55,877 nt of DNA from a virus. The stretch is taken from IMG/VR virus record IMGVR_UViG_3300031669_000035, positions 1-55,877 of that record; one strand, written 5' to 3'. Each line of letters begins with the position of its first letter. Positions within the stretch are counted from its first letter, which is position 1. Positions 1-55,877 of the stretch are shown here, one piece after another. The notes beneath the pieces were generated by a model. That model saw only the letters and a list, made by a program, of their open reading frames with translations, was not told the origin of the DNA and made no database searches. The translations under genes were made by a program, and so were the position numbers.

Positions 1-3000
1 TTCTCTTCTGGCCCTTTTTTAGCTTTCTCTTTTTTTGGTTCAGCCTTTGGTTTTGCTTCACCCTCCGTCTTAACCTCTTTTACCGCACCTTTATCTTCTG
101 TCTTTTTAAAAGACTTTGCATGATCAGTTATTTCTCCTGCTATTTCATCAATATCTTCCTCCTGGAATTTATCTCCAAGAGAAGCTTTAAGCCTCTTTTT
201 AACCTCAGCAATAAGCTTCTGCCCCTGAAGACCTGTTTCTTCTACAATTCCTTCTGTAATCTTTTTTAAAGCATTGAAAGCTGATGGTTGGTTAAACATG
301 TTTGGAGCAATATTAGCTTTACCTCCAATAGCCTGTAGTAGTTCTTCAAATCCTTCAGCTATCTTTGCTTTGCCGATTATTGGTTTTGGTTCGGTTAATG
401 TTTTATCCTTTATAACATACTGTTCCTGCTTATTGCTTTTACCTTTCAACGGACCGTCAATGGTTATAAGTTTTACAACTTGAGCATCAGATTCGTTTAT
501 AGCTTTAATTTCAGCTTCACGATACTGTTTAGGAGTTAATCCTTTAGGGTTTATCTCTACAGTTTCTACTGTAGTTCCTTTAGGAATATTAAACTCTGCA
601 ACCCCATCTCCTTTATCAAACTTATCTGCAATAGTTTTATCTGTAGACCCGAATATACCTTCGGCTCCCTTATGAACATTTATCTCTTCACCAGATGGGC
701 CTTTCTTTCCTCCTTGTCCTTTGAATATTTTTATGTCCTCAGTTGTTGTTTCTGCTTTAGGTTTTTTAGTCTCTTTTGTTTCTAATACGGTTTCTTCACC
801 TTTGGTTTCTTTGGCTTTTGTTTCTTCGACATTTTCTTCAGTTTTTATAGCCTCTATCTCAGGCTTTGTTAATAAACCACTTGTTTCTAACGCTACAGAA
901 ACTTCAGGGGTCGGATTGTTTACATTAAGATTAACCTCGCCATCTTTTACAGATTTTACAAAGGCATCATCATTTAATCTATCGATAATTTCTGTTTCAG
1001 AAAAAAATTGGTCATTAACTTTATATTCAACACTACCTTCTTTTTCCTGTATAGAAACATTGTCAAGTTTAGTATCTAAATTTGTATCTTTCTGCTCTTC
1101 GAATACCATAGATATCTGACCATTAATAGCATCTATTTGAGTTTGTATTTCATCTCCTGCTTTTTGTGTAACAACATCATCAACAATAACATCCTTCTTG
1201 CTATCCATTAATTTCTTCTTATTGTAGACAAGATCAGCAAGTTCAATTCTTTTATCTTCGCTTATGTTTTTAGGTAATCCATCTACAACTTTCTTATATT
1301 CCGCTACCTTTTCAGTTACAGCTTCAAGCTCTCCTGGTTTCATTTTTTCAACAACCTCCGGCTTCGTTATGAATTCCTTGAATTTGTCTACATTGTTAGC
1401 AGCATTATATAAAGATTCAGACTCTAATCTATTTCCGCTTCTTATGCCTTTTGTAGAACCTATTCCAGACACTATAGATGTAAGTAATACCTGCTCTAAT
1501 ATCTCGTCCTGAGTAACCTCTAAATCGAAAGTGTCATCTTGATTCTTTTTATTAAACAAGTATTTCACACCCAAATCACCAGCAGTTTGCATTCCTTCCT
1601 GTATGTTTTCAGCAAGAACCTCTTTTGCCATAAACTTAGTCCCTTCTTTTATAGCTTTCTTCATGCTAACGCCATCTTTAACAGCTTCTACTACAAACTT
1701 AGTAAGTCCTTTTTTAGCTCCCTCACCGAAAATATAAGATTGTGGATTTATTAACTCTAAAGCTGAGGTTACTAATGAAGCTGAATTTGCAAAATTATTT
1801 GCTTCATCGTTAGACAACCCCAAAGATTTTGCTTCTTGATAATAATCATTTTGAGATAACGCAAATGAACTTGCTATCAATCCAGCTCCCTGAGATATTT
1901 TCTGAGATAATCCTGCTGATTCTAAAACAGAGCCTGCCGCACCTCCACCCCCAAGTAATGCATACATTTGAAATAATGTTTCTGATACTTTAGGGACAAG
2001 CTTCTCGGCTTTCAACTCTCCATTCTCTATTAACCCACCTTTTAAGTCTGTAGGAACCTTATATATGCTTCCTGCTTTCTCTGTATCAAAGAATCCTGTG
2101 GCCCAATCGGAAACAATTTCAGCCCCTCTTTCTGTTGCGTCATCATTAGATAACTGTTTAGCTTCGTTTGCTGCGAAATTTATAAGGTTTCCAACCATAT
2201 TAACAGAAGCTTTCCCTATAGGAGATACTACTTGATGGTATAATACATTTGCTCTTGCAGCGTCACCCTCAAATCCAAGAAGTAATGCTTTTGCTTTTGC
2301 TTGTTTATAATCTTCATCAACAGCTTCTTGAGCAAGTTTTTCATCGATAAGTTTTTTTCTGATTTCAGGATAATCATTAATAACATTTTTAAGCCTATTA
2401 TCAAGTCTTGATTTTTGACTCTCTAAAGCTTCTATATTGGATATGTCTTGGTCAGTTATATTATCAACACCTTTCGATATTATAGCATTCATTTTTGTAT
2501 CTATAATCTCACCCTGATGCAATAAAGCATCTTTCATGAAACTCATAGAGTTCTCACCTTTAAATGTAGTTGATTTTACCTGTAATTGTAAGTCTTTAAA
2601 TTTTTCAGGATCATTGTTGTATAAAAATGTAAGATAATCTTTTTTTACCTTGTCTGTATTTATGCCGAGTTCTACTGATTTTTGAAAGTCTTGCTCAGGA
2701 AATAATATTTTAGAATCAACATCAGCCTCCTCTTCGGTTTTACCACCTTGAATTAGCTCGTTTTTATACATATCTGCATTTGCAGTTTGTAAATTTTGAA
2801 GTATTCTTGGCGTATTAAAATCAGGAGTTACATCGAGTGGTTGTTGAGTCTCTGATTGCAATAGTAATTCACCCCTTGTTGGAGGAGGAACGATAGGAAC
2901 TTCGCCACCTGTTTTAACAGCTAAATCTTCTCCTGAAATAGCAAATGGAGTTTCAGTCTTTTGTAGTGCATCCGAAGTAGAACCTGCCAATTCTGATGTA

Positions 3001-3221
3001 GAACCAGCCGAATCCAACTGTGAAGGAGTATTCATAGTTGTAGATTCTACGCTTTGATTCAGTTGTGTCTGGTCTTTTTTTTTTAATAAAAAAGGATTGC
3101 CACCTTCTGAAATTTCAGTGGTAGATTCTATATTTGTTGTTTCGGTTGCTGGAGTAGAAACTATAGTTGCATCTTTTTTTGCTCCTAATACAAATGGATT
3201 GTTTTCGTTGTTTTCTGCCAT
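1..3221 (-). CDS. giant internal/ejected virion protein, C-terminus cut by window edge
   Basis: The frame opens at an ATG (3221) and stays open to the left edge, giving about 1,073 codons, so the C-terminus is missing. The first 110 residues are Ser/Thr/Asn-rich and carry NPFVL (residue 8) and NPFLL (residue 42). Residues about 120-330 are charged and helical, residues about 415-460 are Gly/Ala-rich and hydrophobic, and the tail is Lys/Glu-rich. Residues about 830-940 (FKGQGG... to ...QYVIKD) loosely resemble ADP-ribosyltransferase-like domains of phage polyvalent proteins; this is a weak inference without visible catalytic residues. It is the last gene of the structural operon, 6 bases after the 583-residue protein. 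Size and position after the tail hub fit a capsid cargo protein injected with the DNA. Confidence 0.75.
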   Translation of the reverse strand, partial: MAENNENNPFVLGAKKDATIVSTPATETTNIESTTEISEGGNPFLLKKKDQTQLNQSVESTTMNTPSQLDSAGSTSELAGSTSDALQKTETPFAISGEDLAVKTGGEVPIVPPPTRGELLLQSETQQPLDVTPDFNTPRILQNLQTANADMYKNELIQGGKTEEEADVDSKILFPEQDFQKSVELGINTDKVKKDYLTFLYNNDPEKFKDLQLQVKSTTFKGENSMSFMKDALLHQGEIIDTKMNAIISKGVDNITDQDISNIEALESQKSRLDNRLKNVINDYPEIRKKLIDEKLAQEAVDEDYKQAKAKALLLGFEGDAARANVLYHQVVSPIGKASVNMVGNLINFAANEAKQLSNDDATERGAEIVSDWATGFFDTEKAGSIYKVPTDLKGGLIENGELKAEKLVPKVSETLFQMYALLGGGGAAGSVLESAGLSQKISQGAGLIASSFALSQNDYYQEAKSLGLSNDEANNFANSASLVTSALELINPQSYIFGEGAKKGLTKFVVEAVKDGVSMKKAIKEGTKFMAKEVLAENIQEGMQTAGDLGVKYLFNKKNQDDTFDLEVTQDEILEQVLLTSIVSGIGSTKGIRSGNRLESESLYNAANNVDKFKEFITKPEVVEKMKPGELEAVTEKVAEYKKVVDGLPKNISEDKRIELADLVYNKKKLMDSKKDVIVDDVVTQKAGDEIQTQIDAINGQISMVFEEQKDTNLDTKLDNVSIQEKEGSVEYKVNDQFFSETEIIDRLNDDAFVKSVKDGEVNLNVNNPTPEVSVALETSGLLTKPEIEAIKTEENVEETKAKETKGEETVLETKETKKPKAETTTEDIKIFKGQGGKKGPSGEEINVHKGAEGIFGSTDKTIADKFDKGDGVAEFNIPKGTTVETVEINPKGLTPKQYREAEIKAINESDAQVVKLITIDGPLKGKSNKQEQYVIKDKTLTEPKPIIGKAKIAEGFEELLQAIGGKANIAPNMFNQPSAFNALKKITEGIVEETGLQGQKLIAEVKKRLKASLGDKFQEEDIDEIAGEITDHAKSFKKTEDKGAVKEVKTEGEAKPKAEPKKEKAKKGPEE

Positions 3222-3227
3222 GATTTA

Positions 3228-4979
3228 TTACCTCTTTCTTTGTGCTGATTCTTTTTTTCTTTTTGCTGACCCTAAAAATTGTTCTGAATTTATTATATCT
3301 CTGGCTTCATCATTAAGCACTATATCATTTCCTTCTTTAGATAACTCGTTAACAAACTCGTCAACATCTTCAAGTCCTGACTGATTAAATGCATCAAGGA
3401 ATTGACCTCTTACGTTTGAATTATCAACCAATAGCTTGTTTCTTTTAACTCCAGAAGACACATTATCAAAAGCATCAACTGAAAGCTTAGCATCTTTTGA
3501 TAAACCTCCTATAGACCCTTTAACATTATCGTAGTCAACAGTAACATCCTCGACAGACTCAACATCTTTACCTGTTGGTCCTTTTGTTTTTGTTGTTATT
3601 TGACCTCTTCCTACATTTCTTGTTATACCGTCAGCTCCTGTTATCGTACTGAATTCGACAACAGTAAAATCTGATATCCCTTTTCTGGTAGTAAGCTTAC
3701 CATCGTCCCCTAAGACAATTAAACCATCAATTTTAACAGGTTTGTCTTGTGTTGCTTTTGACACAGGTACTGATATTGATGTCTGGTATTGGTTTCCTCC
3801 AACATTCAAAATCTTTGGTTCTTTTGACACAGGAACATCTTCTATCTTGTTGTAGCCATCTCCTTGTTTAGGTTTGTTTTTAACGGTAGCCGTTCTTTTA
3901 TCAACTTTACCTTTAAGAGCCATTATTCTATCGAATATTTGGTCTTCAGTTATTTCTCTATTTCTAAATGAAGCATTTTGCTTAATAGCCTTAGCTTGTG
4001 CTCTTGCCCCTTTAGAAAAGTCTTCTTGATACCTTGTAGTCTGTAAATAGTTGTCACCCCTATCTATTGCACCTGCTGTTTGAAGTATTTCTCCTTCTAT
4101 ATTTTTTAAAGTCTCGTTGTCTTTAAAATACTGGTCAACAGATTGAGATGTTTGAAGTTCGTTTAATTTATCTCTAAAACTTGCAGCCCCGAAAGCATCA
4201 CCTCCTGTAAATTTACCGCTAAGGTTTTTAAATTCACTATGAAGCTTTAAGGTATCATCAGACACATATTGGTCTCCCTCTTCAATAGCTTTTTCTACTT
4301 CAGCATTTAAATCTACAACTTGGTCAACCTCTCCTGCTAATATTTCAAGATTGTCCATTTGCTGAGCAAATTCCCTACCTATTTTTGTAGATGGGCTCGT
4401 TAATGCAGCCATTGCAGCTTCCCTACTACCATATTGCTCTTCAGCTCTTTTTATAAAAATATCTGTAAAATCATTAGCTGTGCTAACTAAGTTTTGATTA
4501 AATCTTGGATCCTTCGATAATGCAGGTTTTTTTAATTTGAATCTACCTAAGTCTTCAGCTCTTTTTAATGCTGCTTTTTGCTGTGCCTCTCTACGTCTTT
4601 CAAGTGCTGCAAATGGAATGTAACCACCACCACCAACGTAAATACCTCTTGAACCTGTTAATTGACCTGAAGTACTACCTACCTGAAGAGGCTGGTTATA
4701 TCCTGGCATAAACATTTCATTAGTAGCACCTGCAATAGCCGGATCTTGACCTCCAAGAGGATTTATTTGATTTTGAATAAATTGAACGTCAGAATCTGGA
4801 GTCATACTGCCTGCTGGGGAATACTGACCTATAGTTGCATTGTCTATATTGTTTTCTACAGCATTTCCATTACTGTTTGGAGGCAAGATAAATTCATTAG
4901 GATTCAGCACTTCATCATTATTAGATGGTGCTGCAACATATTGATTCTCATTAATTAATGTCTCGTCTTGTAATGCCAT
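3228..4979 (-). CDS. putative internal virion (cargo) protein, 583 aa
   Basis: No recognised domain. The first 120 residues are Asn/Gln/Pro/Gly-rich. Residues about 140-360 are charged and helical (Arg/Lys/Glu/Gln), and the C-terminus ends in a basic run (KRKKESAQRKR). Around residue 255 it contains GKFTGGDAFGA, a motif shared with the neighbouring 258-residue protein (GKFTGGDVGAT), which suggests a common role or docking signal. It lies between that protein and the giant virion protein with gaps of 6-10 bases, so all three are co-transcribed. By analogy with crAss-like and P22-like phages this is where ejected internal proteins are encoded; function is inferred from place only. Confidence 0.75.
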   Translation of the reverse strand: MALQDETLINENQYVAAPSNNDEVLNPNEFILPPNSNGNAVENNIDNATIGQYSPAGSMTPDSDVQFIQNQINPLGGQDPAIAGATNEMFMPGYNQPLQVGSTSGQLTGSRGIYVGGGGYIPFAALERRREAQQKAALKRAEDLGRFKLKKPALSKDPRFNQNLVSTANDFTDIFIKRAEEQYGSREAAMAALTSPSTKIGREFAQQMDNLEILAGEVDQVVDLNAEVEKAIEEGDQYVSDDTLKLHSEFKNLSGKFTGGDAFGAASFRDKLNELQTSQSVDQYFKDNETLKNIEGEILQTAGAIDRGDNYLQTTRYQEDFSKGARAQAKAIKQNASFRNREITEDQIFDRIMALKGKVDKRTATVKNKPKQGDGYNKIEDVPVSKEPKILNVGGNQYQTSISVPVSKATQDKPVKIDGLIVLGDDGKLTTRKGISDFTVVEFSTITGADGITRNVGRGQITTKTKGPTGKDVESVEDVTVDYDNVKGSIGGLSKDAKLSVDAFDNVSSGVKRNKLLVDNSNVRGQFLDAFNQSGLEDVDEFVNELSKEGNDIVLNDEARDIINSEQFLGSAKRKKESAQRKR

Positions 4980-4989
4980 TTCCTAATTG

Positions 4990-5766
4990 TTATAATTGAA
5001 ACCCATTTCCTAATTGCTGAAAACCTGGGTTGCCTCCGTTTGATATTCCTTGTTGAAATTGTCCTCCCATATCTCCTACTTGCAAAGGGGGAGCTACAGG
5101 TAATTGTGTTTGTCCAAGGCTATTCATTCCATCTATAGGAGATTGACCTACTCCAGGAACAGAACTTGCCCCATCGCCAACTTGACTATTACCACCACCA
5201 CCAATTAAAGCAGGCAGTGTAGCTATTGTTCCTGATATAGCTGTGTTTAACAACTTGTCTGACTGAGCATTTTTTGCTCTTGCAGTATCTTGAGTATTAA
5301 TTCCAAGCTCTAATTTTCTTTGTGCTATTCTATTTCCTAACTGAGATTGTAAGTTCTCAAAGAAAGGTAATCTTTGTTGAGATTGAGCAAAAGCACTGTT
5401 TATATTTTTGCCTGTATTCCTTTGTGCTCTTAAGAATCCAGAAAGTGTTGCACCAACATCACCACCAGTGAATTTACCAAGCTGTCCTTTTGTTGTTTCT
5501 CCTGTTTTCTTTATTTCAGATATGTTCATCTGAGTTAAAGGGTCTCTACCTTGTGATATTTGATCTCTTGTTTGCTGAATCTCTTTCATTCTTGCCACTT
5601 GAGCAGGGTCTGCCATTGGAACTTCAGGCTCACTCTGTCTTGCTTTCCCTATTAATCCACCAGCTATACCTCCAAGTCCAGCTCCAAGCTGAGCTCCTAA
5701 TGGACCGCCTACAGCCATTCCTATGCCTGTTCCTGCTAATGATCCTATTTGTGATTCTAAAGCCAT
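4990..5766 (-). CDS. putative small ejection protein, glycine-zipper N-terminus
   Basis: The N-terminal 45 residues are a Gly/Ala/Leu-rich glycine-zipper hairpin (GTGIGMAVGGPLGAQLG...), a pattern typical of small phage proteins that insert into membranes during genome ejection. A polar helical middle contains GKFTGGD near residue 95, shared with the next gene. A second hydrophobic stretch lies around residue 180 (AISGTIATLPALIGGGG), and the C-terminus is Gln/Gly-rich. A TATATTTG -7 box lies 21 bases upstream of the ATG, so this and the following cargo genes may also be expressed from a separate late promoter. Confidence 0.7.
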   Translation of the reverse strand: MALESQIGSLAGTGIGMAVGGPLGAQLGAGLGGIAGGLIGKARQSEPEVPMADPAQVARMKEIQQTRDQISQGRDPLTQMNISEIKKTGETTKGQLGKFTGGDVGATLSGFLRAQRNTGKNINSAFAQSQQRLPFFENLQSQLGNRIAQRKLELGINTQDTARAKNAQSDKLLNTAISGTIATLPALIGGGGNSQVGDGASSVPGVGQSPIDGMNSLGQTQLPVAPPLQVGDMGGQFQQGISNGGNPGFQQLGNGFQL

Positions 5767-5786
5767 AATTTATTCTGTTAGATTAG

Positions 5787-5794
5787 CAAATATA
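5787..5794 (-). promoter_or_regulatory. Bacteroidetes-type -7 box (TATATTTG)
   Basis: TATATTTG on the minus strand lies in the 41-base gap between the tail hub gene and the ejection protein gene. It matches the TAnnTTTG -7 consensus. I do not see a clear -33 TTG. Confidence 0.45.
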
Positions 5795-5807
5795 ACTATT
5801 TTTTTTA

Positions 5808-8800
5808 TTACTTAATAATCTTATATTGTATAGTTGTTGTTACAACCTTAAAATCTTCTGGTTTGTTATGTACAACTCTTACTATTAAGCATCTTTCTTG
5901 AACTCTATCTCTATTAGGTGATACAATAGCATCTTTTCTTCCTATGAATTGCTCCCATCCATCGTATTGCTTTAAGAATAGTGTTCCTTGTGTAAACTGA
6001 CTAAGAGAGCATAATAAAGTCATGTCTTGATCATAAAACTCTATTGATGTTGGTTTCATCTCCCCTCTAACTCCTGATTGAACTCCAATTCTTATAAACT
6101 CCTTTTCAAGAGATATATTACCTGGAGAAAAAGCTGTCGTTAATTCATAAATTATATTTGCATTATTTATTACATAACCCTTGTCAAGCTCAAAAGTCTG
6201 AAGATCTCTTGCTCCGAAAATTTTATTTTCAGACATGTAATACTTGTCAAATCTATAATCAAAAGACCCTTCCCATAAGGCATTCTCAGAGCCATAAACA
6301 AAAAGCTCTCTTGATTTATTGTTTGAATCCTCTATATCAATCCAGTATTCATTATTGTTTGGATTTATAAATCCAGAAAGCTTACCTCCGTAGCCAGGAG
6401 CTAATCCTTTTAAAAATGGACTCAATCTGCTTAGATATTTATTTCTACCAATATCTTTTATTTGATTGTCAGATAGTGAATATACAGATTGCCTATTTGG
6501 GAAGTATAAAACTTCAACTTCGACAGACCCTGTTTCTGTAGGCATACTTATAGTTCCTTCACCCATACCTCTCCACATCTCATCTGTAGAACCAATATTC
6601 TTACTCAACCAATACTCTCCTGAAATAAACTCATCTACATTTGTTGTGGTTAAGTCATTTGCATCTATATTTGAAAGTATAGCTTTTTTAGTAAGCAATA
6701 AGCATACTCCTTTATTTGTTATAGCATATAGATTTTCACCTTTACCTCCAGTTGTAGCGTCCCAAGCCTTTTTTATAGCTCCTTGGTCATCAGCAATGTC
6801 TATCCTATTTGTACTTGTGAATGTTTTTAATCCAGGAGAATCTTGCACATTTACAGCTCTTGGTAAGCTCCACACAACTGCAGTACAAAAATCATTATTT
6901 TCAGTAAACCCAAATTCAGGCTTACTAAAATATTGAATAGGACCATCGTAAGAATAATCAATATTCATATTTTGCTTGAACCTAAAACCACCATAATTGA
7001 ATATTGAAGACTCTCCAATGCCATAATCTTCAAAATATTCTGGATATACTGTTGTAGGTGGGTACCTATGAGGCCTCATTACGTAGTTTATCGTTGGGTA
7101 TGATTGATTATCTGGGTTTTGATTTGAGTTTTTAGCATAATTAACAGCGAGCCTTGTCTCTCCTGCAAACATAATAAGCAACTGTCTTATGTAGCTTAGC
7201 CTCATTGATGAATCTTGACCAACACCATTAAATCCTGAAGAAAAGTCTAATTTATTTACAGGCTCATAATATCTTGGGTTTGTATTGTATCTATCGAATG
7301 GGAAACCTGTATTTAATATGAATTGATTTGCAGGATTGAAATCATCAGGATCATCTGTAGTTCTATCTATTGGACAGAAAACATTCTCAGCAACAACACT
7401 ATCGCCTCCAAAAACCTGAATAGGTCTTCTATCATCATATCTTACAGTTATAAAATCATCTGCTGTCGGATAATAAGAAGGCACATTAAATTCTAATGTG
7501 AAATTCCTATTATTTGTATTTGTATGAGTGTATAATCCGACAACTTGAACTCCTGGTTCTGGAACATAAAATCCATTTGAAATAATATCATTAGTTATAT
7601 TTGTTATTTCCAAAGGTGTTTTATAGGTTACATTCATCCATGTTTTAGAAACACCTAAAGAGTCAACCATATAAACATAAGAAAAGAATCCAGCAAAAGA
7701 TCCTGATGGCGACAAATCAGGAATACAATCTTCCCATCTCTCATCAACAAGTTCAAATGATTGGTCTGGAGTTGAATCTCCAATACCTATTATGCTCTCT
7801 ATTTTTTGAAAATGACCTGTAGATTTATAATTTTCTACATTTTTATCTCTTATTTCAGCACCTGTGTTTATTATATTTATAATATAAAATGGTTCATGCC
7901 ACTGTCTTGTATTTGGATCATCAAAATCTTTTGTAATTGCCGTATCTCTAATATAAACATCCTCATCAAGCTCTAAATCTATAACGCTACTTCTTCCCTC
8001 TCCTCTTATTAGTGCTGATTTTAACTTTATCTCTTTGTTTCCGTTACCACCAAAAACACCACCTGAAGCAGGGTCTGCATTTCTATATTTATTATGTGCA
8101 ACATAATTTTTACCTCCAGAAGGAACTCCCATGCCGGCCCACTCACCACAATTAATCTGCCCCTCATCATGAAGCACCCTTGCATAGGTTATCATATCCA
8201 AGCTCCTGTCGTCTGTTAATCCTTTTTCAAAGCTATACACATTAGAAAAGAACCCTAATGGAGATACAAGCTGAACACTATAATCTTCTGGATTTGCAAC
8301 TATGTCATTTATTAATGAAGAATCTTGAAAAGCTAAATCTCCAGTATAAAACCAAAACTTATTCTTAGCTTTTGTCGGTAGTGCTGTTGTTATACCTAAA
8401 CCTCCAACAACCGGTGTTATTGCTCCAGGAGTTAATGAATAAACACCTATACCTTGAGCAAGAACTCTTTTTGCAGGATCTGTTCTTACTACTGAAAAAC
8501 CTTTAGACCATGTTGGTAGATTTTTAACACCACCGACAGCAAGCCCCATAGTATAGTAATTTGGTGCGTAAGCAAGTGGGTCATAATTGTCAAAAGCACC
8601 ACTACGATAAGCACCTATATTTATTCTGTACTCCTGCCCTCTTAAGTCTGTATCAGATTTTGATACTGGACGCATAGGCAAATACCCAAGCTCATTACAT
8701 TGAACCTGAGACCCAAATATAGGAGGTAGAGGGCAGAATGGTAGTGTAACTGCAGAAAGGGTCTTATTACCCTGTATAATTATATTTTTAAATGCACATA

Positions 8801-10217
8801 GGTCTGTTTTTCTTGTTGCATTCTCATTATCAAAAACCTCGAATGTTTGGTCTACAGAACCTGTAACTGTTGCTGTAGTTGGGGCACCTAAGTAAGAATA
8901 TGTTTTTGAATCAGTAGAAAGTGGGTCTCTTCTGTTTGGAAATTCATAATTCTTAAATCCAGGTATAGCTTTTGAAAAACTTGTATCAGCACCAGACCCA
9001 AATACAGTAACTGCAAACCCATATCTTTCTCCACCAATATATCTTTTATTATATGCGTGATTATAAGGGTCTTTAAATCCTGATTTAAATAGTTTTTTAA
9101 CAACAGGGATAGCGTTTTCTGTACCTATTTTTTCGAAAGTTATGTTATCAATATTTCTTGATTCGAAACCAACATTCATTAAAACAAGTCTTTTATCATG
9201 ATATCTTATTGCTTTAGCTCTATTTATTATAGCTAAATCATTTATTTCATCCTCCTCAGTTATTGCATCGTCAACATTTGAATCTACAGGGTCTATAAAT
9301 TCTCTTACAGATATCTCTCCATCCGATATATCTATTTTAGCAATAATAAAAGAATCTGGAGTTATTACGTTTGAAAGCTCTTGATTATAAGATTGCCTTC
9401 TTATTTCTAAGAAGTCAAAATTAGAAGAATTGTTTACTCTAAATTTTAACTTTATACCATAGTTAGATCCTGATAGAACATTAGAGTCACCACCAATAGT
9501 CATCGAGCCAGGATATACATTTCCTGATAAATCAAGGTTTTCCACAACAGGAATAGGAGGCGTGGAAGGAGTCCAGTTTGTTCTATCTCCGTCAACAGTT
9601 ACATATCTTAAAGAATAAACGTATGAGCCTATTGGTAGTCCATTACTACCACCAACATTAACAAGACTATCAAATACCGGTATATTTAAAGGGTTATCTA
9701 AATTTACAGTGTATAATGAAGGATTATAGTTTGAAAAATATTTATCAGGATTCGTAACCAACGAATCAATCATGTCTTGAATATTATAAATCAATGGAGG
9801 TGTGTTGTTGTCTGTTATAAAAACTTCACCACCAACACAACTTTCATTTTTATCTATTTGTAAAGGGAAATCAACTAAAAATGGTAATTTGTCAGACTTT
9901 GAAACTATTACTCCGTCAATAGTAATAATAGGATCCTCAACACCTGTTTTTTCAACCCAAACCTCAAATTTCTTATTATTTACAGATGCTGTCCCTATGC
10001 ATTCATATATTCCTGTAGCTACATTGGAATGTACTAATTGCTCTCCTTTTATCTTTTCTGCAGCAGCTCTCTCGCTTTTTATTGAAGAAACTCTTAAATT
10101 ACGCCCATCAAGATACTCGCCACTCTTAGAGCTTGCTCCAAGAATTTCTTTATCTACATCTTGATTCGCACCTCTATCATTAGAGCGTACTTCTTTTGGG
10201 TGGTTTTCTTGTTTCAT
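5808..10217 (-). CDS. tail hub/muzzle ('stabilization') protein, crAss-like
   Basis: This is the largest complete gene, 1469 residues, beta-rich and full of Asn, Gly, Tyr and Pro, as expected of a podovirus tail hub. The N-terminus has NDRGANQDVDKEILGA and YLDGRNLRVSS, then repeated strand-rich modules (for example GLPIGSYVYSLRYVTVDGDRTNWTPS around residue 200). Its place immediately after three ring proteins matches the muzzle/stabilization protein of crAss-like phages, a role assigned from memory of that order. The start overlaps nothing; the preceding ring gene ends three bases upstream. It probably forms the distal end of the short tail that contacts the cell surface. Confidence 0.75.
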   Translation of the reverse strand: MKQENHPKEVRSNDRGANQDVDKEILGASSKSGEYLDGRNLRVSSIKSERAAAEKIKGEQLVHSNVATGIYECIGTASVNNKKFEVWVEKTGVEDPIITIDGVIVSKSDKLPFLVDFPLQIDKNESCVGGEVFITDNNTPPLIYNIQDMIDSLVTNPDKYFSNYNPSLYTVNLDNPLNIPVFDSLVNVGGSNGLPIGSYVYSLRYVTVDGDRTNWTPSTPPIPVVENLDLSGNVYPGSMTIGGDSNVLSGSNYGIKLKFRVNNSSNFDFLEIRRQSYNQELSNVITPDSFIIAKIDISDGEISVREFIDPVDSNVDDAITEEDEINDLAIINRAKAIRYHDKRLVLMNVGFESRNIDNITFEKIGTENAIPVVKKLFKSGFKDPYNHAYNKRYIGGERYGFAVTVFGSGADTSFSKAIPGFKNYEFPNRRDPLSTDSKTYSYLGAPTTATVTGSVDQTFEVFDNENATRKTDLCAFKNIIIQGNKTLSAVTLPFCPLPPIFGSQVQCNELGYLPMRPVSKSDTDLRGQEYRINIGAYRSGAFDNYDPLAYAPNYYTMGLAVGGVKNLPTWSKGFSVVRTDPAKRVLAQGIGVYSLTPGAITPVVGGLGITTALPTKAKNKFWFYTGDLAFQDSSLINDIVANPEDYSVQLVSPLGFFSNVYSFEKGLTDDRSLDMITYARVLHDEGQINCGEWAGMGVPSGGKNYVAHNKYRNADPASGGVFGGNGNKEIKLKSALIRGEGRSSVIDLELDEDVYIRDTAITKDFDDPNTRQWHEPFYIINIINTGAEIRDKNVENYKSTGHFQKIESIIGIGDSTPDQSFELVDERWEDCIPDLSPSGSFAGFFSYVYMVDSLGVSKTWMNVTYKTPLEITNITNDIISNGFYVPEPGVQVVGLYTHTNTNNRNFTLEFNVPSYYPTADDFITVRYDDRRPIQVFGGDSVVAENVFCPIDRTTDDPDDFNPANQFILNTGFPFDRYNTNPRYYEPVNKLDFSSGFNGVGQDSSMRLSYIRQLLIMFAGETRLAVNYAKNSNQNPDNQSYPTINYVMRPHRYPPTTVYPEYFEDYGIGESSIFNYGGFRFKQNMNIDYSYDGPIQYFSKPEFGFTENNDFCTAVVWSLPRAVNVQDSPGLKTFTSTNRIDIADDQGAIKKAWDATTGGKGENLYAITNKGVCLLLTKKAILSNIDANDLTTTNVDEFISGEYWLSKNIGSTDEMWRGMGEGTISMPTETGSVEVEVLYFPNRQSVYSLSDNQIKDIGRNKYLSRLSPFLKGLAPGYGGKLSGFINPNNNEYWIDIEDSNNKSRELFVYGSENALWEGSFDYRFDKYYMSENKIFGARDLQTFELDKGYVINNANIIYELTTAFSPGNISLEKEFIRIGVQSGVRGEMKPTSIEFYDQDMTLLCSLSQFTQGTLFLKQYDGWEQFIGRKDAIVSPNRDRVQERCLIVRVVHNKPEDFKVVTTTIQYKIIK

Positions 10218-10220
10218 TTT

Positions 10221-11021
10221 TTAATAATCTAATCTACCTAAATATTCTTTCATATCTTCTCTCGCTTTCGAGTCCATCGATTTAGCTCTTAACTCAGCTT
10301 CAGCCCAAAGCCCTGTGTAAGGTCTTCTTAACTCTGAATTATTCATAGAATACAGTGTTTGCCACTTGTTAAATTCTGCCCCTTCAGACATAGCCATTTT
10401 AACTTTAAGAGCAGAGTCTAACACCCATGACTTTATGGCTTCCCTATAAAGCATTGGTATAAACGGAGTATCTCCTATGTTTCCTCCTGTTCCATTATAA
10501 ACTATAGCTACATTTTCAAAAGAAGGACAATTTGAACTAAGCATTATTAATCCATTCTGAATATTATAATAGTACAAATTATTTAAAGATGAATTTACAT
10601 TAGCTCTTCTTAATGAGTTATCTGGCATTCCATTTGAACCTAACAAAGTTCTGCTATCATAAAATGGATCCGTATTTTTCCATCTATCTCTTGCTAAATA
10701 CCCATTACCTCTTGTAAAGTAGTTTCTTTTCCAGTAGACATTTACAGCATTCGATATATCACATACAGGACCACTAAACAAATACATTTGTCTTATATTA
10801 AACATACCTAAAGGCATTTCTAAGCATAAGTTTTTTGGTACAGGAAATGTTTCTGTTTTTTCGTCAAAGAAAGTGTCAAAAGCAAGCTCTTGAAGTGCTT
10901 GCTGAATAAGAGACATATAGTAACCTTCTGAGTTATCTTTGAATGATTCATCACCAACAAATTTTAATACATCTGCTAAAATTTCTTTTGGTGAAACGCT
11001 GCTATGTTGAGATATATTCAT
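10221..11021 (-). CDS. ring/tail adaptor protein, crAss-like
   Basis: 266 residues. Its C-terminal end (SMDSKAREDMKEYLGRLDY) resembles the closing segment of a ring/tail-adaptor protein conserved in crAss-like phages (recalled, not searched). The middle is rich in Tyr/Asn with short strands; the C-terminal third is helical. Its ATG overlaps the stop of the preceding ring gene (TAATG), implying translational coupling. It likely forms a ring between portal and tail hub. Confidence 0.7.
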   Translation of the reverse strand: MNISQHSSVSPKEILADVLKFVGDESFKDNSEGYYMSLIQQALQELAFDTFFDEKTETFPVPKNLCLEMPLGMFNIRQMYLFSGPVCDISNAVNVYWKRNYFTRGNGYLARDRWKNTDPFYDSRTLLGSNGMPDNSLRRANVNSSLNNLYYYNIQNGLIMLSSNCPSFENVAIVYNGTGGNIGDTPFIPMLYREAIKSWVLDSALKVKMAMSEGAEFNKWQTLYSMNNSELRRPYTGLWAEAELRAKSMDSKAREDMKEYLGRLDY

Positions 11022-11764
11022 TATTTATTTGTTGTTTGGTCTTCACTTAATTCATTAACACTTACTAATTTATTTGTTGGTATTGACTTTTGTTGATTAT
11101 TAACATCGTCATTACCATCATTTAATCTTTCGTTAGGCATTAGTAAAGCCCATCTACCAAGATCAAGAACCTGTCTCTTTAGTATTATCATTAACTCTTC
11201 AGGGAAATCAAATGGAGCATCTAAATCTATTTCAGTTACAGGGTCTAATGTAGAGTATATTCCAACCTCCACATTATTAATTTCAACACACTCTATACCT
11301 AATAAGTAAATATAATCTCCAACTCTATAAAAATATGGATTTGAAGGACTTGGTGTTTCATATTTAGAAAAATAAAGTCTTCTTGATTTTCCAGGTGTAG
11401 TTCTACTGAATGTTACATTTGTAAAAGCAGGAGGACATCCTGGAGGTGCACAATCAATACTGTATGAAATATATTCTATACCGCCATCCTTATCGTAATC
11501 GTAGATTGTTTTTGGCAAGAAAAAGAACTTTCTATTCTTTATTTCGTTTGGATTTTTACTGATATTCCTTATCTGAACAGGAATTTCATCAAAAGTGGAA
11601 AGAAAAGCACCTGAATCTCTCTTCCCTATATGTTGTGATTTAAGCCTATTCCCTACAAGGATAACCCAAAAGGCTACCTGAGACTTTTGAACCTTTTTAT
11701 CATCAACTATTTGACCTAAATCAACTAATATATCATCAACTATATGCCTTAAAAGAGTTCCCAT
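11021..11764 (-). CDS. ring/collar virion protein, crAss-like
   Basis: 247 residues. The helical N-terminus (LLRHIVDDILVDLGQIVDDK) is followed by a strand-rich middle and a helix containing FPEELMIILKRQVLDLGRWA, a pattern I associate with crAss-like ring proteins. It is coupled by one-base overlap to the next ring gene and starts one base after the preceding gene's frame ends. It probably belongs to the stacked collar between portal and tail. Confidence 0.65.
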   Translation of the reverse strand: MGTLLRHIVDDILVDLGQIVDDKKVQKSQVAFWVILVGNRLKSQHIGKRDSGAFLSTFDEIPVQIRNISKNPNEIKNRKFFFLPKTIYDYDKDGGIEYISYSIDCAPPGCPPAFTNVTFSRTTPGKSRRLYFSKYETPSPSNPYFYRVGDYIYLLGIECVEINNVEVGIYSTLDPVTEIDLDAPFDFPEELMIILKRQVLDLGRWALLMPNERLNDGNDDVNNQQKSIPTNKLVSVNELSEDQTTNK

Positions 11765-11765
11765 A

Positions 11766-12521
11766 TTAAACCATTAATTTTACTAATGTTGATACGTCTT
11801 GAGCTGTAACTGAAAATAAATTAGTATTATCACCTTGTTTATAAGAGATAAAATTTAAGGCTTTTTGAAATAATAAATCAAAAATTGTTTCAGGGAACTC
11901 GATATTATCACTAATATTAATAATCTTGTTAGGATTTTTAAGTAGTGTTACCGCAACAAATTCACCAGGAACATTAGGCCTTATCTGTATTTCTTCTCCT
12001 CCAGCATTATAGTTTGACGAACCGTAATTTCCATGACCAAGATACGCATAACTTTCTAATTGATTGCTTAAAATTTCATTTCCTGCAGCAAAAACATTTT
12101 TTCTGTTTTCATTCCACTCTTCAATAGTTAGTCTTTTTGCTGAATAGTAGCTATCAACATAAGATAAATCACCCCTAAAAACAGATGTTTCTGGCGAAGG
12201 TAAAACAGGAGGTGTTGTTGTTGGTGTTACTGTTGGTTTTGGGAAAATACCTAATATTGTCCAAATATCATAACCAAGAGCGGTAGTGTTAAAATGTATT
12301 CTTGAGAAAGAGTTAGCTTGCCAAATTGTAGTTTTGACAAGCTCTCTTAAATCTTCCTCGGATAACTTATTATCTGAAAATGCTGCATTAAAAACCGCTA
12401 CAAGCCAATCTATTGATGAATTTATAGCAGGTTTAAAATCCTGGTCAAACAAATACCTTTCAGACCCTTCAGCGTCAAGAACGCTTTTCATTCTGTCTAC
12501 TACTGTTTGAGCATTTATCAT
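11766..12521 (-). CDS. ring protein of the collar, crAss-like
   Basis: 251 residues. The N-terminal helices contain LDAEGSERYLFDQDFKPAIN and SSIDWLVAVFNAAFSDNKLS, close to what I remember from crAss-like ring proteins; this is the most family-like segment in the collar group. A Thr/Pro-rich linker (PTVTPTTTPPVLP, about residues 96-108) separates it from a C-terminal beta-rich part. It is first of three successive collar genes downstream of the capsid. Confidence 0.7.
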   Translation of the reverse strand: MINAQTVVDRMKSVLDAEGSERYLFDQDFKPAINSSIDWLVAVFNAAFSDNKLSEEDLRELVKTTIWQANSFSRIHFNTTALGYDIWTILGIFPKPTVTPTTTPPVLPSPETSVFRGDLSYVDSYYSAKRLTIEEWNENRKNVFAAGNEILSNQLESYAYLGHGNYGSSNYNAGGEEIQIRPNVPGEFVAVTLLKNPNKIINISDNIEFPETIFDLLFQKALNFISYKQGDNTNLFSVTAQDVSTLVKLMV

Positions 12522-12527
12522 TTCATT

Positions 12528-13280
12528 TTATTTTTTTTGGGTTAATAAATCTTGTTCTATTATAGATTCTTTAAGTCTTATTTGATTTGCTTGATCTTCC
12601 TTAGCCATTTCTTCATCAACCTGCTTGTTTGCTATTGATAATCTAAGCATATTAATATCCTGAGAAGGCTCTATATTATTTTGCTTAGCAATTTGAATTA
12701 TCCTATGAACATCAGAGCTATTCAAAACAGACATTACTCTTGCTAATTTTGCAGCTTTTCTTGAGTCTGCATTTAATGCATCCATGTGACTAACAAAGAA
12801 TATAGAACCAAAAGCTCTATGCTTTTTCAACCATTCAACTTCTTTCTTACTATAACTTGTGTATGATGACAAGTTGTGAAGTTTTGTTTCATTTCCAGTT
12901 CCTGTTTTTCTTGTTGCTTGGTACACAAATCTAATGACGTTTTTAAATGGCGTTTGTACTGCCATCCCTTGTCTTGTATCGTCAACAATAACATAACCAA
13001 CTTGATGACAAAAGAATGAATAACCTTCTTCAAGGTAATCTTCAGGGTCTATATCTTCAATTTTAGTGTAAGTGCCTTCTCCACCATACTTCTCTGAATC
13101 TGGCTTCTCTTTTAGTCCAGCTACAAGCTCTTTCATTAACGAAAGTGCATCTGTACTACCACTTGCAGGCGATTGTTTCTCTTTTTTTAATTCCTCAAGT
13201 TCTTTTTTCATTTGCAAAACTAATTCTGCAGTCTGATCCTTACCTGAGTTTTCGTTCACTTCTTCTATTTCAATACTCAT
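12528..13280 (-). CDS. conserved head-region protein of unknown role
   Basis: 250 residues. The N-terminal coiled-coil-like segment (AELVLQMKKELEELKKEKQ, residues about 19-37) is followed by a compact middle with HQVGYVIVDDTRQG and a helical C-terminus. It lies between the capsid terminator and the collar genes. The position suggests a head completion or auxiliary virion protein, but nothing in the sequence decides it. Confidence 0.65.
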   Translation of the reverse strand: MSIEIEEVNENSGKDQTAELVLQMKKELEELKKEKQSPASGSTDALSLMKELVAGLKEKPDSEKYGGEGTYTKIEDIDPEDYLEEGYSFFCHQVGYVIVDDTRQGMAVQTPFKNVIRFVYQATRKTGTGNETKLHNLSSYTSYSKKEVEWLKKHRAFGSIFFVSHMDALNADSRKAAKLARVMSVLNSSDVHRIIQIAKQNNIEPSQDINMLRLSIANKQVDEEMAKEDQANQIRLKESIIEQDLLTQKK

Positions 13281-13301
13281 CTTATTTTATTTTTATGTGT
13301 T

Positions 13302-13336
13302 AAAAAAAGGGGCTGAACCTTTACTTGCTCAGCCCC
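13302..13336 (-). terminator. strong intrinsic terminator after the capsid gene
   Basis: On the minus strand GGGGCTGA pairs with TCAGCCCC (8 bp, 12-base loop), followed by seven T residues. It sits 19 bases past the capsid stop and would cap the abundant capsid transcript, with read-through supplying the collar genes. Confidence 0.9.
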
Positions 13337-13354
13337 ATTATTATTTATTTAATT

Positions 13355-14632
13355 CTATTGGATGTCCATCCAGAATGATCCAGGAGGATTGTTGAACTCT
13401 AAGCTCAAGTTTCCACTTACCCACCAGTCTGTGTAGTTTTCTCTTGATCCTTTACTGCCTCTGTTTAGAGTAGAACCCATTTCAACTGCAGGTATTCCTT
13501 TCATTTTAACAGGAGAGATAGATTCTTGGTCTAACACCAACACTTTTCTTCTCCATTCGTCAGGAAAACAAGAAGGCTCTCTAAATAATTCACAAGGAAC
13601 CAATACAAAGTTCATTCCTCCAAACTCAATTCTTGATAAATTCAAGTTTGCAACTTCATCAGAAGGACTATATCTTAAGCCTGGTTGCTTGTAAATTTTA
13701 GAAAACTCATTAAGGATCTCTGCTGTTCCGTAAATGAAACGAGTAGCACCCTCAACTTTAAAGTTTGTTTGGAAAGCTAAAGCTTCAAAAGCAGCTTGTA
13801 ATCCAGCTACCGTAGGGTTTGCACTTGCAGAACCTGCAGCAACCATTGTAGGATATATACCACCCATTGCTTTTGCAACTCTATTTCCAGATAACGGGAA
13901 CTCACCTCTTTGACCATTGAAGTATGAGTTAAAGAAATCAACTCTTAATTGATTTAACTTTAACTTTTTATCTTTCGCAAGATAATCAGTAGTTCCAGCA
14001 TTGATGTATTTCTGCATCTCAACTCTATCCCATCTCTGAGCTCTTAAGAAGAACTGGATATAGTTGTATCTTGTGATTGTTTCCATTCTTCCGTAGTTAG
14101 CGAAATAATCCATACCATCAGACTCGATAGTAGATTGGAAAGCAAAAACATCACCAACCGCAACAGCAGGTAAGCCATCACTTGTTTGAGATGTTACAAT
14201 AATTTGATTACCAGCACCAACTTGTGTAATAACACCTTTACTATTATCTGGATAGATAACAATTAAGTCCTCAGTAACGTGAGCCATTGAAGCTGCTGTT
14301 AATGGGATAGTTTGTGTCTGAGAAGCCCCAGCTACAGCAGCTTGAGCTGCAACAATAGCAGTAGCCTCAATAGGGCTTCTACCAAAAGTAGTTTCAAGGT
14401 ATTCAAACTCGTCAAGAGTTTTCTCTAAATAAGGCTTCATGTTAAGAAGCTTTAGAGCATTATATTGAGCAGGAGCCGCATCAAAGATTTCTCTTCGTAC
14501 TGCTTTCTGAATTAAAATTGATTCCGCAGGCGAAAATGCTGATTCAACAGCATACTGCGACCCTTCAGGGTTTGTTTGTAAGTTCCCGAAAGGAGCATTA
14601 CCAACGCCAGGTGTATAAGTAGTTTCACTCAT
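13355..14632 (-). CDS. major capsid protein
   Basis: 425 residues. Identified by position after portal and scaffold-like genes, by size, and by its HK97-fold-like pattern: a helical N-terminal arm and long helix (residues about 30-75), an Ala-rich segment (TAIVAAQAAVAGASQTQTIP, about 92-111), a central helical part and a strand-rich C-terminus ending in NNPPGSFWMDIQ. The leader is A-rich (typical for highly expressed Bacteroidetes genes) and the gene is followed by the strongest terminator of the late region, consistent with a major structural product. No protease gene is seen beside it. Confidence 0.8.
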   Translation of the reverse strand: MSETTYTPGVGNAPFGNLQTNPEGSQYAVESAFSPAESILIQKAVRREIFDAAPAQYNALKLLNMKPYLEKTLDEFEYLETTFGRSPIEATAIVAAQAAVAGASQTQTIPLTAASMAHVTEDLIVIYPDNSKGVITQVGAGNQIIVTSQTSDGLPAVAVGDVFAFQSTIESDGMDYFANYGRMETITRYNYIQFFLRAQRWDRVEMQKYINAGTTDYLAKDKKLKLNQLRVDFFNSYFNGQRGEFPLSGNRVAKAMGGIYPTMVAAGSASANPTVAGLQAAFEALAFQTNFKVEGATRFIYGTAEILNEFSKIYKQPGLRYSPSDEVANLNLSRIEFGGMNFVLVPCELFREPSCFPDEWRRKVLVLDQESISPVKMKGIPAVEMGSTLNRGSKGSRENYTDWWVSGNLSLEFNNPPGSFWMDIQ

Positions 14633-14668
14633 GATATTTTTTTTATTTTAAATTTAACTTTTTTTTAA

Positions 14669-15919
14669 TTAATAAACTTTACTTTGTCCTAAATCTTTAG
14701 TTAAATCATCTATTACTCTTAATACTTCTGGTCTTGCTTCTTCTCTTGTTGAACTCGATTTTTTGTTTTGCTTAGGCTTATTAGGAGTTCTTTCTAATAT
14801 AGCTTGCCTTTCATTCGTTTCGGCTTTATGCTGAATTATATTCTTGTATTGCTTCATGATGTCGTGACCATGTTCTGCGTAACTAAGTTTTAACGCTGCA
14901 TCTTCCTTGAATGTGCCATCTTCATTAAATAGCATTTCATTGATTTTTTGTATGTTTAGATTAGCCTTAGCTTGTGCTATATAGCCATCATCAATACCTT
15001 CAATGTTTTTCTTTAAATACTCTATAGACTTTTCTACAGAACTATTAATCTTTTGAGATCTTTCATTTGCCAACTCAACTTGGTTAGTTCTAAATGAATC
15101 CAAGTCTTTTTTATCAGCTTCAAATTTAGATTTAGCAGTACTTATCGCTAAATTAATCGCTTTCTTAATCCCTGGGTCTGCATCTTCAGAACCATAGTCC
15201 TCCCATTCTTCTTGAGAAAACTGACCTGGCAAATAATTATCTACAAGGCTCTTTTCATCAATAGTGTCAATATTTTTTGAAAAATCTAAATTAGGTTTAC
15301 TAATTATTGGTGTTTTCCAATCTTGACCTTTTAAGAATAAGTCTATACTTTGGTATAACTCAGAAGGAATTGATTCGAAAACTTTCTTGTAGTTTTCATT
15401 TTCCTTAGACACTTCCTGTATCTGAGTTTCTACCTCTTTAAATTTCAAAGAACTTTCAATCAGTTCGTTTAAGTTGTTATATCCTGTTTTTTCACTTATA
15501 ACCTTACTTAAAGCTTCTGTATCTTTTAAATCCGCAGTAAAGTCTTCACTTTCCGCATCTTTCTTTTTGTTTACCCCTTGCTTTCCTCCGTAAATAGGGC
15601 TTTCAATAAATAAGTCATCTTCATTCGGTTCTTCTTTATTCGATTCGTCTAAAGGCTGTTCCTCTATATTATCTTCTTTATTTTCCTTACTGTTGAGCGT
15701 TTCTGCTGCTATTTGCTCAATATTTTCTGGGTCTTTTATTGTTTCTTCTTTGATTGGTTCAACAACTTCATTTTTATTTGTTTCATCTCCCAATTCAGAT
15801 AGACCTCTCTCTAATTCTTGTGCACCTGATAATCCTGATAATGCTTCTAATGCTGACTGAGCAGCTTCAGACATACCTGATTCTAAATGCTCTTCTGGTG
15901 CGTTGTTTTCTTCTGTCAT
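14669..15919 (-). CDS. putative scaffolding protein
   Basis: 416 residues, very acidic in the first half (runs of Glu/Asp/Asn, residues about 1-140) and highly helical/coiled in the rest, with a Lys/Arg-rich end (NKPKQNKKSSSTREEARPE). Acidic helical proteins encoded between portal and capsid are usually scaffolds. The call rests on composition and place, not on a motif. Confidence 0.65.
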   Translation of the reverse strand: MTEENNAPEEHLESGMSEAAQSALEALSGLSGAQELERGLSELGDETNKNEVVEPIKEETIKDPENIEQIAAETLNSKENKEDNIEEQPLDESNKEEPNEDDLFIESPIYGGKQGVNKKKDAESEDFTADLKDTEALSKVISEKTGYNNLNELIESSLKFKEVETQIQEVSKENENYKKVFESIPSELYQSIDLFLKGQDWKTPIISKPNLDFSKNIDTIDEKSLVDNYLPGQFSQEEWEDYGSEDADPGIKKAINLAISTAKSKFEADKKDLDSFRTNQVELANERSQKINSSVEKSIEYLKKNIEGIDDGYIAQAKANLNIQKINEMLFNEDGTFKEDAALKLSYAEHGHDIMKQYKNIIQHKAETNERQAILERTPNKPKQNKKSSSTREEARPEVLRVIDDLTKDLGQSKVY

Positions 15920-15935
15920 AATAAAACTCTTTTGG

Positions 15936-15943
15936 CAAATATA
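15936..15943 (-). promoter_or_regulatory. Bacteroidetes-type -7 box before scaffold and capsid genes
   Basis: Minus-strand TATATTTG lies 17 bases upstream of the scaffold-like ATG in the 52-base gap after the portal gene. It could boost scaffold and capsid expression. No obvious -33 TTG. Confidence 0.45.
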
Positions 15944-15971
15944 AATAAAAATTTAATAATATTCATAATTA

Positions 15972-18218
15972 TTAATTAAAATTCTTATTTGCAGTGGATA
16001 ATGATTCTTTTAATGCTATTTGTTCCATCTTGTTTGAGTGGTCCTCCATTTTATCTATGGTTCTCTCATTTTTTTGATCCTGTAATATTTTCTCGTTCTT
16101 TGCCTCTTGCTGAGCTAAAAGTTGTTGTTCCTGTTCAGCTCTTACTTTATTTTCTTTAGCCTCCTGTCTTTTTAGCTCAAGTTTCTTGCCTGCGTACTCT
16201 CTTAATGCCATAGCTACATCAGAAGGAGTTGACCTTGTATATAGGTCTGAATAAATTGTATCATCTATCATTCCTGTCTGAAGGAACACGTTAAGCATTT
16301 GATCTCCTTGTGCAAATAACATGTCTTGAGCATTCTCTCTTGTAACGAAAACTCTAAAGTCTTCACCTTTCATATCTTTTGATAGCTCAAGAACTTCAAC
16401 ACCGTCATCACCCACAGCTATAGCTAACTCTCTCTCATTATCTATATACATTCTTTTTCCTACGGTAGCTGTATGCTGGTGTACTTGCAAGAAAGTTTGA
16501 GATAATGCGTTATAGAATGGCTCTTGCATTAAAGAACCTCTTTGTATAAGCATTTGCGTAACACCTACAAGTTGGTCTGAACCTGTACTCTCACCTTTTA
16601 ACCCTTCATTTACTCCAGTATCTTTTTGGATGATACCTTCCATAATTGGGATGATATTGAACAAAGCGTAAGTGCCTTGTTTAGGTGTGGCATCATATAC
16701 TCCAAGTGAGTTAGGCACACCCCTACCTTTTGTTCTTATTGTTATAGGTTTTCCTTGGTCAACATCTCTATACAGAGCATCTTCCCCTCCTTGTGCATCG
16801 ATAGAGTCTTTATCTACAACAACATTTGTCCCTCCTGAATTGTTTATTTGTGATTCCGCAACAGATAGTATTCTGTTTATAAATCTCTGAGGATTTATAG
16901 CGTCATCTACAGGGCTCATTATTTCTCCATCAACATAACCCCAAGTATAACACTTGAAAGGATATTTTACATTTGACAAGTCATCCCAATCTGTTTCCTG
17001 GTAAGGATGTAATCCAAAATCAAGAACAATATCAGATACAACTTCTCCTGATTTAGCTTTTTCTTTTGATACTCCTATAGCTTCATAGGGTATGAATTTA
17101 CAAAATCTAAGAACATCGATATACATTGATCTTTTCTTTGAACCATTAAACAACTTATCATTTTTAGGTGTTTTAGGTGGTTCGATTAGGTCTTCTTCGG
17201 TATATGGTTCTCCTGTCAATGGGTTTTCTGTTTCGCCTAAATAAATAAGGTATGGATATCCATATTCATCCATAACATATCCTGCTGTTTTTTTCTCTTC
17301 ATCCCTCCAGTAGGCATGACAAACAGGAATTTTAGTAGTTCCAATATTTTGATTAGAATTTTCATCGCTAAAAACTGCATTGTTTTGTGATTGTTGATTA
17401 TCAGAGACATATTTTTCTATTGCTTTTCTTTCTTCATCCTCTATATTTTGATATGTTTCATATATATCTGTAGGAAGCATTCCTACGAATTTACCCATAT
17501 AGTCAGCATCTGTAAGATCATATCTTTTTGCAGATCTGTCAAAAAAGAAGTCCTCAGATTGAAGAACCTCATATCTTTGATGTCCAGAATGTTCAAATGC
17601 CTCTACCACACAAAGACCAGAAAGACCTAAATTCTGAGATGCCATCACTTGCATTTCCTCAAGATTATTTAGGTTCTTTACATACTGTATAAGTCTATTT
17701 ATAGTCTTTACGTATGAATCTACGTATAAGTTTTCATGGATTTGTCTTGTTTCACCTTCTGTTTCACCTATAGATTTGTCAGAATCTCTAAGTATTCTTC
17801 CTAATGCAGGAAATTCATTAGCAATCCTTGTTTTTAGTAATTTCTTACCAAGAGACTCCTCTCTTCTGTTTATGGCTTTCTTAGAAACACTTTTAGCACT
17901 TGCGTTTATAGTCAGCCTTATAGCATTACCTCTGTACTGCTCAATCATTGGGCGTATTAGGTTGTGTACTACTTTAATTCTATTCCTTGCTTGGCTTGTG
18001 CTATCTTTTAAGAACGCTTCTAAATCTTCATCTTTAATCCACTGATTTCCCTTATAGAAATTCTTGTTTATTTTTGTTTTTGCAATGAAATCAGCATGTG
18101 AGGATGTTGATGAGTCTGCAGCTACAAATTTTGCGTATTGAAGGTGGTAAGACTTGTCTTTATCTTTAGTTTCAAGTCTATTTGGTTTTGTTGTCGCTTC
18201 TGTAAGAAAGTAAAACAT
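15972..18218 (-). CDS. portal protein, crAss-like
   Basis: 748 residues. The N-terminal part contains NFYKGNQW (residue about 54) and NRIKVVHNLIRPMIEQYRGN (about 79-98), a strong portal signature in crAss-like and related Bacteroidetes phages. A long helical middle and a Gln/Glu/Lys-rich coiled C-terminus (residues about 680-730) follow. Its position after TerL and before scaffold and capsid fits. The portal forms the dodecameric DNA channel at one capsid vertex and docks TerL and the ring proteins. Confidence 0.85.
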   Translation of the reverse strand: MFYFLTEATTKPNRLETKDKDKSYHLQYAKFVAADSSTSSHADFIAKTKINKNFYKGNQWIKDEDLEAFLKDSTSQARNRIKVVHNLIRPMIEQYRGNAIRLTINASAKSVSKKAINRREESLGKKLLKTRIANEFPALGRILRDSDKSIGETEGETRQIHENLYVDSYVKTINRLIQYVKNLNNLEEMQVMASQNLGLSGLCVVEAFEHSGHQRYEVLQSEDFFFDRSAKRYDLTDADYMGKFVGMLPTDIYETYQNIEDEERKAIEKYVSDNQQSQNNAVFSDENSNQNIGTTKIPVCHAYWRDEEKKTAGYVMDEYGYPYLIYLGETENPLTGEPYTEEDLIEPPKTPKNDKLFNGSKKRSMYIDVLRFCKFIPYEAIGVSKEKAKSGEVVSDIVLDFGLHPYQETDWDDLSNVKYPFKCYTWGYVDGEIMSPVDDAINPQRFINRILSVAESQINNSGGTNVVVDKDSIDAQGGEDALYRDVDQGKPITIRTKGRGVPNSLGVYDATPKQGTYALFNIIPIMEGIIQKDTGVNEGLKGESTGSDQLVGVTQMLIQRGSLMQEPFYNALSQTFLQVHQHTATVGKRMYIDNERELAIAVGDDGVEVLELSKDMKGEDFRVFVTRENAQDMLFAQGDQMLNVFLQTGMIDDTIYSDLYTRSTPSDVAMALREYAGKKLELKRQEAKENKVRAEQEQQLLAQQEAKNEKILQDQKNERTIDKMEDHSNKMEQIALKESLSTANKNFN

Positions 18219-18223
18219 AATTA

Positions 18224-18820
18224 TTACTGTTGTTTGTGAAATGATTCAATTAACTCTGATGAGCTAATTTCTAATATGTCTGCATCTTCTTTTTCAGATA
18301 TTCCAAATCCTCCTTCAGATTGTGATATTAGAGCTGGTAATGTTTTTGATATTGTTGAACATGAATCTATATATGCTTTCTTCTTTGTCCAGTCTGTTTC
18401 TCCGTCTTTATTCAAAAAATCCATACTTAAATTAACATCTACAAGCTTCTCGTAATTTGACATGATTTTTTCAATCATCATTTTAGATCTTATTCTTGGT
18501 CCAATTTCAAAAGTTCTCATTTCAGCTATAGCTGTTTTTACTTTTTCAGAAAAATTTCCTGCTATGTATGTATTTCTTACAGTGTCAGCTTTTTTTCCGA
18601 AAGATTGCTCAAGAGACAGTTCTATTTTCTGCTTATCATCTTCTTCGTATTTAAACGGACTTGCTTTACAAGCATAATACCATACAAACAAGGCTTCTGA
18701 CCTTGATAGGTTTCTAAAAGCATCTCTCTTTGCCAATTCTGGATAATCTAATAAAATACCTTTCTTTGTTTCCGGATAAAACATTGAAAGTCTTTTTACA
18801 TATTCTACATTATCACTCAT
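18224..18820 (-). CDS. small packaging-region protein (terminase small subunit candidate)
   Basis: 198 residues, helical, charged, no recognised motif. It lies between TerL and portal, and its ATG overlaps the TerL stop (TAATG), so it is translationally coupled to TerL. The position makes a packaging or portal-associated role likely. A small terminase subunit is possible, but that gene usually precedes TerL and no HTH is evident. Confidence 0.5.
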   Translation of the reverse strand: MSDNVEYVKRLSMFYPETKKGILLDYPELAKRDAFRNLSRSEALFVWYYACKASPFKYEEDDKQKIELSLEQSFGKKADTVRNTYIAGNFSEKVKTAIAEMRTFEIGPRIRSKMMIEKIMSNYEKLVDVNLSMDFLNKDGETDWTKKKAYIDSCSTISKTLPALISQSEGGFGISEKEDADILEISSSELIESFHKQQ

Positions 18821-21147
18821 TAATATCTTTTTTGTTTTATTGGTCTTCTGTTAAGATTTCCGCCTGAATCCCTATATAATTCGTACTTTATAACATACTT
18901 ATCATCCTCTGATTTTATCTCATAAGGAGTTAAGTGTTCATAGGATAAGCTACAAATGTAAGAAAAAACAACTGAAAATAAAACGTCATCATGAAATTTC
19001 CTTTTATCTGCTGTCCCCCAAGTTTCGTTACCTTTTTCTGATACTGTACATATAAAAGTTCTAAGCTGAAGAAAGAATGTGTCTATCCATATATTATCTC
19101 CGTATGCTTGGATAAATTCAAACATCTTATTTATTATAAATCTTGTTCTCGCACCTCTATTGTCTATTCCTTCTGTATTAGACCCTCCTTGCATGTATGG
19201 TGGTAATTCAGTTCTATAAACAAGACTGTCGTAAAACCCCTTTGTATCTACATAATCAATATAAGCCATACCTATATTTGATTCTACTAATTCTTTAACT
19301 CTTTCTTTTTTACCTTCTGAAGCTCCATAGTAAAGTCCAAGAAGCATTGTTTGAAGGAATGTGTACTTATGATTACTATCTCTATAATTCACTATTGCAG
19401 ACACTGTTTTAAAGTGTGCGTCAAAAATTGATGCTGACATATTAGAATAACCATTATCTGATGCAATAGGATCGACTCCGCTATAATATCTATTTACCCA
19501 ATTTCTTTTTGGATGCATAAATATAGTACATGAAGCTCTTGGGTCATCATCAGCAGTGGGTACAAATGTAGCTCCAACTATTTTAAATGGTACATCATCA
19601 TTTTCACCTGCCTGAACCGAAGTGTCAAACACTGGTTCAAAATAACCTTTCTGTGGTTTTGTTACAGCAGGTACATCTCTTATTCTTTCGAGAGACCTGT
19701 TTATATAGTCTATAGAAACAAGAGTTTTTGCTGATGTCAAGAACATGTCCTCTATTATTGAAGGGTATGTCTGTCTAAATTGAACCATTTTCTCCTCTCT
19801 GTCTGGGCCTTCAACATTATATACAGCCTTTTCTTTGTCGTAGAACTCTTTAGTTATACCTGGTCTTGTTGTCCAGTCGAAAAATATAGGTATTATTGCA
19901 CTTTCAAATTCTCTATCGGCCCATTTTTTCATGGCAGCCATAAATTCAAGCTCGTAAGCCTTACCTGCCTTATCCATCTCTCCACCTGTTCCCCATGCTA
20001 TAATTTGACGTTTAATTTCTATCTTTTTTGTGTCAGGATTCTGCCAGAACATAGTAGGTCTTGCTTCACGCATCATTTTACCTAATATTCCAATATAACC
20101 AGCCTCATCTATCATTACAAGTTGTGGTGAACCACCATTAATAGCTGACACAGATGGTGCTACTACCTGAAGCTTTGAGTTTAACCCTCTTTTATCACCT
20201 TTTTTACCTTTCTCGCTTAGTCTAAACAGATTATCTCTGTCGTTACTTACTGATGGTTTTAACCATTCCGGAAGCTCACTAAAAGGGTATTTAATTTTAT
20301 CTTCAAAAATCTCTATACCGGTATCTTTATCTTGTGTTATAAATTTCAGGAAGAAATTAGGGTATAATAGAATCTTTTTTAAAGCACATCCACCGAGAGT
20401 AGACGTTGCTGCTATCTGTCTTGGTTTACCAATCATCATTGAGTAACCACAGTCAAAAAGATAACATATAACTTCATGTACAGGTTTTGCATCATAAGTT
20501 CTTGCTCCTGATGACATATCACCCTCTTTAAGTACGAGGTATTTATTTAAGAAATACAATGTATTTTCTTTACTCCTCTTCATTTCTCTCAAGCAGAAAG
20601 TCTTTTTTTCGTCTATTGTTGCAAAATCATTTACAGATTTGTTTTCAGAATACCACTGTTCAGCTTGCTGAACGTAAAGCATAAACTTTTTATAGTTTGT
20701 TTTTTTCTGGAACCCAGTATTTATACTGTCAATCCAATCAATAAAATCTCTTTCGTGGTAAACTGTAGATGTTGGCATCCAGTCTTCTTTCTCGATATCT
20801 ATACTTCCGTCAAACCTATAAGATGTTCCTTCTGTTATCTTTTTAAAACCTTCTGCAGATTTTATTACTACATGCTTATCTTTATCTGATTTTAATTCTG
20901 ATTCATCGACAATTTTTATATGCTTGTCTGCATTTATAGCGTTGTCACTCTTTATTCTTGGGTCAGATATGATAGATACCTTTTCTTTTTGTATCTGTTT
21001 TATTTTTGGCTGACTTATGTAGCCATTTTTTTTCAGTAAGTCAATATCTTCTTTAGATATTTCGACTCCTGTTTGATATAGTTCGAATAAAAATTCTAAT
21101 CTATTCTCTCTTACTATTTCATTTTTTATCTTCTGATTATTACTCAT
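18820..21147 (-). CDS. terL: terminase large subunit
   Basis: 775 residues. The N-terminal ATPase has a deviant Walker A, GKPRQIAATST (residues about 236-246), with the Lys at the motif start as in several phage terminases, and a Walker B, LVMIDEAG (about 341-348). The C-terminal RNase H-fold nuclease shows YYSGVDPIASDNGYS (about 552) and a late HDDVLFSVVFSYI (about 717) supplying acidic metal ligands. It cuts and pumps the genome into the prohead through the portal. A terminator lies immediately upstream, so TerL begins a new stretch of the late operon. Confidence 0.93.
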   Translation of the reverse strand: MSNNQKIKNEIVRENRLEFLFELYQTGVEISKEDIDLLKKNGYISQPKIKQIQKEKVSIISDPRIKSDNAINADKHIKIVDESELKSDKDKHVVIKSAEGFKKITEGTSYRFDGSIDIEKEDWMPTSTVYHERDFIDWIDSINTGFQKKTNYKKFMLYVQQAEQWYSENKSVNDFATIDEKKTFCLREMKRSKENTLYFLNKYLVLKEGDMSSGARTYDAKPVHEVICYLFDCGYSMMIGKPRQIAATSTLGGCALKKILLYPNFFLKFITQDKDTGIEIFEDKIKYPFSELPEWLKPSVSNDRDNLFRLSEKGKKGDKRGLNSKLQVVAPSVSAINGGSPQLVMIDEAGYIGILGKMMREARPTMFWQNPDTKKIEIKRQIIAWGTGGEMDKAGKAYELEFMAAMKKWADREFESAIIPIFFDWTTRPGITKEFYDKEKAVYNVEGPDREEKMVQFRQTYPSIIEDMFLTSAKTLVSIDYINRSLERIRDVPAVTKPQKGYFEPVFDTSVQAGENDDVPFKIVGATFVPTADDDPRASCTIFMHPKRNWVNRYYSGVDPIASDNGYSNMSASIFDAHFKTVSAIVNYRDSNHKYTFLQTMLLGLYYGASEGKKERVKELVESNIGMAYIDYVDTKGFYDSLVYRTELPPYMQGGSNTEGIDNRGARTRFIINKMFEFIQAYGDNIWIDTFFLQLRTFICTVSEKGNETWGTADKRKFHDDVLFSVVFSYICSLSYEHLTPYEIKSEDDKYVIKYELYRDSGGNLNRRPIKQKRY

Positions 21148-21160
21148 TTGTTTATTTTTA

Positions 21161-21192
21161 AAAGGCCCTATGCTTTCACCTATAGGGCCTTT
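21161..21192 (-). terminator. intrinsic terminator between the Glu/Lys-rich gene and terL
   Basis: An 11-bp perfect stem AAAGGCCCTAT/ATAGGGCCTTT with a 10-base loop. On the minus strand it is followed by CTTTTAAAAATAAA, a modest T stretch. It separates the upstream gene from terL. Confidence 0.8.
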
Positions 21193-21216
21193 ATAGTTTT
21201 TAATGGCAACAAAAAA

Positions 21217-21798
21217 CTATTTTTCTTCTTCTTTAGTAGCTTCTACTTTAGCTTCTACTTCAGCTTCTACTTTAGCAGCTTCTTCTACTTCAGCTTCTGC
21301 TTTAGTTTCTACTTTAGTAGTCGTTTCAGTAAGCATGCTTATAGCTTTGTTTAAAGATTCTATAGCTACTGTGTGAGCTGTAAAGTAAGATTTTTTAAGC
21401 TCTATAAAAGATAATGATTTTGTAACTATTCTTTGGTACTCACGTTTATTTTCTTCATTATTGAATTTAGACAATAATGCATAGACGCTATTTAATGAGC
21501 CAACCATTCTTGATATTGATGTATCATAGTTTTCGTTTTCTTTTATAGAAAGATCTCCTCTATAGAATGTGTTTCCGTCCTTTTCGTTATATTTAACATA
21601 CTGAACCTTGTATTCTATCTCTTTATAAAGAGAGATAAGCATTTTAGACAGTCCATTAATAGATTTTTCTAATTCATCATTAAATCCTTCTGGTAAATCT
21701 TCTTTATTTAATGTTGAGGCTTTTTTTGAAAGCAAGTTTACTCTTGCAACTTCTTTTCTTGCATCTTCTATAGATGCTGCTAACTGTTCTAATTTCAT
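21217..21798 (-). CDS. helical protein with repetitive Glu/Ala/Lys/Val tail
   Basis: 193 residues, mostly helical. The last 35 residues are low complexity (repeats of VEAEVEAK-type units) built from an imperfect 18-base DNA repeat of TTCTACTTTAGC-like units (about 21236-21320). No recognised domain. It lies between the tmRNA gene and terL and ends at a strong terminator. It begins with a poly-A leader ending AAAAAAAAATG, like other genes of the block. Possibly a virion decoration or packaging accessory protein. Confidence 0.6.
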   Translation of the reverse strand: MKLEQLAASIEDARKEVARVNLLSKKASTLNKEDLPEGFNDELEKSINGLSKMLISLYKEIEYKVQYVKYNEKDGNTFYRGDLSIKENENYDTSISRMVGSLNSVYALLSKFNNEENKREYQRIVTKSLSFIELKKSYFTAHTVAIESLNKAISMLTETTTKVETKAEAEVEEAAKVEAEVEAKVEATKEEEK

Positions 21799-21833
21799 TT
21801 TTTTTTATTTTAAGTTATTTTTTTACTTTTTAA

Positions 21834-22127
21834 ATAAGGAGAATGTTACTATACTTCGCATTCTCCTTATCGAGACTAAGCTGCTAAACCAACCGGAGCT
21901 GGAGCAAGAATTTCTCTGAATAAATTAATTACTTTTCCTTTTACGGAACATAAGTCACTTTCATGCTTTCGCTTTGTTTACCGTCATCCTGCTATCAAAT
22001 CCAAGTCATCCCCGTTTGTTTAAAAAATGCAAAAGAAGTGTGCTTCATTGAGAGGCATCCTTTGCTGGCGTGGAGATGGAGGGGTTCGAACCCTCGTGTA
22101 TACATTCTGCCAATAAACAGACTTACT
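21834..22127 (-). ncRNA. ssrA: circularly permuted (two-piece) tmRNA
   Basis: On the minus strand the acceptor piece comes first. T-stem GAGGG, loop TTCGAAC, stem CCCTC, acceptor strand CATCTCC and A73 occupy 22095-22071. After a 57-base spacer the coding piece begins at 22013 with GGGGATG, which pairs with CATCTCC over 7 bp, including G3-U70, the AlaRS identity element. GGGGATGACTTGGATTTGAT matches tmRNA 5' ends. Helix P2 forms across the pieces: GACGGTAAAC (21985-21976) with GTTTATTGGC (22118-22109), and GACTTAT (21956-21950) with GTAAGTC (22126-22120). An open tag frame from GGA (21938) encodes GKVINLFREILAPAPVGLAA before TAG (21876). A 12-bp hairpin (21834-21870) closes the coding piece. 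CCA is not encoded. No T-arm lies downstream, so a one-piece reading is excluded. Confidence 0.9.
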
Positions 22128-22130
22128 CAG

Positions 22131-22138
22131 CAAATCTA
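22131..22138 (-). promoter_or_regulatory. -7 box of the tmRNA promoter (TAGATTTG)
   Basis: Minus-strand TAGATTTG matches TAnnTTTG. Its end is 4 bases before the first P2 strand of the acceptor piece, so transcription would start almost exactly at the RNA's 5' boundary. The gene would have its own promoter just after the upstream terminator. No TTG at ideal distance. Confidence 0.5.
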
Positions 22139-22154
22139 CAAAAAGTTTTTCAAT

Positions 22155-22185
22155 AAAAAAAGCCTTGATAAATTCAAGGCTTTTA
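22155..22185 (-). terminator. intrinsic terminator after the 86-aa gene
   Basis: Stem AGCCTTGA/TCAAGGCT with a 5-base loop, extended by flanking A and T runs. On the minus strand it is followed by seven T residues. It lies between the 86-residue gene and the tmRNA gene and is nearly symmetric. Confidence 0.85.
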
Positions 22186-22209
22186 TAATTTTTAAGATTT
22201 TTTTATCTA

Positions 22210-22470
22210 CTAAGGGATAACAGTAGAAATCAATGCAACTAAAGCATCAAAATCAGTGTTTCTATCTGATTCATTAGCGTATACCCACTTTAAATCTTTA
22301 GGAGCAGTTCCTGCGGCGTATGTGATAGTTATTTCATATCTCGTAGCTGTAGCGTTAGCTCTTGGTGGAATATCAAGCTTGTTGAAGTTAATAATAGATT
22401 CAGCATTAATTGGCTGTACAGTACCTATAGCTCTTGTGCTATGTACCATTGGTTTTGCAAGTGCACTCAT
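22210..22470 (-). CDS. small conserved-looking late protein, 86 aa
   Basis: First gene of the late minus block. 86 residues with a beta-rich middle (ATRYEITITYAAG, residues about 42-54), followed by KDLKWVYANESDRNTDFDALV. Small proteins of this shape are frequent beside Bacteroidetes phage packaging genes, but I know no function. The A-rich leader ends AAAAAAATG, a TATATTTG box lies 38 bases upstream, and a terminator follows. Confidence 0.6.
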   Translation of the reverse strand: MSALAKPMVHSTRAIGTVQPINAESIINFNKLDIPPRANATATRYEITITYAAGTAPKDLKWVYANESDRNTDFDALVALISTVIP

Positions 22471-22507
22471 TTTTTTTATTTTTTAAGTTAATGTAAATTA
22501 CAGGATT

Positions 22508-22515
22508 CAAATATA
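22508..22515 (-). promoter_or_regulatory. late-block -7 box (TATATTTG), divergent
   Basis: Minus-strand TATATTTG upstream of the 86-residue gene, only about 30 bases from the divergent plus-strand promoter. The two could be co-regulated from this 190-base spacer. Confidence 0.55.
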
Positions 22516-22526
22516 TGAAAAAAAAT

Positions 22527-22555
22527 TTGTTATATAAAAAAGTTTATTATATTTG
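22527..22555 (+). promoter_or_regulatory. early promoter TTG-N18-TATATTTG
   Basis: TTG at 22527-22529, 18 bases, then TATATTTG at 22548-22555, a full match to the Bacteroidetes -33/-7 pattern. It drives the winged-helix regulator gene through a structured leader. Confidence 0.7.
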
Positions 22556-22588
22556 TCATCGTAAAAGAGAGATTGTCATGGGTTTCTC

Positions 22589-22661
22589 GTTGTTTAAAAG
22601 GTATTCGTGTTTGCTTGATTTCATTAATGCCTTTTAAACAACACACTTTTTTTAAATCAAG
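22589..22661 (+). promoter_or_regulatory. H-type pseudoknot in the leader of the first early gene
   Basis: Stem 1 is a 13-bp perfect pairing of GTTGTTTAAAAGG (22589-22601) with CCTTTTAAACAAC (22630-22642). Loop bases CTTGATTT (22614-22621) pair perfectly with AAATCAAG (22654-22661), which ends 3 bases before the ATG. Folding would bury the ribosome entry region, suggesting translational control. The stem followed by T7 (22647-22653) could alternatively terminate transcription. Confidence 0.6.
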
Positions 22662-22664
22662 TAT

Positions 22665-23516
22665 ATGACCTACTCAGTACATTCAAACTACCACATCATT
22701 AACTACTTATCAGATCGAAATCTTATTCGCACTTATGCTTATTTTCTAAAGTTTAAGTACGTGTTTAGTTCTTCACGACTACATAATGGTAATAAAGCAA
22801 AGCTTTCTCGTATTACTGGAGTATCTGAAAAGAATGTCCGAATCCAAATCGGAAAAATGAGGGAATTGGGATGGGTAAAAGAAATTGATGGGGATTATAT
22901 CTTTATTTCAAAGAATGAAATGTATGGTTTATATGATTTAGACCTTAAAAAAAGAACTTTCAAGTGTAAAATATTAACAAGCAGTGATGATAGTATTAAG
23001 AATATTATAACAAAGCTATCATCTAAGCTTATAGAGTGGAATATCAAAAAGCAGCAAAACTGCATAAATCTGAAGGAAAAGTACGTCCGTTACTTAATTA
23101 ATAGCAGGGTCAGCGAATCTGATGATGCTGAAAAGGGTCCTCATGTAAAGAGGAAACCTATTAGCAAAAAGGAAAAAGCTCGTCTCAGAAGCCTACGCAA
23201 GTCACATCGCATGGGTTTTGTAAGTGAACAGAAAACAACTTCTTTATCTTCTTATGGATTCTCAAGAGTCCTAAATGTTAGTTTAAGTACTGCTAATAGA
23301 CTTAAAAGTCAAATGATATCCCTTAACCTTATTTCAGCACAAAGTCGATACAGAAGCAAGGATATCTCTTATGGAGCAATACAGCGAATGTCGGTTTTGA
23401 GATCTCAAGGTTTGGCTCCTGTAAATAAATTCTGTAAAAACATGAAAATGTTCACTCGAATTTCGGATGCCATCTCTATTAACTATAATAATAACTATAG
23501 CTTAAAGAATATTTAA
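22665..23516 (+). CDS. winged-helix DNA-binding protein (early regulator or replication initiator)
   Basis: 283 basic residues. Residues about 44-80 (NKAKLSRITGVSEKNVRIQI then GKMRELGWVKE) are a typical helix-turn-helix plus wing. A second similar block lies near residues 195-230 (YGFSRVLNVSLSTANRLKSQ), with basic linkers between. Two winged-helix units in one protein are common in replication initiators and in phage regulators. It is the first gene of the divergent plus block and has a pseudoknotted leader that may give autoregulation. Confidence 0.6.
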   Translation: MTYSVHSNYHIINYLSDRNLIRTYAYFLKFKYVFSSSRLHNGNKAKLSRITGVSEKNVRIQIGKMRELGWVKEIDGDYIFISKNEMYGLYDLDLKKRTFKCKILTSSDDSIKNIITKLSSKLIEWNIKKQQNCINLKEKYVRYLINSRVSESDDAEKGPHVKRKPISKKEKARLRSLRKSHRMGFVSEQKTTSLSSYGFSRVLNVSLSTANRLKSQMISLNLISAQSRYRSKDISYGAIQRMSVLRSQGLAPVNKFCKNMKMFTRISDAISINYNNNYSLKNI

Positions 23517-23567
23517 AGATAGTAGTTCCCATTTTTTACCGTATTAATAAAAAAATCACTAAAAAGA

Positions 23568-23597
23568 TTGTTTTTAAGATAAAATAATCTATATTTG
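23568..23597 (+). promoter_or_regulatory. promoter TTG-N19-TATATTTG
   Basis: TTG at 23568-23570 and TATATTTG at 23590-23597 with 19 bases between, an ideal Bacteroidetes promoter. It lies 28 bases upstream of the 187-residue gene and starts the 23.6-26.7 kb early unit. Confidence 0.75.
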
Positions 23598-23624
23598 CTT
23601 AAATAATTTTAAAAAACAGAAGAT

Positions 23625-24188
23625 ATGACATTAATAAAATTTGAATTTAAAAATTCTAAATCATTAAAGATTTACCCTAAAAGCAGAAGAGTATCTGTTA
23701 AAAATGCTATTACAGCATCTGAAGCTGACGCATTAAAAGCACTTAGAGAGTCAGAAAAAGAGTTAAAACATGTTATGGGTGTTGCTAACATGGGAATCGA
23801 AAAGATAGACCAGATGATCAGAAGAGATGTAGACGATGGTCTACATTTAAGAGTTGAATTATTTATTCCTGAATATCTTGGGTTTAAATTTATAGCTGAC
23901 CAGGATAAAGATGGGGCTTCTATTCACATATATAGCAAGGATGGTTATAACATATCGAGAATAGATGATACAGAATATCTTGTGCTTTGCCCTAACAGAC
24001 AAAAGCCTGTTGTCAGAATAAGAAACATGTACGAGGCTATCATGATCCTATCAGCTCTTGGTATGGATTTAAATTTTATTGATTTTATGGCCGGAGAATA
24101 TACGAAGGAAAAAACTCTTGATGAGATCGCTAAAGATGTTATCGGTGAGGTTATTGAAAACAGAAAAAAAGCACTTCCAAATGAGTAG
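23625..24188 (+). CDS. hypothetical early protein, 187 aa
   Basis: Unrecognised. An N-terminal strand region, then a helical segment (SEADALKALRESEKELKHVM, about residues 33-52) and a mixed alpha/beta C-terminal half. Its stop overlaps the next gene's ATG by 8 bases. It is the first gene after a strong promoter, so it is probably abundant early in infection. Confidence 0.6.
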   Translation: MTLIKFEFKNSKSLKIYPKSRRVSVKNAITASEADALKALRESEKELKHVMGVANMGIEKIDQMIRRDVDDGLHLRVELFIPEYLGFKFIADQDKDGASIHIYSKDGYNISRIDDTEYLVLCPNRQKPVVRIRNMYEAIMILSALGMDLNFIDFMAGEYTKEKTLDEIAKDVIGEVIENRKKALPNE

Positions 24189-24441
24189 GGTTATTTTATG
24201 GGTATTGTTATCAATACTTGAAGCGGCAGGGCTTGTTTTAGCTGCAAATTACTATATAGAGATAAGAGATGTAAAAGAGGACTACCTTGTAAAGGAGGTG
24301 GTCCTATCTCGAAAGATTTCTTACAAGCGTTTTGAATACGCAAGAGACTTAGAAGCTATATGTGACAGCTCAAAAACAAGCAAAGACAGAAAAGAAGCTT
24401 ATCATATAAGGAATGCTAACTACGATAATTTACAGCAATAG
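24181..24441 (+). CDS. small membrane protein, 86 aa
   Basis: I chose the ATG at 24181, which overlaps the upstream stop, over a longer frame running back into the previous gene. Residues 4-22 (VILWVLLSILEAAGLVLAA) form one membrane helix, followed by a charged cytoplasmic or periplasmic domain. Function unknown. Confidence 0.6.
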   Translation: MSRVILWVLLSILEAAGLVLAANYYIEIRDVKEDYLVKEVVLSRKISYKRFEYARDLEAICDSSKTSKDRKEAYHIRNANYDNLQQ

Positions 24442-24493
24442 GATTTAGAATTGCATTAATAATAATATTGTAATGAACTAAAATAAATAACGT

Positions 24494-24688
24494 ATGAAAA
24501 AAGAAATAGAAAAAGCAATTAGAGAAACATTAGTTGTGGATAACAAACAAAGCATTCATATAGCAGTAGAAAAAATATGGAATTTATTTAATGTTAGCAA
24601 CTGTTCTTGTATAAGTAGAGACACTTTAACTCCTGAAGCAAGAAAAATGTTTGATGATATTGATAAAGCATTAGAAAGAAAAAAATAG
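24494..24688 (+). CDS. cassette-type hypothetical protein, 64 aa
   Basis: Charged helical protein of unknown role. Its stop is followed immediately by TTGCTAACG and an attC-like palindrome, as in other cassette-like genes of this genome. Confidence 0.5.
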   Translation: MKKEIEKAIRETLVVDNKQSIHIAVEKIWNLFNVSNCSCISRDTLTPEARKMFDDIDKALERKK

Positions 24689-24689
24689 T

Positions 24690-24745
24690 TGCTAACGGTA
24701 AATCTATAATGCGTTTTAATGCATTTATAGATAATGTTATAATTC
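24690..24745 (+). repeat. attC-like palindrome, copy A
   Basis: Arms ATCTATAATGC (24702-24712) and its complement (24721-24732, one T bulged) flank a GTTTTAAT centre. Outer TAAC (24693) and GTTA (24736) complete a nested palindrome. The centre GCGTTTTAATGC matches copies B, C and D. Confidence 0.65.
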
Positions 24746-24752
24746 GTTTATT

Positions 24753-24914
24753 ATGAAGATAAATAAAGAAATAAGAAAAAAGGCTATTAAAAGAATGATA
24801 GCGAGGTATGAGAAACTTCAATCAGAAGCAAACCCTTACGGTTTTAATGCTGATGATGGAATGAAATACTACTACTTAATTGATTATTGGGAGGATAGGT
24901 TAAATGAATTATAA
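24753..24914 (+). CDS. small cassette protein, 53 aa
   Basis: ATG to TAA frame of 53 residues, strongly basic N-terminus (MKINKEIRKKAIKRMIARYE) then an aromatic C-terminus (YYYLIDYWEDRLNEL). It lies between two attC-like sites, and its stop merges into TAACG. No known function. Confidence 0.45.
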   Translation: MKINKEIRKKAIKRMIARYEKLQSEANPYGFNADDGMKYYYLIDYWEDRLNEL

Positions 24915-24966
24915 CGTACAGGTATAGGGTTAGTTTTTAGGTGATTTAATAACGAAAATAAACAAT

Positions 24967-25182
24967 ATGAAAGTAGTAGAAGAATTTGAATACGAAGGAT
25001 GGATGAGCCAAGAAGCACAGAAGTTTTTTGAAGGTAAATTGATTAGAGAAGAACGCGATGGATGTGCGATAGTTGGAAGTTTTGTTAAGCTGGCAAACGG
25101 AAATACTCATTTACCTTCAAAAAGTGATAAGTTTAAAAAATACGAAAATGGTAGTATAACGGTAACTTCAATTTACCGATAA
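24967..25182 (+). CDS. cassette-type hypothetical protein, 71 aa
   Basis: 71 residues of mixed composition with no recognised motif, followed within 30 bases by the attC-like copy B. Same cassette-like spacing as its neighbours. Confidence 0.5.
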   Translation: MKVVEEFEYEGWMSQEAQKFFEGKLIREERDGCAIVGSFVKLANGNTHLPSKSDKFKKYENGSITVTSIYR

Positions 25183-25197
25183 TGTTAGCCTAAAATT

Positions 25198-25245
25198 AAC
25201 TATATACCGTGTTAGCAAATCGTTTTAATGTTTGCTAACAACCGA
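25198..25245 (+). repeat. attC-like palindrome, copy B
   Basis: Perfect 9-bp arms GTTAGCAAA (25211-25219) and TTTGCTAAC (25231-25239) around T-CGTTTTAATG. Preceded by TATATACCGT, a segment also found at the type-2 site near 38.9 kb. Confidence 0.7.
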
Positions 25246-25270
25246 ATAAACACAACTAAACTAAACTAAA

Positions 25271-25588
25271 ATGAGTAAAGATATAAAAGAAATAATACAA
25301 GAGGATATAGATGAAATTTGCACATTTGGGCATTATTCAGTCGCAACAGCATACAACACTTTAATATCAGCAAGAGATAAGATTAAAGAACTACAAAAAG
25401 AGGTTGAGAGGTTAGAAGATAATGAAGTTATATTAGCTGATGAAGTTATAAGGTTAGAACAAGAAAACACTAAGTTAAAAGAACAAGTAAAGGAGTTGAA
25501 AGGTGATAGTGATTTAGCCTATAATCTTTTAAATGAAGAAATGCGAAAAAAGATGTTCCCTAATGGAAGGAAAAAATTTAGCTTGTAA
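25271..25588 (+). CDS. coiled-coil protein, 105 aa
   Basis: Residues about 35-80 are a heptad-like Leu/Glu/Lys coiled coil (KELQKEVERLEDNEVILADE and on). No enzyme motif. The leader CTAAACTAAAATG recurs before the 70-residue gene at 40522, suggesting related cassettes. Confidence 0.55.
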   Translation: MSKDIKEIIQEDIDEICTFGHYSVATAYNTLISARDKIKELQKEVERLEDNEVILADEVIRLEQENTKLKEQVKELKGDSDLAYNLLNEEMRKKMFPNGRKKFSL

Positions 25589-25607
25589 TTAACCAAATAA
25601 ACAAACA

Positions 25608-25988
25608 ATGAAAGCAGAAGAAACAGAAGAATACTACTTAGTATCAGAAAACACACTGAAGCATATATCTCCTTCAGAGAAATCAAAATGTATAAATCGA
25701 TATGGTGATCAGGTATGCATTGTAAAGATAGACTTTAAGCAGTTTAAAGACATCGAGGATTCGATGAATGAAGATGATATGCTATATGGTAATATATGGG
25801 CCAGAGAGATCACAGACTGCAATGTAAGCACCGATATGATATCTATAGCAGACTGCCAAGAGAATGGCCTCTTCGAGATGATAATGCTGCATATCGGAGC
25901 GTCTACAGAAAATAATGTTTCTGCTGTTATCGGTGGAATATCTAAAGACTTAGGTGTTACACCTATTGAATTATTTAACAAATTATAG
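25608..25988 (+). CDS. hypothetical early protein, 126 aa
   Basis: Acidic alpha/beta protein of unknown family with several Cys and Met residues. It is co-directional with the membrane gene 3 bases downstream. Probably an early host-interaction gene, but only position supports that. Confidence 0.5.
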   Translation: MKAEETEEYYLVSENTLKHISPSEKSKCINRYGDQVCIVKIDFKQFKDIEDSMNEDDMLYGNIWAREITDCNVSTDMISIADCQENGLFEMIMLHIGASTENNVSAVIGGISKDLGVTPIELFNKL

Positions 25989-25991
25989 ATT

Positions 25992-26420
25992 ATGGAAATA
26001 TTAAAATTAGTCTCACTCGTATTAGGAGTGTTAATAATAACAGGATCAGCATTAACGCTTTTTGTTTTAACTTTAATAAAGCTTCACAACATGCTGCATA
26101 GAGATTTTGGGTTCTACAGGAGAGCTTTTGGTCTTTTTGTAAGTTTTCCAATATCAATATTAAGAGTATTGTTTTATAAAAAAAGAAAAGCAATAATAAC
26201 TTATGGTGGATGGATTCAGCTTGGATATGACAAGAATGACTTGATAGAGTATAGGTTAATAGGAAAGCTTATTAAACGTAAGGCGAGGATAAAAGATTTC
26301 TTAGAATATGCTGAAGCTGTAAATTACATGGAACAAAACAAGAGCAATACTATATTCTGTGAGGATTACGCATACAGAAAAGGACTTAGCATAACAATAG
26401 AAGAATATAAAAATAAATAA
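25992..26420 (+). CDS. membrane-anchored protein, 142 aa
   Basis: Residues about 5-30 (LVSLVLGVLIITGSALTLFV onward) form one clear membrane helix, with a second hydrophobic stretch near 47-60. The C-terminal 85 residues are basic and soluble. Function unknown. Confidence 0.6.
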   Translation: MEILKLVSLVLGVLIITGSALTLFVLTLIKLHNMLHRDFGFYRRAFGLFVSFPISILRVLFYKKRKAIITYGGWIQLGYDKNDLIEYRLIGKLIKRKARIKDFLEYAEAVNYMEQNKSNTIFCEDYAYRKGLSITIEEYKNK

Positions 26421-26449
26421 CAATTATAAACCCTTAAAATCAAAAAAAG

Positions 26450-26710
26450 ATGAGTAAGATCAAAACAAAATTCAAATGTAATCAAGTAAGCTTATTTGAG
26501 CATGGAGAAGTAGTAGAGTTAGAAGTAGTAACTCATGGTGCTAAAGAGAATAAATCTCTATCAGACCTTCATGCAAGTGGTAAATTACAGATTAGAATAG
26601 ATAAAAGCGGAAGTGCTGCAAACTATTTTTCACCTGGAGAAGAATACTTCTTAGAGTTCTCAAACGCTCCTAAAACAGTAGTTCCTCCGAAAGATGTGAA
26701 TGTGAATTAA
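26450..26710 (+). CDS. small conserved phage protein, 86 aa
   Basis: Beta-rich protein with the pattern KFKCNQVSLFEHGEVVELEV followed by SPGEEYFLEF. I have seen similar sequences often in Bacteroidetes phages, always without assigned function. It closes the early unit and is followed by a terminator. Confidence 0.65.
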   Translation: MSKIKTKFKCNQVSLFEHGEVVELEVVTHGAKENKSLSDLHASGKLQIRIDKSGSAANYFSPGEEYFLEFSNAPKTVVPPKDVNVN

Positions 26711-26713
26711 ACA

Positions 26714-26745
26714 AAAAAGCCTCACCTAACAAATGGGGCTTTTTA
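26714..26745 (+). terminator. intrinsic terminator of the early unit
   Basis: A-run plus GCCTC pairs with GGGGC plus T-run (10 bp including one T-G), loop about 11 bases, then TTTTTATA. It ends the transcript that begins at the 23.57 kb promoter. Confidence 0.8.
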
Positions 26746-26770
26746 TATAAAACACAAAAATACATTTATC

Positions 26771-26803
26771 CGACTACAAACGACTACAAACGACTACATT
26801 CGG
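26771..26803 (+). repeat. three tandem CGACTACAAA repeats
   Basis: CGACTACAAA, CGACTACAAA and CGACTACATT follow each other with a 10-base period, so all face one side of the helix. The last 16 bases (AAACGACTACATTCGG) recur exactly at 28118. Probable protein binding site upstream of the metallopeptidase gene. Confidence 0.75.
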
Positions 26804-26854
26804 ATAATTTAGTGTTTATACGGTGAAGAAAGTAGACTAAATACCTAACAATCA

Positions 26855-27208
26855 ATGGATAAAGCAAAATATAAAATCCCAATATACGGAGGGATAGCAC
26901 ATTTCATATTTTTCTCAAAAGAAGAAATAGAAGAGGTAAAGAAAAAATACCAAGTAAGCAAAATCGAAGAATATGACGCTGTTACGCTATACTACGACAG
27001 AAGCTCAAAATGGATAATACTATTCCATAAAGACAGAATAACACCAGGAATAATAGCCCATGAAGCTAAACACCTCTTAAACCTAATATTCCAATACAAC
27101 GGACTAAGACTCGACTTAGATAACGATGAAGCCGAATGCTACTTCCTCGGATGGTTAGTAAATAGAATACATGAAGCAGTAAGGAGATTCAACATAACCA
27201 TTAAATAA
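26855..27208 (+). CDS. HExxH-type metallopeptidase-like protein
   Basis: 117 residues. HEAKH at residues 69-73 gives a gluzincin-type zinc site, and DEAE (91-94) on the next helix supplies a likely third ligand. The small size and pattern (PGIIAHEAKHLLNLIFQYNG) match phage HExxH proteins seen in many Bacteroidetes phages. Its substrate is unknown; ImmA-like repressor cleavage is possible since it is encoded next to an XRE repressor, but that pairing is an inference. It converges with that gene (4-base gap). Confidence 0.65.
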   Translation: MDKAKYKIPIYGGIAHFIFFSKEEIEEVKKKYQVSKIEEYDAVTLYYDRSSKWIILFHKDRITPGIIAHEAKHLLNLIFQYNGLRLDLDNDEAECYFLGWLVNRIHEAVRRFNITIK

Positions 27209-27212
27209 CAAC

Positions 27213-27404
27213 TCACCTTCTCACAACAAGCAAATCATACCCCATATAAACCAAACTCTTATACGCCACACTATAAGGAATCCTAATCTCACCATTCAAA
27301 TATAAATTCATAGACCTCCTCGATACACCAACACTATTTGCAAGCTCATTCTGAGAAATCTTCTTCTCCTTCCTAATCTCATTTATAACCTTCAATACAT
27401 CCAT
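27213..27404 (-). CDS. XRE-family HTH repressor, 63 aa
   Basis: A minimal Cro/CI-type protein, essentially one HTH (residues about 8-57: ISQNELANSVGVSRRSMNLY). It is the only minus-strand gene within the plus block and is read away from the gene-free region. It may bind the phased repeats on either side (26771, 27648, 28118), controlling replication or the accessory cluster. Start fixed by the only ATG. Confidence 0.75.
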   Translation of the reverse strand: MDVLKVINEIRKEKKISQNELANSVGVSRRSMNLYLNGEIRIPYSVAYKSLVYMGYDLLVVRR

Positions 27405-27647
27405 AATAAATATTTTTTACCCCAAATGTAATCATTCTTTTGCCAACTACGTCGCAACATGGGAATATATGTTACCATAATAAAACCCATACACCCCAAA
27501 AATCAGGTCATATTTTCACAAATCAGCAACCATACCCCTACCCTCTTTAAAAAAGAACCCCAGAACACAGATCATAAGTGTAGGGTAGGTCCAATAATAT
27601 AGAAACCATACCATAAACACCTACAGCACTGAACTGTACTTCTTAGG

Positions 27648-27702
27648 CTTAAAACACTACTGCTTACACTTAAAACACTACGTATCACAGCTAAAAGACC
27701 AC
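27648..27702 (+). repeat. iteron-like repeats with 21-bp period
   Basis: CTTAAAACACTAC occurs exactly at 27648-27660 and 27669-27681, and a 9/13 match lies at 27690-27702, each 21 bases apart (two helical turns). Weaker matches sit one period to either side. This phasing is typical of initiator or repressor binding arrays. Confidence 0.65.
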
Positions 27703-28117
27703 GCCTTAGGCTTGCAAAGACTATTTGTACTTGTGGGACTTTAAACCTCCCAAAGCCACCCCTCCCCCTTAATGAATCGGAAACCCAAACAAGAAGAGAC
27801 AGAACCGAAGCCCCTTTTTAATAGTTTGTTTGTGTTGTGTTGTATATGTTGTGTTGTCTTCCTTTGTTTTGTGTTGGTCCGCTCCTTGTCTCTTATTGCT
27901 TTTTTTCTACATGGTAGTATTATTTTATAGCGTTGGAGTGGGGGAGGGGCTCAATGTTTATAAGGGCTTAAGATTTCTATTTAACATAATGTAAATTATA
28001 AGACAGTTCAAAGGGTTTTTTGAGGGTCCTTTTTGTTTTGAGCTGTATTAATAAAGAAAGTTTATTTATTTATACTTCATAAACTAATTACATTTAGCAC
28101 TTTCGTTAACCGTTTGT

Positions 28118-28133
28118 AAACGACTACATTCGG
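28118..28133 (+). repeat. second copy of AAACGACTACATTCGG
   Basis: Exact 16-base match to 26788-26803. Together the two copies bracket the metallopeptidase/XRE/origin-like segment as direct repeats 1.33 kb apart. Confidence 0.7.
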
Positions 28134-28258
28134 CTTTGACCCTGCTACCACTGGCTTTGAGCTTTAAAGCGAGAAAAAATCTTATTTAGAATAATTCTAA
28201 ATTACGCATATTTGTTAATTTATTTCTGTTTTATAGTTCAAAATCAAAATATCATGTA

Positions 28259-28266
28259 TATATTTG
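28259..28266 (+). promoter_or_regulatory. -7 box TATATTTG of the accessory cluster
   Basis: Matches TAnnTTTG. No exact -33 TTG (TTC at the expected distance). It would give a leader of about 630 bases before the first gene at 28899. Confidence 0.45.
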
Positions 28267-28898
28267 CTAAGTCTTGAGGATGTAACGACAACCAAATAAG
28301 ACTCTTTATTGTTCTTTGAATTCCTGTACTATTACTTTAGAGTCTTTTGAGGCTTGCACGTTTAACACTGTTAATATATACGTGTTGTGTATTGCTTCCT
28401 TTAGTTAGTAGATAGATTATAATAGTCATTATGTTACGCTTTGCAGTATGTTTAACTATTCTATTAAAGCCTATTGTTATTCTCTTTATATGTAATAGTA
28501 TTTGAATTTAGAACAACCGCCCGAAAGGAGCAAAAAAACAGTTCTTTGCTTCTTGTCCCTTTAGCTAATGCATAACGCTATAAAGATGAATTAACCACCA
28601 AAGGGGGTGAGGCTAACAAGCGAAGAAATTCGAGAGCAGAAACTTTTAAACAGGGTTATAATGTAGCTTGTTAGGTTGTTTAACACTCAACAAAACCACG
28701 TTTAAAACGTCGGTAAAAGTGTTTAATGGTAATGAATTTACCAAAACGGGGAACAAATAAACCGTTTTAAAATAATGACTAAATGAAGTTAACTATTTAG
28801 TTTAAAAAAGCGGTTAACGCCCCTTTGTTACTATTGTGTAATTAATCCGAGCGAAACGGACAAAGGGAGCTAAAATTATTAATTAAAACTTTACAGCA

Positions 28899-29168
28899 AT
28901 GATAACAAAAGAAAATTTGAAGTCCGTAATGGACGCAATAACAAAAGAAGATATTGAAAAAGTCTTTAATTCTAATGATGATTATTTAGCATTGCAATTA
29001 TACATTTTTAATGCTGGTTATGTTGTAGAATTAAATTCTATCGAGCCATGCACATACGATTCAGAAGAAATTGAGGCAAATGGAGGGCTAATAATAGATA
29101 AGGATGATTTTTTAAGGTTGTTTAAAGAGTCTGAAAGTATCAACCCTTTTTTAATTGAATTAATCTAA
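28899..29168 (+). CDS. accessory-cluster hypothetical protein, 89 aa
   Basis: Acidic helical protein with no recognised domain. First gene of the GCCATG-type cluster (here CAGCAATG). Its long structured leader suggests regulated expression. Confidence 0.55.
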   Translation: MITKENLKSVMDAITKEDIEKVFNSNDDYLALQLYIFNAGYVVELNSIEPCTYDSEEIEANGGLIIDKDDFLRLFKESESINPFLIELI

Positions 29169-29179
29169 AAATTAAAGCC

Positions 29180-29584
29180 ATGACAAAAGAAGAAAAATTA
29201 AAATACATTATTGACGAATTAAACACAACACCCAAAGAGGGAGTTTATAAGGCAAAGCAATGTATAAAAATTAAAAAGGACGCTTACACCGAAAAAATAG
29301 AAATGTTAGAGAAACTAACTTTTGAACAAATTAAAAAACACTCTTTTGTTAGTGAAGTTTTAAGCCTATCTGAGCGACTCGAAAAGGAAAGCTATATAAA
29401 CAGGCTAAAAAATAAAGTTAATCGTTTAGAGCGTCACGCATACGCTCCAGAAATGAACAAACTACACTTTAAAGATGGTAAAAGCGTGAATACACCGCAA
29501 AGAACAACCATTGAAGAGGCTATAAATTACTTTATTTTTAGTAACTCACTTTATCAAATAAAAAGAATATTATTAAACAACTAA
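29180..29584 (+). CDS. accessory-cluster hypothetical protein, 134 aa
   Basis: Charged, helical, with a coiled-coil-like middle (LSERLEKESYINRLKNKVNR). Starts in the shared context AAAGCCATG, 11 bases after the upstream stop. Function unknown. Confidence 0.55.
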   Translation: MTKEEKLKYIIDELNTTPKEGVYKAKQCIKIKKDAYTEKIEMLEKLTFEQIKKHSFVSEVLSLSERLEKESYINRLKNKVNRLERHAYAPEMNKLHFKDGKSVNTPQRTTIEEAINYFIFSNSLYQIKRILLNN

Positions 29585-29595
29585 ATTTTACAGCC

Positions 29596-29754
29596 ATGAC
29601 AAACAAATATCTATCTACAGCCGTATTAAAAGAAGTTAATACTATTGCACAACGTAAACAGCTACAAAAGAAAGTTAAACACGCTAATACTAAAGAGAGT
29701 TTCTTTTTCGGGTTGTTCTTATGTACTACATTACTATTAATATTTACACTCTAA
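29596..29754 (+). CDS. tiny membrane protein, 52 aa
   Basis: ATG in the cluster context ACAGCCATG. A basic N-terminus (VLKEVNTIAQRKQLQKKVKH) is followed by a C-terminal membrane helix (FFFGLFLCTTLLLIFTL). Tail-anchored topology. The shared start context and tight spacing support it as a real gene. Role unknown. Confidence 0.55.
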   Translation: MTNKYLSTAVLKEVNTIAQRKQLQKKVKHANTKESFFFGLFLCTTLLLIFTL

Positions 29755-29770
29755 CAAACCGCCCGAAACG

Positions 29771-29938
29771 ATGCAAAAAACAACTAAACTATACAATTTA
29801 ATTTGGATGCTTGACGGCAAACAAAAGGAAGTTATATTAATAAATAAACCTTATGCACTTTGTAAGTGGGAGCAACGCAAAAAAGAAAATACAACACATA
29901 AAACAGGTAAATTAATAATCTTACAATCTAATATTTAA
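29771..29938 (+). CDS. small conserved-looking protein, 55 aa
   Basis: Reads MQKTTKLYNLIWMLDGKQ then NKPYALCKWEQRKK, a compact strand-helix pattern I recognise from short proteins of Bacteroidetes mobile elements. Preceded by AACCGCCC, an element repeated before other cluster genes. Ends 4 bases before the next ATG. Confidence 0.6.
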   Translation: MQKTTKLYNLIWMLDGKQKEVILINKPYALCKWEQRKKENTTHKTGKLIILQSNI

Positions 29939-29942
29939 AGCC

Positions 29943-30602
29943 ATGAAAAACTTAAAAGCACAATTAAAAAGAGATGAAAAGCAAACATTTAAAAATAACA
30001 TTGAATCTTTAAATGATTTTAACACTATAGAAGAATTATTGAACCAATGGAGGTTTAAAGATATAATTCCAGTAAGTAGTAAAAACAAAAAATGGTCTTC
30101 AGCTAATGAGCTGAAAGAATACTTAAAAGCACGTTATAAAAAAAGATATGAAGCAAGAACTATTAAAGGGCTTGAGCGAATCGAGACAATAAAAAACTCA
30201 CTTGAAATTGAAAAAATTGTTATTACTGTAGACTGGAATAAAAGCCGCACATGGGGAAATAATGCACAGGCAGAAATAAAAGTTTTCTTAAAAAACGGAC
30301 TTTGCGAATACTTTAAAGGTTCAAGAACTTCGGGGTGTGGCTATGATAAAGAAAGCACTGCAATTTCAGATGCTTTAAACCAATGCAACGGACTATTAAA
30401 ATTATTATACAAAGTAAAAAACAAAGATGTAAATAAATCCAATAGAGATTTAATCGGTTATGGTTCTGGTTACGGACTTTTACCAAGTTTTGAGGGTGGC
30501 GTAGGTGTTTCATGTATGTATAGAATATGCGAATCAATAAACATGAAATTTAAAAACATTGCAAACGGTAAAAACTTTGATGTTTACGAAATAACGAAAT
30601 AG
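29943..30602 (+). CDS. conserved mobile-element protein, 219 aa
   Basis: The central part has VDWNKSRTWGNNAQAEIKVF (residues about 99-118) and SRTSGCGYDKESTAISDALN (about 130-149). This combination recurs in phage and mobile-element proteins of Bacteroidetes and Firmicutes whose function is unknown. The final G of its TAG stop is the first base of stem I of the hammerhead ribozyme. Confidence 0.65.
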   Translation: MKNLKAQLKRDEKQTFKNNIESLNDFNTIEELLNQWRFKDIIPVSSKNKKWSSANELKEYLKARYKKRYEARTIKGLERIETIKNSLEIEKIVITVDWNKSRTWGNNAQAEIKVFLKNGLCEYFKGSRTSGCGYDKESTAISDALNQCNGLLKLLYKVKNKDVNKSNRDLIGYGSGYGLLPSFEGGVGVSCMYRICESINMKFKNIANGKNFDVYEITK

Positions 30603-30661
30603 TTAACTGATGAGCCTATAAAGGCGAAACAAAGAGACTTAAAACCTCTCTTTGTCTTAAC
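30602..30661 (+). ncRNA. type I hammerhead ribozyme
   Basis: All core parts are present in order. Stem I strand GTTAA (30602-30606); CTGATGA core (30607-30613); stem II GCC/GGC with TATAAA loop; GAAA (30626-30629); stem III ACAAAGAGA paired with TCTCTTTGT (9 bp, 9-base loop); C17 (30656); closing stem I strand TTAAC (30657-30661). The cleavage triplet is GTC, so self-cutting is predicted between 30656 and 30657, 21 bases before the next ATG. It would split the polycistronic transcript and leave a 5'-hydroxyl leader on the downstream gene. Confidence 0.92.
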
Positions 30662-30677
30662 TTAAAAAATTAAAGCC

Positions 30678-31508
30678 ATGAAAAAAGTATTTAACAGTTC
30701 AAGCGATGTAATACATTTATTCGCACAAAGAGACCAAAACGAAGCAAGATGCAGCAACGTATTTTTTGATAATATAAATAAGATATACAGTTACGGACAT
30801 CATTATTTATTAGGGGAGTTTATAGACGATAATACTATAATGATTGACGATAGAGGGTATAGTGTTACAACCTCAAAGCATATAAATCAAATAAATTATG
30901 CTACACGCCAATACAAGCAATTTTATAAAAGTCAAACAGACATTGACACCGTATACGAATCAGTGTTGAGTAATAAAAAAGCTTTAATCAATGCAAGAAA
31001 GCCTGAAAAATATATTACACCTATTTTAAGCCTATTTGAGCGACTTAATGAGTATTTAACGTACACAAAGAATAAAACAGTTAAAAAGTCCGACAAATAC
31101 AAGGAAATTAAATCTATTGTAAAGGTTGTAAGTAATTTCGATGCTGACTTTCAAAAGAAAATGCAAGATACTGAAAAGAAAAGAATTTTAGCATTAAAAA
31201 GAAAGGAAGCAAAGCAGGTAAAAGAAAAGCTACAAAAGTTTAACAGCTATGAAGTAGATAGTATTTACATTGGTGGCGAAGACTTTTTAAGACTATCCAA
31301 AGACGGAACAAAGGTAGAAACGTCTCAAAGGGTATCAGTTAGCAGAGAGAATGCCAAAGCCTTGTATGAAATGATTAAAAGAGGTATCGATATTAAAGGG
31401 AAGCATATTGAAAACTATGTCGTAACAAGTATAAACGGCACTTTAAAAATAGGTTGTCATAACATTAATATTGATAGTGTACATGCTATTGGTAAACAGT
31501 TAACATAG
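30678..31508 (+). CDS. conserved mobile-element protein, 276 aa
   Basis: The N-terminal half contains SYGHHYLLGEFIDDNT and RGYSVTTSKHINQINYATRQ, segments I associate with an uncharacterised family on Bacteroidetes mobile elements. A basic coiled coil (about residues 160-190) follows, then a beta-rich end. It is translated from the 3' product of the hammerhead ribozyme and starts in AAAGCCATG. Confidence 0.6.
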   Translation: MKKVFNSSSDVIHLFAQRDQNEARCSNVFFDNINKIYSYGHHYLLGEFIDDNTIMIDDRGYSVTTSKHINQINYATRQYKQFYKSQTDIDTVYESVLSNKKALINARKPEKYITPILSLFERLNEYLTYTKNKTVKKSDKYKEIKSIVKVVSNFDADFQKKMQDTEKKRILALKRKEAKQVKEKLQKFNSYEVDSIYIGGEDFLRLSKDGTKVETSQRVSVSRENAKALYEMIKRGIDIKGKHIENYVVTSINGTLKIGCHNINIDSVHAIGKQLT

Positions 31509-31566
31509 TAGGAATCATTTCTTTTATACTATCAAGTGAAGTATTTACTATCTAAATAAAACAGCC

Positions 31567-31857
31567 ATGAACATAAGAGAAACAAATTTTAATAAAGTTG
31601 CTCAGATGCAAATTGAAAGGTCGAAAATTGAAAGACTTCAAAAGGTTATTGATGAACTTTTTGACCTTAGTTTAACTATGCACTTAGACCCAAAGCAACA
31701 AATAAAAATTGAGGCTTCTATTAAGCGAACTGAGGAACTTTATGAGGAACAATACAACTTTGTTAAGGCTATAGAAAAAAAGGTTCTTAAAGAAGACTTT
31801 GAAAAAAGAAACGGTAATAAATACACCGATAGAGACAACATAATTAAACTTAAATAA
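31567..31857 (+). CDS. coiled-coil accessory protein, 96 aa
   Basis: Almost entirely charged helix (IERSKIERLQKVIDELFDLS onwards) with no enzyme motif. Start in AACAGCCATG, 8 bases before the next gene's unit. Confidence 0.55.
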   Translation: MNIRETNFNKVAQMQIERSKIERLQKVIDELFDLSLTMHLDPKQQIKIEASIKRTEELYEEQYNFVKAIEKKVLKEDFEKRNGNKYTDRDNIIKLK

Positions 31858-31864
31858 AACAGCC

Positions 31865-32347
31865 ATGACAACTACAGAAATATTAAGCAAAAGATTTACT
31901 AATCTTAGAGACGATGTAGTAAAAGAAATAAAACAAATATCTTCAGGTAATACATTTGAAATAGAAATGAACCTTTACAACATGGAAGGTCAAGGGCTTA
32001 TTTATATCGTAAAAGATGGAGAGATTGCAGAGAAGCAAAGCGATGAAGATGGAGACAATGTTTATATTGAGTTTTACGAAGTAAGCTTAGATGATTTAGT
32101 ATTCATTCTTGAAGCAATAACCGAAGAGAAAACATGTAACTATTTCTCAATAAACGGCTACTGGAAAGACGACAAGTCAGAATTTGAAAACCTAATTGTA
32201 AAAGAGTTTGATGAAATAGACGAAGAAACAGACGAGCTTGTTTTTTACTATGGATTATCTGAAAAAGACATTCAAGAAGCTATAGAGCTGAAAGAAGAAA
32301 CAGCTCATGATTTTGTAATAACATCATACGAACCAACTAATATTTAA
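31865..32347 (+). CDS. acidic accessory protein, 160 aa
   Basis: Strongly acidic (many Asp/Glu in the second half) with short strands; not recognised. Acidic phage early proteins sometimes act as DNA mimics against host defences, but nothing here proves that. Start in ACAGCCATG. Confidence 0.55.
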   Translation: MTTTEILSKRFTNLRDDVVKEIKQISSGNTFEIEMNLYNMEGQGLIYIVKDGEIAEKQSDEDGDNVYIEFYEVSLDDLVFILEAITEEKTCNYFSINGYWKDDKSEFENLIVKEFDEIDEETDELVFYYGLSEKDIQEAIELKEETAHDFVITSYEPTNI

Positions 32348-32352
32348 AAGCT

Positions 32353-32682
32353 ATGAAAAACTTAACGGAAGAATTTAAAAACTATAGACTTATCCATAAT
32401 TTCAGACATGAAGAACCATTAAAAGCATGGGTAAACGAAGGTAATTTTAATGACATCTACAAAGAGGATTGGAACGCCTTAATGGAAGTGGTAGATATTA
32501 TAGAAAATTTAGGATTCCCTGTTACAATATTTATTGAGGGTATACAAATAACAGATGCAAGAAATGGAGAAAATATTATTTGTATAAACGGAGAAAACAA
32601 CTCAGGAACCAACAATAAAAGATTAGATTGCTACAACGGTATTGTAGAATTTATTAAATGGTATAATAAATATAAAAAATAA
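32353..32682 (+). CDS. hypothetical protein, 109 aa
   Basis: Mixed alpha/beta, ends in a Tyr/Lys-rich stretch. No recognised motif. Starts in AAAGCTATG, a variant of the cluster context, 5 bases after the previous stop. Confidence 0.5.
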   Translation: MKNLTEEFKNYRLIHNFRHEEPLKAWVNEGNFNDIYKEDWNALMEVVDIIENLGFPVTIFIEGIQITDARNGENIICINGENNSGTNNKRLDCYNGIVEFIKWYNKYKK

Positions 32683-32690
32683 TCAAATAA

Positions 32691-32786
32691 AATTCTCATG
32701 GCTGAGATAAGAAACAGGCTTTTAAGCTTGTTTCTTCCCTTCGGGGTAACTTAGCTATAGAATTAATATTAACCGCCCATAAGGGC
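32691..32786 (+). ncRNA. structured intergenic RNA element with three-way junction
   Basis: P1 pairs AATTCT (32691) with AGAATT (32759) and GCTGAG (32701) with CTTAGC (32750). Inside are P2, AAGAAACA/TGTTTCTT (32709, 32729), and P3, CCC-TTCG-GGG (32737-32746), a canonical UUCG tetraloop. A second hairpin GCCC/GGGC (32775-32786) overlaps the AACCGCCC element. Family unknown; it may regulate the gene at 32800. Confidence 0.5.
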
Positions 32787-32799
32787 TAAAAAAACAGCC

Positions 32800-33063
32800 A
32801 TGACAAACAAACATACAAAAGGGGAATGGATTACTTACGAAGGACAAATCTACCCACAAGAAACAGGAAAAACACTTGCCTTAATTCCTTACTTTGATAA
32901 AGATGATGAAGAGCAAGAAGCAAACGCCAAACTTATAGCAGCAGCTCCAGAGTTATTAGAGGCTTTAAATAACCTAATACTTGCAAACACACATAACAAA
33001 GGAGAGTCTATTATGAAAAGAATAGATGAAGGAATTGAAGCAATTAAAAAAGCAACGGAATAA
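32800..33063 (+). CDS. Ea22-like small phage protein, 87 aa
   Basis: Contains ANAKLIAAAPELLEALNNLI (residues about 47-66), a motif shared by many phage accessory proteins of the ead/Ea22-type group. Function unknown in those too. Start in ACAGCCATG. Confidence 0.65.
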   Translation: MTNKHTKGEWITYEGQIYPQETGKTLALIPYFDKDDEEQEANAKLIAAAPELLEALNNLILANTHNKGESIMKRIDEGIEAIKKATE

Positions 33064-33095
33064 CAAGTGTATTATCTAAAATAAAACTATAAGCC

Positions 33096-33905
33096 ATGAA
33101 AAAATATATTATAATAGAAACTTGGAACGGTGAAGGGTACACCGACTCAGACGCAAAAGTAATGGAGTTTAAAGACAATGTACACGCTATGATGTATTGT
33201 AACTCAAAGTCTAAAGAATTAAATGGAGTATCTGAGTTAATAGATAATGCTTTTTTCTATGAAGACGAAAAGAAAGAAAACTCAGGAGCATACTATTTTG
33301 AACCATACACAGACGACATTATAGGAGTTATTCTTAATCCTTGTATAAATGATTACGAAATAATAAGAAGCGTTAAGGAATGGGATAAGGCTATTGTTTA
33401 CGCCTTAATGAAAGGAGATAGAGACGATTTAGATTCTGATGAATGGGGATTCTTTAACGATAGAACAAGCGACAGAGTTTACATTCATTCAGGAAGCGAA
33501 AGTGGAGATGCTTTGTTTATTGATTTGCAACCAACACAAGAAGAAGACGAGCAAGATAAAGATGCTATCATTAAACTCTTAGTTGATAGGTTAAACGCTT
33601 GTCATACTGCTATGGATTCAGCTACTGACGATATGAGTGAGTTTAATCTTACTGATATGAATGCTTACAATGACCTTTTAGGAGAATTAGTACCTAATGA
33701 GGAGCTTCTTAAATCTATCGAGGAGAAAACAAAGATAAATCTATCCTCCCAAGATTTCATAGTTCAGGAACTTACTCTTATTAGAGATAGAAATGAATCA
33801 CTTAAACAAGCTTTGATAGATTGCAGACAAGCTATGCTTGATACTGGTAGGTTTAATAAAAATAGTATTCAGATTATTAGTATAGATTTAGAACTAAATA
33901 AATAG
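33096..33905 (+). CDS. hypothetical protein, 269 aa
   Basis: Acidic. The N-terminal alpha/beta half opens MKKYIIIETWNGEGYTDSDA; the C-terminal half is helical. No recognised motif. It is the last gene using the AAGCCATG start context. Confidence 0.5.
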   Translation: MKKYIIIETWNGEGYTDSDAKVMEFKDNVHAMMYCNSKSKELNGVSELIDNAFFYEDEKKENSGAYYFEPYTDDIIGVILNPCINDYEIIRSVKEWDKAIVYALMKGDRDDLDSDEWGFFNDRTSDRVYIHSGSESGDALFIDLQPTQEEDEQDKDAIIKLLVDRLNACHTAMDSATDDMSEFNLTDMNAYNDLLGELVPNEELLKSIEEKTKINLSSQDFIVQELTLIRDRNESLKQALIDCRQAMLDTGRFNKNSIQIISIDLELNK

Positions 33906-33907
33906 AT

Positions 33908-34099
33908 ATGCAAAACAAATACAACGACCCAAGGATAACAGACTCCAAAAAGAAAGGAGTTTGTTTAGAAACAGGAAAAGAAATAAATAAATTCGATAGA
34001 ATTCTTCTTGACCCTAACGGTATGAAAACTTACTGTAAAGACAGTAAAAAGTTTAAAGAGTTCGCTCAAGCTAACGCACCAAAATTAGATGGAAACTAA
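33908..34099 (+). CDS. small basic protein, 63 aa
   Basis: Reads GVCLETGKEINKFDRILLDP then KTYCKDSKKFKEF, a pattern seen in small phage proteins of unknown role. The two Cys are too few for a zinc finger. It overlaps the next gene by 11 bases. Confidence 0.55.
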   Translation: MQNKYNDPRITDSKKKGVCLETGKEINKFDRILLDPNGMKTYCKDSKKFKEFAQANAPKLDGN

Positions 34100-34376
34100 A
34101 AAAATAGACGTAGTTACCCTTATCATAAGAGAAAAAATCCTTCTTGAAGAGCAAGACCACGTTCTTCTATTTAAATCACTCAGGAAAAATCCTTTTATGA
34201 TACCAAAGAAATGTATCTATAATTTTGAAAAAGTCATAACATGGTTCCCTCATTGGAAAGGTAGGTATCAAGATAAGGCTTTTAAGTTTCAAATACCACT
34301 ATGGTTATACGACAAGAAAAAGGAGGAGATTCCAGCCTTGTTAGATAATATCATAGTGGAAAATACTCACGTTTAA
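34089..34376 (+). CDS. hypothetical protein, 95 aa
   Basis: Basic and aromatic-rich (TWFPHWKGRYQDKAFKFQIP, about residues 55-74), no recognised fold. Overlap with the preceding gene indicates coupled translation. Confidence 0.5.
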   Translation: METKKIDVVTLIIREKILLEEQDHVLLFKSLRKNPFMIPKKCIYNFEKVITWFPHWKGRYQDKAFKFQIPLWLYDKKKEEIPALLDNIIVENTHV

Positions 34377-34385
34377 ATCACTATT

Positions 34386-34796
34386 ATGAAACACGAAAGA
34401 GAATGGAAGAGGGTTAACTTCTTAGGTTTGTATGATTACGAAATATCAACCGATGGAGGTATAAGAACTAATAATGGACTTAGATACATCCCTACCTCTA
34501 TGGATGAAGAAGGATATAAAACTGTGATGTTAAACTATAGAGGTAGAAGAAAGAAGTTTTATATCCATAAGCTTCTTTATGATACTTTTAAAATAGTATC
34601 TAATGAAATGCCACTTGTAAGAATGGAACCACCACCATCACACTCTATGCTTAGTGATAATGAAGAAGACTATGGCAAAGGAGCTAATAGTAGACATTGG
34701 ATAGAGCTTAAGGAAGAAATAAAGAGGGTTGAAATATTACGCTTCAAAGCAGATCAAAACGAAAAAAGGAAGGACTCTAATTTAGAATCGTTCTAA
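34386..34796 (+). CDS. NUMOD4-containing protein, degenerate HNH homing-endonuclease relative
   Basis: The N-terminus EWKRVNFLGLYDYEISTDGG (residues 5-24) and YKTVMLNYRGRRKKFYIHKL are a NUMOD4-type DNA-recognition module as found in HNH homing endonucleases. The expected His/Asn catalytic block after the HKLLYDTF helix is replaced by an unrelated Pro/Ser-rich segment, so it is likely nuclease-dead. Confidence 0.65.
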   Translation: MKHEREWKRVNFLGLYDYEISTDGGIRTNNGLRYIPTSMDEEGYKTVMLNYRGRRKKFYIHKLLYDTFKIVSNEMPLVRMEPPPSHSMLSDNEEDYGKGANSRHWIELKEEIKRVEILRFKADQNEKRKDSNLESF

Positions 34797-34824
34797 ACAA
34801 AAAAATCTATAAATTTACAGAATC

Positions 34825-35190
34825 ATGGAATTATATGAAGATTTAGTAGCTCAATTTAAGAGAGAAAGAAAAAGACAAGGATTGTCTCAGCCTGATATCG
34901 CCTCAAGGTGTGATGTTAGTATTCATACTATATCAAGAATGGAGTCAGGAGCAAATATACCATCAATGAAAGCTTTTGTAGAAGCTTGTAGGGGAATGAA
35001 ATGTATCGTTGCTGTTATTCATGTTCCTGATGGAACGGATGTATCTAAAGCAAGGAAAGTTACTTTAGATATAGCTGGAGATGATGATGATGACTTTCAG
35101 TTATTCCCCGAAAGAAAACCTAAAGAAGATAATTTCGATGGAGATTATGATAATTGGGATGATAGTAAAGATAATATTAAGGAGGATTAG
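34825..35190 (+). CDS. XRE-family HTH regulator with acidic tail
   Basis: Residues about 8-62 form a Cro/CI-type HTH (QGLSQPDIASRCDVSIHTIS). The C-terminal 45 residues are very acidic (Asp/Glu/Lys). It is two bases from the next gene, another DNA-binding-type protein, suggesting a regulatory pair. Confidence 0.75.
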   Translation: MELYEDLVAQFKRERKRQGLSQPDIASRCDVSIHTISRMESGANIPSMKAFVEACRGMKCIVAVIHVPDGTDVSKARKVTLDIAGDDDDDFQLFPERKPKEDNFDGDYDNWDDSKDNIKED

Positions 35191-35192
35191 TT

Positions 35193-35564
35193 ATGATTCC
35201 AGGATTTGAAGAATTTACAGAAGATGTAAAAGAAGAAGATATAAAAAACATCAATCTTATCGCTAAAGGCTTAACCCCAAGGGTAGGGATAAAGAATGCC
35301 ATCACAAATACAGACATGAGAGCTTTACTTTATCTTAATTGTGGTATAAATATCAGTGACGCAAAGTTAAGGCGATATATCCAGCATATTAGAGCCCATA
35401 GACTTGTTTCTATGTTGTGTGCAAGCAAGAAAGGTTACTATGTAGCTACAACTGTAGAGGATTGGATTAAGTATCGTGAAGGGTTTAGGTCAAGAGTAAG
35501 AAGCATGTCATTCACGCTTGCTTGTATGGACTTAGATGAAGTAGAAAATAATGTTTTAAAATAA
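35193..35564 (+). CDS. probable winged-helix DNA-binding protein, 123 aa
   Basis: Residues about 28-105 (KGLTPRVGIKNAITNTDMRA, then KLRRYIQHIRAHRLVSMLCA and GYYVATTVEDW) look like a winged helix with a basic recognition helix. Similar proteins sit in phage replication regions, but no family name can be given safely. Confidence 0.55.
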   Translation: MIPGFEEFTEDVKEEDIKNINLIAKGLTPRVGIKNAITNTDMRALLYLNCGINISDAKLRRYIQHIRAHRLVSMLCASKKGYYVATTVEDWIKYREGFRSRVRSMSFTLACMDLDEVENNVLK

Positions 35565-35596
35565 ATCAATCAATTAATAACTAAAACCTAATTAAA

Positions 35597-35914
35597 ATGA
35601 AACGATGGACCACTACCCAAATGCTTGCTAACGAGATAGCTTCATTAGATAAGTCTAATAATAGTTCAAAAGAACTTAATATTAGTCAATGTAATAACAT
35701 TGCTAAGACAGTAAGAAACCTTTATGCTAACGGAGGAAAACAATTAGTACTTAATCATACTACAGAAACACTTCCTTCATGGCCGTATGATAGCAATGGA
35801 CTTACAATGGAGCAAAAAGATAGAGTAGATGTAATTCTAAGAAAATTATTTAGATTCCATGCCTTCCCTTTTAGTAGAATTGCTTGTAACATGATCAGAA
35901 TTGCTAAAAAATAA
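35597..35914 (+). CDS. hypothetical basic protein, 105 aa
   Basis: Basic, Asn/Ser-rich N-terminus, helical C-terminus (VDVILRKLFRFHAFPFSRIA). Two bases from the next gene. No recognised motif. Confidence 0.5.
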   Translation: MKRWTTTQMLANEIASLDKSNNSSKELNISQCNNIAKTVRNLYANGGKQLVLNHTTETLPSWPYDSNGLTMEQKDRVDVILRKLFRFHAFPFSRIACNMIRIAKK

Positions 35915-35916
35915 CT

Positions 35917-36438
35917 ATGGCTAAAGTATGTAATAGTGAAGGATGTAATAATCCAGTATTCTCTAAGGGATATTGTAAGTATCATCAGAACCAAAGGACC
36001 GATGATAAATGGATAACATCATTAGCAAAAAGAAACAATCCTAAAGTAAATTCAATAAAGAAAAAAGTTTTGCCTACACCTAAAATATATTCTGGAATTA
36101 ATGACCTGAATGCTAAAGGTGAGGCTGAACTTTTTAAGAAAATATGGGATAGTAGAGGTCATGTAAGTTTCTTGTCTAGCAAGCTTATAACAGAAAGAGA
36201 AGGCTCTCCTTTTTGGTTTAGCATCTTTGCTCATGTTCTTGCTAAAGGGAAAGCTAAATACCCTAAGTTTAAGATGTATAGCAAGAACATTATTATTCTT
36301 ACGCCTACAGAGCACTTTCTATTGGACCACTGCTCTGAAGATGAAAGACAAAAATACGCAAGCAGGAACAACTGTAGCTGGGATAAGGTTTACGAGTTAA
36401 GAGAAGAGTTAAAAAGAGAATATGAATTAACAACCTAA
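35917..36438 (+). CDS. zinc-finger, NinG/HNH-like recombination protein candidate
   Basis: The N-terminus has CNSEGCNNPVFSKGYCKYHQ (Cys/His zinc ligands, residues 5-24). A later segment (LTPTEHFLLDHCSEDER) recalls the conserved His/Asp region of NinG/HNH-like phage proteins. 173 residues matches that group. A role in phage recombination is inferred from resemblance only. Confidence 0.55.
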   Translation: MAKVCNSEGCNNPVFSKGYCKYHQNQRTDDKWITSLAKRNNPKVNSIKKKVLPTPKIYSGINDLNAKGEAELFKKIWDSRGHVSFLSSKLITEREGSPFWFSIFAHVLAKGKAKYPKFKMYSKNIIILTPTEHFLLDHCSEDERQKYASRNNCSWDKVYELREELKREYELTT

Positions 36439-36865
36439 AAAATAGTTCTTTAAAATAATTGAAATAGTATCAAATAAATGCTTAAATTTGAAATGTAGAT
36501 TACTAATATTTAGCGGTATTAGGACAGGTTTGTTAGGCGGCTTTCTACATTTCATCTTTAGCTTAGCAGACATACAACGCCTAACAGCAGTTGATTATTC
36601 GGAACTGCAATAACAAAAAAGATACTAAACGTTAGGTTAGAGTATAATTAGATACTGGTTTAAAAGTGTATGCAATGTTTTACCGACAACATACGACCTG
36701 CAAATTAGATAGAACCTAACCAGTACCGCTAAAGAGTTTTTATAGAAATATAGAAGCCACTCAAAGAGTCAGGGATGCGAATGCTAATTATGCTTAGTTA
36801 AATTAAAATTTTAACAAATTCTACTTGCAGGGATATAAGGTTTACTATGATATAAATTGAAAAAA
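36439..36865. other. gene-free region with long inverted segments
   Basis: No ORF. A TAAATTTG box (36483) could start a leader for RNase H. Perfect long-range pairs: GAAATGTAGA (36490) with TCTACATTTC (36544); TTTAGCGGTA (36509) with TACCGCTAAA (36724); TGTTAGGCG (36531) with CGCCTAACA (36578); GCAGTT (36587) with AACTGC (36603); GTTAGGTT (36631) with AACCTAAC (36713). Several cross, so alternative folds, a pseudoknot or a recombination site resembling attC (GCCTAAC...GTTAGGT) are possible. Confidence 0.55.
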
Positions 36866-37351
36866 ATGAAAAAAAGAAGTCAAAAACCTGTAGAAGTTTA
36901 TTGTGATGGCTCCGCTGCTATGAGTGATTCTCGTAATCCAGGTGGATATGGAATTGTCCTATTATTTGGCTCTAAGAAGAAGGAAATAAAAAGCAAAGCC
37001 TATCATGGAACATCTATATCAAGGATGGAGATGAAGGCTATAATCCATGCATTAGAACACCTTAAACCTGGGTATGACTTATATGTGTATTCAGACAGTA
37101 AGATGGCTATAGACAGCATAAATAGAAGGCTATCAAGATGGATAGAGTTTGGTGTTCTTGAAGAGAAAACAAACGCTGATTTATGGAAGAGATTTCTTAA
37201 AGCTAAAAGAACACATATTGAAGGGGGGAGCACACTATTATTCTCATGGATTAGAGGTCATTCAGGTAGTAAGTACAATGAGATGGCTGACGCATTAGCA
37301 GGGAAAGCTGCAAGAGGTAATCATAAAGTTAAATGTTCAACTAATAATTAG
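36866..37351 (+). CDS. ribonuclease HI
   Basis: 161 residues from the ATG at 36866; a TTG three codons earlier is less likely. The four catalytic acids are visible: D14 (VYCDGS), E55 (RMEMKA), D77 (YSDSKM) and D142 (NEMADAL), with the flexible-loop His at 132 (RGHSG). It degrades RNA in RNA-DNA hybrids, removing primers or R-loops during phage replication. Its leader is the structured gene-free region upstream. Confidence 0.92.
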   Translation: MKKRSQKPVEVYCDGSAAMSDSRNPGGYGIVLLFGSKKKEIKSKAYHGTSISRMEMKAIIHALEHLKPGYDLYVYSDSKMAIDSINRRLSRWIEFGVLEEKTNADLWKRFLKAKRTHIEGGSTLLFSWIRGHSGSKYNEMADALAGKAARGNHKVKCSTNN

Positions 37352-37356
37352 AAGAC

Positions 37357-37833
37357 ATGAAAGATAAATATTACACACCAGAAATAGAAGAGTTACATAT
37401 TGGGCTTGAATATAAGGTTGGACATTTTGAGTTGATATGTACAAGTGTTAATACAGACACTATTAGTGGTTCAACATACAAAGTTTCTATAAAAGATAGG
37501 GTTAACCATACCTTCAGTAATAGATTGGCTACTGTTAAACACCTCGACAGAGAAGATATAGAGAGTGTTGAAATTAATGGAGAAAAATTTATACATGATT
37601 TTAATCTTGATGGTGAAGAGCATCCCAGTTTATTCAACGAACATGGATATTCAAAAGGTTATGCCCTTGATACACAACTAAAAGATGATAAGCTAATATT
37701 GCTGTATCATTTTCCTGATGGATATGTTGTTATAGATTTAGTATATAATTGTGGTTCATCACCTCATTCATTTTCTGGTATTATAAATAACAAAAGCGAG
37801 CTTAAACGAATTTTAAAACAAATAGGGGTATGA
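37357..37833 (+). CDS. hypothetical protein, 158 aa
   Basis: Beta-rich, no recognised motif. It overlaps the next gene by 4 bases (ATGA), so the two are coupled and follow RNase H within 6 bases. Confidence 0.55.
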   Translation: MKDKYYTPEIEELHIGLEYKVGHFELICTSVNTDTISGSTYKVSIKDRVNHTFSNRLATVKHLDREDIESVEINGEKFIHDFNLDGEEHPSLFNEHGYSKGYALDTQLKDDKLILLYHFPDGYVVIDLVYNCGSSPHSFSGIINNKSELKRILKQIGV

Positions 37834-38249
37834 TAAACACATACATATACAACAAAGAGAAAAAGACTTTAGGATTTATATTCTATCTTTTCGAAAATAA
37901 TCAATTTGTAAACGACTATGACACCTACGAGTCTGTTGTTGATATGGATGTTTATTACAGAACCTCTAAGTCAGATATCTTAGGTATTAATTTAGAGCGA
38001 TTTATAAGCTATTGTAACGATAGTATTGATTCAGATACTATTCTTATTAAGGAAGCCACAGAAATGCTTAATAAGGCTGCCCTGTGGAGATCAAAACATA
38101 GAGAGAAGTATAAGGATTTTTTGGAGATGATGCTTCGAGCTAAAACAAGGATGAGAGATCTTGTTAATGCAACAGATGGTCCAGAGAGAATTAAAGCTTA
38201 CATGATGTATAAAGTTATGCTTGATTTTATTAAGATGGAATTGAATTAA
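37830..38249 (+). CDS. hypothetical protein, 139 aa
   Basis: Alpha-helical, with a basic stretch LLNKAALWRSKHREKYKDFL-like in the second half. Its stop is part of TAACGG, the start of a type-2 cassette half-site (38247-38276). Confidence 0.5.
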   Translation: MINTYIYNKEKKTLGFIFYLFENNQFVNDYDTYESVVDMDVYYRTSKSDILGINLERFISYCNDSIDSDTILIKEATEMLNKAALWRSKHREKYKDFLEMMLRAKTRMRDLVNATDGPERIKAYMMYKVMLDFIKMELN

Positions 38250-38276
38250 CGGTTTGTGTATGACCAGTAGCGGAAT
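38247..38276 (+). repeat. type-2 cassette half-site
   Basis: TAACG, then GTGTATGA, then AGCGGAAT, the same three blocks in the same order and spacing as at 38859-38895. It begins at the stop codon of the upstream gene. Confidence 0.5.
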
Positions 38277-38308
38277 ACAAATAACAAAACAATTTAATAC
38301 AGATAAAC

Positions 38309-38572
38309 ATGAGCAAAGAGAATGAAGTTAAAGAACCCACTAACTTTGAATTTAATGAGCGAGTGGTTTGGGACTCAGGATTTGGATATGAAATAGGACA
38401 CTTTTTGGGTGAAGGAAATTCATATAATACTTGGTTAATTGACGTAAGAACTGGATTGATTGTAGAGCCGTTTTCATACTCAAAAATCGAAGTGTTCAAG
38501 TATACAAATGAACTTATCAATAAGTTAACCGCCAAATATGGTTATGAGAAACGTTTCTCGGAGCTGTTTTAA
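38309..38572 (+). CDS. cassette-type hypothetical protein, 87 aa
   Basis: Small acidic alpha/beta protein (ERVVWDSGFGYEIGHFLGEG) of unknown family. It is bounded on both sides by attC-like elements, the layout of an integron gene cassette. Confidence 0.5.
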   Translation: MSKENEVKEPTNFEFNERVVWDSGFGYEIGHFLGEGNSYNTWLIDVRTGLIVEPFSYSKIEVFKYTNELINKLTAKYGYEKRFSELF

Positions 38573-38575
38573 ATG

Positions 38576-38630
38576 GTGGCTAACGTTTTGGCTAAACAGC
38601 GTTTTAATGCTGTTTAGGTGGTGTTATAAT
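38576..38630 (+). repeat. attC-like palindrome, copy C
   Basis: Perfect 9-bp arms CTAAACAGC (38592-38600) and GCTGTTTAG (38609-38617) flank GTTTTAAT. Outer TAAC (38581) and GTTA (38623). Directly after the 87-residue gene. Confidence 0.7.
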
Positions 38631-38654
38631 TTGTTTGATTTAAAATAATAAAAT

Positions 38655-38861
38655 ATGAACGACAAAGATAAAATACATAATATGGCTTCTTGTATGTTGT
38701 CAATATTAGATAGTTTAAAACTATACGATAATGACAGTTTATTACTTGATAATGAAACCTTATCAGAGGTTATGTTTAGAAAAATGAAGGCTTACAATAT
38801 AGATTTGAATAAAGAATTGGGGTTTACTCACTTGAAACCGATAACTAAAAATAAATTATAA
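38655..38861 (+). CDS. cassette-type hypothetical protein, 68 aa
   Basis: Helical protein without recognised motif. Its TAA stop is the first part of TAACG of the type-2 site that follows. Confidence 0.5.
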   Translation: MNDKDKIHNMASCMLSILDSLKLYDNDSLLLDNETLSEVMFRKMKAYNIDLNKELGFTHLKPITKNKL

Positions 38862-38928
38862 CGTTTAGTGTATGAAATGTGGAGCAAAGCGGAATTTTTT
38901 ATATACCGTGTTATGCTCTTTTAAATTT
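38859..38928 (+). repeat. type-2 cassette site
   Basis: TAACGTTTAGTGTATGA, then AGCGGAAT, then ATATACCGTGTTATG. The GTGTATGAAAT block pairs with ATTTTTTATATAC-type sequence to form an imperfect hairpin. Blocks shared with 38247-38276 and with 25201-25213. Confidence 0.5.
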
Positions 38929-38935
38929 AGAAAAA

Positions 38936-39283
38936 ATGGAAGCTATAGAAAAATTTGAAGATGAATACAACTCTTTAATGTTAGAGTTAGATATGTTGGA
39001 AAATAAGAAAATAAATAAACTAAAAGATAAGTTTGTTAAAAAACTCCCTTTTAAAAAGGGTGATATTATTTATAATGTAACCGGAATTATAAAAATAGAT
39101 AATATTGATTTTAAAATAGGTTATAATGGTAGAGGTGAATTATTACCAATATATGCCACATTTAGTGGGGTTAAGTATAAATGGGTAAAAGATGGTTTTG
39201 TAACACCTACCAAAAATAAACAAAGAGGGGATTTACATTCTTATGGGAATTTAAAAAGGATAGATAAAAGTAAGATTGTATAA
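38936..39283 (+). CDS. cassette-type hypothetical protein, 115 aa
   Basis: Started at the ATG at 38936, because the longer GTG frame runs back through the recombination-like site. Charged helical N-terminus then a beta-rich C-terminal half (GDIIYNVTGIIKIDNIDFKI). Unknown function. Confidence 0.5.
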   Translation: MEAIEKFEDEYNSLMLELDMLENKKINKLKDKFVKKLPFKKGDIIYNVTGIIKIDNIDFKIGYNGRGELLPIYATFSGVKYKWVKDGFVTPTKNKQRGDLHSYGNLKRIDKSKIV

Positions 39284-39285
39284 TT

Positions 39286-39345
39286 GAGCATAACGCATGG
39301 TGGTAAAAAATCGTTTTAATGTTTTTTACCACGTGTTATACGCTG
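39286..39345 (+). repeat. attC-like palindrome, copy D
   Basis: Perfect 10-bp arms TGGTAAAAAA (39301-39310) and TTTTTTACCA (39322-39331) around T-CGTTTTAATG. Outer CATAACGC and GTGTTATACGC complete the nested symmetry. Confidence 0.75.
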
Positions 39346-39402
39346 GCACGGTTGATTAAACGATAAACTTAAATTGAAACACAAAACAAAATTTTTATTA
39401 AA

Positions 39403-39597
39403 ATGAGCGAGGGCAAAAAAGAAATTAAACACTTAAAGGAAAAAGAAATGCAAGAAGTAATTGACTTCTATTATTTCATTGATGATTACGGACATATTTT
39501 TTATGATGACCCTAAGATATTAGAAGAACCATTTAAGAAGATTATTGAAGGCATTGAGCAAGTAAAAAATATAATTAACGATAACTATGATAGATAA
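39403..39597 (+). CDS. hypothetical protein, 64 aa
   Basis: Acidic helical protein, overlapping the methyltransferase gene start by 11 bases, so probably translated with it. Not recognised. Confidence 0.5.
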   Translation: MSEGKKEIKHLKEKEMQEVIDFYYFIDDYGHIFYDDPKILEEPFKKIIEGIEQVKNIINDNYDR

Positions 39598-40231
39598 AAA
39601 GAAAATACTGAATTTATATGCAGGGATAGGCGGAAACCGAAAACTGTGGGGTAATGAATATGAAGTAACGGCAGTTGAATTTGAACAATACATTGCAGAT
39701 GCTTATAAGGAACTTAATCCAAATGACGAAATAATAGTTTCTGATGCACACCAATACTTAATTGAGAACTTTCAAAAGTTTGACTTTATTTGGAGTAGCC
39801 CACCTTGCCCATCACATAGCAGAACAAGCACTTCATTAAGCGGATGGGGAGTATTTAGATACCCTGATATGAAACTATACGAGGAAATAATTTTCTTGAA
39901 ACACTTTTTTAAAGGAAAATTTGTGATTGAAAATGTGATACCATATTATGAAACTTTGGTAAAACCGACCATTGAAATTGATAGGCATTTATTTTGGTCA
40001 AACTTTCCAATAAAACCATTAAAAGTTGAAAGAAATTATGATGTAAGTAGAGCAACAAAAGAAGTACTTGCAGAACATCACGGTATTATTTTGCCCGAAA
40101 AAACAAAAGATAAACGAAAACTTTTGAGAAACTGTGTAAACCCTGCTGTTGGATTACATATTATTAATTGTGCGTTGGTAGATTTTAATAAAAATTTTGA
40201 ACCGCAAACTCTATTTGGAAACGAAATGTAG
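39587..40231 (+). CDS. DNA cytosine-methyltransferase-like protein
   Basis: 214 residues. An N-terminal SAM-binding glycine loop (LNLYAGIGGNRKLW, residues 8-21), a PPCPSHS motif with catalytic-type Cys74, and ENV at 115-117 match C5 DNA methyltransferases, but the family's later target-recognition region is short or missing (usual length over 300). It lies in the cassette-like stretch, probably to modify phage DNA against restriction. Confidence 0.75.
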   Translation: MIDKKKILNLYAGIGGNRKLWGNEYEVTAVEFEQYIADAYKELNPNDEIIVSDAHQYLIENFQKFDFIWSSPPCPSHSRTSTSLSGWGVFRYPDMKLYEEIIFLKHFFKGKFVIENVIPYYETLVKPTIEIDRHLFWSNFPIKPLKVERNYDVSRATKEVLAEHHGIILPEKTKDKRKLLRNCVNPAVGLHIINCALVDFNKNFEPQTLFGNEM

Positions 40232-40276
40232 TGCTTGCGTATAACACCCGAATAAACAACATTCAAAATTTTGAAC

Positions 40277-40510
40277 ATGGAAAAAGTTAATAATCAACTA
40301 CTTATAGAAACAGACCAAATTGTTGACCGTAACAAGATGGTTCAAATAATTGAACTATTAAGTTATAAGTTAGATTTAAAAACGGTTAGTAATTATGCAA
40401 AAGACAATAATATAAGTTACAACGGTGTTAAGAAATTCAGAAATAAAATAACAATAGGTGGAGTTAAATTTGTTGTTGATGATGTCAATAAAAACAACTT
40501 ACCTTTTTAA
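40277..40510 (+). CDS. hypothetical protein, 77 aa
   Basis: Started at the ATG at 40277; an upstream TTG is possible. The helical segment SYKLDLKTVSNYAKDNNISY followed by NGVKKFRNK could be a small HTH. Not certain. Confidence 0.5.
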   Translation: MEKVNNQLLIETDQIVDRNKMVQIIELLSYKLDLKTVSNYAKDNNISYNGVKKFRNKITIGGVKFVVDDVNKNNLPF

Positions 40511-40521
40511 ACTAAACTAAA

Positions 40522-40734
40522 ATGAGTAAACTAAATTTTGAAGATTGGAAAAAGGAATGTAAAAAAATAATATACGAACAAACAGAAGGTGTTGATGTAG
40601 ATGAAGGTATGGTTAAACATAATATGGAATTTGTTGATGATTGGGATTTGGAATATGAGGCTGGTTATACCCCTAAAGAAGCAGTTGATGAAGCAAATGA
40701 ACATGCGAGAGATCATTTTTTAGATAACCAGTAA
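40522..40734 (+). CDS. acidic small protein, 70 aa
   Basis: Highly acidic, helical (GYTPKEAVDEANEHARDHFL). Same leader ACTAAACTAAAATG as the coiled-coil gene at 25271. Unknown function. Confidence 0.5.
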   Translation: MSKLNFEDWKKECKKIIYEQTEGVDVDEGMVKHNMEFVDDWDLEYEAGYTPKEAVDEANEHARDHFLDNQ

Positions 40735-40823
40735 TATTTTATAACAACCGGCTAAACACAACTTAACCAATTAATAAAAATATAAAATGAGTATTATCCT
40801 TTTTAAATAAAATAAAAAAACCT

Positions 40824-41087
40824 ATGAAAACAAGAGGAAGTAAATTAATAATAACAAAGAAAGACCTTAACAGAAGGGTGGTCCTTGTTAGAGGAATAGA
40901 ATTTGAAGAACAGATGGCTGGAGCAAGAGATGCCTGCAAAAGTATAGCTCCAGATGCTGTAGTTATTAAAGAAGAATCACTTGAGGACTACAATAAATTC
41001 AGAGATAAGAACGGTAAAAAACCACTACCTGAATCTGAAATATTAATAGTTGATTTAACAATAAAAGAGGAGGATTTAGATGTATAA
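40824..41087 (+). CDS. hypothetical protein, 87 aa
   Basis: Mixed alpha/beta, no motif. It overlaps the methyltransferase start by 8 bases, and its 3' end carries AGAGGAGG, an unusual Shine-Dalgarno-like stretch ahead of that ATG. Confidence 0.5.
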   Translation: MKTRGSKLIITKKDLNRRVVLVRGIEFEEQMAGARDACKSIAPDAVVIKEESLEDYNKFRDKNGKKPLPESEILIVDLTIKEEDLDV

Positions 41088-42003
41088 AGGGATTAACGTT
41101 CTATCACTTTTCGATGGAATGAGTTGCGGACAAATAGCACTTAATAAAGTAGGAATTGAGTATGAAAATTACTTTGCTTCTGAAATTGATAAATATGGAA
41201 TTAAAGTATCAATACATAATTACCCAAACACCAAACATTTAGGTAATGTTAAAGAAATAGATTATAGTAAATTACCAAAAATTGATTTGTTGATTGGTGG
41301 CAGTCCTTGTCAATCTTTTTCATTCGCTGGGAAACAAAAAGGAATGATAACAAAGGATAATGTTGAAATATTAACATTGGAGCATTATTTAGAATTGAAA
41401 AATAATGGTTTTGAATTTCAAGGGCAATCATATTTGTTTTGGGAATATATGAACGCATTAATTACTTTGAAACCTAAATATTTTTTATTGGAAAATGTTA
41501 AAATGAGTGATAAATGGAAAAAAGTTTTAAGTAATGCGATTGGTTGCGAACCAATACTTATTTGTAGTGGAAATATTTCAGCACAAAACAGACCACGTTA
41601 TTATTGGACTAATATACCAAATGTAGTTGAACCAACTAAAATAGATATAAAACTGAAAGATATTCTTCAAACAGATGTATCTGAAAGGTATAATATTAAA
41701 GACGAAAGAGTTGATACACTAATGAAGTTTTTAAGTAAAAATTATAAACCGACTGGTAAAGTACCAACGCTAACAACTGAATTAGCACATAGTACTGGTA
41801 AAAACTTTTACCCAAAAACATTAGTTGAGATATTTGATGTATTAGGATATTATAGAAGATTGACACCTATCGAAGTAGAAAGATTACAAACAGTACCCGA
41901 TGACTATACAAGCGTAGTTACCGATACTGAAAGATACAGAATGTTGGGTAATGGTTGGACTGTAGATGTGATTGCTCATATACTTAAAAACATGGGATTA
42001 TGA
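41080..42003 (+). CDS. C5 cytosine DNA methyltransferase
   Basis: 307 residues with the family motifs in order: SAM loop LSLFDGMSCG (8-17), GGSPCQSFS with catalytic Cys77, ENV (138-140), QNRPR (169-173), RRLTPIEVERLQ and RYRMLGNGWTV near the C-terminus. It methylates cytosine in a short DNA site, probably protecting phage DNA. No partner endonuclease is adjacent, so it is a solitary methylase. ATGA overlap couples it to the next gene. Confidence 0.92.
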   Translation: MYKGINVLSLFDGMSCGQIALNKVGIEYENYFASEIDKYGIKVSIHNYPNTKHLGNVKEIDYSKLPKIDLLIGGSPCQSFSFAGKQKGMITKDNVEILTLEHYLELKNNGFEFQGQSYLFWEYMNALITLKPKYFLLENVKMSDKWKKVLSNAIGCEPILICSGNISAQNRPRYYWTNIPNVVEPTKIDIKLKDILQTDVSERYNIKDERVDTLMKFLSKNYKPTGKVPTLTTELAHSTGKNFYPKTLVEIFDVLGYYRRLTPIEVERLQTVPDDYTSVVTDTERYRMLGNGWTVDVIAHILKNMGL

Positions 42004-42494
42004 AAATACACTTCAACTTCACCCCAAGAAAGGGGTACAACCTAAGAGATAAACTTTTTGACCTTCTAAATAATGAAGACTTCTTTAAGTATCTTTCTCA
42101 CATGGTAGATAAGGAGGTTAGGATGGAGCTTAGGCCTGCTGTTAAGAAGGGAAGCAAGGAGGCGATGTATTCATTCTATTATGGAGCAATAATACCTTTA
42201 GCAATGAGAGCATATTCTGATCTTGGATATGAATTAATTGATGAAACTCAAACAGACTATCTTTTAAAAGCCGAATTCGCAAAAGGGGTTATGATGACTC
42301 CTGAAGGTGAGCAGAACTATCTATTAGATAAATCTAAGATGACAAAAGAAAGGCTGACAAAGTATATTGCAGACTGCCTACTTCATCTTGAAATGAATCT
42401 TGGAGTCAAAGACCCTCCTAATTCGGAAGAGTATAAAAACAAAATTAGCACAGGCTATGCGTTTAGAAGCGTGAAGAATATTAAAAATAATTAG
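42000..42494 (+). CDS. phage replication/recombination-associated protein, 164 aa
   Basis: Contains KEAMYSFYYGAIIPLAMRAY followed by LKAEFAKGV and MTKERLTKYI, resembling a phage family encoded near recombination genes and loosely like NinB. No catalytic residues can be assigned. Confidence 0.5.
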   Translation: MKIHFNFTPRKGYNLRDKLFDLLNNEDFFKYLSHMVDKEVRMELRPAVKKGSKEAMYSFYYGAIIPLAMRAYSDLGYELIDETQTDYLLKAEFAKGVMMTPEGEQNYLLDKSKMTKERLTKYIADCLLHLEMNLGVKDPPNSEEYKNKISTGYAFRSVKNIKNN

Positions 42495-42502
42495 TATATT
42501 TG
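42495..42502 (+). promoter_or_regulatory. -7 box TATATTTG before the HNH-like gene
   Basis: Matches TAnnTTTG immediately after the preceding stop. Transcripts would begin with the hairpin region described next. Confidence 0.45.
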
Positions 42503-42537
42503 AAGTGCTAAATCGTTATTAATTGAATATAAAAAAT

Positions 42538-42612
42538 CCCATATCATTGCATTGTCCTTTAGACCCTTTAGGGTTGACGGTTTAGCCCTTGTATTTGATA
42601 TGGGTATTTTTA
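42538..42612 (+). promoter_or_regulatory. hairpin leader/attenuator over the HNH-like gene start
   Basis: CCCATATCA (42538) pairs perfectly with TGATATGGG (42596), extended by flanking A and T runs. An inner hairpin ACCC/GGGT lies at 42563-42574. The 3' arm runs into TATTTTTATT, so it can terminate, and it ends just before the ATG at 42615, so it can also hide the start, as seen for free-standing homing endonuclease genes. Confidence 0.6.
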
Positions 42613-42614
42613 TT

Positions 42615-43205
42615 ATGAAGGAATGCAGTAGATGTTTGTTGCTCAAGTCTAAACTTGAGTTTGGAAATCAAAAGAATAGTCCAGATGGTTTAAGTTACAT
42701 TTGTAAAGGATGTGATAGAAAAAAAGGATTTGAATATAATCGAACCAGAGACGGGATAATAACAAAAATATTAAGTTCTCAAAAGAAAAACTCAAAAAGA
42801 AGAGGGCATGAGGCTCCAGCTTATAATAAACAAGAATTTAAAGATTGGATGCTTTCCCGACCAAACTTTGAACCCCTCTACCTTGCCTGGGTATCATCTA
42901 ATTATAATCGAGACCTAAAGCTGTCTGTAGATAGGTTAGATGACAATCTACCGTATAGCATTGATAATATCCAGCTAATGACTTGGGGCGAAAATTACAG
43001 AAAATCAAGAGCTGATATTCAAAGTGGAAAACTTAGGACCAACCATAAGGTTGTAATAGGGACGAACATAAATACTGGTGAAAAAATAGAATTTGACTCA
43101 TTAAAAGAAGCCGCTAATTATATTGGTGTCGATTCTTCAAATATTACTAAATGCTGCACAGGTATTCAAGGGTCTTCAGGAGGTTATTCCTGGAGGCATA
43201 AATAA
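42615..43205 (+). CDS. HNH-type homing endonuclease with NUMOD1 tail
   Basis: 196 residues from ATG 42615; an in-frame ATG at 42600 lies inside the hairpin. The N-terminus CSRCLLLKSK and CKGCDRKKG form a Cys4 zinc site. The middle has SVDRLDDNLPYSIDNIQLMT, the HNH-like metal region. The C-terminus EIFDSLKEAANYIGV-type segment ending GGYSWRHK is a NUMOD1 DNA-binding module. Probably a free-standing mobile endonuclease inserted beside the recombination block. Confidence 0.75.
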   Translation: MKECSRCLLLKSKLEFGNQKNSPDGLSYICKGCDRKKGFEYNRTRDGIITKILSSQKKNSKRRGHEAPAYNKQEFKDWMLSRPNFEPLYLAWVSSNYNRDLKLSVDRLDDNLPYSIDNIQLMTWGENYRKSRADIQSGKLRTNHKVVIGTNINTGEKIEFDSLKEAANYIGVDSSNITKCCTGIQGSSGGYSWRHK

Positions 43206-43218
43206 ATCAAAAATAAAC

Positions 43219-43248
43219 TTGTAATTACGATTTATTTATCTATATTTG
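43219..43248 (+). promoter_or_regulatory. promoter TTG-N19-TATATTTG of the recombination block
   Basis: TTG at 43219-43221, 19 bases, TATATTTG at 43241-43248, 35 bases before the nuclease ATG. A full consensus match. Confidence 0.75.
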
Positions 43249-43282
43249 CTATCCGATTTAATTAATAAAAGAACAGAAGATT

Positions 43283-44278
43283 ATGGGATTAACGATTACG
43301 AATAAATACGGAGTGAGCGAAGCTATTGTTAACGCCACAAAAATAGATAATCATCGAGTTATTGGTGACATCTCAGTAACAGGACTACTTGATGCTCCAC
43401 AGGTTCGTATTCTGAAGAGAACCTGTGAAATGGAGGAAGATGTTACGGATAGAATATGGGCCTTAATGGGAACCGCTGTCCATTACATGTTGCAGCTCGG
43501 AGAGGTAGGGGCAAGGGAAGCTAAAATACTTCTTGAAGCTGCTGAGATTCTAATGAAGGAGGATGAAGAGAAAGCTTCTAAATGGATAACTAAATTTGTC
43601 AAAGAGAAATACCCTCAAGCAATAAATAAAGATGTCCTTACTGAAGTTACATTGTCTCACACAATGCATGATATGACCTTTTCTGGTACATTTGATAGGT
43701 ACACTATATCTAAATGTCATCTTGAGGATTATAAGAATACTTCTGTTTACCCTTACATGAATCCTGAAGCACAAAAGAAATGGGTTGGACAACTTAATGT
43801 GTATGCTTTCCTTCTTAGAGAGAATGGTTACGAGGTAAAAAAAGCTGATATAACCGCCATTTTTAGAGATTTTTCAGCAGCTAAATCATTTCAAAAAGGT
43901 TATCCTAAAAAACCTATAGAGACATTTAATATCCCATTATACTCTCAGGATTTTATGCGTGATTATATTGGTAAAAGAATACTCCTTCATAAGGAAGCTG
44001 AATCTGGTAATATACCTCCATGTACTGCAAAAGATATGTGGTCCGTAAAAGATAGTTATGCTGTTACAAGTCCAGGAAGGAAAAGAGCTATTAAGCTATT
44101 TCCTACAAGGCCATTAGCTGAAGCTTTCTTATTGGGAGAAGGTGCTCAATACCCTAAAGCAGAAGTTGAAGTAAGGATAGGTGAAGCAAGAAGATGTGCT
44201 TCTTATTGTCCTGTGAGTCATGTGTGTACTCAGAATAAAGAAAGATTACAACGAATAGCTGAAGAGGCTGAAAAATAA
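43283..44278 (+). CDS. PD-(D/E)XK nuclease, Cas4/RecB-like
   Basis: 331 residues. Motifs fit the RecB-type fold: GTAVHYML with H67, GTFDRY with D138, and LEDYK with E148-x-K151. One N-terminal Cys (C48) and three C-terminal Cys (C305, C309, C315; RRCASYCPVSHVC) are arranged as in Cas4/AddB nucleases with a 4Fe-4S cluster, though this is an inference. It likely resects DNA ends together with the downstream SbcC-like ATPase and SNF2 helicase. Confidence 0.8.
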   Translation: MGLTITNKYGVSEAIVNATKIDNHRVIGDISVTGLLDAPQVRILKRTCEMEEDVTDRIWALMGTAVHYMLQLGEVGAREAKILLEAAEILMKEDEEKASKWITKFVKEKYPQAINKDVLTEVTLSHTMHDMTFSGTFDRYTISKCHLEDYKNTSVYPYMNPEAQKKWVGQLNVYAFLLRENGYEVKKADITAIFRDFSAAKSFQKGYPKKPIETFNIPLYSQDFMRDYIGKRILLHKEAESGNIPPCTAKDMWSVKDSYAVTSPGRKRAIKLFPTRPLAEAFLLGEGAQYPKAEVEVRIGEARRCASYCPVSHVCTQNKERLQRIAEEAEK

Positions 44279-44287
44279 AAAAAGCTT

Positions 44288-44458
44288 ATGATTAAATACT
44301 ATTTCTATGGAGTCTTAATGTTCCTTGAAATACTTTATCTAAAAATACTTGACGGACTATCAAGACTGTTTGATGAATCCTTGACGGAGGATGACATCAT
44401 AACGATAGCCGATCAAATTCTTGCAAGATACAGTGATAAGGAGGTGGATTATGGTTGA
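44288..44458 (+). CDS. small hydrophobic-start protein, 56 aa
   Basis: ATG to TGA frame 10 bases after the nuclease. Residues 3-22 are hydrophobic/aromatic (KYYFYGVLMFLEILYLKILD), followed by an acidic tail. A weak gene call supported by spacing and codon continuity. Confidence 0.4.
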   Translation: MIKYYFYGVLMFLEILYLKILDGLSRLFDESLTEDDIITIADQILARYSDKEVDYG

Positions 44459-44505
44459 ATGTCAAAGGTGAAGGCGTTACTTCTATACATATAATATAAA
44501 AAAAA

Positions 44506-44612
44506 GACTACAGTAGTTCAGTTGGTTAGAACAGTGTGCCCTCTAATGGTAAAAGATGCCTAAAAAATAGGGATAAACACACAAGCCGTAGGTTCGAGTC
44601 CTACCTGTAGTC
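44506..44612 (+). tRNA. tRNA-like gene with amber-type anticodon loop and about 30 extra bases
   Basis: Acceptor ACTACAG/CTGTAGT, with G506 also able to pair with C612. D-arm GTTC/GAAC with AGTTGGTTA loop. T-arm GTAGG-TTCGAGT-CCTAC. All are canonical. Between D-arm and T-arm lie about 55 bases instead of about 23. One fold gives an anticodon loop CTCTAAT (anticodon CUA, reads UAG) closed by TGCC/GGTA, plus a variable-arm hairpin (44556-44574). Another gives a perfect GTGTG/CACAC stem with a 39-base loop and normal AAGCC variable loop, but then position 33 is C. CCA is not encoded. Confidence 0.7.
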
Positions 44613-44624
44613 CAAAACAACAGC

Positions 44625-44884
44625 ACGCTGGGGAGATTTGTATCTTATCTCCTTGATGCAGTACTCACTAATACGCCATGCTATATGCTGGATGAGGAAA
44701 TGAGACGGAAAACAGGTGGTCTGGTTTTTACTCAAACATCTCTCTGTTGAGGGTTTAGCTTGAACGAGTTAGAAATAACTGAAGGTACAGTTTAGGCGGT
44801 CACATCATGCAGAGAGTTCCTGGTAGTTGGATTAGACGAAATTTTAAAAAGGAATGACAGCGTGGAAAGACACGCATTTTTTTT
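44625..44884 (+). ncRNA. candidate structured non-coding RNA after the tRNA-like gene
   Basis: 260 bases with no ORF and many hairpins: GGAGAT/ATCTCC (44632, 44647), CTCAA/TTGAG (44731, 44747), AGTTA-GAAA-TAACT (44767-44780, a GNRA tetraloop) and a terminator hairpin at the end. The loop bases CTCTCTG (44740-44746) pair perfectly with CAGAGAG (44810-44816), giving a pseudoknot. No known family is recognised. Confidence 0.6.
44860..44884 (+). terminator. terminator of the ncRNA
   Basis: GCGTG/CACGC stem with GAAAGA loop followed by A and eight T residues. Ends the tRNA/ncRNA transcript 26 bases before the SbcC-like ATG. Confidence 0.8.
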
Positions 44885-44909
44885 ACACTAACAAACTAAA
44901 AATAAGAAG

Positions 44910-46241
44910 ATGGAAGGATTAAAATTAATTAGAGCTGAAGTAAAAAACTTCAAAAGTATAACTCATAAAATAGTAGAATTTAATGGTCGTTCAGCTATTA
45001 TTCTCGGTAAGAATGGAGCAGGAAAGTCAAGCTTAATTCAAGCCTTGACATCTCCTGTAAACTCTAAAATGGTTCCTTTAAAACCCATTAAGAATGGAGA
45101 GGAGAATGCTTCAATAGAACTTACTTTGTCAGGTAATATGGGTGGAGAAGATCAAACCTATAATGTTGATATGCATTTTACTCCAAGAGATAAAAAAGGG
45201 CGTATCACTGTTACTGATGAAAACGGTTCCAAAATATCAGATACTAAATCAATGGTAAATTCTATCGTTGGAAATATTGGTTTTGACATATTAGAATTTA
45301 TTGACCTTGGACTTACTAAAGATGGTAAGGTTTCTAAGCCAGGAGTAAAAGAGCAGATTGATACTCTTAAAAGTTTCCTTCCTACAGAATCAAGAAAACG
45401 TCTTTTCGAGCTTGACCATGAGAAATCAACTATTTATGAAGAAAGAGCTGAAATAAATAGAGATATTAAATCCAATACAGCAAAATTAAAAGATGCTGAA
45501 ATGGACCCTCAAGAGATTGAAAAATACTCTGAAAAGAAAGATGATTCTGACATTAAGGCTAAAATGTCTTCTATTGGTGAGGAGGTTTCTAAATATGATA
45601 GAATAGCCAATGGATTAAAAGATAAAGAGTTTCAAGCAGGTACTCTTGCTTCTACCGTAGAAGCTTTAGCTAAAGAGCTTGCCGACAAAACAAAAGAGCT
45701 TGAACTTCTTAATGAAGACATTCAAAAAGGAAGAGATTGGATTAAAGGCAAAGAAAGACCTTCAATGGAGAATCTTTCTGCTGAGCTTGAAGAGATAAGT
45801 GCTCACAATAAGAAAGTTGATGAAGTTAACTCTCTTAAGGAGTTCAGTAAGAACGCAAGAGAACTTCAGGCTTCTGCTGACGCACTTACAGAGAGATACA
45901 ATGCTATTGATGGAGAAAAAGCTAACATCTTTAAAGAAACTCCATTACCTGTTAAAGGATTAGAGTTTTCTGAAGATGAGATTCTTTATAACGGACTTCC
46001 TTTTAATGCAAATCAACATCCATCATCTACCATTATTGGTATAGGTATTAAGATTGCAATGGCGATGAATCCTAATCTTAAAGTTCTTATTATTAAAGAT
46101 GGTTCCCTACTTGACAAAAAGGTGCTTAAATTCATCCTGAAGATAGTAGAAAAAGAAGGTTATCAAGTGTTTATTGAGACTGTTGACCATGAAGGAGAAA
46201 AAGATTTAGAAGTTCAATTTATAGAAGAAGATTTACAATAG
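44910..46241 (+). CDS. SbcC/RecN-like AAA ATPase
   Basis: 443 residues. Walker A GKNGAGKSS (33-41), a long coiled-coil middle (about 140-330) without a clear hook, and a C-terminal Walker B-like LKVLIIKDGSLLD (390-402). It is a short version of the SMC-like family, as found in phages next to exonucleases. It probably works with the PD-(D/E)XK nuclease at DNA ends. Its stop is followed directly by the helicase ATG. Confidence 0.8.
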   Translation: MEGLKLIRAEVKNFKSITHKIVEFNGRSAIILGKNGAGKSSLIQALTSPVNSKMVPLKPIKNGEENASIELTLSGNMGGEDQTYNVDMHFTPRDKKGRITVTDENGSKISDTKSMVNSIVGNIGFDILEFIDLGLTKDGKVSKPGVKEQIDTLKSFLPTESRKRLFELDHEKSTIYEERAEINRDIKSNTAKLKDAEMDPQEIEKYSEKKDDSDIKAKMSSIGEEVSKYDRIANGLKDKEFQAGTLASTVEALAKELADKTKELELLNEDIQKGRDWIKGKERPSMENLSAELEEISAHNKKVDEVNSLKEFSKNARELQASADALTERYNAIDGEKANIFKETPLPVKGLEFSEDEILYNGLPFNANQHPSSTIIGIGIKIAMAMNPNLKVLIIKDGSLLDKKVLKFILKIVEKEGYQVFIETVDHEGEKDLEVQFIEEDLQ

Positions 46242-47957
46242 ATGCAAAACATTTTATTCAAAGACAAGTACACGCTGCAACTTAATAAGTTCTGGTCAGA
46301 TAAAGAAGTGGATATAGCTAACTGCATTGGCATGATAAGGGATGGAAACATAATCCTTGCTGATACCAGAGTTACTTCTCCAGCTTCTTTAAAGGACTTC
46401 CTTATTTTGTGCTTCCCTACCCTGATGTTCTCAGAAAGTAATAAGTTTTTTAAAGAGCGATTATTTGCTCAATTAAACTCTGTTTACAAAGAGATATTTC
46501 AAGACTTTATAGGAAACTACTATTCTAAGGCAAAATACGATAGAGAGCTTTTTAAACATCAAAAACAAGCTTTGTCATTAATGATTCATAGACAGTATAA
46601 CCTACTAAGCTTTGAGCAGGGTCTTGGGAAGACAGTAACGAGTGCTACCCTTTCAAAAATACTATCGGTACCAAGAACAATTATTATTTGCCCTGCAGGT
46701 ATTAAATGGAATTGGTATCACGATATGACTGATGACTGGGGTTATGATAAAATGCTATGGACTATTCTTGATTCAAAAAAGAGTAAGTCTGTATATGCTT
46801 TCAATGAAAGATTTATAGTTGTGAACTATGAGATGATAAACAAACATTTTGACCACTTAACAAAGTACAACACAGGGCACATAATAATAGATGAATGCCA
46901 GAAGATAAAAAATCAGAAGACGAGTATTTTTAAAGCTGTGAATAAGCTTGTTAAGTTTTTCCCAAAAGCAAGAGTAACACTCTTGTCTGGAACCCCAATC
47001 ACTAATAGAGTGAACGATGTTTTTTCATATTTTAAGTTATGTAACCATCCTTTAGGTCACAACTATTCTTCTTTCATAAAGCAATATACTATCACTTCAT
47101 CAGGTAGGGGTGGTGAGAAAGTAGTTGGAGCGAAAAACACTGATGAATTAAGATTGAAGATATCTAACTTCATGATTCGTAAAAAAGCTGAAGAGTGTCT
47201 TGATTTGCCAGACCTTATAATTAAGAAATATCACTTCGATATGGGTGATATTAAAGGAGAGTACGAGGAGCACATGAGGGAGCTTTATGAAAGTAAAAAG
47301 GAGCTTGATGCTGCTTCCAATCAGCAAGAACGCTCTGCTACTCAGATGAAGATTAAAGGTAACATTCATACTTTAAATAGGCTATTGGCCACAAGTAAGA
47401 TTCATAACGTAATTCCTTTGATAGATAACCTTATTGAAAACGGAAGAGATGTTATAGTATTCTCAGGATATAGAGCCCCTATACTTCAGCTTGAAGAACA
47501 CTATGGAAATTCATGTGTTAAGGTTATAGGGGGGATGGATGCTCATGAGAAGGATAAAGCTATTCAACGTTTTACAAAAAATCCTAACTGTAATATATTT
47601 TTAGGGAACTTTAAGGCTGCAGGAGTTGGAATTAACCTTGTGAATGCAAGAGATGTTATATTTCTTAATTTTCCTTTTACTCCAGATGATTTAGAGCAGC
47701 CTTACAAAAGAGCTCACAGGATTGGCCAGAAAGAAAATGTTAATGTTTATTACACTATTGTAAAAGATAGTATTGATGAACATATCTTCAATATGATTGT
47801 TGATAAGACTAAAGACATAAATAGCATTCTTGATGAAGGTAAAGATGGCGTGGTCCACTATAATCAAATTCCTAACGAGCTTTTTAATAAGTTAGTCGAG
47901 GATTATGAAAGAATTAATAATATAAGCAAACCAGGAGGCTTTGTCTCTATAAAATAA
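46242..47957 (+). CDS. SNF2-family DNA helicase/translocase
   Basis: 571 residues. The first 100 residues are specific to this protein. SF2 motifs follow: Walker A EQGLGKT (125-131), DECQ (217-220), LLSGTPITNR (motif III), VIVFSGY (motif IV), and the SNF2 signature VGINLVNARDVIFLNFPF with RAHRIGQ near residue 494. It translocates on double-stranded DNA and probably serves phage recombination or replication restart. Confidence 0.93.
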   Translation: MQNILFKDKYTLQLNKFWSDKEVDIANCIGMIRDGNIILADTRVTSPASLKDFLILCFPTLMFSESNKFFKERLFAQLNSVYKEIFQDFIGNYYSKAKYDRELFKHQKQALSLMIHRQYNLLSFEQGLGKTVTSATLSKILSVPRTIIICPAGIKWNWYHDMTDDWGYDKMLWTILDSKKSKSVYAFNERFIVVNYEMINKHFDHLTKYNTGHIIIDECQKIKNQKTSIFKAVNKLVKFFPKARVTLLSGTPITNRVNDVFSYFKLCNHPLGHNYSSFIKQYTITSSGRGGEKVVGAKNTDELRLKISNFMIRKKAEECLDLPDLIIKKYHFDMGDIKGEYEEHMRELYESKKELDAASNQQERSATQMKIKGNIHTLNRLLATSKIHNVIPLIDNLIENGRDVIVFSGYRAPILQLEEHYGNSCVKVIGGMDAHEKDKAIQRFTKNPNCNIFLGNFKAAGVGINLVNARDVIFLNFPFTPDDLEQPYKRAHRIGQKENVNVYYTIVKDSIDEHIFNMIVDKTKDINSILDEGKDGVVHYNQIPNELFNKLVEDYERINNISKPGGFVSIK

Positions 47958-47963
47958 ACAACC

Positions 47964-48248
47964 ATGAAAAAACCTATAGAAACAGTTAATACTAAACAAA
48001 TTAGATTATTAGGCTTTAAATGCACCAAATCAGATGCAATTTTTGAATATTTTTACTTAAAAATGACGCATCCATATTACGGTGAAACAGATGTTCGGAT
48101 TGTATTTGATCACTCTTGCTTATTAATTAGTATTTATACCGGTATTGATTTTATAACAGGAAGTAATGTAGTTTTTTGTGGTAAATTAAAAAACAAAGAT
48201 GAATTAATTTCTCAATTAGAAAGATGTGAATTAAATTTTATTAAATAA
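47964..48248 (+). CDS. hypothetical protein, 94 aa
   Basis: Alpha/beta protein of unknown family in the recombination block, 6 bases each side to its neighbours. Its length and surroundings suggest an accessory role. Confidence 0.5.
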   Translation: MKKPIETVNTKQIRLLGFKCTKSDAIFEYFYLKMTHPYYGETDVRIVFDHSCLLISIYTGIDFITGSNVVFCGKLKNKDELISQLERCELNFIK

Positions 48249-48254
48249 ATAACT

Positions 48255-49070
48255 ATGAATTATTATTTAGACACAGAGTTTTTAGAAGGAACTCAAAAGA
48301 AAACTTTCTTAGGAATTAATGTAGGAGAAACTAAACCTACTATTGATTTAATATCCATTGGTATAGTTGCTGAAGATGGTAGAGAGTATTACGCTATATC
48401 TAAAGACTTTAATTTAAAAGAAGCTTGGAATAGATGGCAGCAAAGAACAGGAGAGGGCGATAGAAATATTATTGAGCCTCGTTATTATTGGATTAGAGAG
48501 AATGTATTGAAGCCTATATTCTATGAACTTCAGGATAAATCTAATTTATCAGTAAGGAAGGAAGTAGCCAGAATGGGTTATTCAAGTAGAAAGATAGTTA
48601 ATAAAAAATTTACATTAAGTAATCTAAGGTGGCTTATTAAAAATTATGGTAAATCTAATGATCAAATATCTGAAGATATAAAAGACTTTTGTAAGTCAGG
48701 AGTTATAGGTATAGATAAGAATGCTCCAAATTACATTTGGGATGGATGGCAGATTATTACCAGAACAAACCCTAAATTCTATGCTTATTATGCTGATTAT
48801 GATTGGGTAGCTTTCTGTTGGTTGTTTGGGAAGATGATGAATTTACCAAATGGATTCCCTATGTATTGCCGAGATTTGAAGCAGGAGTTTGATAATATTC
48901 CAGAGCTTGTTAATAAATGGAATTTAGCTGTTGGAGCTAACAAAGAAAAGTATTGTGATTTAAAAATGTTGAAATCAGATCCTACATACCCAAAACAAGA
49001 AAACGAACACAATGCTTTAGATGATGCTCGTTGGAATAAAAAATTACATGAATTTATAAAAAACATATAA
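48255..49070 (+). CDS. DEDD 3'-5' exonuclease (RNase AS/exoribonuclease-like)
   Basis: 271 residues. Exo I: LDTEF with D6 and E8. A middle Exo II region includes YADYDW. Exo III: HNALDDARW with H252 and D257. The YYLDTEFLEG start and PTIDLISIGIVAEDG pattern match phage DEDDh-type exoribonuclease-like proteins. It may trim RNA or single-stranded DNA; the substrate cannot be read from the sequence. Confidence 0.85.
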   Translation: MNYYLDTEFLEGTQKKTFLGINVGETKPTIDLISIGIVAEDGREYYAISKDFNLKEAWNRWQQRTGEGDRNIIEPRYYWIRENVLKPIFYELQDKSNLSVRKEVARMGYSSRKIVNKKFTLSNLRWLIKNYGKSNDQISEDIKDFCKSGVIGIDKNAPNYIWDGWQIITRTNPKFYAYYADYDWVAFCWLFGKMMNLPNGFPMYCRDLKQEFDNIPELVNKWNLAVGANKEKYCDLKMLKSDPTYPKQENEHNALDDARWNKKLHEFIKNI

Positions 49071-49071
49071 C

Positions 49072-49221
49072 ATGGATAAAAGAAAAAAAGTAAACATAAA
49101 TGTAAATCATCCTGATTTTCAGTGTGACGTTACGATGCCAGAAGGAAAGGCTCTAAAATTCCTAGAGAGTATCAAGAAGTCTTTAAAAGAAAACATTAAA
49201 GTAGTAACTAAAACAATTTAA
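49072..49221 (+). CDS. small basic protein, 49 aa
   Basis: ATG (49072) to TAA with 49 residues, starting MDKRKKVNINVNHPDFQCDV and Lys-rich at the end. Tight spacing (1 base before, 4 after) supports it. Function unknown. Confidence 0.5.
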   Translation: MDKRKKVNINVNHPDFQCDVTMPEGKALKFLESIKKSLKENIKVVTKTI

Positions 49222-49225
49222 AAAG

Positions 49226-49477
49226 ATGAGACAAACAGGTAAGACAACACGAGCGGTAAATTTCTTTGTTGAACAATTAATTCAATATAAAATTTGCATT
49301 ATTACAGATGAGCCAGACACTCCAAGGCCTATGATTGAGGAGTTGTATGGTAGAGTTGTTCGTAGGTTAATTTCTGAACATGGATTTAATAATGAAACAC
49401 ACTTTGTTCATTATGAATTTTTAGCAGACCTAAGAGGAATTAAAGCTGCTGCAATATTAACAATGCATAAAAAATAA
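49226..49477 (+). CDS. small P-loop-start protein, 83 aa
   Basis: Begins MRQTGKTTRA, a Walker-A-like loop at the very N-terminus, but 83 residues is far too short for a complete P-loop ATPase. Possibly a truncated relative or a nucleotide-binding accessory protein. Confidence 0.5.
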   Translation: MRQTGKTTRAVNFFVEQLIQYKICIITDEPDTPRPMIEELYGRVVRRLISEHGFNNETHFVHYEFLADLRGIKAAAILTMHKK

Positions 49478-49486
49478 CACCAAAAG

Positions 49487-50605
49487 ATGAAAATAAAGGT
49501 AAATAAAGACAGTCTTCTAAAATGTTTAGAGGTAGTAGTTAAAGCTATTCCATCAAAGGCTTTTATGCCTATGGAGCATAATTTCTTTTTATATATTAAA
49601 GATAGTAAATGCTATGCTTACGCAAGAAGTGGTAAAATTCAAATAAAAGGGTTATTTCCTGTCGAATCAAAAGAAGACATTCAAATATGTGTTCCTGGTA
49701 ATATTCTAATGAACACCGTAAGGCTTCTTAGGGATGAGGAACTTGTATTTAATTATAATCCTGAAAAGTTTATTTTAAACCTCGTTGCTGGAAAGAAAAA
49801 GTACAAAATAACAGGTGTTAACCCATCTGAATTTAACCCTTCAAAAGTTATTGATGATAACCCTATAAGTATTAAGGCATTAGCTTCATCTATATTAGGG
49901 CCAATAAGCACTGTTTCAAAAATAGTTAAATGGGATGATATGCGTAATGAACTTTCAGGGGTGACTTTACTATCTAACGAAGGAAGTATTGATATCTCTG
50001 GTACTCACGAAGCTTTCTATTTTCACATTTCTAAAACAGGAATTGAGACTGACAAGGAATTTGGTATTGTTTTACCTAAAGACTTATCAATAGCTTTAAG
50101 CCAGACAAAAGGTGCTGGAGATGCAAATATAATTATAGGAGAAAAAAGCATATCTGTTTCTGTTGATGGATTTGAATTTTATTCTGTTCTAATAGACATT
50201 AGAAAGGTGATGAATTTAGAGAAGTTCTTTGAGCTTGACGAGGAGAAATTCTTGTTAATCGATAAGGATGAAATTTTAATGGCCGTAAGGAGGTTGACAA
50301 ATTATTGTGAAGCTGGTTCAGGAATGATTGTTTCCTTAGAGGGAAATGAATTAAAACTGTTTTCAGAAAATCAAGGTTTTGGTGTTGATGCTGAAGAGGT
50401 TATTGATGTTACAAACAAGAATACTGAAAATATTAAGCTTGGTATAGATGTTAGGTATCTATTATCTATACTTAACAATGTTTCAGGTAGCACAATAAAA
50501 TTATATATGTCACACCCAAAAAGGCCAATCTACATAAGAGATGCTGATAATTTAAATGAGAAATGGGGATGTGCTTTGATGGCGTTGGTTGATAAAAAAG
50601 ATTAA
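49487..50605 (+). CDS. dnaN: DNA sliding clamp (beta subunit) homolog
   Basis: 372 residues, the usual DnaN length, with three repeated domains: an N-terminal MKIKVNKDSLLKCLEVVVKA, a middle starting near LSGVTLLSNEGSIDISGTHE and a C-terminal end with RPIYIRDADN and WGCALMAL. It forms a ring on DNA as a processivity factor. A phage-encoded clamp beside primase-like, SSB and resolvase genes suggests replication relies on a clamp-dependent, probably host, polymerase. Divergent from host DnaN. Confidence 0.85.
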   Translation: MKIKVNKDSLLKCLEVVVKAIPSKAFMPMEHNFFLYIKDSKCYAYARSGKIQIKGLFPVESKEDIQICVPGNILMNTVRLLRDEELVFNYNPEKFILNLVAGKKKYKITGVNPSEFNPSKVIDDNPISIKALASSILGPISTVSKIVKWDDMRNELSGVTLLSNEGSIDISGTHEAFYFHISKTGIETDKEFGIVLPKDLSIALSQTKGAGDANIIIGEKSISVSVDGFEFYSVLIDIRKVMNLEKFFELDEEKFLLIDKDEILMAVRRLTNYCEAGSGMIVSLEGNELKLFSENQGFGVDAEEVIDVTNKNTENIKLGIDVRYLLSILNNVSGSTIKLYMSHPKRPIYIRDADNLNEKWGCALMALVDKKD

Positions 50606-50608
50606 TAT

Positions 50609-51535
50609 ATGGAGAACACATTTGTAAGTATTTTTGATAGTGTATGGAAAAAGTCTTCAGCTTCAGAGATTAGTGTTCTTGATATTATATGGAAGATATC
50701 AAATGGAGAATGGAAGGATAAGATTGAAGCCTACAGGTTAGAGACTGACAAGAAGAAGAAAGAGTTTCTTAAAAAGTCTTTGCCAGGTGTTGTTTTTGCA
50801 GGGCAGATAACATCTTCAAGCAGGTTAGATTCTCATGTCAAGAATTATACCGGAATTGTAGTCGCTGATATAGATAAGATTCCAAAAGGAAAGCTAAAAA
50901 CATACAAAAAGAGTCTTATGAAGGATTCTCGTGTGTTAGCTTTCTTCGAATCTCCATCTATGGGTCTTAAGGTTTTATTTAAGGTTGATTCAGGTATTAA
51001 AGAGCATAAGAGGTTTGCTTTTAAGCAGGTTGAAAGATATTGTCTTTACCATCATGATATAGTTATAGATCCTTCAGGAAAAAACCCGGCTCGATTATGT
51101 TTTGTCAGCTATGACCCAGACATGTATTTTAATGAGTTTTGTGATGATTTTGAGGTTGACTTAACACTTGATATAGAAGAAGAAGAAAGAAGAGCTAAGC
51201 TTGCTCAAATGAACTACAGTAAGCCAAGCCCTGAGAATATTTGTTATGATTCTGATTTTGTTTTTGAGATATGCATGAAGTTTGTTAAAAATAGTTCTGT
51301 AGGGTCTTATCATAAAGGAAATAGGAATAATTATGTTTTTGGCCTTGCCTGCTGTTTAAATAGAGCCTCTATGCAAGCTGATCAGGCTATCCAGATGATA
51401 GCTACAAGATATCAAAGCTTAACTATTGAAGAGATAATAACAACAGTAATGAGTGCGTACAAGCATAATAGCAATGAATTTGGTACATACCCAATATATA
51501 GAGACTTTGGTAGTAAACAAGATAAATTATTTTAA
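50609..51535 (+). CDS. BT4734/VirE-N-like primase-helicase-associated protein
   Basis: 308 residues. The N-terminal part resembles the BT4734-like/VirE N-terminal domain common in Bacteroidetes phages and mobile elements: SLPGVVFAGQITSSSRLDSH, then TGIVVADIDKI (metal-binding-type Asp pair about residues 88-90) and SPSMGLKVLFKV. The C-terminal helices (GSYHKGNRNNYVFGLACCLN) resemble PriCT-type domains. A role in primer synthesis is likely, but no helicase domain is attached. Confidence 0.7.
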   Translation: MENTFVSIFDSVWKKSSASEISVLDIIWKISNGEWKDKIEAYRLETDKKKKEFLKKSLPGVVFAGQITSSSRLDSHVKNYTGIVVADIDKIPKGKLKTYKKSLMKDSRVLAFFESPSMGLKVLFKVDSGIKEHKRFAFKQVERYCLYHHDIVIDPSGKNPARLCFVSYDPDMYFNEFCDDFEVDLTLDIEEEERRAKLAQMNYSKPSPENICYDSDFVFEICMKFVKNSSVGSYHKGNRNNYVFGLACCLNRASMQADQAIQMIATRYQSLTIEEIITTVMSAYKHNSNEFGTYPIYRDFGSKQDKLF

Positions 51536-51537
51536 TT

Positions 51538-51645
51538 ATGAATGACGATTTTGAAAACTTAGATAGAAACAGCAGAATTGGAGCAGTTATAGTATTTATA
51601 CTTGGCGTGCTTGTAGTACTAACATTAATAACAATTTTTAAATGA
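51538..51645 (+). CDS. tiny membrane protein, 35 aa
   Basis: Frame of 35 residues with an acidic N-terminus MNDDFENLDRNSR followed by a membrane helix IGAVIVFILGVLVVLTLITI. It fits exactly between two genes (2 bases, 1 base). Likely real, function unknown. Confidence 0.45.
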   Translation: MNDDFENLDRNSRIGAVIVFILGVLVVLTLITIFK

Positions 51646-51646
51646 T

Positions 51647-52174
51647 ATGATATACATAGGAATAGACCCAGGAGCAAAGGGAGCAATAGCTTACATTAAT
51701 ACCGAAACAGGTAATTCAGGAAGAATAAAAACGCCATTAATAGGTGATGAAGTAGATATTAGTACTTTTTGTGAATACATAAAAAAGTTAACAAGAAATG
51801 GTAATCATCATGTTATAGTTGAAGATGTTCACTCTATATTTGGGGCTTCAGCAAAATCAAACTTTTCATTCGGAAAAAATGTTGGTGGTATTGAATGGCT
51901 TCTTGTTTCTCTTGATTGCAGATACACAAAAGTAGCACCTAAAACATGGCAATCTGAAATGTGGCAAGGAGTTAAGATTGTTCAGATAAATACAGGTAAA
52001 AAAACCCCCAAAGGAAACATCAAATACAAGAATGATACTAAAGCTACATCTTTACTTGCTGCGAAGAGATTATTTCCTAAAGAAGACTTTTTAGCTACAC
52101 CAAGAAGTAGTGTCCCTCATGATGGAATTGTAGACGCTTTACTTCTTGCTGAATACGGAAAGAGAAAGTTTTAG
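51647..52174 (+). CDS. RuvC-like Holliday-junction resolvase
   Basis: 175 residues. RNase H fold with D7 (IGIDPGAKG), E59 (VIVEDV), H158/D159 and D163 (HDGIVDALLLAEY), matching RuvC and poxvirus-type resolvases. It cuts branched DNA before packaging. It follows the primase-like gene within the replication block and ends before a promoter. Confidence 0.9.
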   Translation: MIYIGIDPGAKGAIAYINTETGNSGRIKTPLIGDEVDISTFCEYIKKLTRNGNHHVIVEDVHSIFGASAKSNFSFGKNVGGIEWLLVSLDCRYTKVAPKTWQSEMWQGVKIVQINTGKKTPKGNIKYKNDTKATSLLAAKRLFPKEDFLATPRSSVPHDGIVDALLLAEYGKRKF

Positions 52175-52195
52175 ATTTTTTTATCCTAAAAAGTT

Positions 52196-52224
52196 TTGTA
52201 TTCAAGATAAATTATATACATTTG
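52196..52224 (+). promoter_or_regulatory. promoter TTG-N18-TACATTTG
   Basis: TTG at 52196-52198, 18 bases, TACATTTG at 52217-52224, 23 bases before the next ATG. It gives a separate transcript for the SSB-containing unit. Confidence 0.7.
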
Positions 52225-52247
52225 CTTAAAACTAAAAAGAAATAACA

Positions 52248-52565
52248 ATGTTTATAGTTGTAGATAAAATAATAACTCAATATGAGAAGGACGCAAGCGG
52301 TAATACCATAAAGAATCCTATTGATCAAAAACCAATCGCTACTGGATTGAAGGTTGTGAAGGAAACTATTCGAGTTGACGAGATTAAAGCTGTTCGATCA
52401 TGGAATAAAACATCTTTTCAAGATAAATACATAAAAACGGATATTGTCTCTGTTTATATGCTTGATATAGATAGAAACAAAGACACATCTTCTAAAAAGA
52501 GGGCTGCTGAAATTCATGTTGCAGAAAGTCTTGAGTCTTTCAATAAAAGAATTGGAGCTCTATAA
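52248..52565 (+). CDS. hypothetical protein, 105 aa
   Basis: Beta-rich protein (RVDEIKAVRSWNKTSFQDKY in the middle) of unknown family, first gene of the SSB unit. TAATG overlap couples it to the next gene. Confidence 0.55.
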   Translation: MFIVVDKIITQYEKDASGNTIKNPIDQKPIATGLKVVKETIRVDEIKAVRSWNKTSFQDKYIKTDIVSVYMLDIDRNKDTSSKKRAAEIHVAESLESFNKRIGAL

Positions 52566-52945
52566 TGCTTTCTCCTAAAAGAAATCCATATAGAGGCTTT
52601 AGGAGGAATAAAACTGTTCAGGAGCTTGAACGTATATCAGAGGCTTATTATTATGACATTATAATATCCTCTGCAGAATTAAAAAAATTAATACTTAGAA
52701 GAATAAAGGAGCTTGATGTTGATTTAAAGCTTGTTCTTGAAGAGGCTGGTGTTACACACCATGCTTTTAACACAAAGTATTTAAGAGAGAAGGATCCGGT
52801 TAGCACACCAAAACTTAGGCAGTCTCACATAATGAGCATTCTTGATGTTTTGGGAATCGACACTCAGATTCTTTTTGTTGTTAAAAATAAAGATGATGTG
52901 CCAACGAGCCATTTAAAATATAAAGATAAATACAATGAGTCATAA
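52565..52945 (+). CDS. HTH-like basic protein, 126 aa
   Basis: Basic N-terminus (PKRNPYRGFRRNKTVQELER), then a helical region containing DLKLVLEEAGVTHHAFNTKY that could be an HTH. It overlaps both neighbours, which argues for a single translated unit with SSB. Confidence 0.5.
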   Translation: MLSPKRNPYRGFRRNKTVQELERISEAYYYDIIISSAELKKLILRRIKELDVDLKLVLEEAGVTHHAFNTKYLREKDPVSTPKLRQSHIMSILDVLGIDTQILFVVKNKDDVPTSHLKYKDKYNES

Positions 52946-53252
52946 CTATTCAAAAATAAGAGAGCTTGTAAGTAAGCATCCTGAAGATGAGAAGGTGGTC
53001 TTAAATGACTTAATAGCTAACCTTATTAAGGTGCAAGTTCCATTAGGTAAGCTTGAGGTTCACAACTATAAAGACTCTATAAAAGAGGCTAACACCCTTC
53101 TTATAGAACAAGAAAAGCTTGTAGCAGCATTAAAGCATAGACTTAGGAATGAAGTTAGGCCTGAGGTTATTGCTTATCATAAAACAAAACCAAAAGTTAA
53201 AAGGAAAATGCATCCTAATAGCTTAAAAAATATTAAAAATAAAAACAATTAA
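52935..53252 (+). CDS. helical basic protein, 105 aa
   Basis: Helical, with a coiled-coil middle (EANTLLIEQEKLVAALKHRL) and a very basic C-terminus (KTKPKVKRKMHPNSLKNIKN). Probably nucleic-acid-binding. Overlaps the gene before it and precedes SSB. Confidence 0.5.
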   Translation: MSHNYSKIRELVSKHPEDEKVVLNDLIANLIKVQVPLGKLEVHNYKDSIKEANTLLIEQEKLVAALKHRLRNEVRPEVIAYHKTKPKVKRKMHPNSLKNIKNKNN

Positions 53253-53276
53253 TTATTAACTAAAATCAGAAGAATC

Positions 53277-53786
53277 ATGGCATTTGAAAGTGTAAAACAA
53301 AATGACCCAACTTGGGAGCCAAAACAAACAGGAAGCAAGAAAGAAAACAACTTAGTTGCTTTACAACCAACAGATAAATCGTATATCGATGGTTATTATT
53401 TAGGGTCTCAAACAGGTCAAGGACCAGAAAACAACTCTACAGTTCATAAAATTAAAATGGTAGGTGTTGGAGACAAGAGCCATATCATTGGTGACATGGA
53501 AGAAAACCAAGAGGTTTCTATATGGGGAACAAACGTTCTTAATGACAACATATCTAAAGCTGCTCCAGGGCAATTAGTCAGAATAGTTTGGGAAGGTAAA
53601 AAGAATACCAAAACAGGAGGTCGTTCGTATCATACATGGGATGTTCTTATTGATAGAACAGCAGAACCTTTATCTATGGGTATGCCTGTAGGGAATACTA
53701 CAGCTCCAGCTCCAGCTCAACCTCAAAGTATGGTAGCAGCACCTGCTCAAGACAATAAAGACGAGGACGATGAGATGCCTTTCTAA
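53277..53786 (+). CDS. ssb: single-stranded DNA-binding protein
   Basis: 169 residues. An OB-like beta-rich core (about 40-125) is followed by a Pro/Ala/Gln linker and the acidic tip DEDDEMPF (162-169), the tail through which SSB recruits repair and replication partners. Context (clamp, primase-like, RuvC) agrees. The core is too divergent to prove homology by eye. Confidence 0.7.
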   Translation: MAFESVKQNDPTWEPKQTGSKKENNLVALQPTDKSYIDGYYLGSQTGQGPENNSTVHKIKMVGVGDKSHIIGDMEENQEVSIWGTNVLNDNISKAAPGQLVRIVWEGKKNTKTGGRSYHTWDVLIDRTAEPLSMGMPVGNTTAPAPAQPQSMVAAPAQDNKDEDDEMPF

Positions 53787-53802
53787 TCAATAAATTATAA
53801 TT

Positions 53803-53838
53803 AAAGGAGATGCAGTGTTATTGTATCTCCTTTTTTTT
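53803..53838 (+). terminator. terminator/attenuator between the two acidic-tail genes
   Basis: AAAGGAGAT/ATCTCCTTT perfect 9-bp stem, 13-base loop, followed by eight T residues. It reduces transcription into the next gene. Confidence 0.85.
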
Positions 53839-53857
53839 AACCAAAAATTTTTTTAAA

Positions 53858-54214
53858 ATGAAAACATTAAATTTAAAAACACAAATCTCAAACAAGAAAG
53901 ACCTTCATGAGCTTGTTAGGGTTGTTTTAAAAGCATCAAGAGTTGTTGATGTTAAAACTATGAAGGATAAGCATAAAATGGTAACACATGTAACCACAGG
54001 TGCTTTAAATAATCTTTGTAAGGAACTTAAGCTTCCAATTACTTTTGACTATTCTAAAACGAATCCAGAGGTTGTTATTCAGGTAGTAGTTCCTAATGAT
54101 TTTACTTCTGAGGAGGAAAGTGAAGAGGTGGTTAAAGAAGAAAAAGCTCCTGAAGTAAAAACAACAGGAGCTAAAGGGGATAACAATAGTGAGGATAGCG
54201 ATGATCCTTTCTAA
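53858..54214 (+). CDS. acidic-tailed protein, second SSB-tip-like gene
   Basis: 118 residues from the ATG at 53858; a longer frame runs back through the terminator. Helical N-terminal domain and an acidic tail ending EDSDDPF, the same kind of tip as SSB. It could be a recombination mediator or a second partner-binding protein. Its TAA and the TAG of the minus gene overlap (54211-54214). Confidence 0.6.
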   Translation: MKTLNLKTQISNKKDLHELVRVVLKASRVVDVKTMKDKHKMVTHVTTGALNNLCKELKLPITFDYSKTNPEVVIQVVVPNDFTSEEESEEVVKEEKAPEVKTTGAKGDNNSEDSDDPF

Positions 54215-54480
54215 TCCATGTCTGAATCAGATTTAACACCAAGCGGAGACATTGATACTCCGCTTTTTTTTGTTTTATTAAACATATACATTTCCTTCAT
54301 TTTAGCTAAAGCTCCATCGATACCTTCTTCACCATCAGGAAAAACAACTTGCCTGTCATGATAGTTTGGACCATCATAAGCACCTTTATTTTCAGATTCT
54401 TTTACTTCTGTGTATTCCAATACAAAACCATTGTCTGCAGGCTCTAATCTAATATGATTGTATGATTTAATTTCTGACAT
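54211..54480 (-). CDS. conserved-looking small phage protein, 89 aa
   Basis: Starts MSEIKSYNHIRLEPADNGFV, a pattern I have met in Bacteroidetes phages beside lysis/structural genes. Function unknown. Its 3' end also encodes the terminator of the convergent plus operon, so coding and RNA-hairpin constraints overlap. Confidence 0.65.
   Translation of the reverse strand: MSEIKSYNHIRLEPADNGFVLEYTEVKESENKGAYDGPNYHDRQVVFPDGEEGIDGALAKMKEMYMFNKTKKSGVSMSPLGVKSDSDMD
54241..54271 (+). terminator. terminator of the plus operon, inside the opposing gene
   Basis: AAGCGGAG (54241-54248) pairs with CTCCGCTT (54258-54265), 9-base loop, then a T run to 54271 on the plus strand. The minus-strand side has no T run, so it serves only the plus operon. 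Confidence 0.85.
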
Positions 54481-54493
54481 AATTTTTATTTTT

Positions 54494-54958
54494 TTAGTGA
54501 GATATTATATTTTGAGATCTTCTTACTCTATGAGTTACAACTGAGTCTATTAAATCAGGAAGTCTTTTCATTTGAATATAGGTCCATGCTATTTCATCAG
54601 GGACCCTTTGAGATTGTCTTAGGTCCATTTTAACCCTTAACTCACCTCTTAACTGAATAGAATCTTTTGCTGTTATTTGTATCACTTTCTCAGTAGTCTC
54701 CTTAGCAAAGGCTTTAACCTCTTTACTTTCCATAACTACAGGAAGTATTTTAGATAGGTATTCTTCACTATTAAGTCTTTTTGTTAGCAGACTATCGAAT
54801 TTAGCTTCTGACTTCTTGTTTGCTTCCAATTCTAATCCAGCCTTAAATGTATCATAACCCCAAGCAGAAAATGAAACTATTAATCCTGTAATTAAAGTTG
54901 CGATTATCTTTCCAAGATTATCTTTTACTGTAGATGATATTGTTGATGAGAAACTCAA
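54494..54958 (-). CDS. membrane protein of the lysis-type region, 154 aa
   Basis: One N-terminal membrane helix (KIIATLITGLIVSFSAWGY, residues about 17-35), then a long charged helical domain. The size and neighbourhood (another small membrane protein overlapping by 4 bases) suggest a holin or spanin-like lysis protein, but no defining motif (such as a lipobox) is seen. Confidence 0.55.
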   Translation of the reverse strand: MSFSSTISSTVKDNLGKIIATLITGLIVSFSAWGYDTFKAGLELEANKKSEAKFDSLLTKRLNSEEYLSKILPVVMESKEVKAFAKETTEKVIQITAKDSIQLRGELRVKMDLRQSQRVPDEIAWTYIQMKRLPDLIDSVVTHRVRRSQNIISH

Positions 54959-55272
54959 GATTCTTTTTTTATAGAACTTTGTATTCCTTTTTTTGCTAAT
55001 GCAGTAACAAGAGTATTTACATTGTTTGATAAATCTGTAACGCTCTTAGACATAACCCTAAGCTCTAATTGTGTTAACTCTTCAATTCTTTTAGTATCAT
55101 TAATTTGTTGTTGCTCCACAAGCTCTATACGACCTTTATTTTTACCTATTTCGCTTGTATTTGATTTTACATCAGAAACTAATCTTGATAGAAAAAAACC
55201 TATAATTATCAATAGCAGACTGATTGTACCGCCTGCTATTGATAAAATTAATGCTACTGTTTGATCTTCCAT
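54955..55272 (-). CDS. membrane coiled-coil protein of the lysis-type region, 105 aa
   Basis: Started at the ATG at 55272 (MEDQTVALILS); a longer frame would overlap the gene upstream by 47 bases. A membrane helix at 6-28 is followed by a coiled coil (about 35-70) and a Lys-rich end. Topology is typical of holin/spanin partners. It overlaps the 154-residue gene. Confidence 0.55.
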   Translation of the reverse strand: MEDQTVALILSIAGGTISLLLIIIGFFLSRLVSDVKSNTSEIGKNKGRIELVEQQQINDTKRIEELTQLELRVMSKSVTDLSNNVNTLVTALAKKGIQSSIKKES

Positions 55273-55276
55273 AATT

Positions 55277-55588
55277 TTATTCGAGTGTTGATATGTAAGT
55301 ATTAAATTCGATAATATCCTCATGCATCATTTGCCATCTTGTTTTTTCATTACAAGATTTTAATGTTTCAAACTCTTTATCTTCAAGCTCAACTATACTA
55401 CAAACCTCTGCATCTTTAAACTTATTAATTACATTAACCCTCTCAGCCATTTGAGTAGGTAATAAACCCTCTTGTGGCATATAGTTTAAGTTAATCATAC
55501 ATAAGTCAGCATAATTCATGTTTCTAACTGAGTTTTTCTCTTTACCAGGTCCGGTAATTTCAATCTGTTTAATTTCAATCTTTTTCAT
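55277..55588 (-). CDS. hypothetical protein, 103 aa
   Basis: Alpha/beta, no recognised motif. Overlaps the preceding gene by 14 bases. Position next to membrane genes suggests a lysis or late accessory role. Confidence 0.55.
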   Translation of the reverse strand: MKKIEIKQIEITGPGKEKNSVRNMNYADLCMINLNYMPQEGLLPTQMAERVNVINKFKDAEVCSIVELEDKEFETLKSCNEKTRWQMMHEDIIEFNTYISTLE

Positions 55589-55823
55589 TTTTTTCGTCTT
55601 TTTCTATTGAGTTAATACTATGGTTATTATCTAACCTATTTAATATAGAATCTAAAGCGATTCCTAAAGGTGCTAAGGTACGATTTATTTTGTTTTTTCC
55701 AAGGACTGAACTAATAGTTTCATCAGGATTTCCGAATAAATTTTCTGAATGACTCGTAATCAATAAGATATTAAATAGTCTTGCCATAGAAACATTTCCA
55801 AATTGATCTAATGATATTGCCAT
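55575..55823 (-). CDS. conserved-looking small protein, 82 aa
   Basis: Started at the ATG at 55823 (MAISLDQFGNVSMARLFNIL); the frame stays open to the window edge, so a longer product is possible. FGNPDETISSVLGKNKINRT is a segment I recall from small proteins near the lysis region of Bacteroidetes phages. No biochemical function is known to me. Confidence 0.65.
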   Translation of the reverse strand: MAISLDQFGNVSMARLFNILLITSHSENLFGNPDETISSVLGKNKINRTLAPLGIALDSILNRLDNNHSINSIEKDEKNEKD

Positions 55824-55877
55824 TTTAATAAAGTAGTTCTTAATATAATCTATATCTAACAAAATAGCAGATTTAAT

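Follow-up and report, generated by a model that had tools for sequence, protein, structure and literature searches.

Results

A permuted tmRNA gene in a phage structural region

The window (the whole stretch of DNA analyzed here, an IMG/VR virus record of 55,877 bases) carries a complete permuted tmRNA gene on its minus strand (22119–21835), in which an acceptor piece is followed by a 57-nt intervening sequence and then by the coding piece. No convincing competing ORF was found over the tmRNA sequence. On the same strand, the gene is flanked upstream by an 86-aa ORF (22210–22470) and downstream by a 193-aa ORF (21217–21798), followed by genes for a probable terminase large subunit (18820–21147, weakly similar to annotated terminases), a portal protein (15972–18218; phrog_6547, E 3e-30), and an SU10-like major capsid protein (13355–14632; PF17236). 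The original prediction placed the tmRNA inside the structural operon. It does head the terminase-portal-capsid operon, yet it carries its own −7 element just upstream and is bordered by terminator-like hairpins on both sides. The element is of the Bacteroidota type (TAnnTTTG; TAGATTTG, 22131–22138), and the transcript would start near 22127–22121. The upstream hairpin (22158–22184; an 11-bp stem, then a T run) separates the 86-aa ORF from the tmRNA.

The acceptor piece comprises the 3′ strands of P2b (TGTTTATTGGCA, 22108–22119) and P2a (TGT, 22102–22104), a T-arm recognized both by sequence and by covariance models (GAGGG-TTCGAAC-CCCTC, 22079–22095), and the acceptor 3′ strand CATCTCC with discriminator A73 (22071–22078). 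A73 (22071) forms the 3′ end of this piece, and CCA is incompletely encoded. The intervening sequence (22014–22070) lies between the two acceptor strands and would be absent from the mature two-piece RNA. The coding piece opens with the tRNA-like 5′ half (GGGGATGACTTGGATTTGA, starting at 22013), made up of the acceptor 5′ strand GGGGATG (22007–22013) and a D-loop-like segment (ACTTGGATTTGA, 21995–22006) that contains the Bacteroidota-type TTTGA, not TTCGA. The 5′ strands of P2a (GCA, 21992–21990) and P2b (TGACGGTAAACA, 21986–21975) follow. The pieces are therefore paired through a 7-bp acceptor helix, in which G3-U70 and A73 constitute alanine identity, and through a P2 in two parts, GCA/TGT and then TGACGGTAAACA/TGTTTATTGGCA (11/12 paired). 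The T-arm, CATCTCC-A, the helix with its identity elements, the two-part P2, and the tmRNA-like 5′ end had all been predicted, and all are present.

A tag frame running from GGA to TAG (21938–21876) encodes 20 amino acids, GKVINLFREILAPAPVGLAA, with the resume context UA-AAA-GGA, an in-frame UAG, and the end Leu-Ala-Ala. This agrees with the predicted frame ending in Ala-Ala-stop; the resume codon itself, GGA at 21938, was assigned by homology with two orthologs (described below). The gene closes with an 11-bp hairpin (TAAGGAGAATG/CATTCTCCTTA, 21869–21835), which is probably the terminator and the 3′ end of the coding piece. Its loop (21859–21845) is conserved in contigs L003, L004, L019, and L113 as GAAG..AGTA, which resembles a loop-E type motif.

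Elsewhere in the window, a tRNA on the plus strand (44507–44612, 50.5 bits) contains an insert of 32 nt within its anticodon loop, called an intron by ARAGORN, and its anticodon is uncertain. The insert is too short for a self-splicing intron, and the tRNA has no exact copy in IMG/VR.

Detection by covariance models

The Rfam model RF04321 (tmRNA_permuted) matched the window end to end with 43.9 bits (E 1.8e-7, 601 b searched), about 3 bits short of its gathering score of 47 bits, a value that is a score cut-off and no biological feature. The best of the older Rfam models was beta_tmRNA (betaproteobacterial, 31 bits). ARAGORN, whose permuted mode had been proposed as a check, missed the gene and made no correct call by default, in permuted mode, or at lowered thresholds. 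Because RF04321 remained below gathering and ARAGORN was negative, we built a covariance model, R1, from 34 related sequences that did not include the window or the closely related contigs L003, L004, and L019. R1 scored 66.5 bits on the window (E 5.2e-12) and 86 bits on L003 and L004, as compared with 38 (Cellulophaga phage), 29 (Bacteroidota hosts), and 23 bits (E. coli, cut off) on one-piece tmRNA controls. The covariance search that had also been suggested as a check was sub-gathering with Rfam and positive with R1. The unprocessed window strand folds weakly better than shuffled sequences (z −1.3), and its minimum-energy fold was dropped as uninformative.

Orthologs at the same locus

Contigs L003 and L004 encode portals 70–75% identical to that of the window and carry a tmRNA at the equivalent locus, flanked by homologs of the same two ORFs. 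(A tblastn search of the phage collection with the window portal gave no match.) Just upstream of the tmRNA, the TAnnTTTG element is invariant (L003, TAAGTTTG; L004, TATATTTG). The acceptor strands read CATCTCC/GGGGATG in the window, TATCTCC/GGGGATA in L003, and CGACTCC/GGGGTCG in L004, so that the differences are compensatory and G3-U70 is retained; the helix was read by hand, since MAFFT, when aligning the three orthologs, placed the 5′ acceptor strand out of register by one. Nine pairs of P2b are retained in both contigs, and the terminal stem is compensated across them while its loop is conserved. The tags are GKVINLHKEIPQLQAAA in L003 and GKLVNLFGNYSPLKAVA in L004 (the latter read by eye). 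These compensated orthologs, together with the R1 score, strongly support the original identification of a phage-encoded permuted tmRNA.

The intervening sequence measures 57 nt in the window, 53 nt in L003, and 18 nt in L004 (3881–3898), the last far below the other members seen (about 46–214 nt). A further contig, L020, has a T-arm and acceptor 3′ strand identical to those of the window (428–455), and the scan found no permuted 5′ half there.

A class of permuted tmRNAs in Bacteroidota phages

Pattern scans with TTTGA defined a class of about 96 distinct sequences from IMG/VR contigs, human-gut crAss-like phages, Chryseobacterium phage MA9V-3 (which has TTCGA and was included by hand), and Bacteroidota prophages. 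The same IMG/VR scans yielded 80 sequences of another, proteobacterial-looking permuted kind. The patterns fixed acceptor pairs 1–3 only, yet 93 of 104 pattern matches had standard pairing throughout pairs 4–7, against 26 expected by chance. When 34 class sequences were aligned, 89.6% of positions at 19 pairs were paired, compared with 74.2% after shuffling and 47–58% after sliding, and each of the 7 P2 pairs varied on both sides in some sequence. The distance from G1 to the resume codon is shorter in the class (median 61 nt) than in the other permuted phage set (86 nt), and there is less space for PK1. A hairpin that would close off the resume codon (GCC-AUAACN-GGC) scored only slightly better than shuffles and was dropped.

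ARAGORN recovers 74 of 100 class members, and part of the lineage is missed by this program and by Rfam cut-offs. The tmRNAs of MA9V-3 (PV245944) and of crAss-like phages cr114_1, cr125_1, cr10_1, and cr50_1 are annotated merely as tmRNA/SsrA in GenBank; on inspection, all proved to be permuted. The crAss-like phage cr53_1 also has a permuted tmRNA (L143, 1513–1710), for which its GenBank record holds no annotation. In the MA9V-3 contig (1283–2122 and 5936–6294), an annotated ClpX gene lies ~4 kb upstream of the permuted tmRNA; this ClpX is a possible partner for tagged proteins.

Hosts and prophages

A pattern scan of 84,980 species genomes gave 13 matches, of which two were true genes. They belong to the Bacteroidota Sunxiuqinia indica and Carboxylicivirga sediminis, each of which also carries a one-piece tmRNA. 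The other 11 matches were tRNAs or one-piece genes with chance sequence next to them. The Sunxiuqinia copy adjoins genes for RecT, SbcC, and an integrase; in genome G236, a third permuted copy adjoins phage replication genes. RF04321 exceeded its cut-off in 2/395 Bacteroidota genomes, and R1 exceeded 66 bits in the same two out of 296; because few candidates are scored per genome, both counts are lower bounds. They leave out weak RF04321 matches. The weak R1 matches that we inspected (42–50 bits) were the hosts' one-piece tmRNAs. As originally stated, Bacteroidota normally have a one-piece tmRNA, which was above cut-off in 60 of 61 genomes. Many Bacteroidota phages, gut crAss-like phages included, appear to carry their own ribosome-rescue RNA despite the host copy.

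That the window itself comes from a phage of Bacteroidota, as had been proposed, is well supported, if indirectly: we infer it from its membership in a class found in MA9V-3, crAss-like phages, and prophages, from its promoter element and resume codon, from a BT4734-like primase domain, and from the scarcity of Shine-Dalgarno sites (3 of 64 starts). The promoter element occurs upstream of 8 of the 64 window ORFs, a modest excess over the 4.5 expected.

Origin of the permutation

The window probably holds a functional permuted phage ssrA, belonging to a class widespread in Bacteroidota phages that most likely derives from one-piece tmRNA by independent permutation. Permuted tmRNA has been described as the outcome of three events in bacterial lineages, whose signatures (an Ala resume codon, TTCGA, and UCUGGAC) were not found in the window gene. 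Gly is the resume codon of 65 of 96 class members (Asp in 12), and among Bacteroidia one-piece genes it is used by 10 of 11 (the eleventh has Asp), whereas the other permuted phage genes have Ala in 73 of 80 cases. Likewise, TTTGGAC precedes the T-stem in 39/96 class members, 8/11 Bacteroidia one-piece genes, and 1/80 of the other permuted phage genes; the window departs from its class here, with TATACAC. We did not count TTTGA as evidence of origin because it had been used to select both the class and the Bacteroidia one-piece subset.

In a tree of 92 columns, for which the permuted genes compared came from viral contigs and Rfam consensus sequences and not from bacteria, the one-piece genes of Bacteroidia are placed among members of the class, although the two are not united as a single clade. 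Placing all permuted genes in one clade makes the tree 31.8 log units worse, and this arrangement is not rejected (AU test, p 0.19). The cyanobacterial genomes gave no usable comparison. The class could instead descend from a permuted tmRNA taken over from proteobacteria, cyanobacteria, or their phages and later fitted to the ribosomes and SmpB of Bacteroidota, with the Gly codon and TTTGA being convergent. The other permuted class does have the same permutation point and P2 geometry (offset 0,3 in 74/83 of its sequences and 36/100 here), beta_tmRNA is the best older Rfam model for the window, and the one-clade tree survives the test. We nevertheless consider such a transfer unlikely, as it needs a shift of three separate segments to the Bacteroidia state and has the worse tree, albeit not significantly so.

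The original prediction had allowed for transfer or independent permutation. Of these, we favor, without regarding it as proven, a permutation independent of the known bacterial ones and starting from a Bacteroidota one-piece tmRNA, because the Gly resume codon and the tRNA-like ends match the Bacteroidia one-piece genes and not the other permuted phages. The existence of a phage lineage bearing Bacteroidota signatures suggests that tmRNA genes can become permuted in viruses. A fuller scenario, which we stress is tentative if quite conceivable, would be a fourth permutation in Bacteroidota phages from a host one-piece gene, spread via crAss-like and other phages and re-tagged (GK(V/T)I... with AVA/MAV/MAA ends), giving rescued proteins a treatment unlike that of host-tagged ones. 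A one-piece tmRNA in a Bacteroidota-type context (TAAACGGAAAC) is present in Cellulophaga phages phi38:1, where it is unannotated, and Calle_1 (L146 and L147); it is possibly an intermediate or a sister of the permuted class.

Tags and proposed function

Tags ending in LAA, as that of the window does, are found in 14 of 96 class members, as against 60 of 80 other permuted phage genes. Most of the class differs from the window in this respect, and common ends are AVA (19), MAA (15), AAA, VAA, IAA, and MAV; one-piece genes end in LAA or MAA in 50 of 51 cases. Altered last residues of ssrA tags weaken recognition by ClpXP. An altered fate for class-tagged proteins is therefore a fair hypothesis, and the atypical ends raise the question of whether ribosomes are rescued without routing the products to the host protease.

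By analogy with known two-piece tmRNAs, a precursor transcribed from the gene's own Bacteroidota-type promoter would be processed by RNase P and 3′-end nucleases, which would excise the 57-nt intervening sequence and leave two RNAs, an acceptor one (about 22125–22071) and a coding one (from 22013 to about 21835), joined through the acceptor helix and both parts of P2. After addition of CCA, host AlaRS could charge the molecule through G3-U70 and A73. No SmpB was found in the window record, so host SmpB would be used and, with host EF-Tu, may deliver the charged RNA to stalled ribosomes. Translation would resume at GGA 21938, append Ala-GKVINLFREILAPAPVGLAA, and stop at UAG, which would release the ribosome in the infected cell.

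The RNA could alternatively be a decoy that does not tag and inhibits host tmRNA as a tRNA-like molecule, or a decaying relic. A precedent exists in the tag-less tmRNA of phage DS6A, which inhibits host tmRNA (PMC11915505), and the unusual C-termini of the class tags would suit this reading. It is improbable, since the orthologs and the class keep an open tag frame with a conserved GKVI-type start and an in-frame stop, and the helices are under compensatory selection. Chance resemblance of a tRNA-like T-arm beside unrelated sequence, which the ARAGORN result and an Rfam score just below gathering might have suggested, is refuted for practical purposes by R1 (E 5e-12) and by the same-locus orthologs with their compensatory changes.

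Comparison with known systems

A phage-encoded permuted tmRNA is not new by itself. Among 402 phages with tmRNA, 133 distinct structures have been reported, 53 of them two-piece by ARAGORN and 50 of those marine or aquatic (PMC9004378), and the tmRNA of MA9V-3 has been annotated as tmRNA/SsrA (PMC13120357). The original suggestion of an undescribed element thus holds only in part, although no text recognizing the class as such, or its permuted form, was found in a literature search confined to the main text of papers open without subscription. As far as searched, what is new is a Bacteroidota-phage lineage with a Gly resume codon and tRNA-like ends as in Bacteroidia one-piece tmRNA.

The class shares its gene order with the permuted tmRNAs of Alphaproteobacteria, Betaproteobacteria, and Cyanobacteria (RF01849–RF01851), three bacterial groups merged in RF04321 (PMC11915505), as well as the G3-U70 acceptor helix, the T-arm, a P2 across the pieces, and a tag ending in small residues. 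It differs from them in having a Gly rather than an Ala resume codon, TTTGA rather than TTCGA, UUUGGAC before the T-stem, and varied tag ends (AVA, MAA, MAV), and in the Bacteroidota genomes searched it occurs in prophages only. The two-piece tmRNAs of marine phages (Methylophilales phage Melnitz, pelagiphages, and cyanophages) are likewise phage-encoded and permuted but belong to the type seen in proteobacteria or cyanobacteria (PMC9004378). Our own comparison sequences, from IMG/VR contigs and with tags that mostly read ANDE...LAA, differ from the class in their Ala resume codons. The Bacteroidia one-piece tmRNA (RF00023) resembles the class in its GGTTTTGACAGC 5′ domain, UUUGGAC, and Gly resume codon; unlike the class, it is a single piece of about 400 nt with a GENNYALAA-like tag.

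Follow-up and report, generated by a model that had tools for sequence, protein, structure and literature searches.

Small genes between attC-like hairpins in a Bacteroidota phage: probable integron-type cassette arrays lacking a recombinase of their own

Two regions of a phage genome, near 25 kb and 39 kb, contain small genes separated by short attC-like palindromes, which raises the question of whether these genes are cassettes of the integron kind and, if so, which enzyme would move them. The window, meaning the whole stretch of DNA analysed (IMGVR_UViG_3300031669_000035), is a complete IMG/VR virus of 55,877 bases. It encodes a phage portal protein, a DNA helicase, a polymerase processivity factor and methyltransferases, and it is a virus of Bacteroidota bacteria. 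An earlier, sequence-only reading had proposed integron-like cassettes bounded by folded attC-like sites, a proposal now supported by the complementarity of cassette ends, the recurrence of cassettes and the paired arms of sites collected irrespective of structure. The window very probably carries two small integron-type cassette arrays without a recombinase (CALINs), in which the genes are inverted and which are likely moved by a XerA/IntI-like enzyme acting in trans.

Clusters of attC sites have already been found in virulent phages, including Polaribacter phage P12002L, and IntI1 recombined one of the two P12002L attC sites tested, according to the available text of that study (Qi et al. 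2023, PMC9892861). On the strength of these P12002L findings, the presence of attC clusters in a flavophage is known.

Sites in the window

The centre GTTTTAATG occurs six times in the window, five times on the + strand, compared with an expectation of 1.24 copies, and none of 100 shuffled sequences reached six. Sites A, C and D are built alike, with an outer TAACG and GTTA, the centre CGTTTTAATG and self-complementary arms that differ between sites. The sequence-only reading had extended this build to a fourth copy, B; there, however, the arms GTTAGCAAA and TTTGCTAAC are the outer boxes themselves, and no outer TAACG...GTTA pair is present. It had also taken a conserved centre with variable arms for the logic of attC sites, which is not the usual arrangement: in attC sites it is the R boxes that are conserved and the terminal loop that varies. 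A constant CGTTTTAATG loop sets these short sites apart.

A hairpin and stem finder that imposes no requirement on the centre detected four sites (A, C, D and the site at 38859), all on the + strand, and none on the other strand or in reversed controls. The window therefore contains at least two tandem attC-like sites of one orientation that bound small genes, the arrangement of a CALIN, and the arrays are assigned as CALINs because no recombinase gene was found in the window. Sites A, C and D passed single-strand folding with unpaired spacers; the site at 38859–38913 did not, its folding being no better than that of shuffled sequences (z 0.26). This site belongs to a proposed second type, whose shared words GTGTATGA and AGCGGAAT occur three times each, close to chance in that 11 and 6 of 100 shuffles, respectively, matched these counts. 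The reality of the site would rest on the cassette ends at either side, as it is flanked by closed cassettes.

The remaining elements are less regular. The centre copy at 24841 (+) is armless and lies within an ORF. A site-like sequence at the end of ORF 24967–25182 was missed by the hairpin finder (Table 1). The left half site at 38247 was searched for a 3′ half and none was found, so it is a remnant or a degenerate site. An arrangement of the copy-B type, GTTATGGCA-TCGTTTTAATG-TGCCATAAC, also lies just upstream of the recombinase gene of one viral contig (G017), and one loop sequence serves both kinds of hairpin, mini-units and full sites.

Table 1 Features of the two arrays in the window.
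Feature	Position	Strand	Sequence and evidence
Short cassette unit	24593..24696	+	Start GTTAGCAACT, end AGTTGCTAAC; 10-nt complementarity, G/A mismatch at position 11
Site A, attC-like hairpin, CGTTTTAATG loop	24693..24739	+	Hairpin finder; single-strand DNA fold z −2.9
Cassette body, 53-aa orphan gene (24753–24914)	24736..24915	+	Start GTTATAATTC, end GAATTATAAC; 10-nt end complementarity, G/A at position 11; no Pfam match
Degenerate site-like sequence TAACGGTAAC..TTACCGATAATGTTA, uncertain	25157..25187	+	Direct reading; TAACG..GTTA pattern match
Copy B mini-unit GTTAGCAAA-TCGTTTTAATG-TTTGCTAAC	25211..25239	+	DNA fold z −4.4
Right-end anchor, array 1, TAAC-AACCGAATAAACA	25236..25252	+	Near-copies at 40242 (1 mismatch) and 40742 (2 mismatches)
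Left half site TAACGGTTTGTGTATGACCAGTAGCGGAAT	38247..38276	+	Direct reading; overlaps stop codon of gene 37830–38249
87-aa orphan cassette gene	38309..38572	+	Cassette end GGTGGCTAAC at 38575–38584
Site C, attC-like hairpin, CGTTTTAATG loop	38581..38626	+	Hairpin finder; DNA fold z −4.0
Cassette body, 68-aa orphan gene (38655–38861)	38623..38862	+	Start GTTATAATTT, end AAATTATAAC; 10-nt end complementarity, G/A at position 11
'Type-2' site, longer inner part, no CGTTTTAATG	38859..38913	+	Stem finder; closed cassettes on both flanks
Cassette body, 115-aa orphan gene (38936–39283)	38910..39294	+	Start GTTATGCTC, end GAGCATAAC; 9-nt complementarity then TT/AA, like other family members
Site D, attC-like hairpin, CGTTTTAATG loop	39291..39338	+	Hairpin finder; DNA fold z −3.3
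Cassette body, 64-aa ORF (39403–39597) and 214-aa protein (39587–40231)	39335..40245	+	Start GTTATACGC, end GCGTATAAC; 9-nt complementarity then TG/AA
Right-end anchor, array 2, TAAC-ACCCGAATAAACA	40242..40258	+	No hairpin after, as expected for attI-side end

Cassettes of the two arrays

The window comprises five closed cassette units, three of which lie within 38623–40245; the short unit of the first array overlaps the 3′ part of ORF 24494–24688. A bare count of complementary end-word pairs in the window is not above that for other words, and the weight of these units therefore lies in their position exactly at sites and in their signature mismatch. The 214-aa protein matches the C5-cytosine methyltransferase family (PF00145, E 5.4e-7, 29.8 bits) over only the first ~78 of 324 profile positions and is probably a divergent or shortened enzyme. 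No Pfam family was found for the remaining cassette proteins of the window.

The 87-aa protein has relatives in eight other viral contigs (47–91% identity) and none in phage records, and no relative of the 115-aa protein was found in viral contigs. Nucleotide similarity between the 87-aa gene and its closest relative (L306) ends at 38590, inside the site and directly after TAACG.

An anchor search with up to three mismatches gave 5 matches in the window versus 0.29 expected. Copies of a TAACAACCGAATAAACA-like sequence with at most two mismatches lie at 25236, 40242 and 40742, the first two coinciding exactly with the right ends of the arrays; the sequence may be a favoured secondary target or else a gene leader that recurs in the window phage. 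The attI-like motif of related phages, described below, has no copy at the array ends of the window.

Cassette ends and recurrence across viral arrays

The sites of the window belong to a family of the form TAACG-arm-CGTTTTAATG-arm-GTTA. At least 422 distinct sites were collected from the viral contigs fetched, 199 of them with the CGTTTTAATG loop, and their lengths are mostly 40–59 or 70–99 nt. The longer class, with ends TAACGGTTG...GTTA, is present in the same arrays as the short sites. A structure-blind pattern scan of viral contigs gave many true sites among the matches listed, and matches of the same scan in bacterial genomes were mostly unrelated: a true site is present in 19 of the 118 bacterial stretches fetched, and more than one in only 3. 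In 52 of 86 distinct short viral sites picked regardless of pairing, the arms form 7 or more Watson–Crick pairs; shuffling the arms of the 86 sites gave a mean of 3.1 such sites and at most 8.

Segments between consecutive sites start with GTTAn6 and end with its reverse complement, n6TAAC. In a test set of 74 segments of 100–900 bp, at least 8 end bases are complementary in 47, compared with 4.1 for shuffled partners (maximum 12 in 2000 rounds); for segments below 450 bp the count is 33 of 36. The complementarity extends to about 24 nt in some cassettes and, beyond GTTA/TAAC, is specific to each cassette. This is the relation between the R′ and R″ boxes of integron cassettes, which comprise 9–11 complementary bases (PMC2727003).

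Entire cassettes recur between unrelated viral arrays. A 340-bp cassette is shared at 99.1% identity by two contigs (L021, 7617–7956, and L348) in which the neighbours on both sides differ, as does the following site, and whose recombinase genes are only 76% alike at the DNA level. Homologous blocks of 180–2500 bp between different arrays start at the TAACG start of a site in 55 cases, at the site end in 4 and inside the site in 9; the right-hand ends of blocks are less clear than the left-hand ones. Such recurrence beside different neighbours is indirect evidence for excision and integration by a recombinase. For the window phage itself, gain or loss of cassettes is not demonstrable, because no close relative spans its arrays; the only one found (L305, ~95% identical) covers 5974–21778. 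Three contigs (L308, L309 and L310, just after 3225) share one cassette gene, behind which stands a truncated half site, TAACGTTTGCGTGTATGGGAAGTTTAAATAGCAGG; the sites beyond it differ in part between the contigs. These half sites are possible scars of site deletion.

Cassette starts also carry TAnnTTTG, a motif resembling Bacteroidota promoters, in 73 of 392 viral cases versus 28 in shuffled sequences. In the same 392 cassette starts, a TTG peak is observed 20–21 bases upstream of TAnnTTTG, and this TTG often lies in the 3′ arm of the site.

Polarity of the cassettes

In ordinary integrons, the site follows its gene. The sequence-only reading had described each site as sitting right after a small orphan gene; small genes do lie between the sites, but the hairpin belongs to the gene after it, and the polarity of the viral arrays is inverted. 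This assignment is made because five features agree, namely the block boundaries described above, the linkage of the hairpin, the mismatch at position 11, the G after AAC and the location of the platform at the 3′ end. In viral arrays, the site was not found to travel with the upstream gene, and the genes do not have the sense orientation relative to attC that is usual in integrons.

When at least 250 nt of homology are required, pairs with homologous flanks only downstream retain the hairpin in 5 of 8 cases, as opposed to 0 of 6 with only upstream homology. For this small sample, the Fisher p is 0.03 at ≥250 nt, 0.05 at 180 nt and 0.16 at 120 nt; sites selected by the search pattern are left out of these counts, an earlier count that included them having been inflated. 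At position 11, where the mismatch is fixed, 107 viral cassettes have the A at their end and not one has it at its start, and in 11 cassettes from three Bacteroidia chromosomes it is reversed without exception. The longest ORF is on the strand of the site in 161 of 162 viral cassettes. Finally, attC sites have a G following AAC on the bottom strand, where it marks the R′ box (PMC2727003); in the viral sites this G is on the top strand, upstream of the hairpin (TAACG).

Recombinase and attI-like site in related large phages

The absence of an integrase from the window had been taken to mean that host enzymes would be needed. The absence stands; the need does not follow, as related large viral contigs encode a recombinase beside their arrays. 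A tyrosine recombinase of 265–270 aa, forming one clade, is present in 8 of the 20 array-bearing viral contigs first examined, and no match was found in the other 12, some of which are fragments. The conserved R, K, HxxR, H and Y residues are present. The recombinase-bearing contigs are assigned to large phages because terminase genes are present in contigs of 256 and 310 kb.

In all eight contigs, the last site is followed by the recombinase gene, encoded on that site's strand. The end of the last cassette, n6TAAC, is fused to a conserved TAAC|TAnn..ATAT located 30–60 bp upstream of the start codon. This fixed sequence, TAAC|TAGATTATATATG, is an attI-like site. One recombinase gene of this kind occupies 107956–108762 of contig G007 (IMGVR_UViG_3300042879_005260).

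The enzyme is of a XerA/IntI type, with a length of ~268 aa. Its best scores are with the XerA-like profile NF040815 (176–195 bits, cut-off 220) and with PDB entry 4a8e. It matches the integron integrase profile TIGR02249 in two pieces, below the cut-off, with positions ~180/205–255 missing, and it lacks the matching region of IntI4 (PDB entry 2a3v). From KxDR to HxLRH it has 53 residues, compared with 101 in three of the IntI rows measured. Genuine IntI proteins from seven other genomes score 367–495 bits against the TIGR02249 cut-off of 265. IntI was rejected as the enzyme of the fetched contigs, all of which score below 265 with a split profile match. Integron integrases are considered to be defined by an extra domain close to patch III (PMC9668308); no intI with this domain is present in the window or in the eight related contigs.

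The nearest isolated relatives of the array recombinase are the integrases of the temperate flavophages Cellulophaga phage Ingeline_1 (L315, 6001–6792) and Polaribacter phage Freya_10 (L316, 4147–4962), which are 37–40% identical to it and form its sister pair in the tree.

Chromosomal relatives in Bacteroidia

Homologues of the recombinase are present in 89 of 198 sampled Bacteroidia genomes (~45%), typically as a frame of 350–400 aa. In a number of these genomes, a GTATAnACAA|GTTA-like sequence follows the homologue gene, and closed cassettes begin there. The order is recombinase, attI-like site and consecutive closed cassettes, with normal polarity and sites of ~110–125 nt. One region (L483, G089:C6:89000-108000) contains a chain of six closed cassettes, compared with a control mean of 0.3 and maximum of 4, and two others (L482 and L484) have at least two each; in all three, the recombinase lacks the IntI-specific insertion. 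One-step chains in two further regions (L486 and L491) are doubtful, and a separate test saw the first cassette close in both. No cassette chain was found in 6 of the 12 chromosomal regions, including a very short one. In many assemblies the contig stops just downstream of the chromosomal recombinase gene, as expected beside repeated sites.

A search of bacterial genomes for the phage sites, which the sequence-only reading had suggested, thus has a divided outcome: the short sites are rare, and arrays with the same end logic exist that have longer sites and the opposite polarity. For Bacteroidetes, IntegronFinder 2.0 reports almost no complete integrons: In0 elements alone had been known previously, and one complete integron was added, in Salinibacter (PMC9024848).

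Proposed mechanism and alternative explanations

In the mechanism we propose, a cassette consists of a hairpin site followed by a gene, with complementary ends GTTAn6 ... n6TAAC; because the ends are complementary, a circularised cassette would carry a complete folded recombination site. The recombinase would bind the folded top strand and cut TAA|C in the AAC-G box upstream of the hairpin, and the cut cassette would be joined to other sites or to the attI-like sequence beside the recombinase gene. The likely enzyme is the ~268-aa XerA/IntI-like recombinase found at the 3′ end of the arrays in related large phages. For the window phage it would act in trans, supplied by a co-infecting phage or by a relative in the host, and the right-end anchors of the arrays could serve as secondary targets. 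In place of a platform promoter, promoters inside the cassettes would probably drive expression, partly through the TTG within the site.

One alternative is that the palindromes take no part in recombination and only end or regulate transcription between small phage genes, as ordinary terminators or regulatory hairpins. The sites are intergenic, lie just past stop codons and form stable hairpins, and intergenic hairpins of phages are commonly terminators. Their loops, however, are 8–11 nt long and no T-run follows, and a terminator would leave unexplained why the start of a segment is the reverse complement of its end, why homology stops at TAACG and why a recombinase and a fixed attI-like sequence stand at the array end. 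We regard this explanation as very improbable, and the sites could additionally be weak terminators. An exchange of genes by homologous recombination at short conserved palindromes, with no site-specific enzyme, is just as improbable. Phages do recombine freely, and the conserved centre and boxes could provide microhomology; yet the block boundaries cluster at the 5′ TAACG and are scarce both at the GTTA end, which is equally conserved, and inside the site, and exchange driven by homology would not yield complementary ends that are specific to each cassette. The inverted repeats at cassette ends, long in some cases, would also be compatible with each gene being a small transposon or MITE that a transposase moves by terminal repeats GTTAn6...n6TAAC. 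The terminal repeat, however, is not identical in all copies: it varies by cassette, which leaves a transposase nothing to recognise, and only GTTA/TAAC and the asymmetry at position 11 are constant. Moreover, a single hairpin separates units that run head to tail, and the enzyme encoded next to the arrays is a tyrosine recombinase. We regard a transposon origin as extremely unlikely.

A closer competitor, although still unlikely, is that the cassettes come from, and are moved by, an integron on the chromosome of the Bacteroidota host, the phage recombinase being an unrelated lysogeny integrase. The frequency of recombinase relatives among Bacteroidia, some of which have an adjoining attI-like site and closed cassettes, and the similarity to the integrases of Ingeline and Freya speak in its favour. 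The polarity speaks against it, as viral cassettes, including those of the window, are opposite to chromosomal ones with no exception (107 versus 0); so do the rarity of short sites in bacterial contigs and the fact that in each of the eight recombinase-bearing contigs the array ends at one sequence beside the recombinase. Host enzymes may nevertheless act on the sites in trans. Two small integron-type arrays acted on by a XerA/IntI-like enzyme remain the preferred reading of the window.

Beyond the window, the combined observations point, with somewhat better than even confidence, to a branch of integrons that has gone unnoticed in Bacteroidota and their phages, with a recombinase that lacks the additional domain: chromosomal members would have escaped detection, as their enzyme is not picked up by the standard profile, large phages would carry complete, compact platforms with inverted genes, and smaller phages such as that of the window would take up their cassettes. 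If this is correct, a gene-shuffling system may have been overlooked. The statement that integrons are nearly absent from Bacteroidetes (PMC9024848) would change, as would the statement that the extra domain defines integron integrases (PMC9668308), and recombination of folded sites would not need an IntI-specific domain. Phages would have a system of their own for exchanging accessory genes, methyltransferases among them. What sets the orientation of genes relative to the folded site, reversed here throughout the viral set, becomes testable.

Comparison with known systems

The closest precedent is P12002L, a Flavobacteriaceae phage that has no integrase and in which attC-like sites surround small genes and methyltransferases; the sites were predicted by IntegronFinder/HattCI (available text of PMC9892861). 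The P12002L genome (L243) contains a site of the CGTTTTAATG-loop family, TAACGGCTACGGCTAAACGGTCGTTTTAATGCCGTTTTAGCCATTGTTA, onto which the assayed sites could not be mapped from the available text. That text does not report a constant CGTTTTAATG loop, an inverted gene polarity or phages with a complete platform and a recombinase lacking the IntI domain; it does mention 'divergent directions' of the attC sites in P12002L, which would fit inversion. Among open-licence papers, we found no description of a recombinase without the IntI domain beside arrays, of systematic inversion or of a constant loop, and, among such papers excluding preprints, none that ties integrons to jumbo or huge phages of Bacteroidota. 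Both the recombinase and the inversion thus seem to be novel.

Among tyrosine recombinases, XerA, XerC and XerD act on the dif site, whereas the array recombinase adjoins cassette arrays; it is nearest to the XerA-like profile, yet scores below every curated cut-off. The integrons of Treponema (PMC3607928) share an atypical arrangement in which recombinase and cassette genes are co-directional. There, the integrase is transcribed towards attI; in the phages described here, attI lies upstream of the recombinase start and the cassette genes are read towards attI.

The chromosomal integrons of Vibrio and Pseudoalteromonas have in common with the phage arrays tandem cassettes of one or two small genes, hairpins with unpaired spacers, complementary R′/R″ boxes of 9–11 nt (PMC2727003) and, close to where the recombinase gene has its 5′ end, a fixed attI-like sequence. 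They differ in that the viral genes are inverted relative to the site and the viral recombinase, of ~268 aa, lacks the IntI-specific insertion. The viral sites are also shorter, down to 44–50 nt, with A, C and D in the window at 46–48 nt, below the 57–142 nt range quoted for attC (PMC2727003). Because the arrays appear to work in an integron-like manner, yet have neither the IntI domain nor the usual cassette polarity, we class them with the integrons, as a variant.

Follow-up and report, generated by a model that had tools for sequence, protein, structure and literature searches.

A tRNA-shaped RNA gene of a probable Bacteroidota phage with a structured module in place of its anticodon loop

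The locus and the parts of the gene

A single linear IMG/VR virus record, 55,877 bases long, was analysed and is referred to below as the window. It encodes a P22-type portal, an SU10-type capsid protein and a BT4734-like primase domain, a set that points to a phage of Bacteroidota. The crAss-like affiliation brought up in an earlier reading of the letters alone (here the sequence-only reading) finds no support in the portal and capsid types, and the portal has 0 matches among 50,697 phage records. The sole tRNA-type gene of the window by Rfam, at 44507-44612, is flanked by a gene for a PD-(D/E)XK exonuclease (43283-44278) and one for an SMC/AAA-type ATPase (44910-46241). The noncoding stretch that follows it (Table 1) has a fold with a z of only -1.7 and may share a transcript with the RNA gene. 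A NUMOD/endonuclease VII-like homing endonuclease gene (42552-43205) is present 1.3 kb upstream.

Two helicase relatives of the window phage, L048 (72% identity) and L049 (54%), have no tRNA-type gene between their exonuclease and ATPase genes, the gap there being ~110 bp and ~46 bp respectively, so that the RNA gene and its flanking noncoding DNA are, as sampled, specific to the lineage of the window. (The gap in L048, at ~3255-3367, is a shorter, hairpin-like noncoding one between the same two genes, and L049 has a different tRNA elsewhere, at 9442-9517, with a 6-nt anticodon loop.) Use of the AAA ATPase for finding orthologous loci gave none in viral or genome contigs, the capsid-gene relatives of the window are fragments from which the RNA gene is absent, and the exact 27-nt 5' half of the RNA gene is absent from viral contigs. 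With no close homologue found in viral and genome contigs, a single copy of this type of RNA gene is known.

Table 1. Parts of the RNA gene and adjoining features, in window coordinates
Feature	Position	Strand	Basis or remark
Small open frame, 56 aa	44288..44458	+	Between exonuclease gene and RNA gene; from translation
tRNA-shaped RNA gene, N-1 to N73, 107 nt	44506..44612	+	Rfam RF00005, fold
Acceptor stem, 5' strand (ACTACAG, G-1 at 44506)	44506..44513	+	Pairs with CTGTAGT
D-arm, GTTC-AGTTGGTTA-GAAC	44516..44532	+	Rfam alignment, fold
Anticodon stem P1, 5' strand GTGTG	44534..44538	+	Pair probability 0.94 with 44578-44582
39-nt module replacing 7-nt anticodon loop	44539..44577	+	Fold; comparison with X
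P2, 5' strand CCCT	44539..44542	+	Pairs with AGGG 44569-44572, probability 0.82-0.89
CTCTAAT, P2-P3 linker (proposed amber loop)	44541..44547	+	Fold
P3 hairpin, GGTA-AAAGA-TGCC	44548..44560	+	Fold; X counterpart GGY-NAAGG-RCC
P2, 3' strand AGGG, and 3' bulge ATAAA	44569..44577	+	Fold
Anticodon stem P1, 3' strand CACAC	44578..44582	+	Fold
Variable loop AAGCC, 5 nt	44583..44587	+	Fold; GCC invariant in X alignment
T-arm, GTAGG-TTCGAGT-CCTAC	44588..44604	+	Rfam alignment, fold
Acceptor stem, 3' strand, and N73 (C)	44605..44612	+	CCA not encoded; CAA next
Noncoding stretch, about 290 nt, 3' of RNA gene	44613..44909	+	Terminator-like hairpin 44860-44875 and T-run

That acceptor, D- and T-arms are canonical, as the sequence-only reading had it, is borne out by a match to the Rfam tRNA model RF00005 of 50.5 bits (E=6.3e-8 for the whole window, 8e-10 for a 701-base stretch). 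ARAGORN, with which a check of the locus had been proposed, reported no tRNA on the window and missed the gene. The acceptor has the standard 7 bp, extendable to 8 bp by pairing of G-1 (44506) with C73 (44612), and the kept tRNA positions include T8, A9, A14, G15, the D-loop GG, C48 and TTCGA. The fold of the whole RNA is better than those of 200/200 dinucleotide shuffles (z -2.9). The middle, noticed early on as some 30 bases too long, measures 32 nt over length, with an anticodon loop of 39 nt as against 7. The pairing of GTGTG with CACAC does exist but, taken earlier as an alternative, it stands, at the high probability given in Table 1, in the normal place of the anticodon stem, 1 base from the D-stem and 5 from the T-stem; five Watson-Crick pairs at one fixed place would be expected by chance with a probability of ~0.0017 at this base composition. 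Across P1, P2 and P3 the pair probabilities are 0.82-0.95.

Family X and other tRNA genes with long middles

A tRNA pattern with D- and T-arms 45-75 nt apart gave 42 viral loci and a broader pattern at least 120; genome contigs gave 33. Filtering on acceptor and T-stem pairing left, among the matches listed, 124 distinct genes, the window gene included, and these sort into several families. In one of them, named X here, a conserved core (e.g. CCCTCATGGTGAAGGACCCAAACGCTGGGAATAA) takes the place of the anticodon loop, and pattern and motif searches of viral contigs together yielded 36 distinct full-length tRNA-shaped X genes at 44 loci. Since parts of the core (TCATGG..AAGG.CC) were preset in the motif search, the conservation of those letters in X is partly by construction, which does not apply to the covariation of P2, to the flanks or to the X members from the first broad scan. 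In 24 aligned modules P2 has changed on both sides in 5/5 pairs, and the covariation score is 0.493 versus 0.196 for shuffled alignments. A covariance model of X recovers six left-out X genes (L226, L227, L232, L236, L237 and L238) at 47-54 bits.

X genes are frequently found within tRNA arrays, and no neighbour gene common to X loci was seen. Their N73 can be A, T, G or C, a variability that argues against one synthetase identity, CCA is encoded in only 3 of the 36, and N-1:N73 is a Watson-Crick pair in 28/36, compared with 55/127 ordinary tRNAs from those loci (Fisher p=0.0003). Rfam matched no family but tRNA to the X genes, and a search for X in isolate phages matched nothing beyond ordinary tRNA arms. 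Word searches, with most subscription papers and preprints outside their coverage, found no published description of X. A short frame resembling the tag of tmRNA was considered for X and rejected, ATG and TAA being out of frame or missing among members, and likenesses to HDV, twister and tetraloop-receptor motifs were dropped as inexact. One phage contig with an X gene, L117, has its own bacterial-type RNase P RNA (2375-2772, 162.5 bits) and 17 tRNAs.

The window gene shares the layout of X, i.e. a tRNA body with a structured module between the halves of the anticodon stem, and where it has AGGG followed by ATAAA, GGG-A(A)TAA or GGG-ATAAA is common among X members. In a comparison that was chosen after several families had been viewed and that uses a simple scoring scheme, the best global alignment of the window middle with X scores 47, the shuffle mean being 19.6 (sd 5.1); 0/1000 shuffles reach the score, and the same holds for the 39-nt loop alone. 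The mean of its five best X scores, 40, is higher than that of all 103 non-X genes (maximum 31) among the matches listed, and exceeds also that of the lowest X member when left out (34.8). Ranked against the 124 long-middle tRNA genes among the matches listed, the nine nearest to the window middle are all X. However, an X covariance model built without the window (R1) gives no match above noise on it (4 bits, off register, locally), and the window module is without the invariant AAGG loop and GC of X. The case for kinship thus comes from pairwise alignment under a simple scoring scheme, and the failure of the covariance model to detect the window gene makes it at best a divergent relative; judged by sequence, it is probably such a relative and not a member.

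A different property distinguishes many of the other long-middle genes. When one excision was asked to yield a canonical anticodon arm (U33, purine at 37), this was achieved in 45/103 non-X genes among the matches listed versus ~0.5% of shuffles, archaeal genes (e.g. L165, L170, L172) also being found in this way, and in 0/21 X genes. The window gene fails in the strict and the relaxed version of the test.

Several kinds of insert were encountered. Phage genes of a family named Y here (including L057, L125, L093, L107, L102, L097, L105, L019, L152, L036, L089 and L160) have an anticodon stem whose 5' strand is interrupted after nt 28/29 by 40-50 nt that include a hairpin and an ACAGCAA-type motif; once these are excised, perfect anticodon arms with real anticodons result (Arg TCT, Thr TGT, Asn GTT, Lys TTT, Asp GTC, Gln TTG and Gly TCC). 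Judging from sequence, the Y inserts look, as a class, like short introns of the stem, and they may overlap those of Lak phages. Bacteroidetes genome contigs L163, L176 and L184 (also L167) have inserts at the same anticodon-stem position with a different shared motif, GGTCAAA...CTTACT (family W). A further long-middle family, CAAAGAAAA.CTGTTAG ... CAGTAATAAGGGTC, comprises L004, L014, L022 and L037, loci where ARAGORN finds no other tRNA. L004 shows a G3:U70 pair and A73, both also features of alanine tRNAs. Solitary long-middle tRNA-shaped genes between same-strand genes are present in L018 (3826-3911), where a downstream 918-aa open frame is tape-measure-like in size, and in L043 (8082-8168). 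On viral contigs L011/L039 and L124, which may be from archaeal viruses, the anticodon loop has its insert on the 3' side, where archaeal introns sit.

Suppression, splicing, decay and processing as rival readings

In the sequence-only reading CTCTAAT, with anticodon CUA and a long variable region 3' of it, would be the loop of an amber suppressor. The string is indeed there and contains U33 and CUA, other phages carry CUA tRNAs (ARAGORN reports 'tRNA-Pyl (cta)' in L019 and L115), and a CTA suppressor occurs together with recoded TAG in Lak phages (PMC6784885). As an anticodon loop, however, it lies outside the anticodon position and hardly forms: the flanking stem TGCC/GGTA has only 4 bp including a G-T, with extra bases before it, its pair probabilities are 0.002-0.007, and a fold constrained to contain it is 4.3 kcal/mol worse. 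The segment that aligns with CTCTAAT in related genes, CTC-A[T/A/C]GG, belongs to the conserved folded module and varies in X (CTCAT, CTCAA, CTCAC). Neither stop usage of the 57 window genes nor read-through adjacency gives a sign of TAG recoding, which had been raised in connection with the suppressor; TAG is an ordinary stop ending 14/57, the capsid gene among them, and an in-frame path into a long downstream frame follows 3/14 TAG and 7/39 TAA stops, without enrichment. Since dozens of other phages have a related, conserved module in the corresponding position, stop-codon suppression is probably not the role of this RNA, which would instead be a stable RNA of tRNA shape with another job; amber suppression has become very improbable. 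Removal of a short intron, leaving a decoding tRNA, has more in its favour, yet is unlikely. There are phage tRNA genes in which a perfect anticodon arm is regained once the insert is taken out (the 45/103 above, among the matches listed), Lak phage tRNA introns have been published (PMC6784885), the extra bases have the intron-like look ascribed to them, and taking 32 nt from the window gene leaves P1 with the loop CCCTAAA. But, as was correctly spotted for the GTGTG/CACAC stem, U33 is lacking, position 33 being C or G after every single excision that keeps P1, and because no single excision gives a canonical loop with U33, a simple intron is disfavoured for the window gene and X alike. Excision of the archaeal bulge-helix-bulge type does not restore a canonical anticodon arm either; nor does the window middle resemble the stem-insert family instead of X, the gene having no insert between nt 28-30 with a hairpin and ACAGCAA and no restored arm, as Y would. 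Judged as a functional elongator tRNA, it has acceptor, D- and T-arms of standard size and no 7-nt loop with U33 on the 5-bp stem. Rfam found no group I intron at the locus, and such an intron was in any case rejected as a candidate, its core being ~200 nt or more versus 32 nt of extra sequence. A tmRNA was also rejected, with a D-stem present in the window gene and none reported by ARAGORN. (Genes of tmRNA type were seen on viral contigs L017, 3683-4033, and L013, 13746-14052.)

A degenerate or acquired tRNA gene, functionless after a chance insertion, would be in keeping with a gene that is solitary and missing at that place in the two nearest relatives. It is nevertheless improbable, as decay would have to have left all tRNA tertiary positions and the 8-bp acceptor intact, P1, P2 and P3 all complementary with a fold surpassing every shuffle, and a module that resembles a conserved family. 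Quite improbable too is that the gene is a processing signal, at which cuts by RNase P and RNase Z would part the exonuclease message from the noncoding stretch and the ATPase gene in the manner of tRNA punctuation. The position between two same-strand genes, ahead of a noncoding stretch of ~290 nt with a terminator, would suit this, as would that of the L018 gene, also between same-strand genes and before the 918-aa frame; the structure of the module and its conservation in X are left unexplained, however, and X is often located in tRNA arrays.

The tRNA body as a proposed scaffold, and what it would mean

The reading preferred here, to which a probability of about 0.62-0.65 is assigned from sequence analysis, is that the locus encodes a small noncoding RNA in which the tRNA body would act as a scaffold and would not decode. 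In the sequence, all elements of the tRNA elbow and acceptor are kept and a 39-nt structured module replaces the anticodon loop. Host RNase P and RNase Z would mature the RNA in tRNA style, charging with one fixed amino acid would presumably not take place, and the mature RNA would, like engineered tRNA scaffolds, be a stable support on which the module is offered to a partner. For phage tRNAs, a role against host defences that cut tRNA is known or has been proposed (PMC10264068). The partner may, at a guess, be a host factor that acts on tRNA, such as an anticodon nuclease or a modification or maturation enzyme, in which case the RNA would work as a decoy, a role that the sequence-only reading had also allowed for; for a non-decoding scaffold this is the leading guess as to role, and a tentative one.

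Known systems offer partial parallels. The small stable RNAs C (rnaC, species 1) and D (rnaD, species 2) of phage T4, with no known role, are encoded beside its tRNA genes (PMC3014915; NC_000866), and rnaC, whose fold includes a T-arm, is strongly structured (z -4.6). It is, though, 139 nt long and falls short of the Rfam tRNA model, its best score being 17.5 bits to tRNA-Sec (E 0.55), and the parallel implies no sequence kinship. Lak megaphages likewise have tRNA genes with enigmatic conserved inserts (PMC6784885), which, as described, are termed introns in tRNAs with real anticodons, whereas single excision yields no usable anticodon loop in the window gene or X. Altered anticodon loops are shared with phage tRNAs that escape host anticodon nucleases and are proposed to counter tRNA-cutting defences (PMC10264068); those have point changes and still decode, while in the window RNA the loop is replaced. 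The engineered scaffold in which the anticodon stem-loop was made the insertion region (PMC3753655) also keeps acceptor, D- and T-arms, but is man-made, the phage module being natural. GOLLD RNA, likewise noncoding and linked to phages, occurs near tRNA genes and can contain a tRNA-like portion (PMC6582537), yet at >400 nt it is unlike the 107-nt window gene, on which Rfam found neither GOLLD nor any other RNA family besides tRNA.

A broader proposition, that phages widely use the tRNA body to carry conserved non-decoding modules, those of X and of divergent relatives such as the window RNA, directed at host tRNA-related defence or translation factors, and that these may amount to an unrecognised class of effector RNA, is offered as a conjecture of rather low probability. 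Standard tRNA finders overlook or misname genes of the X and window kind, and X offers a defined RNA module that can be put to the test. Phage tRNA genes have posed a puzzle for more than 50 years, and a conserved tRNA-shaped family that does not decode would mean that part of the apparent tRNA gene content of phages is not for translation.
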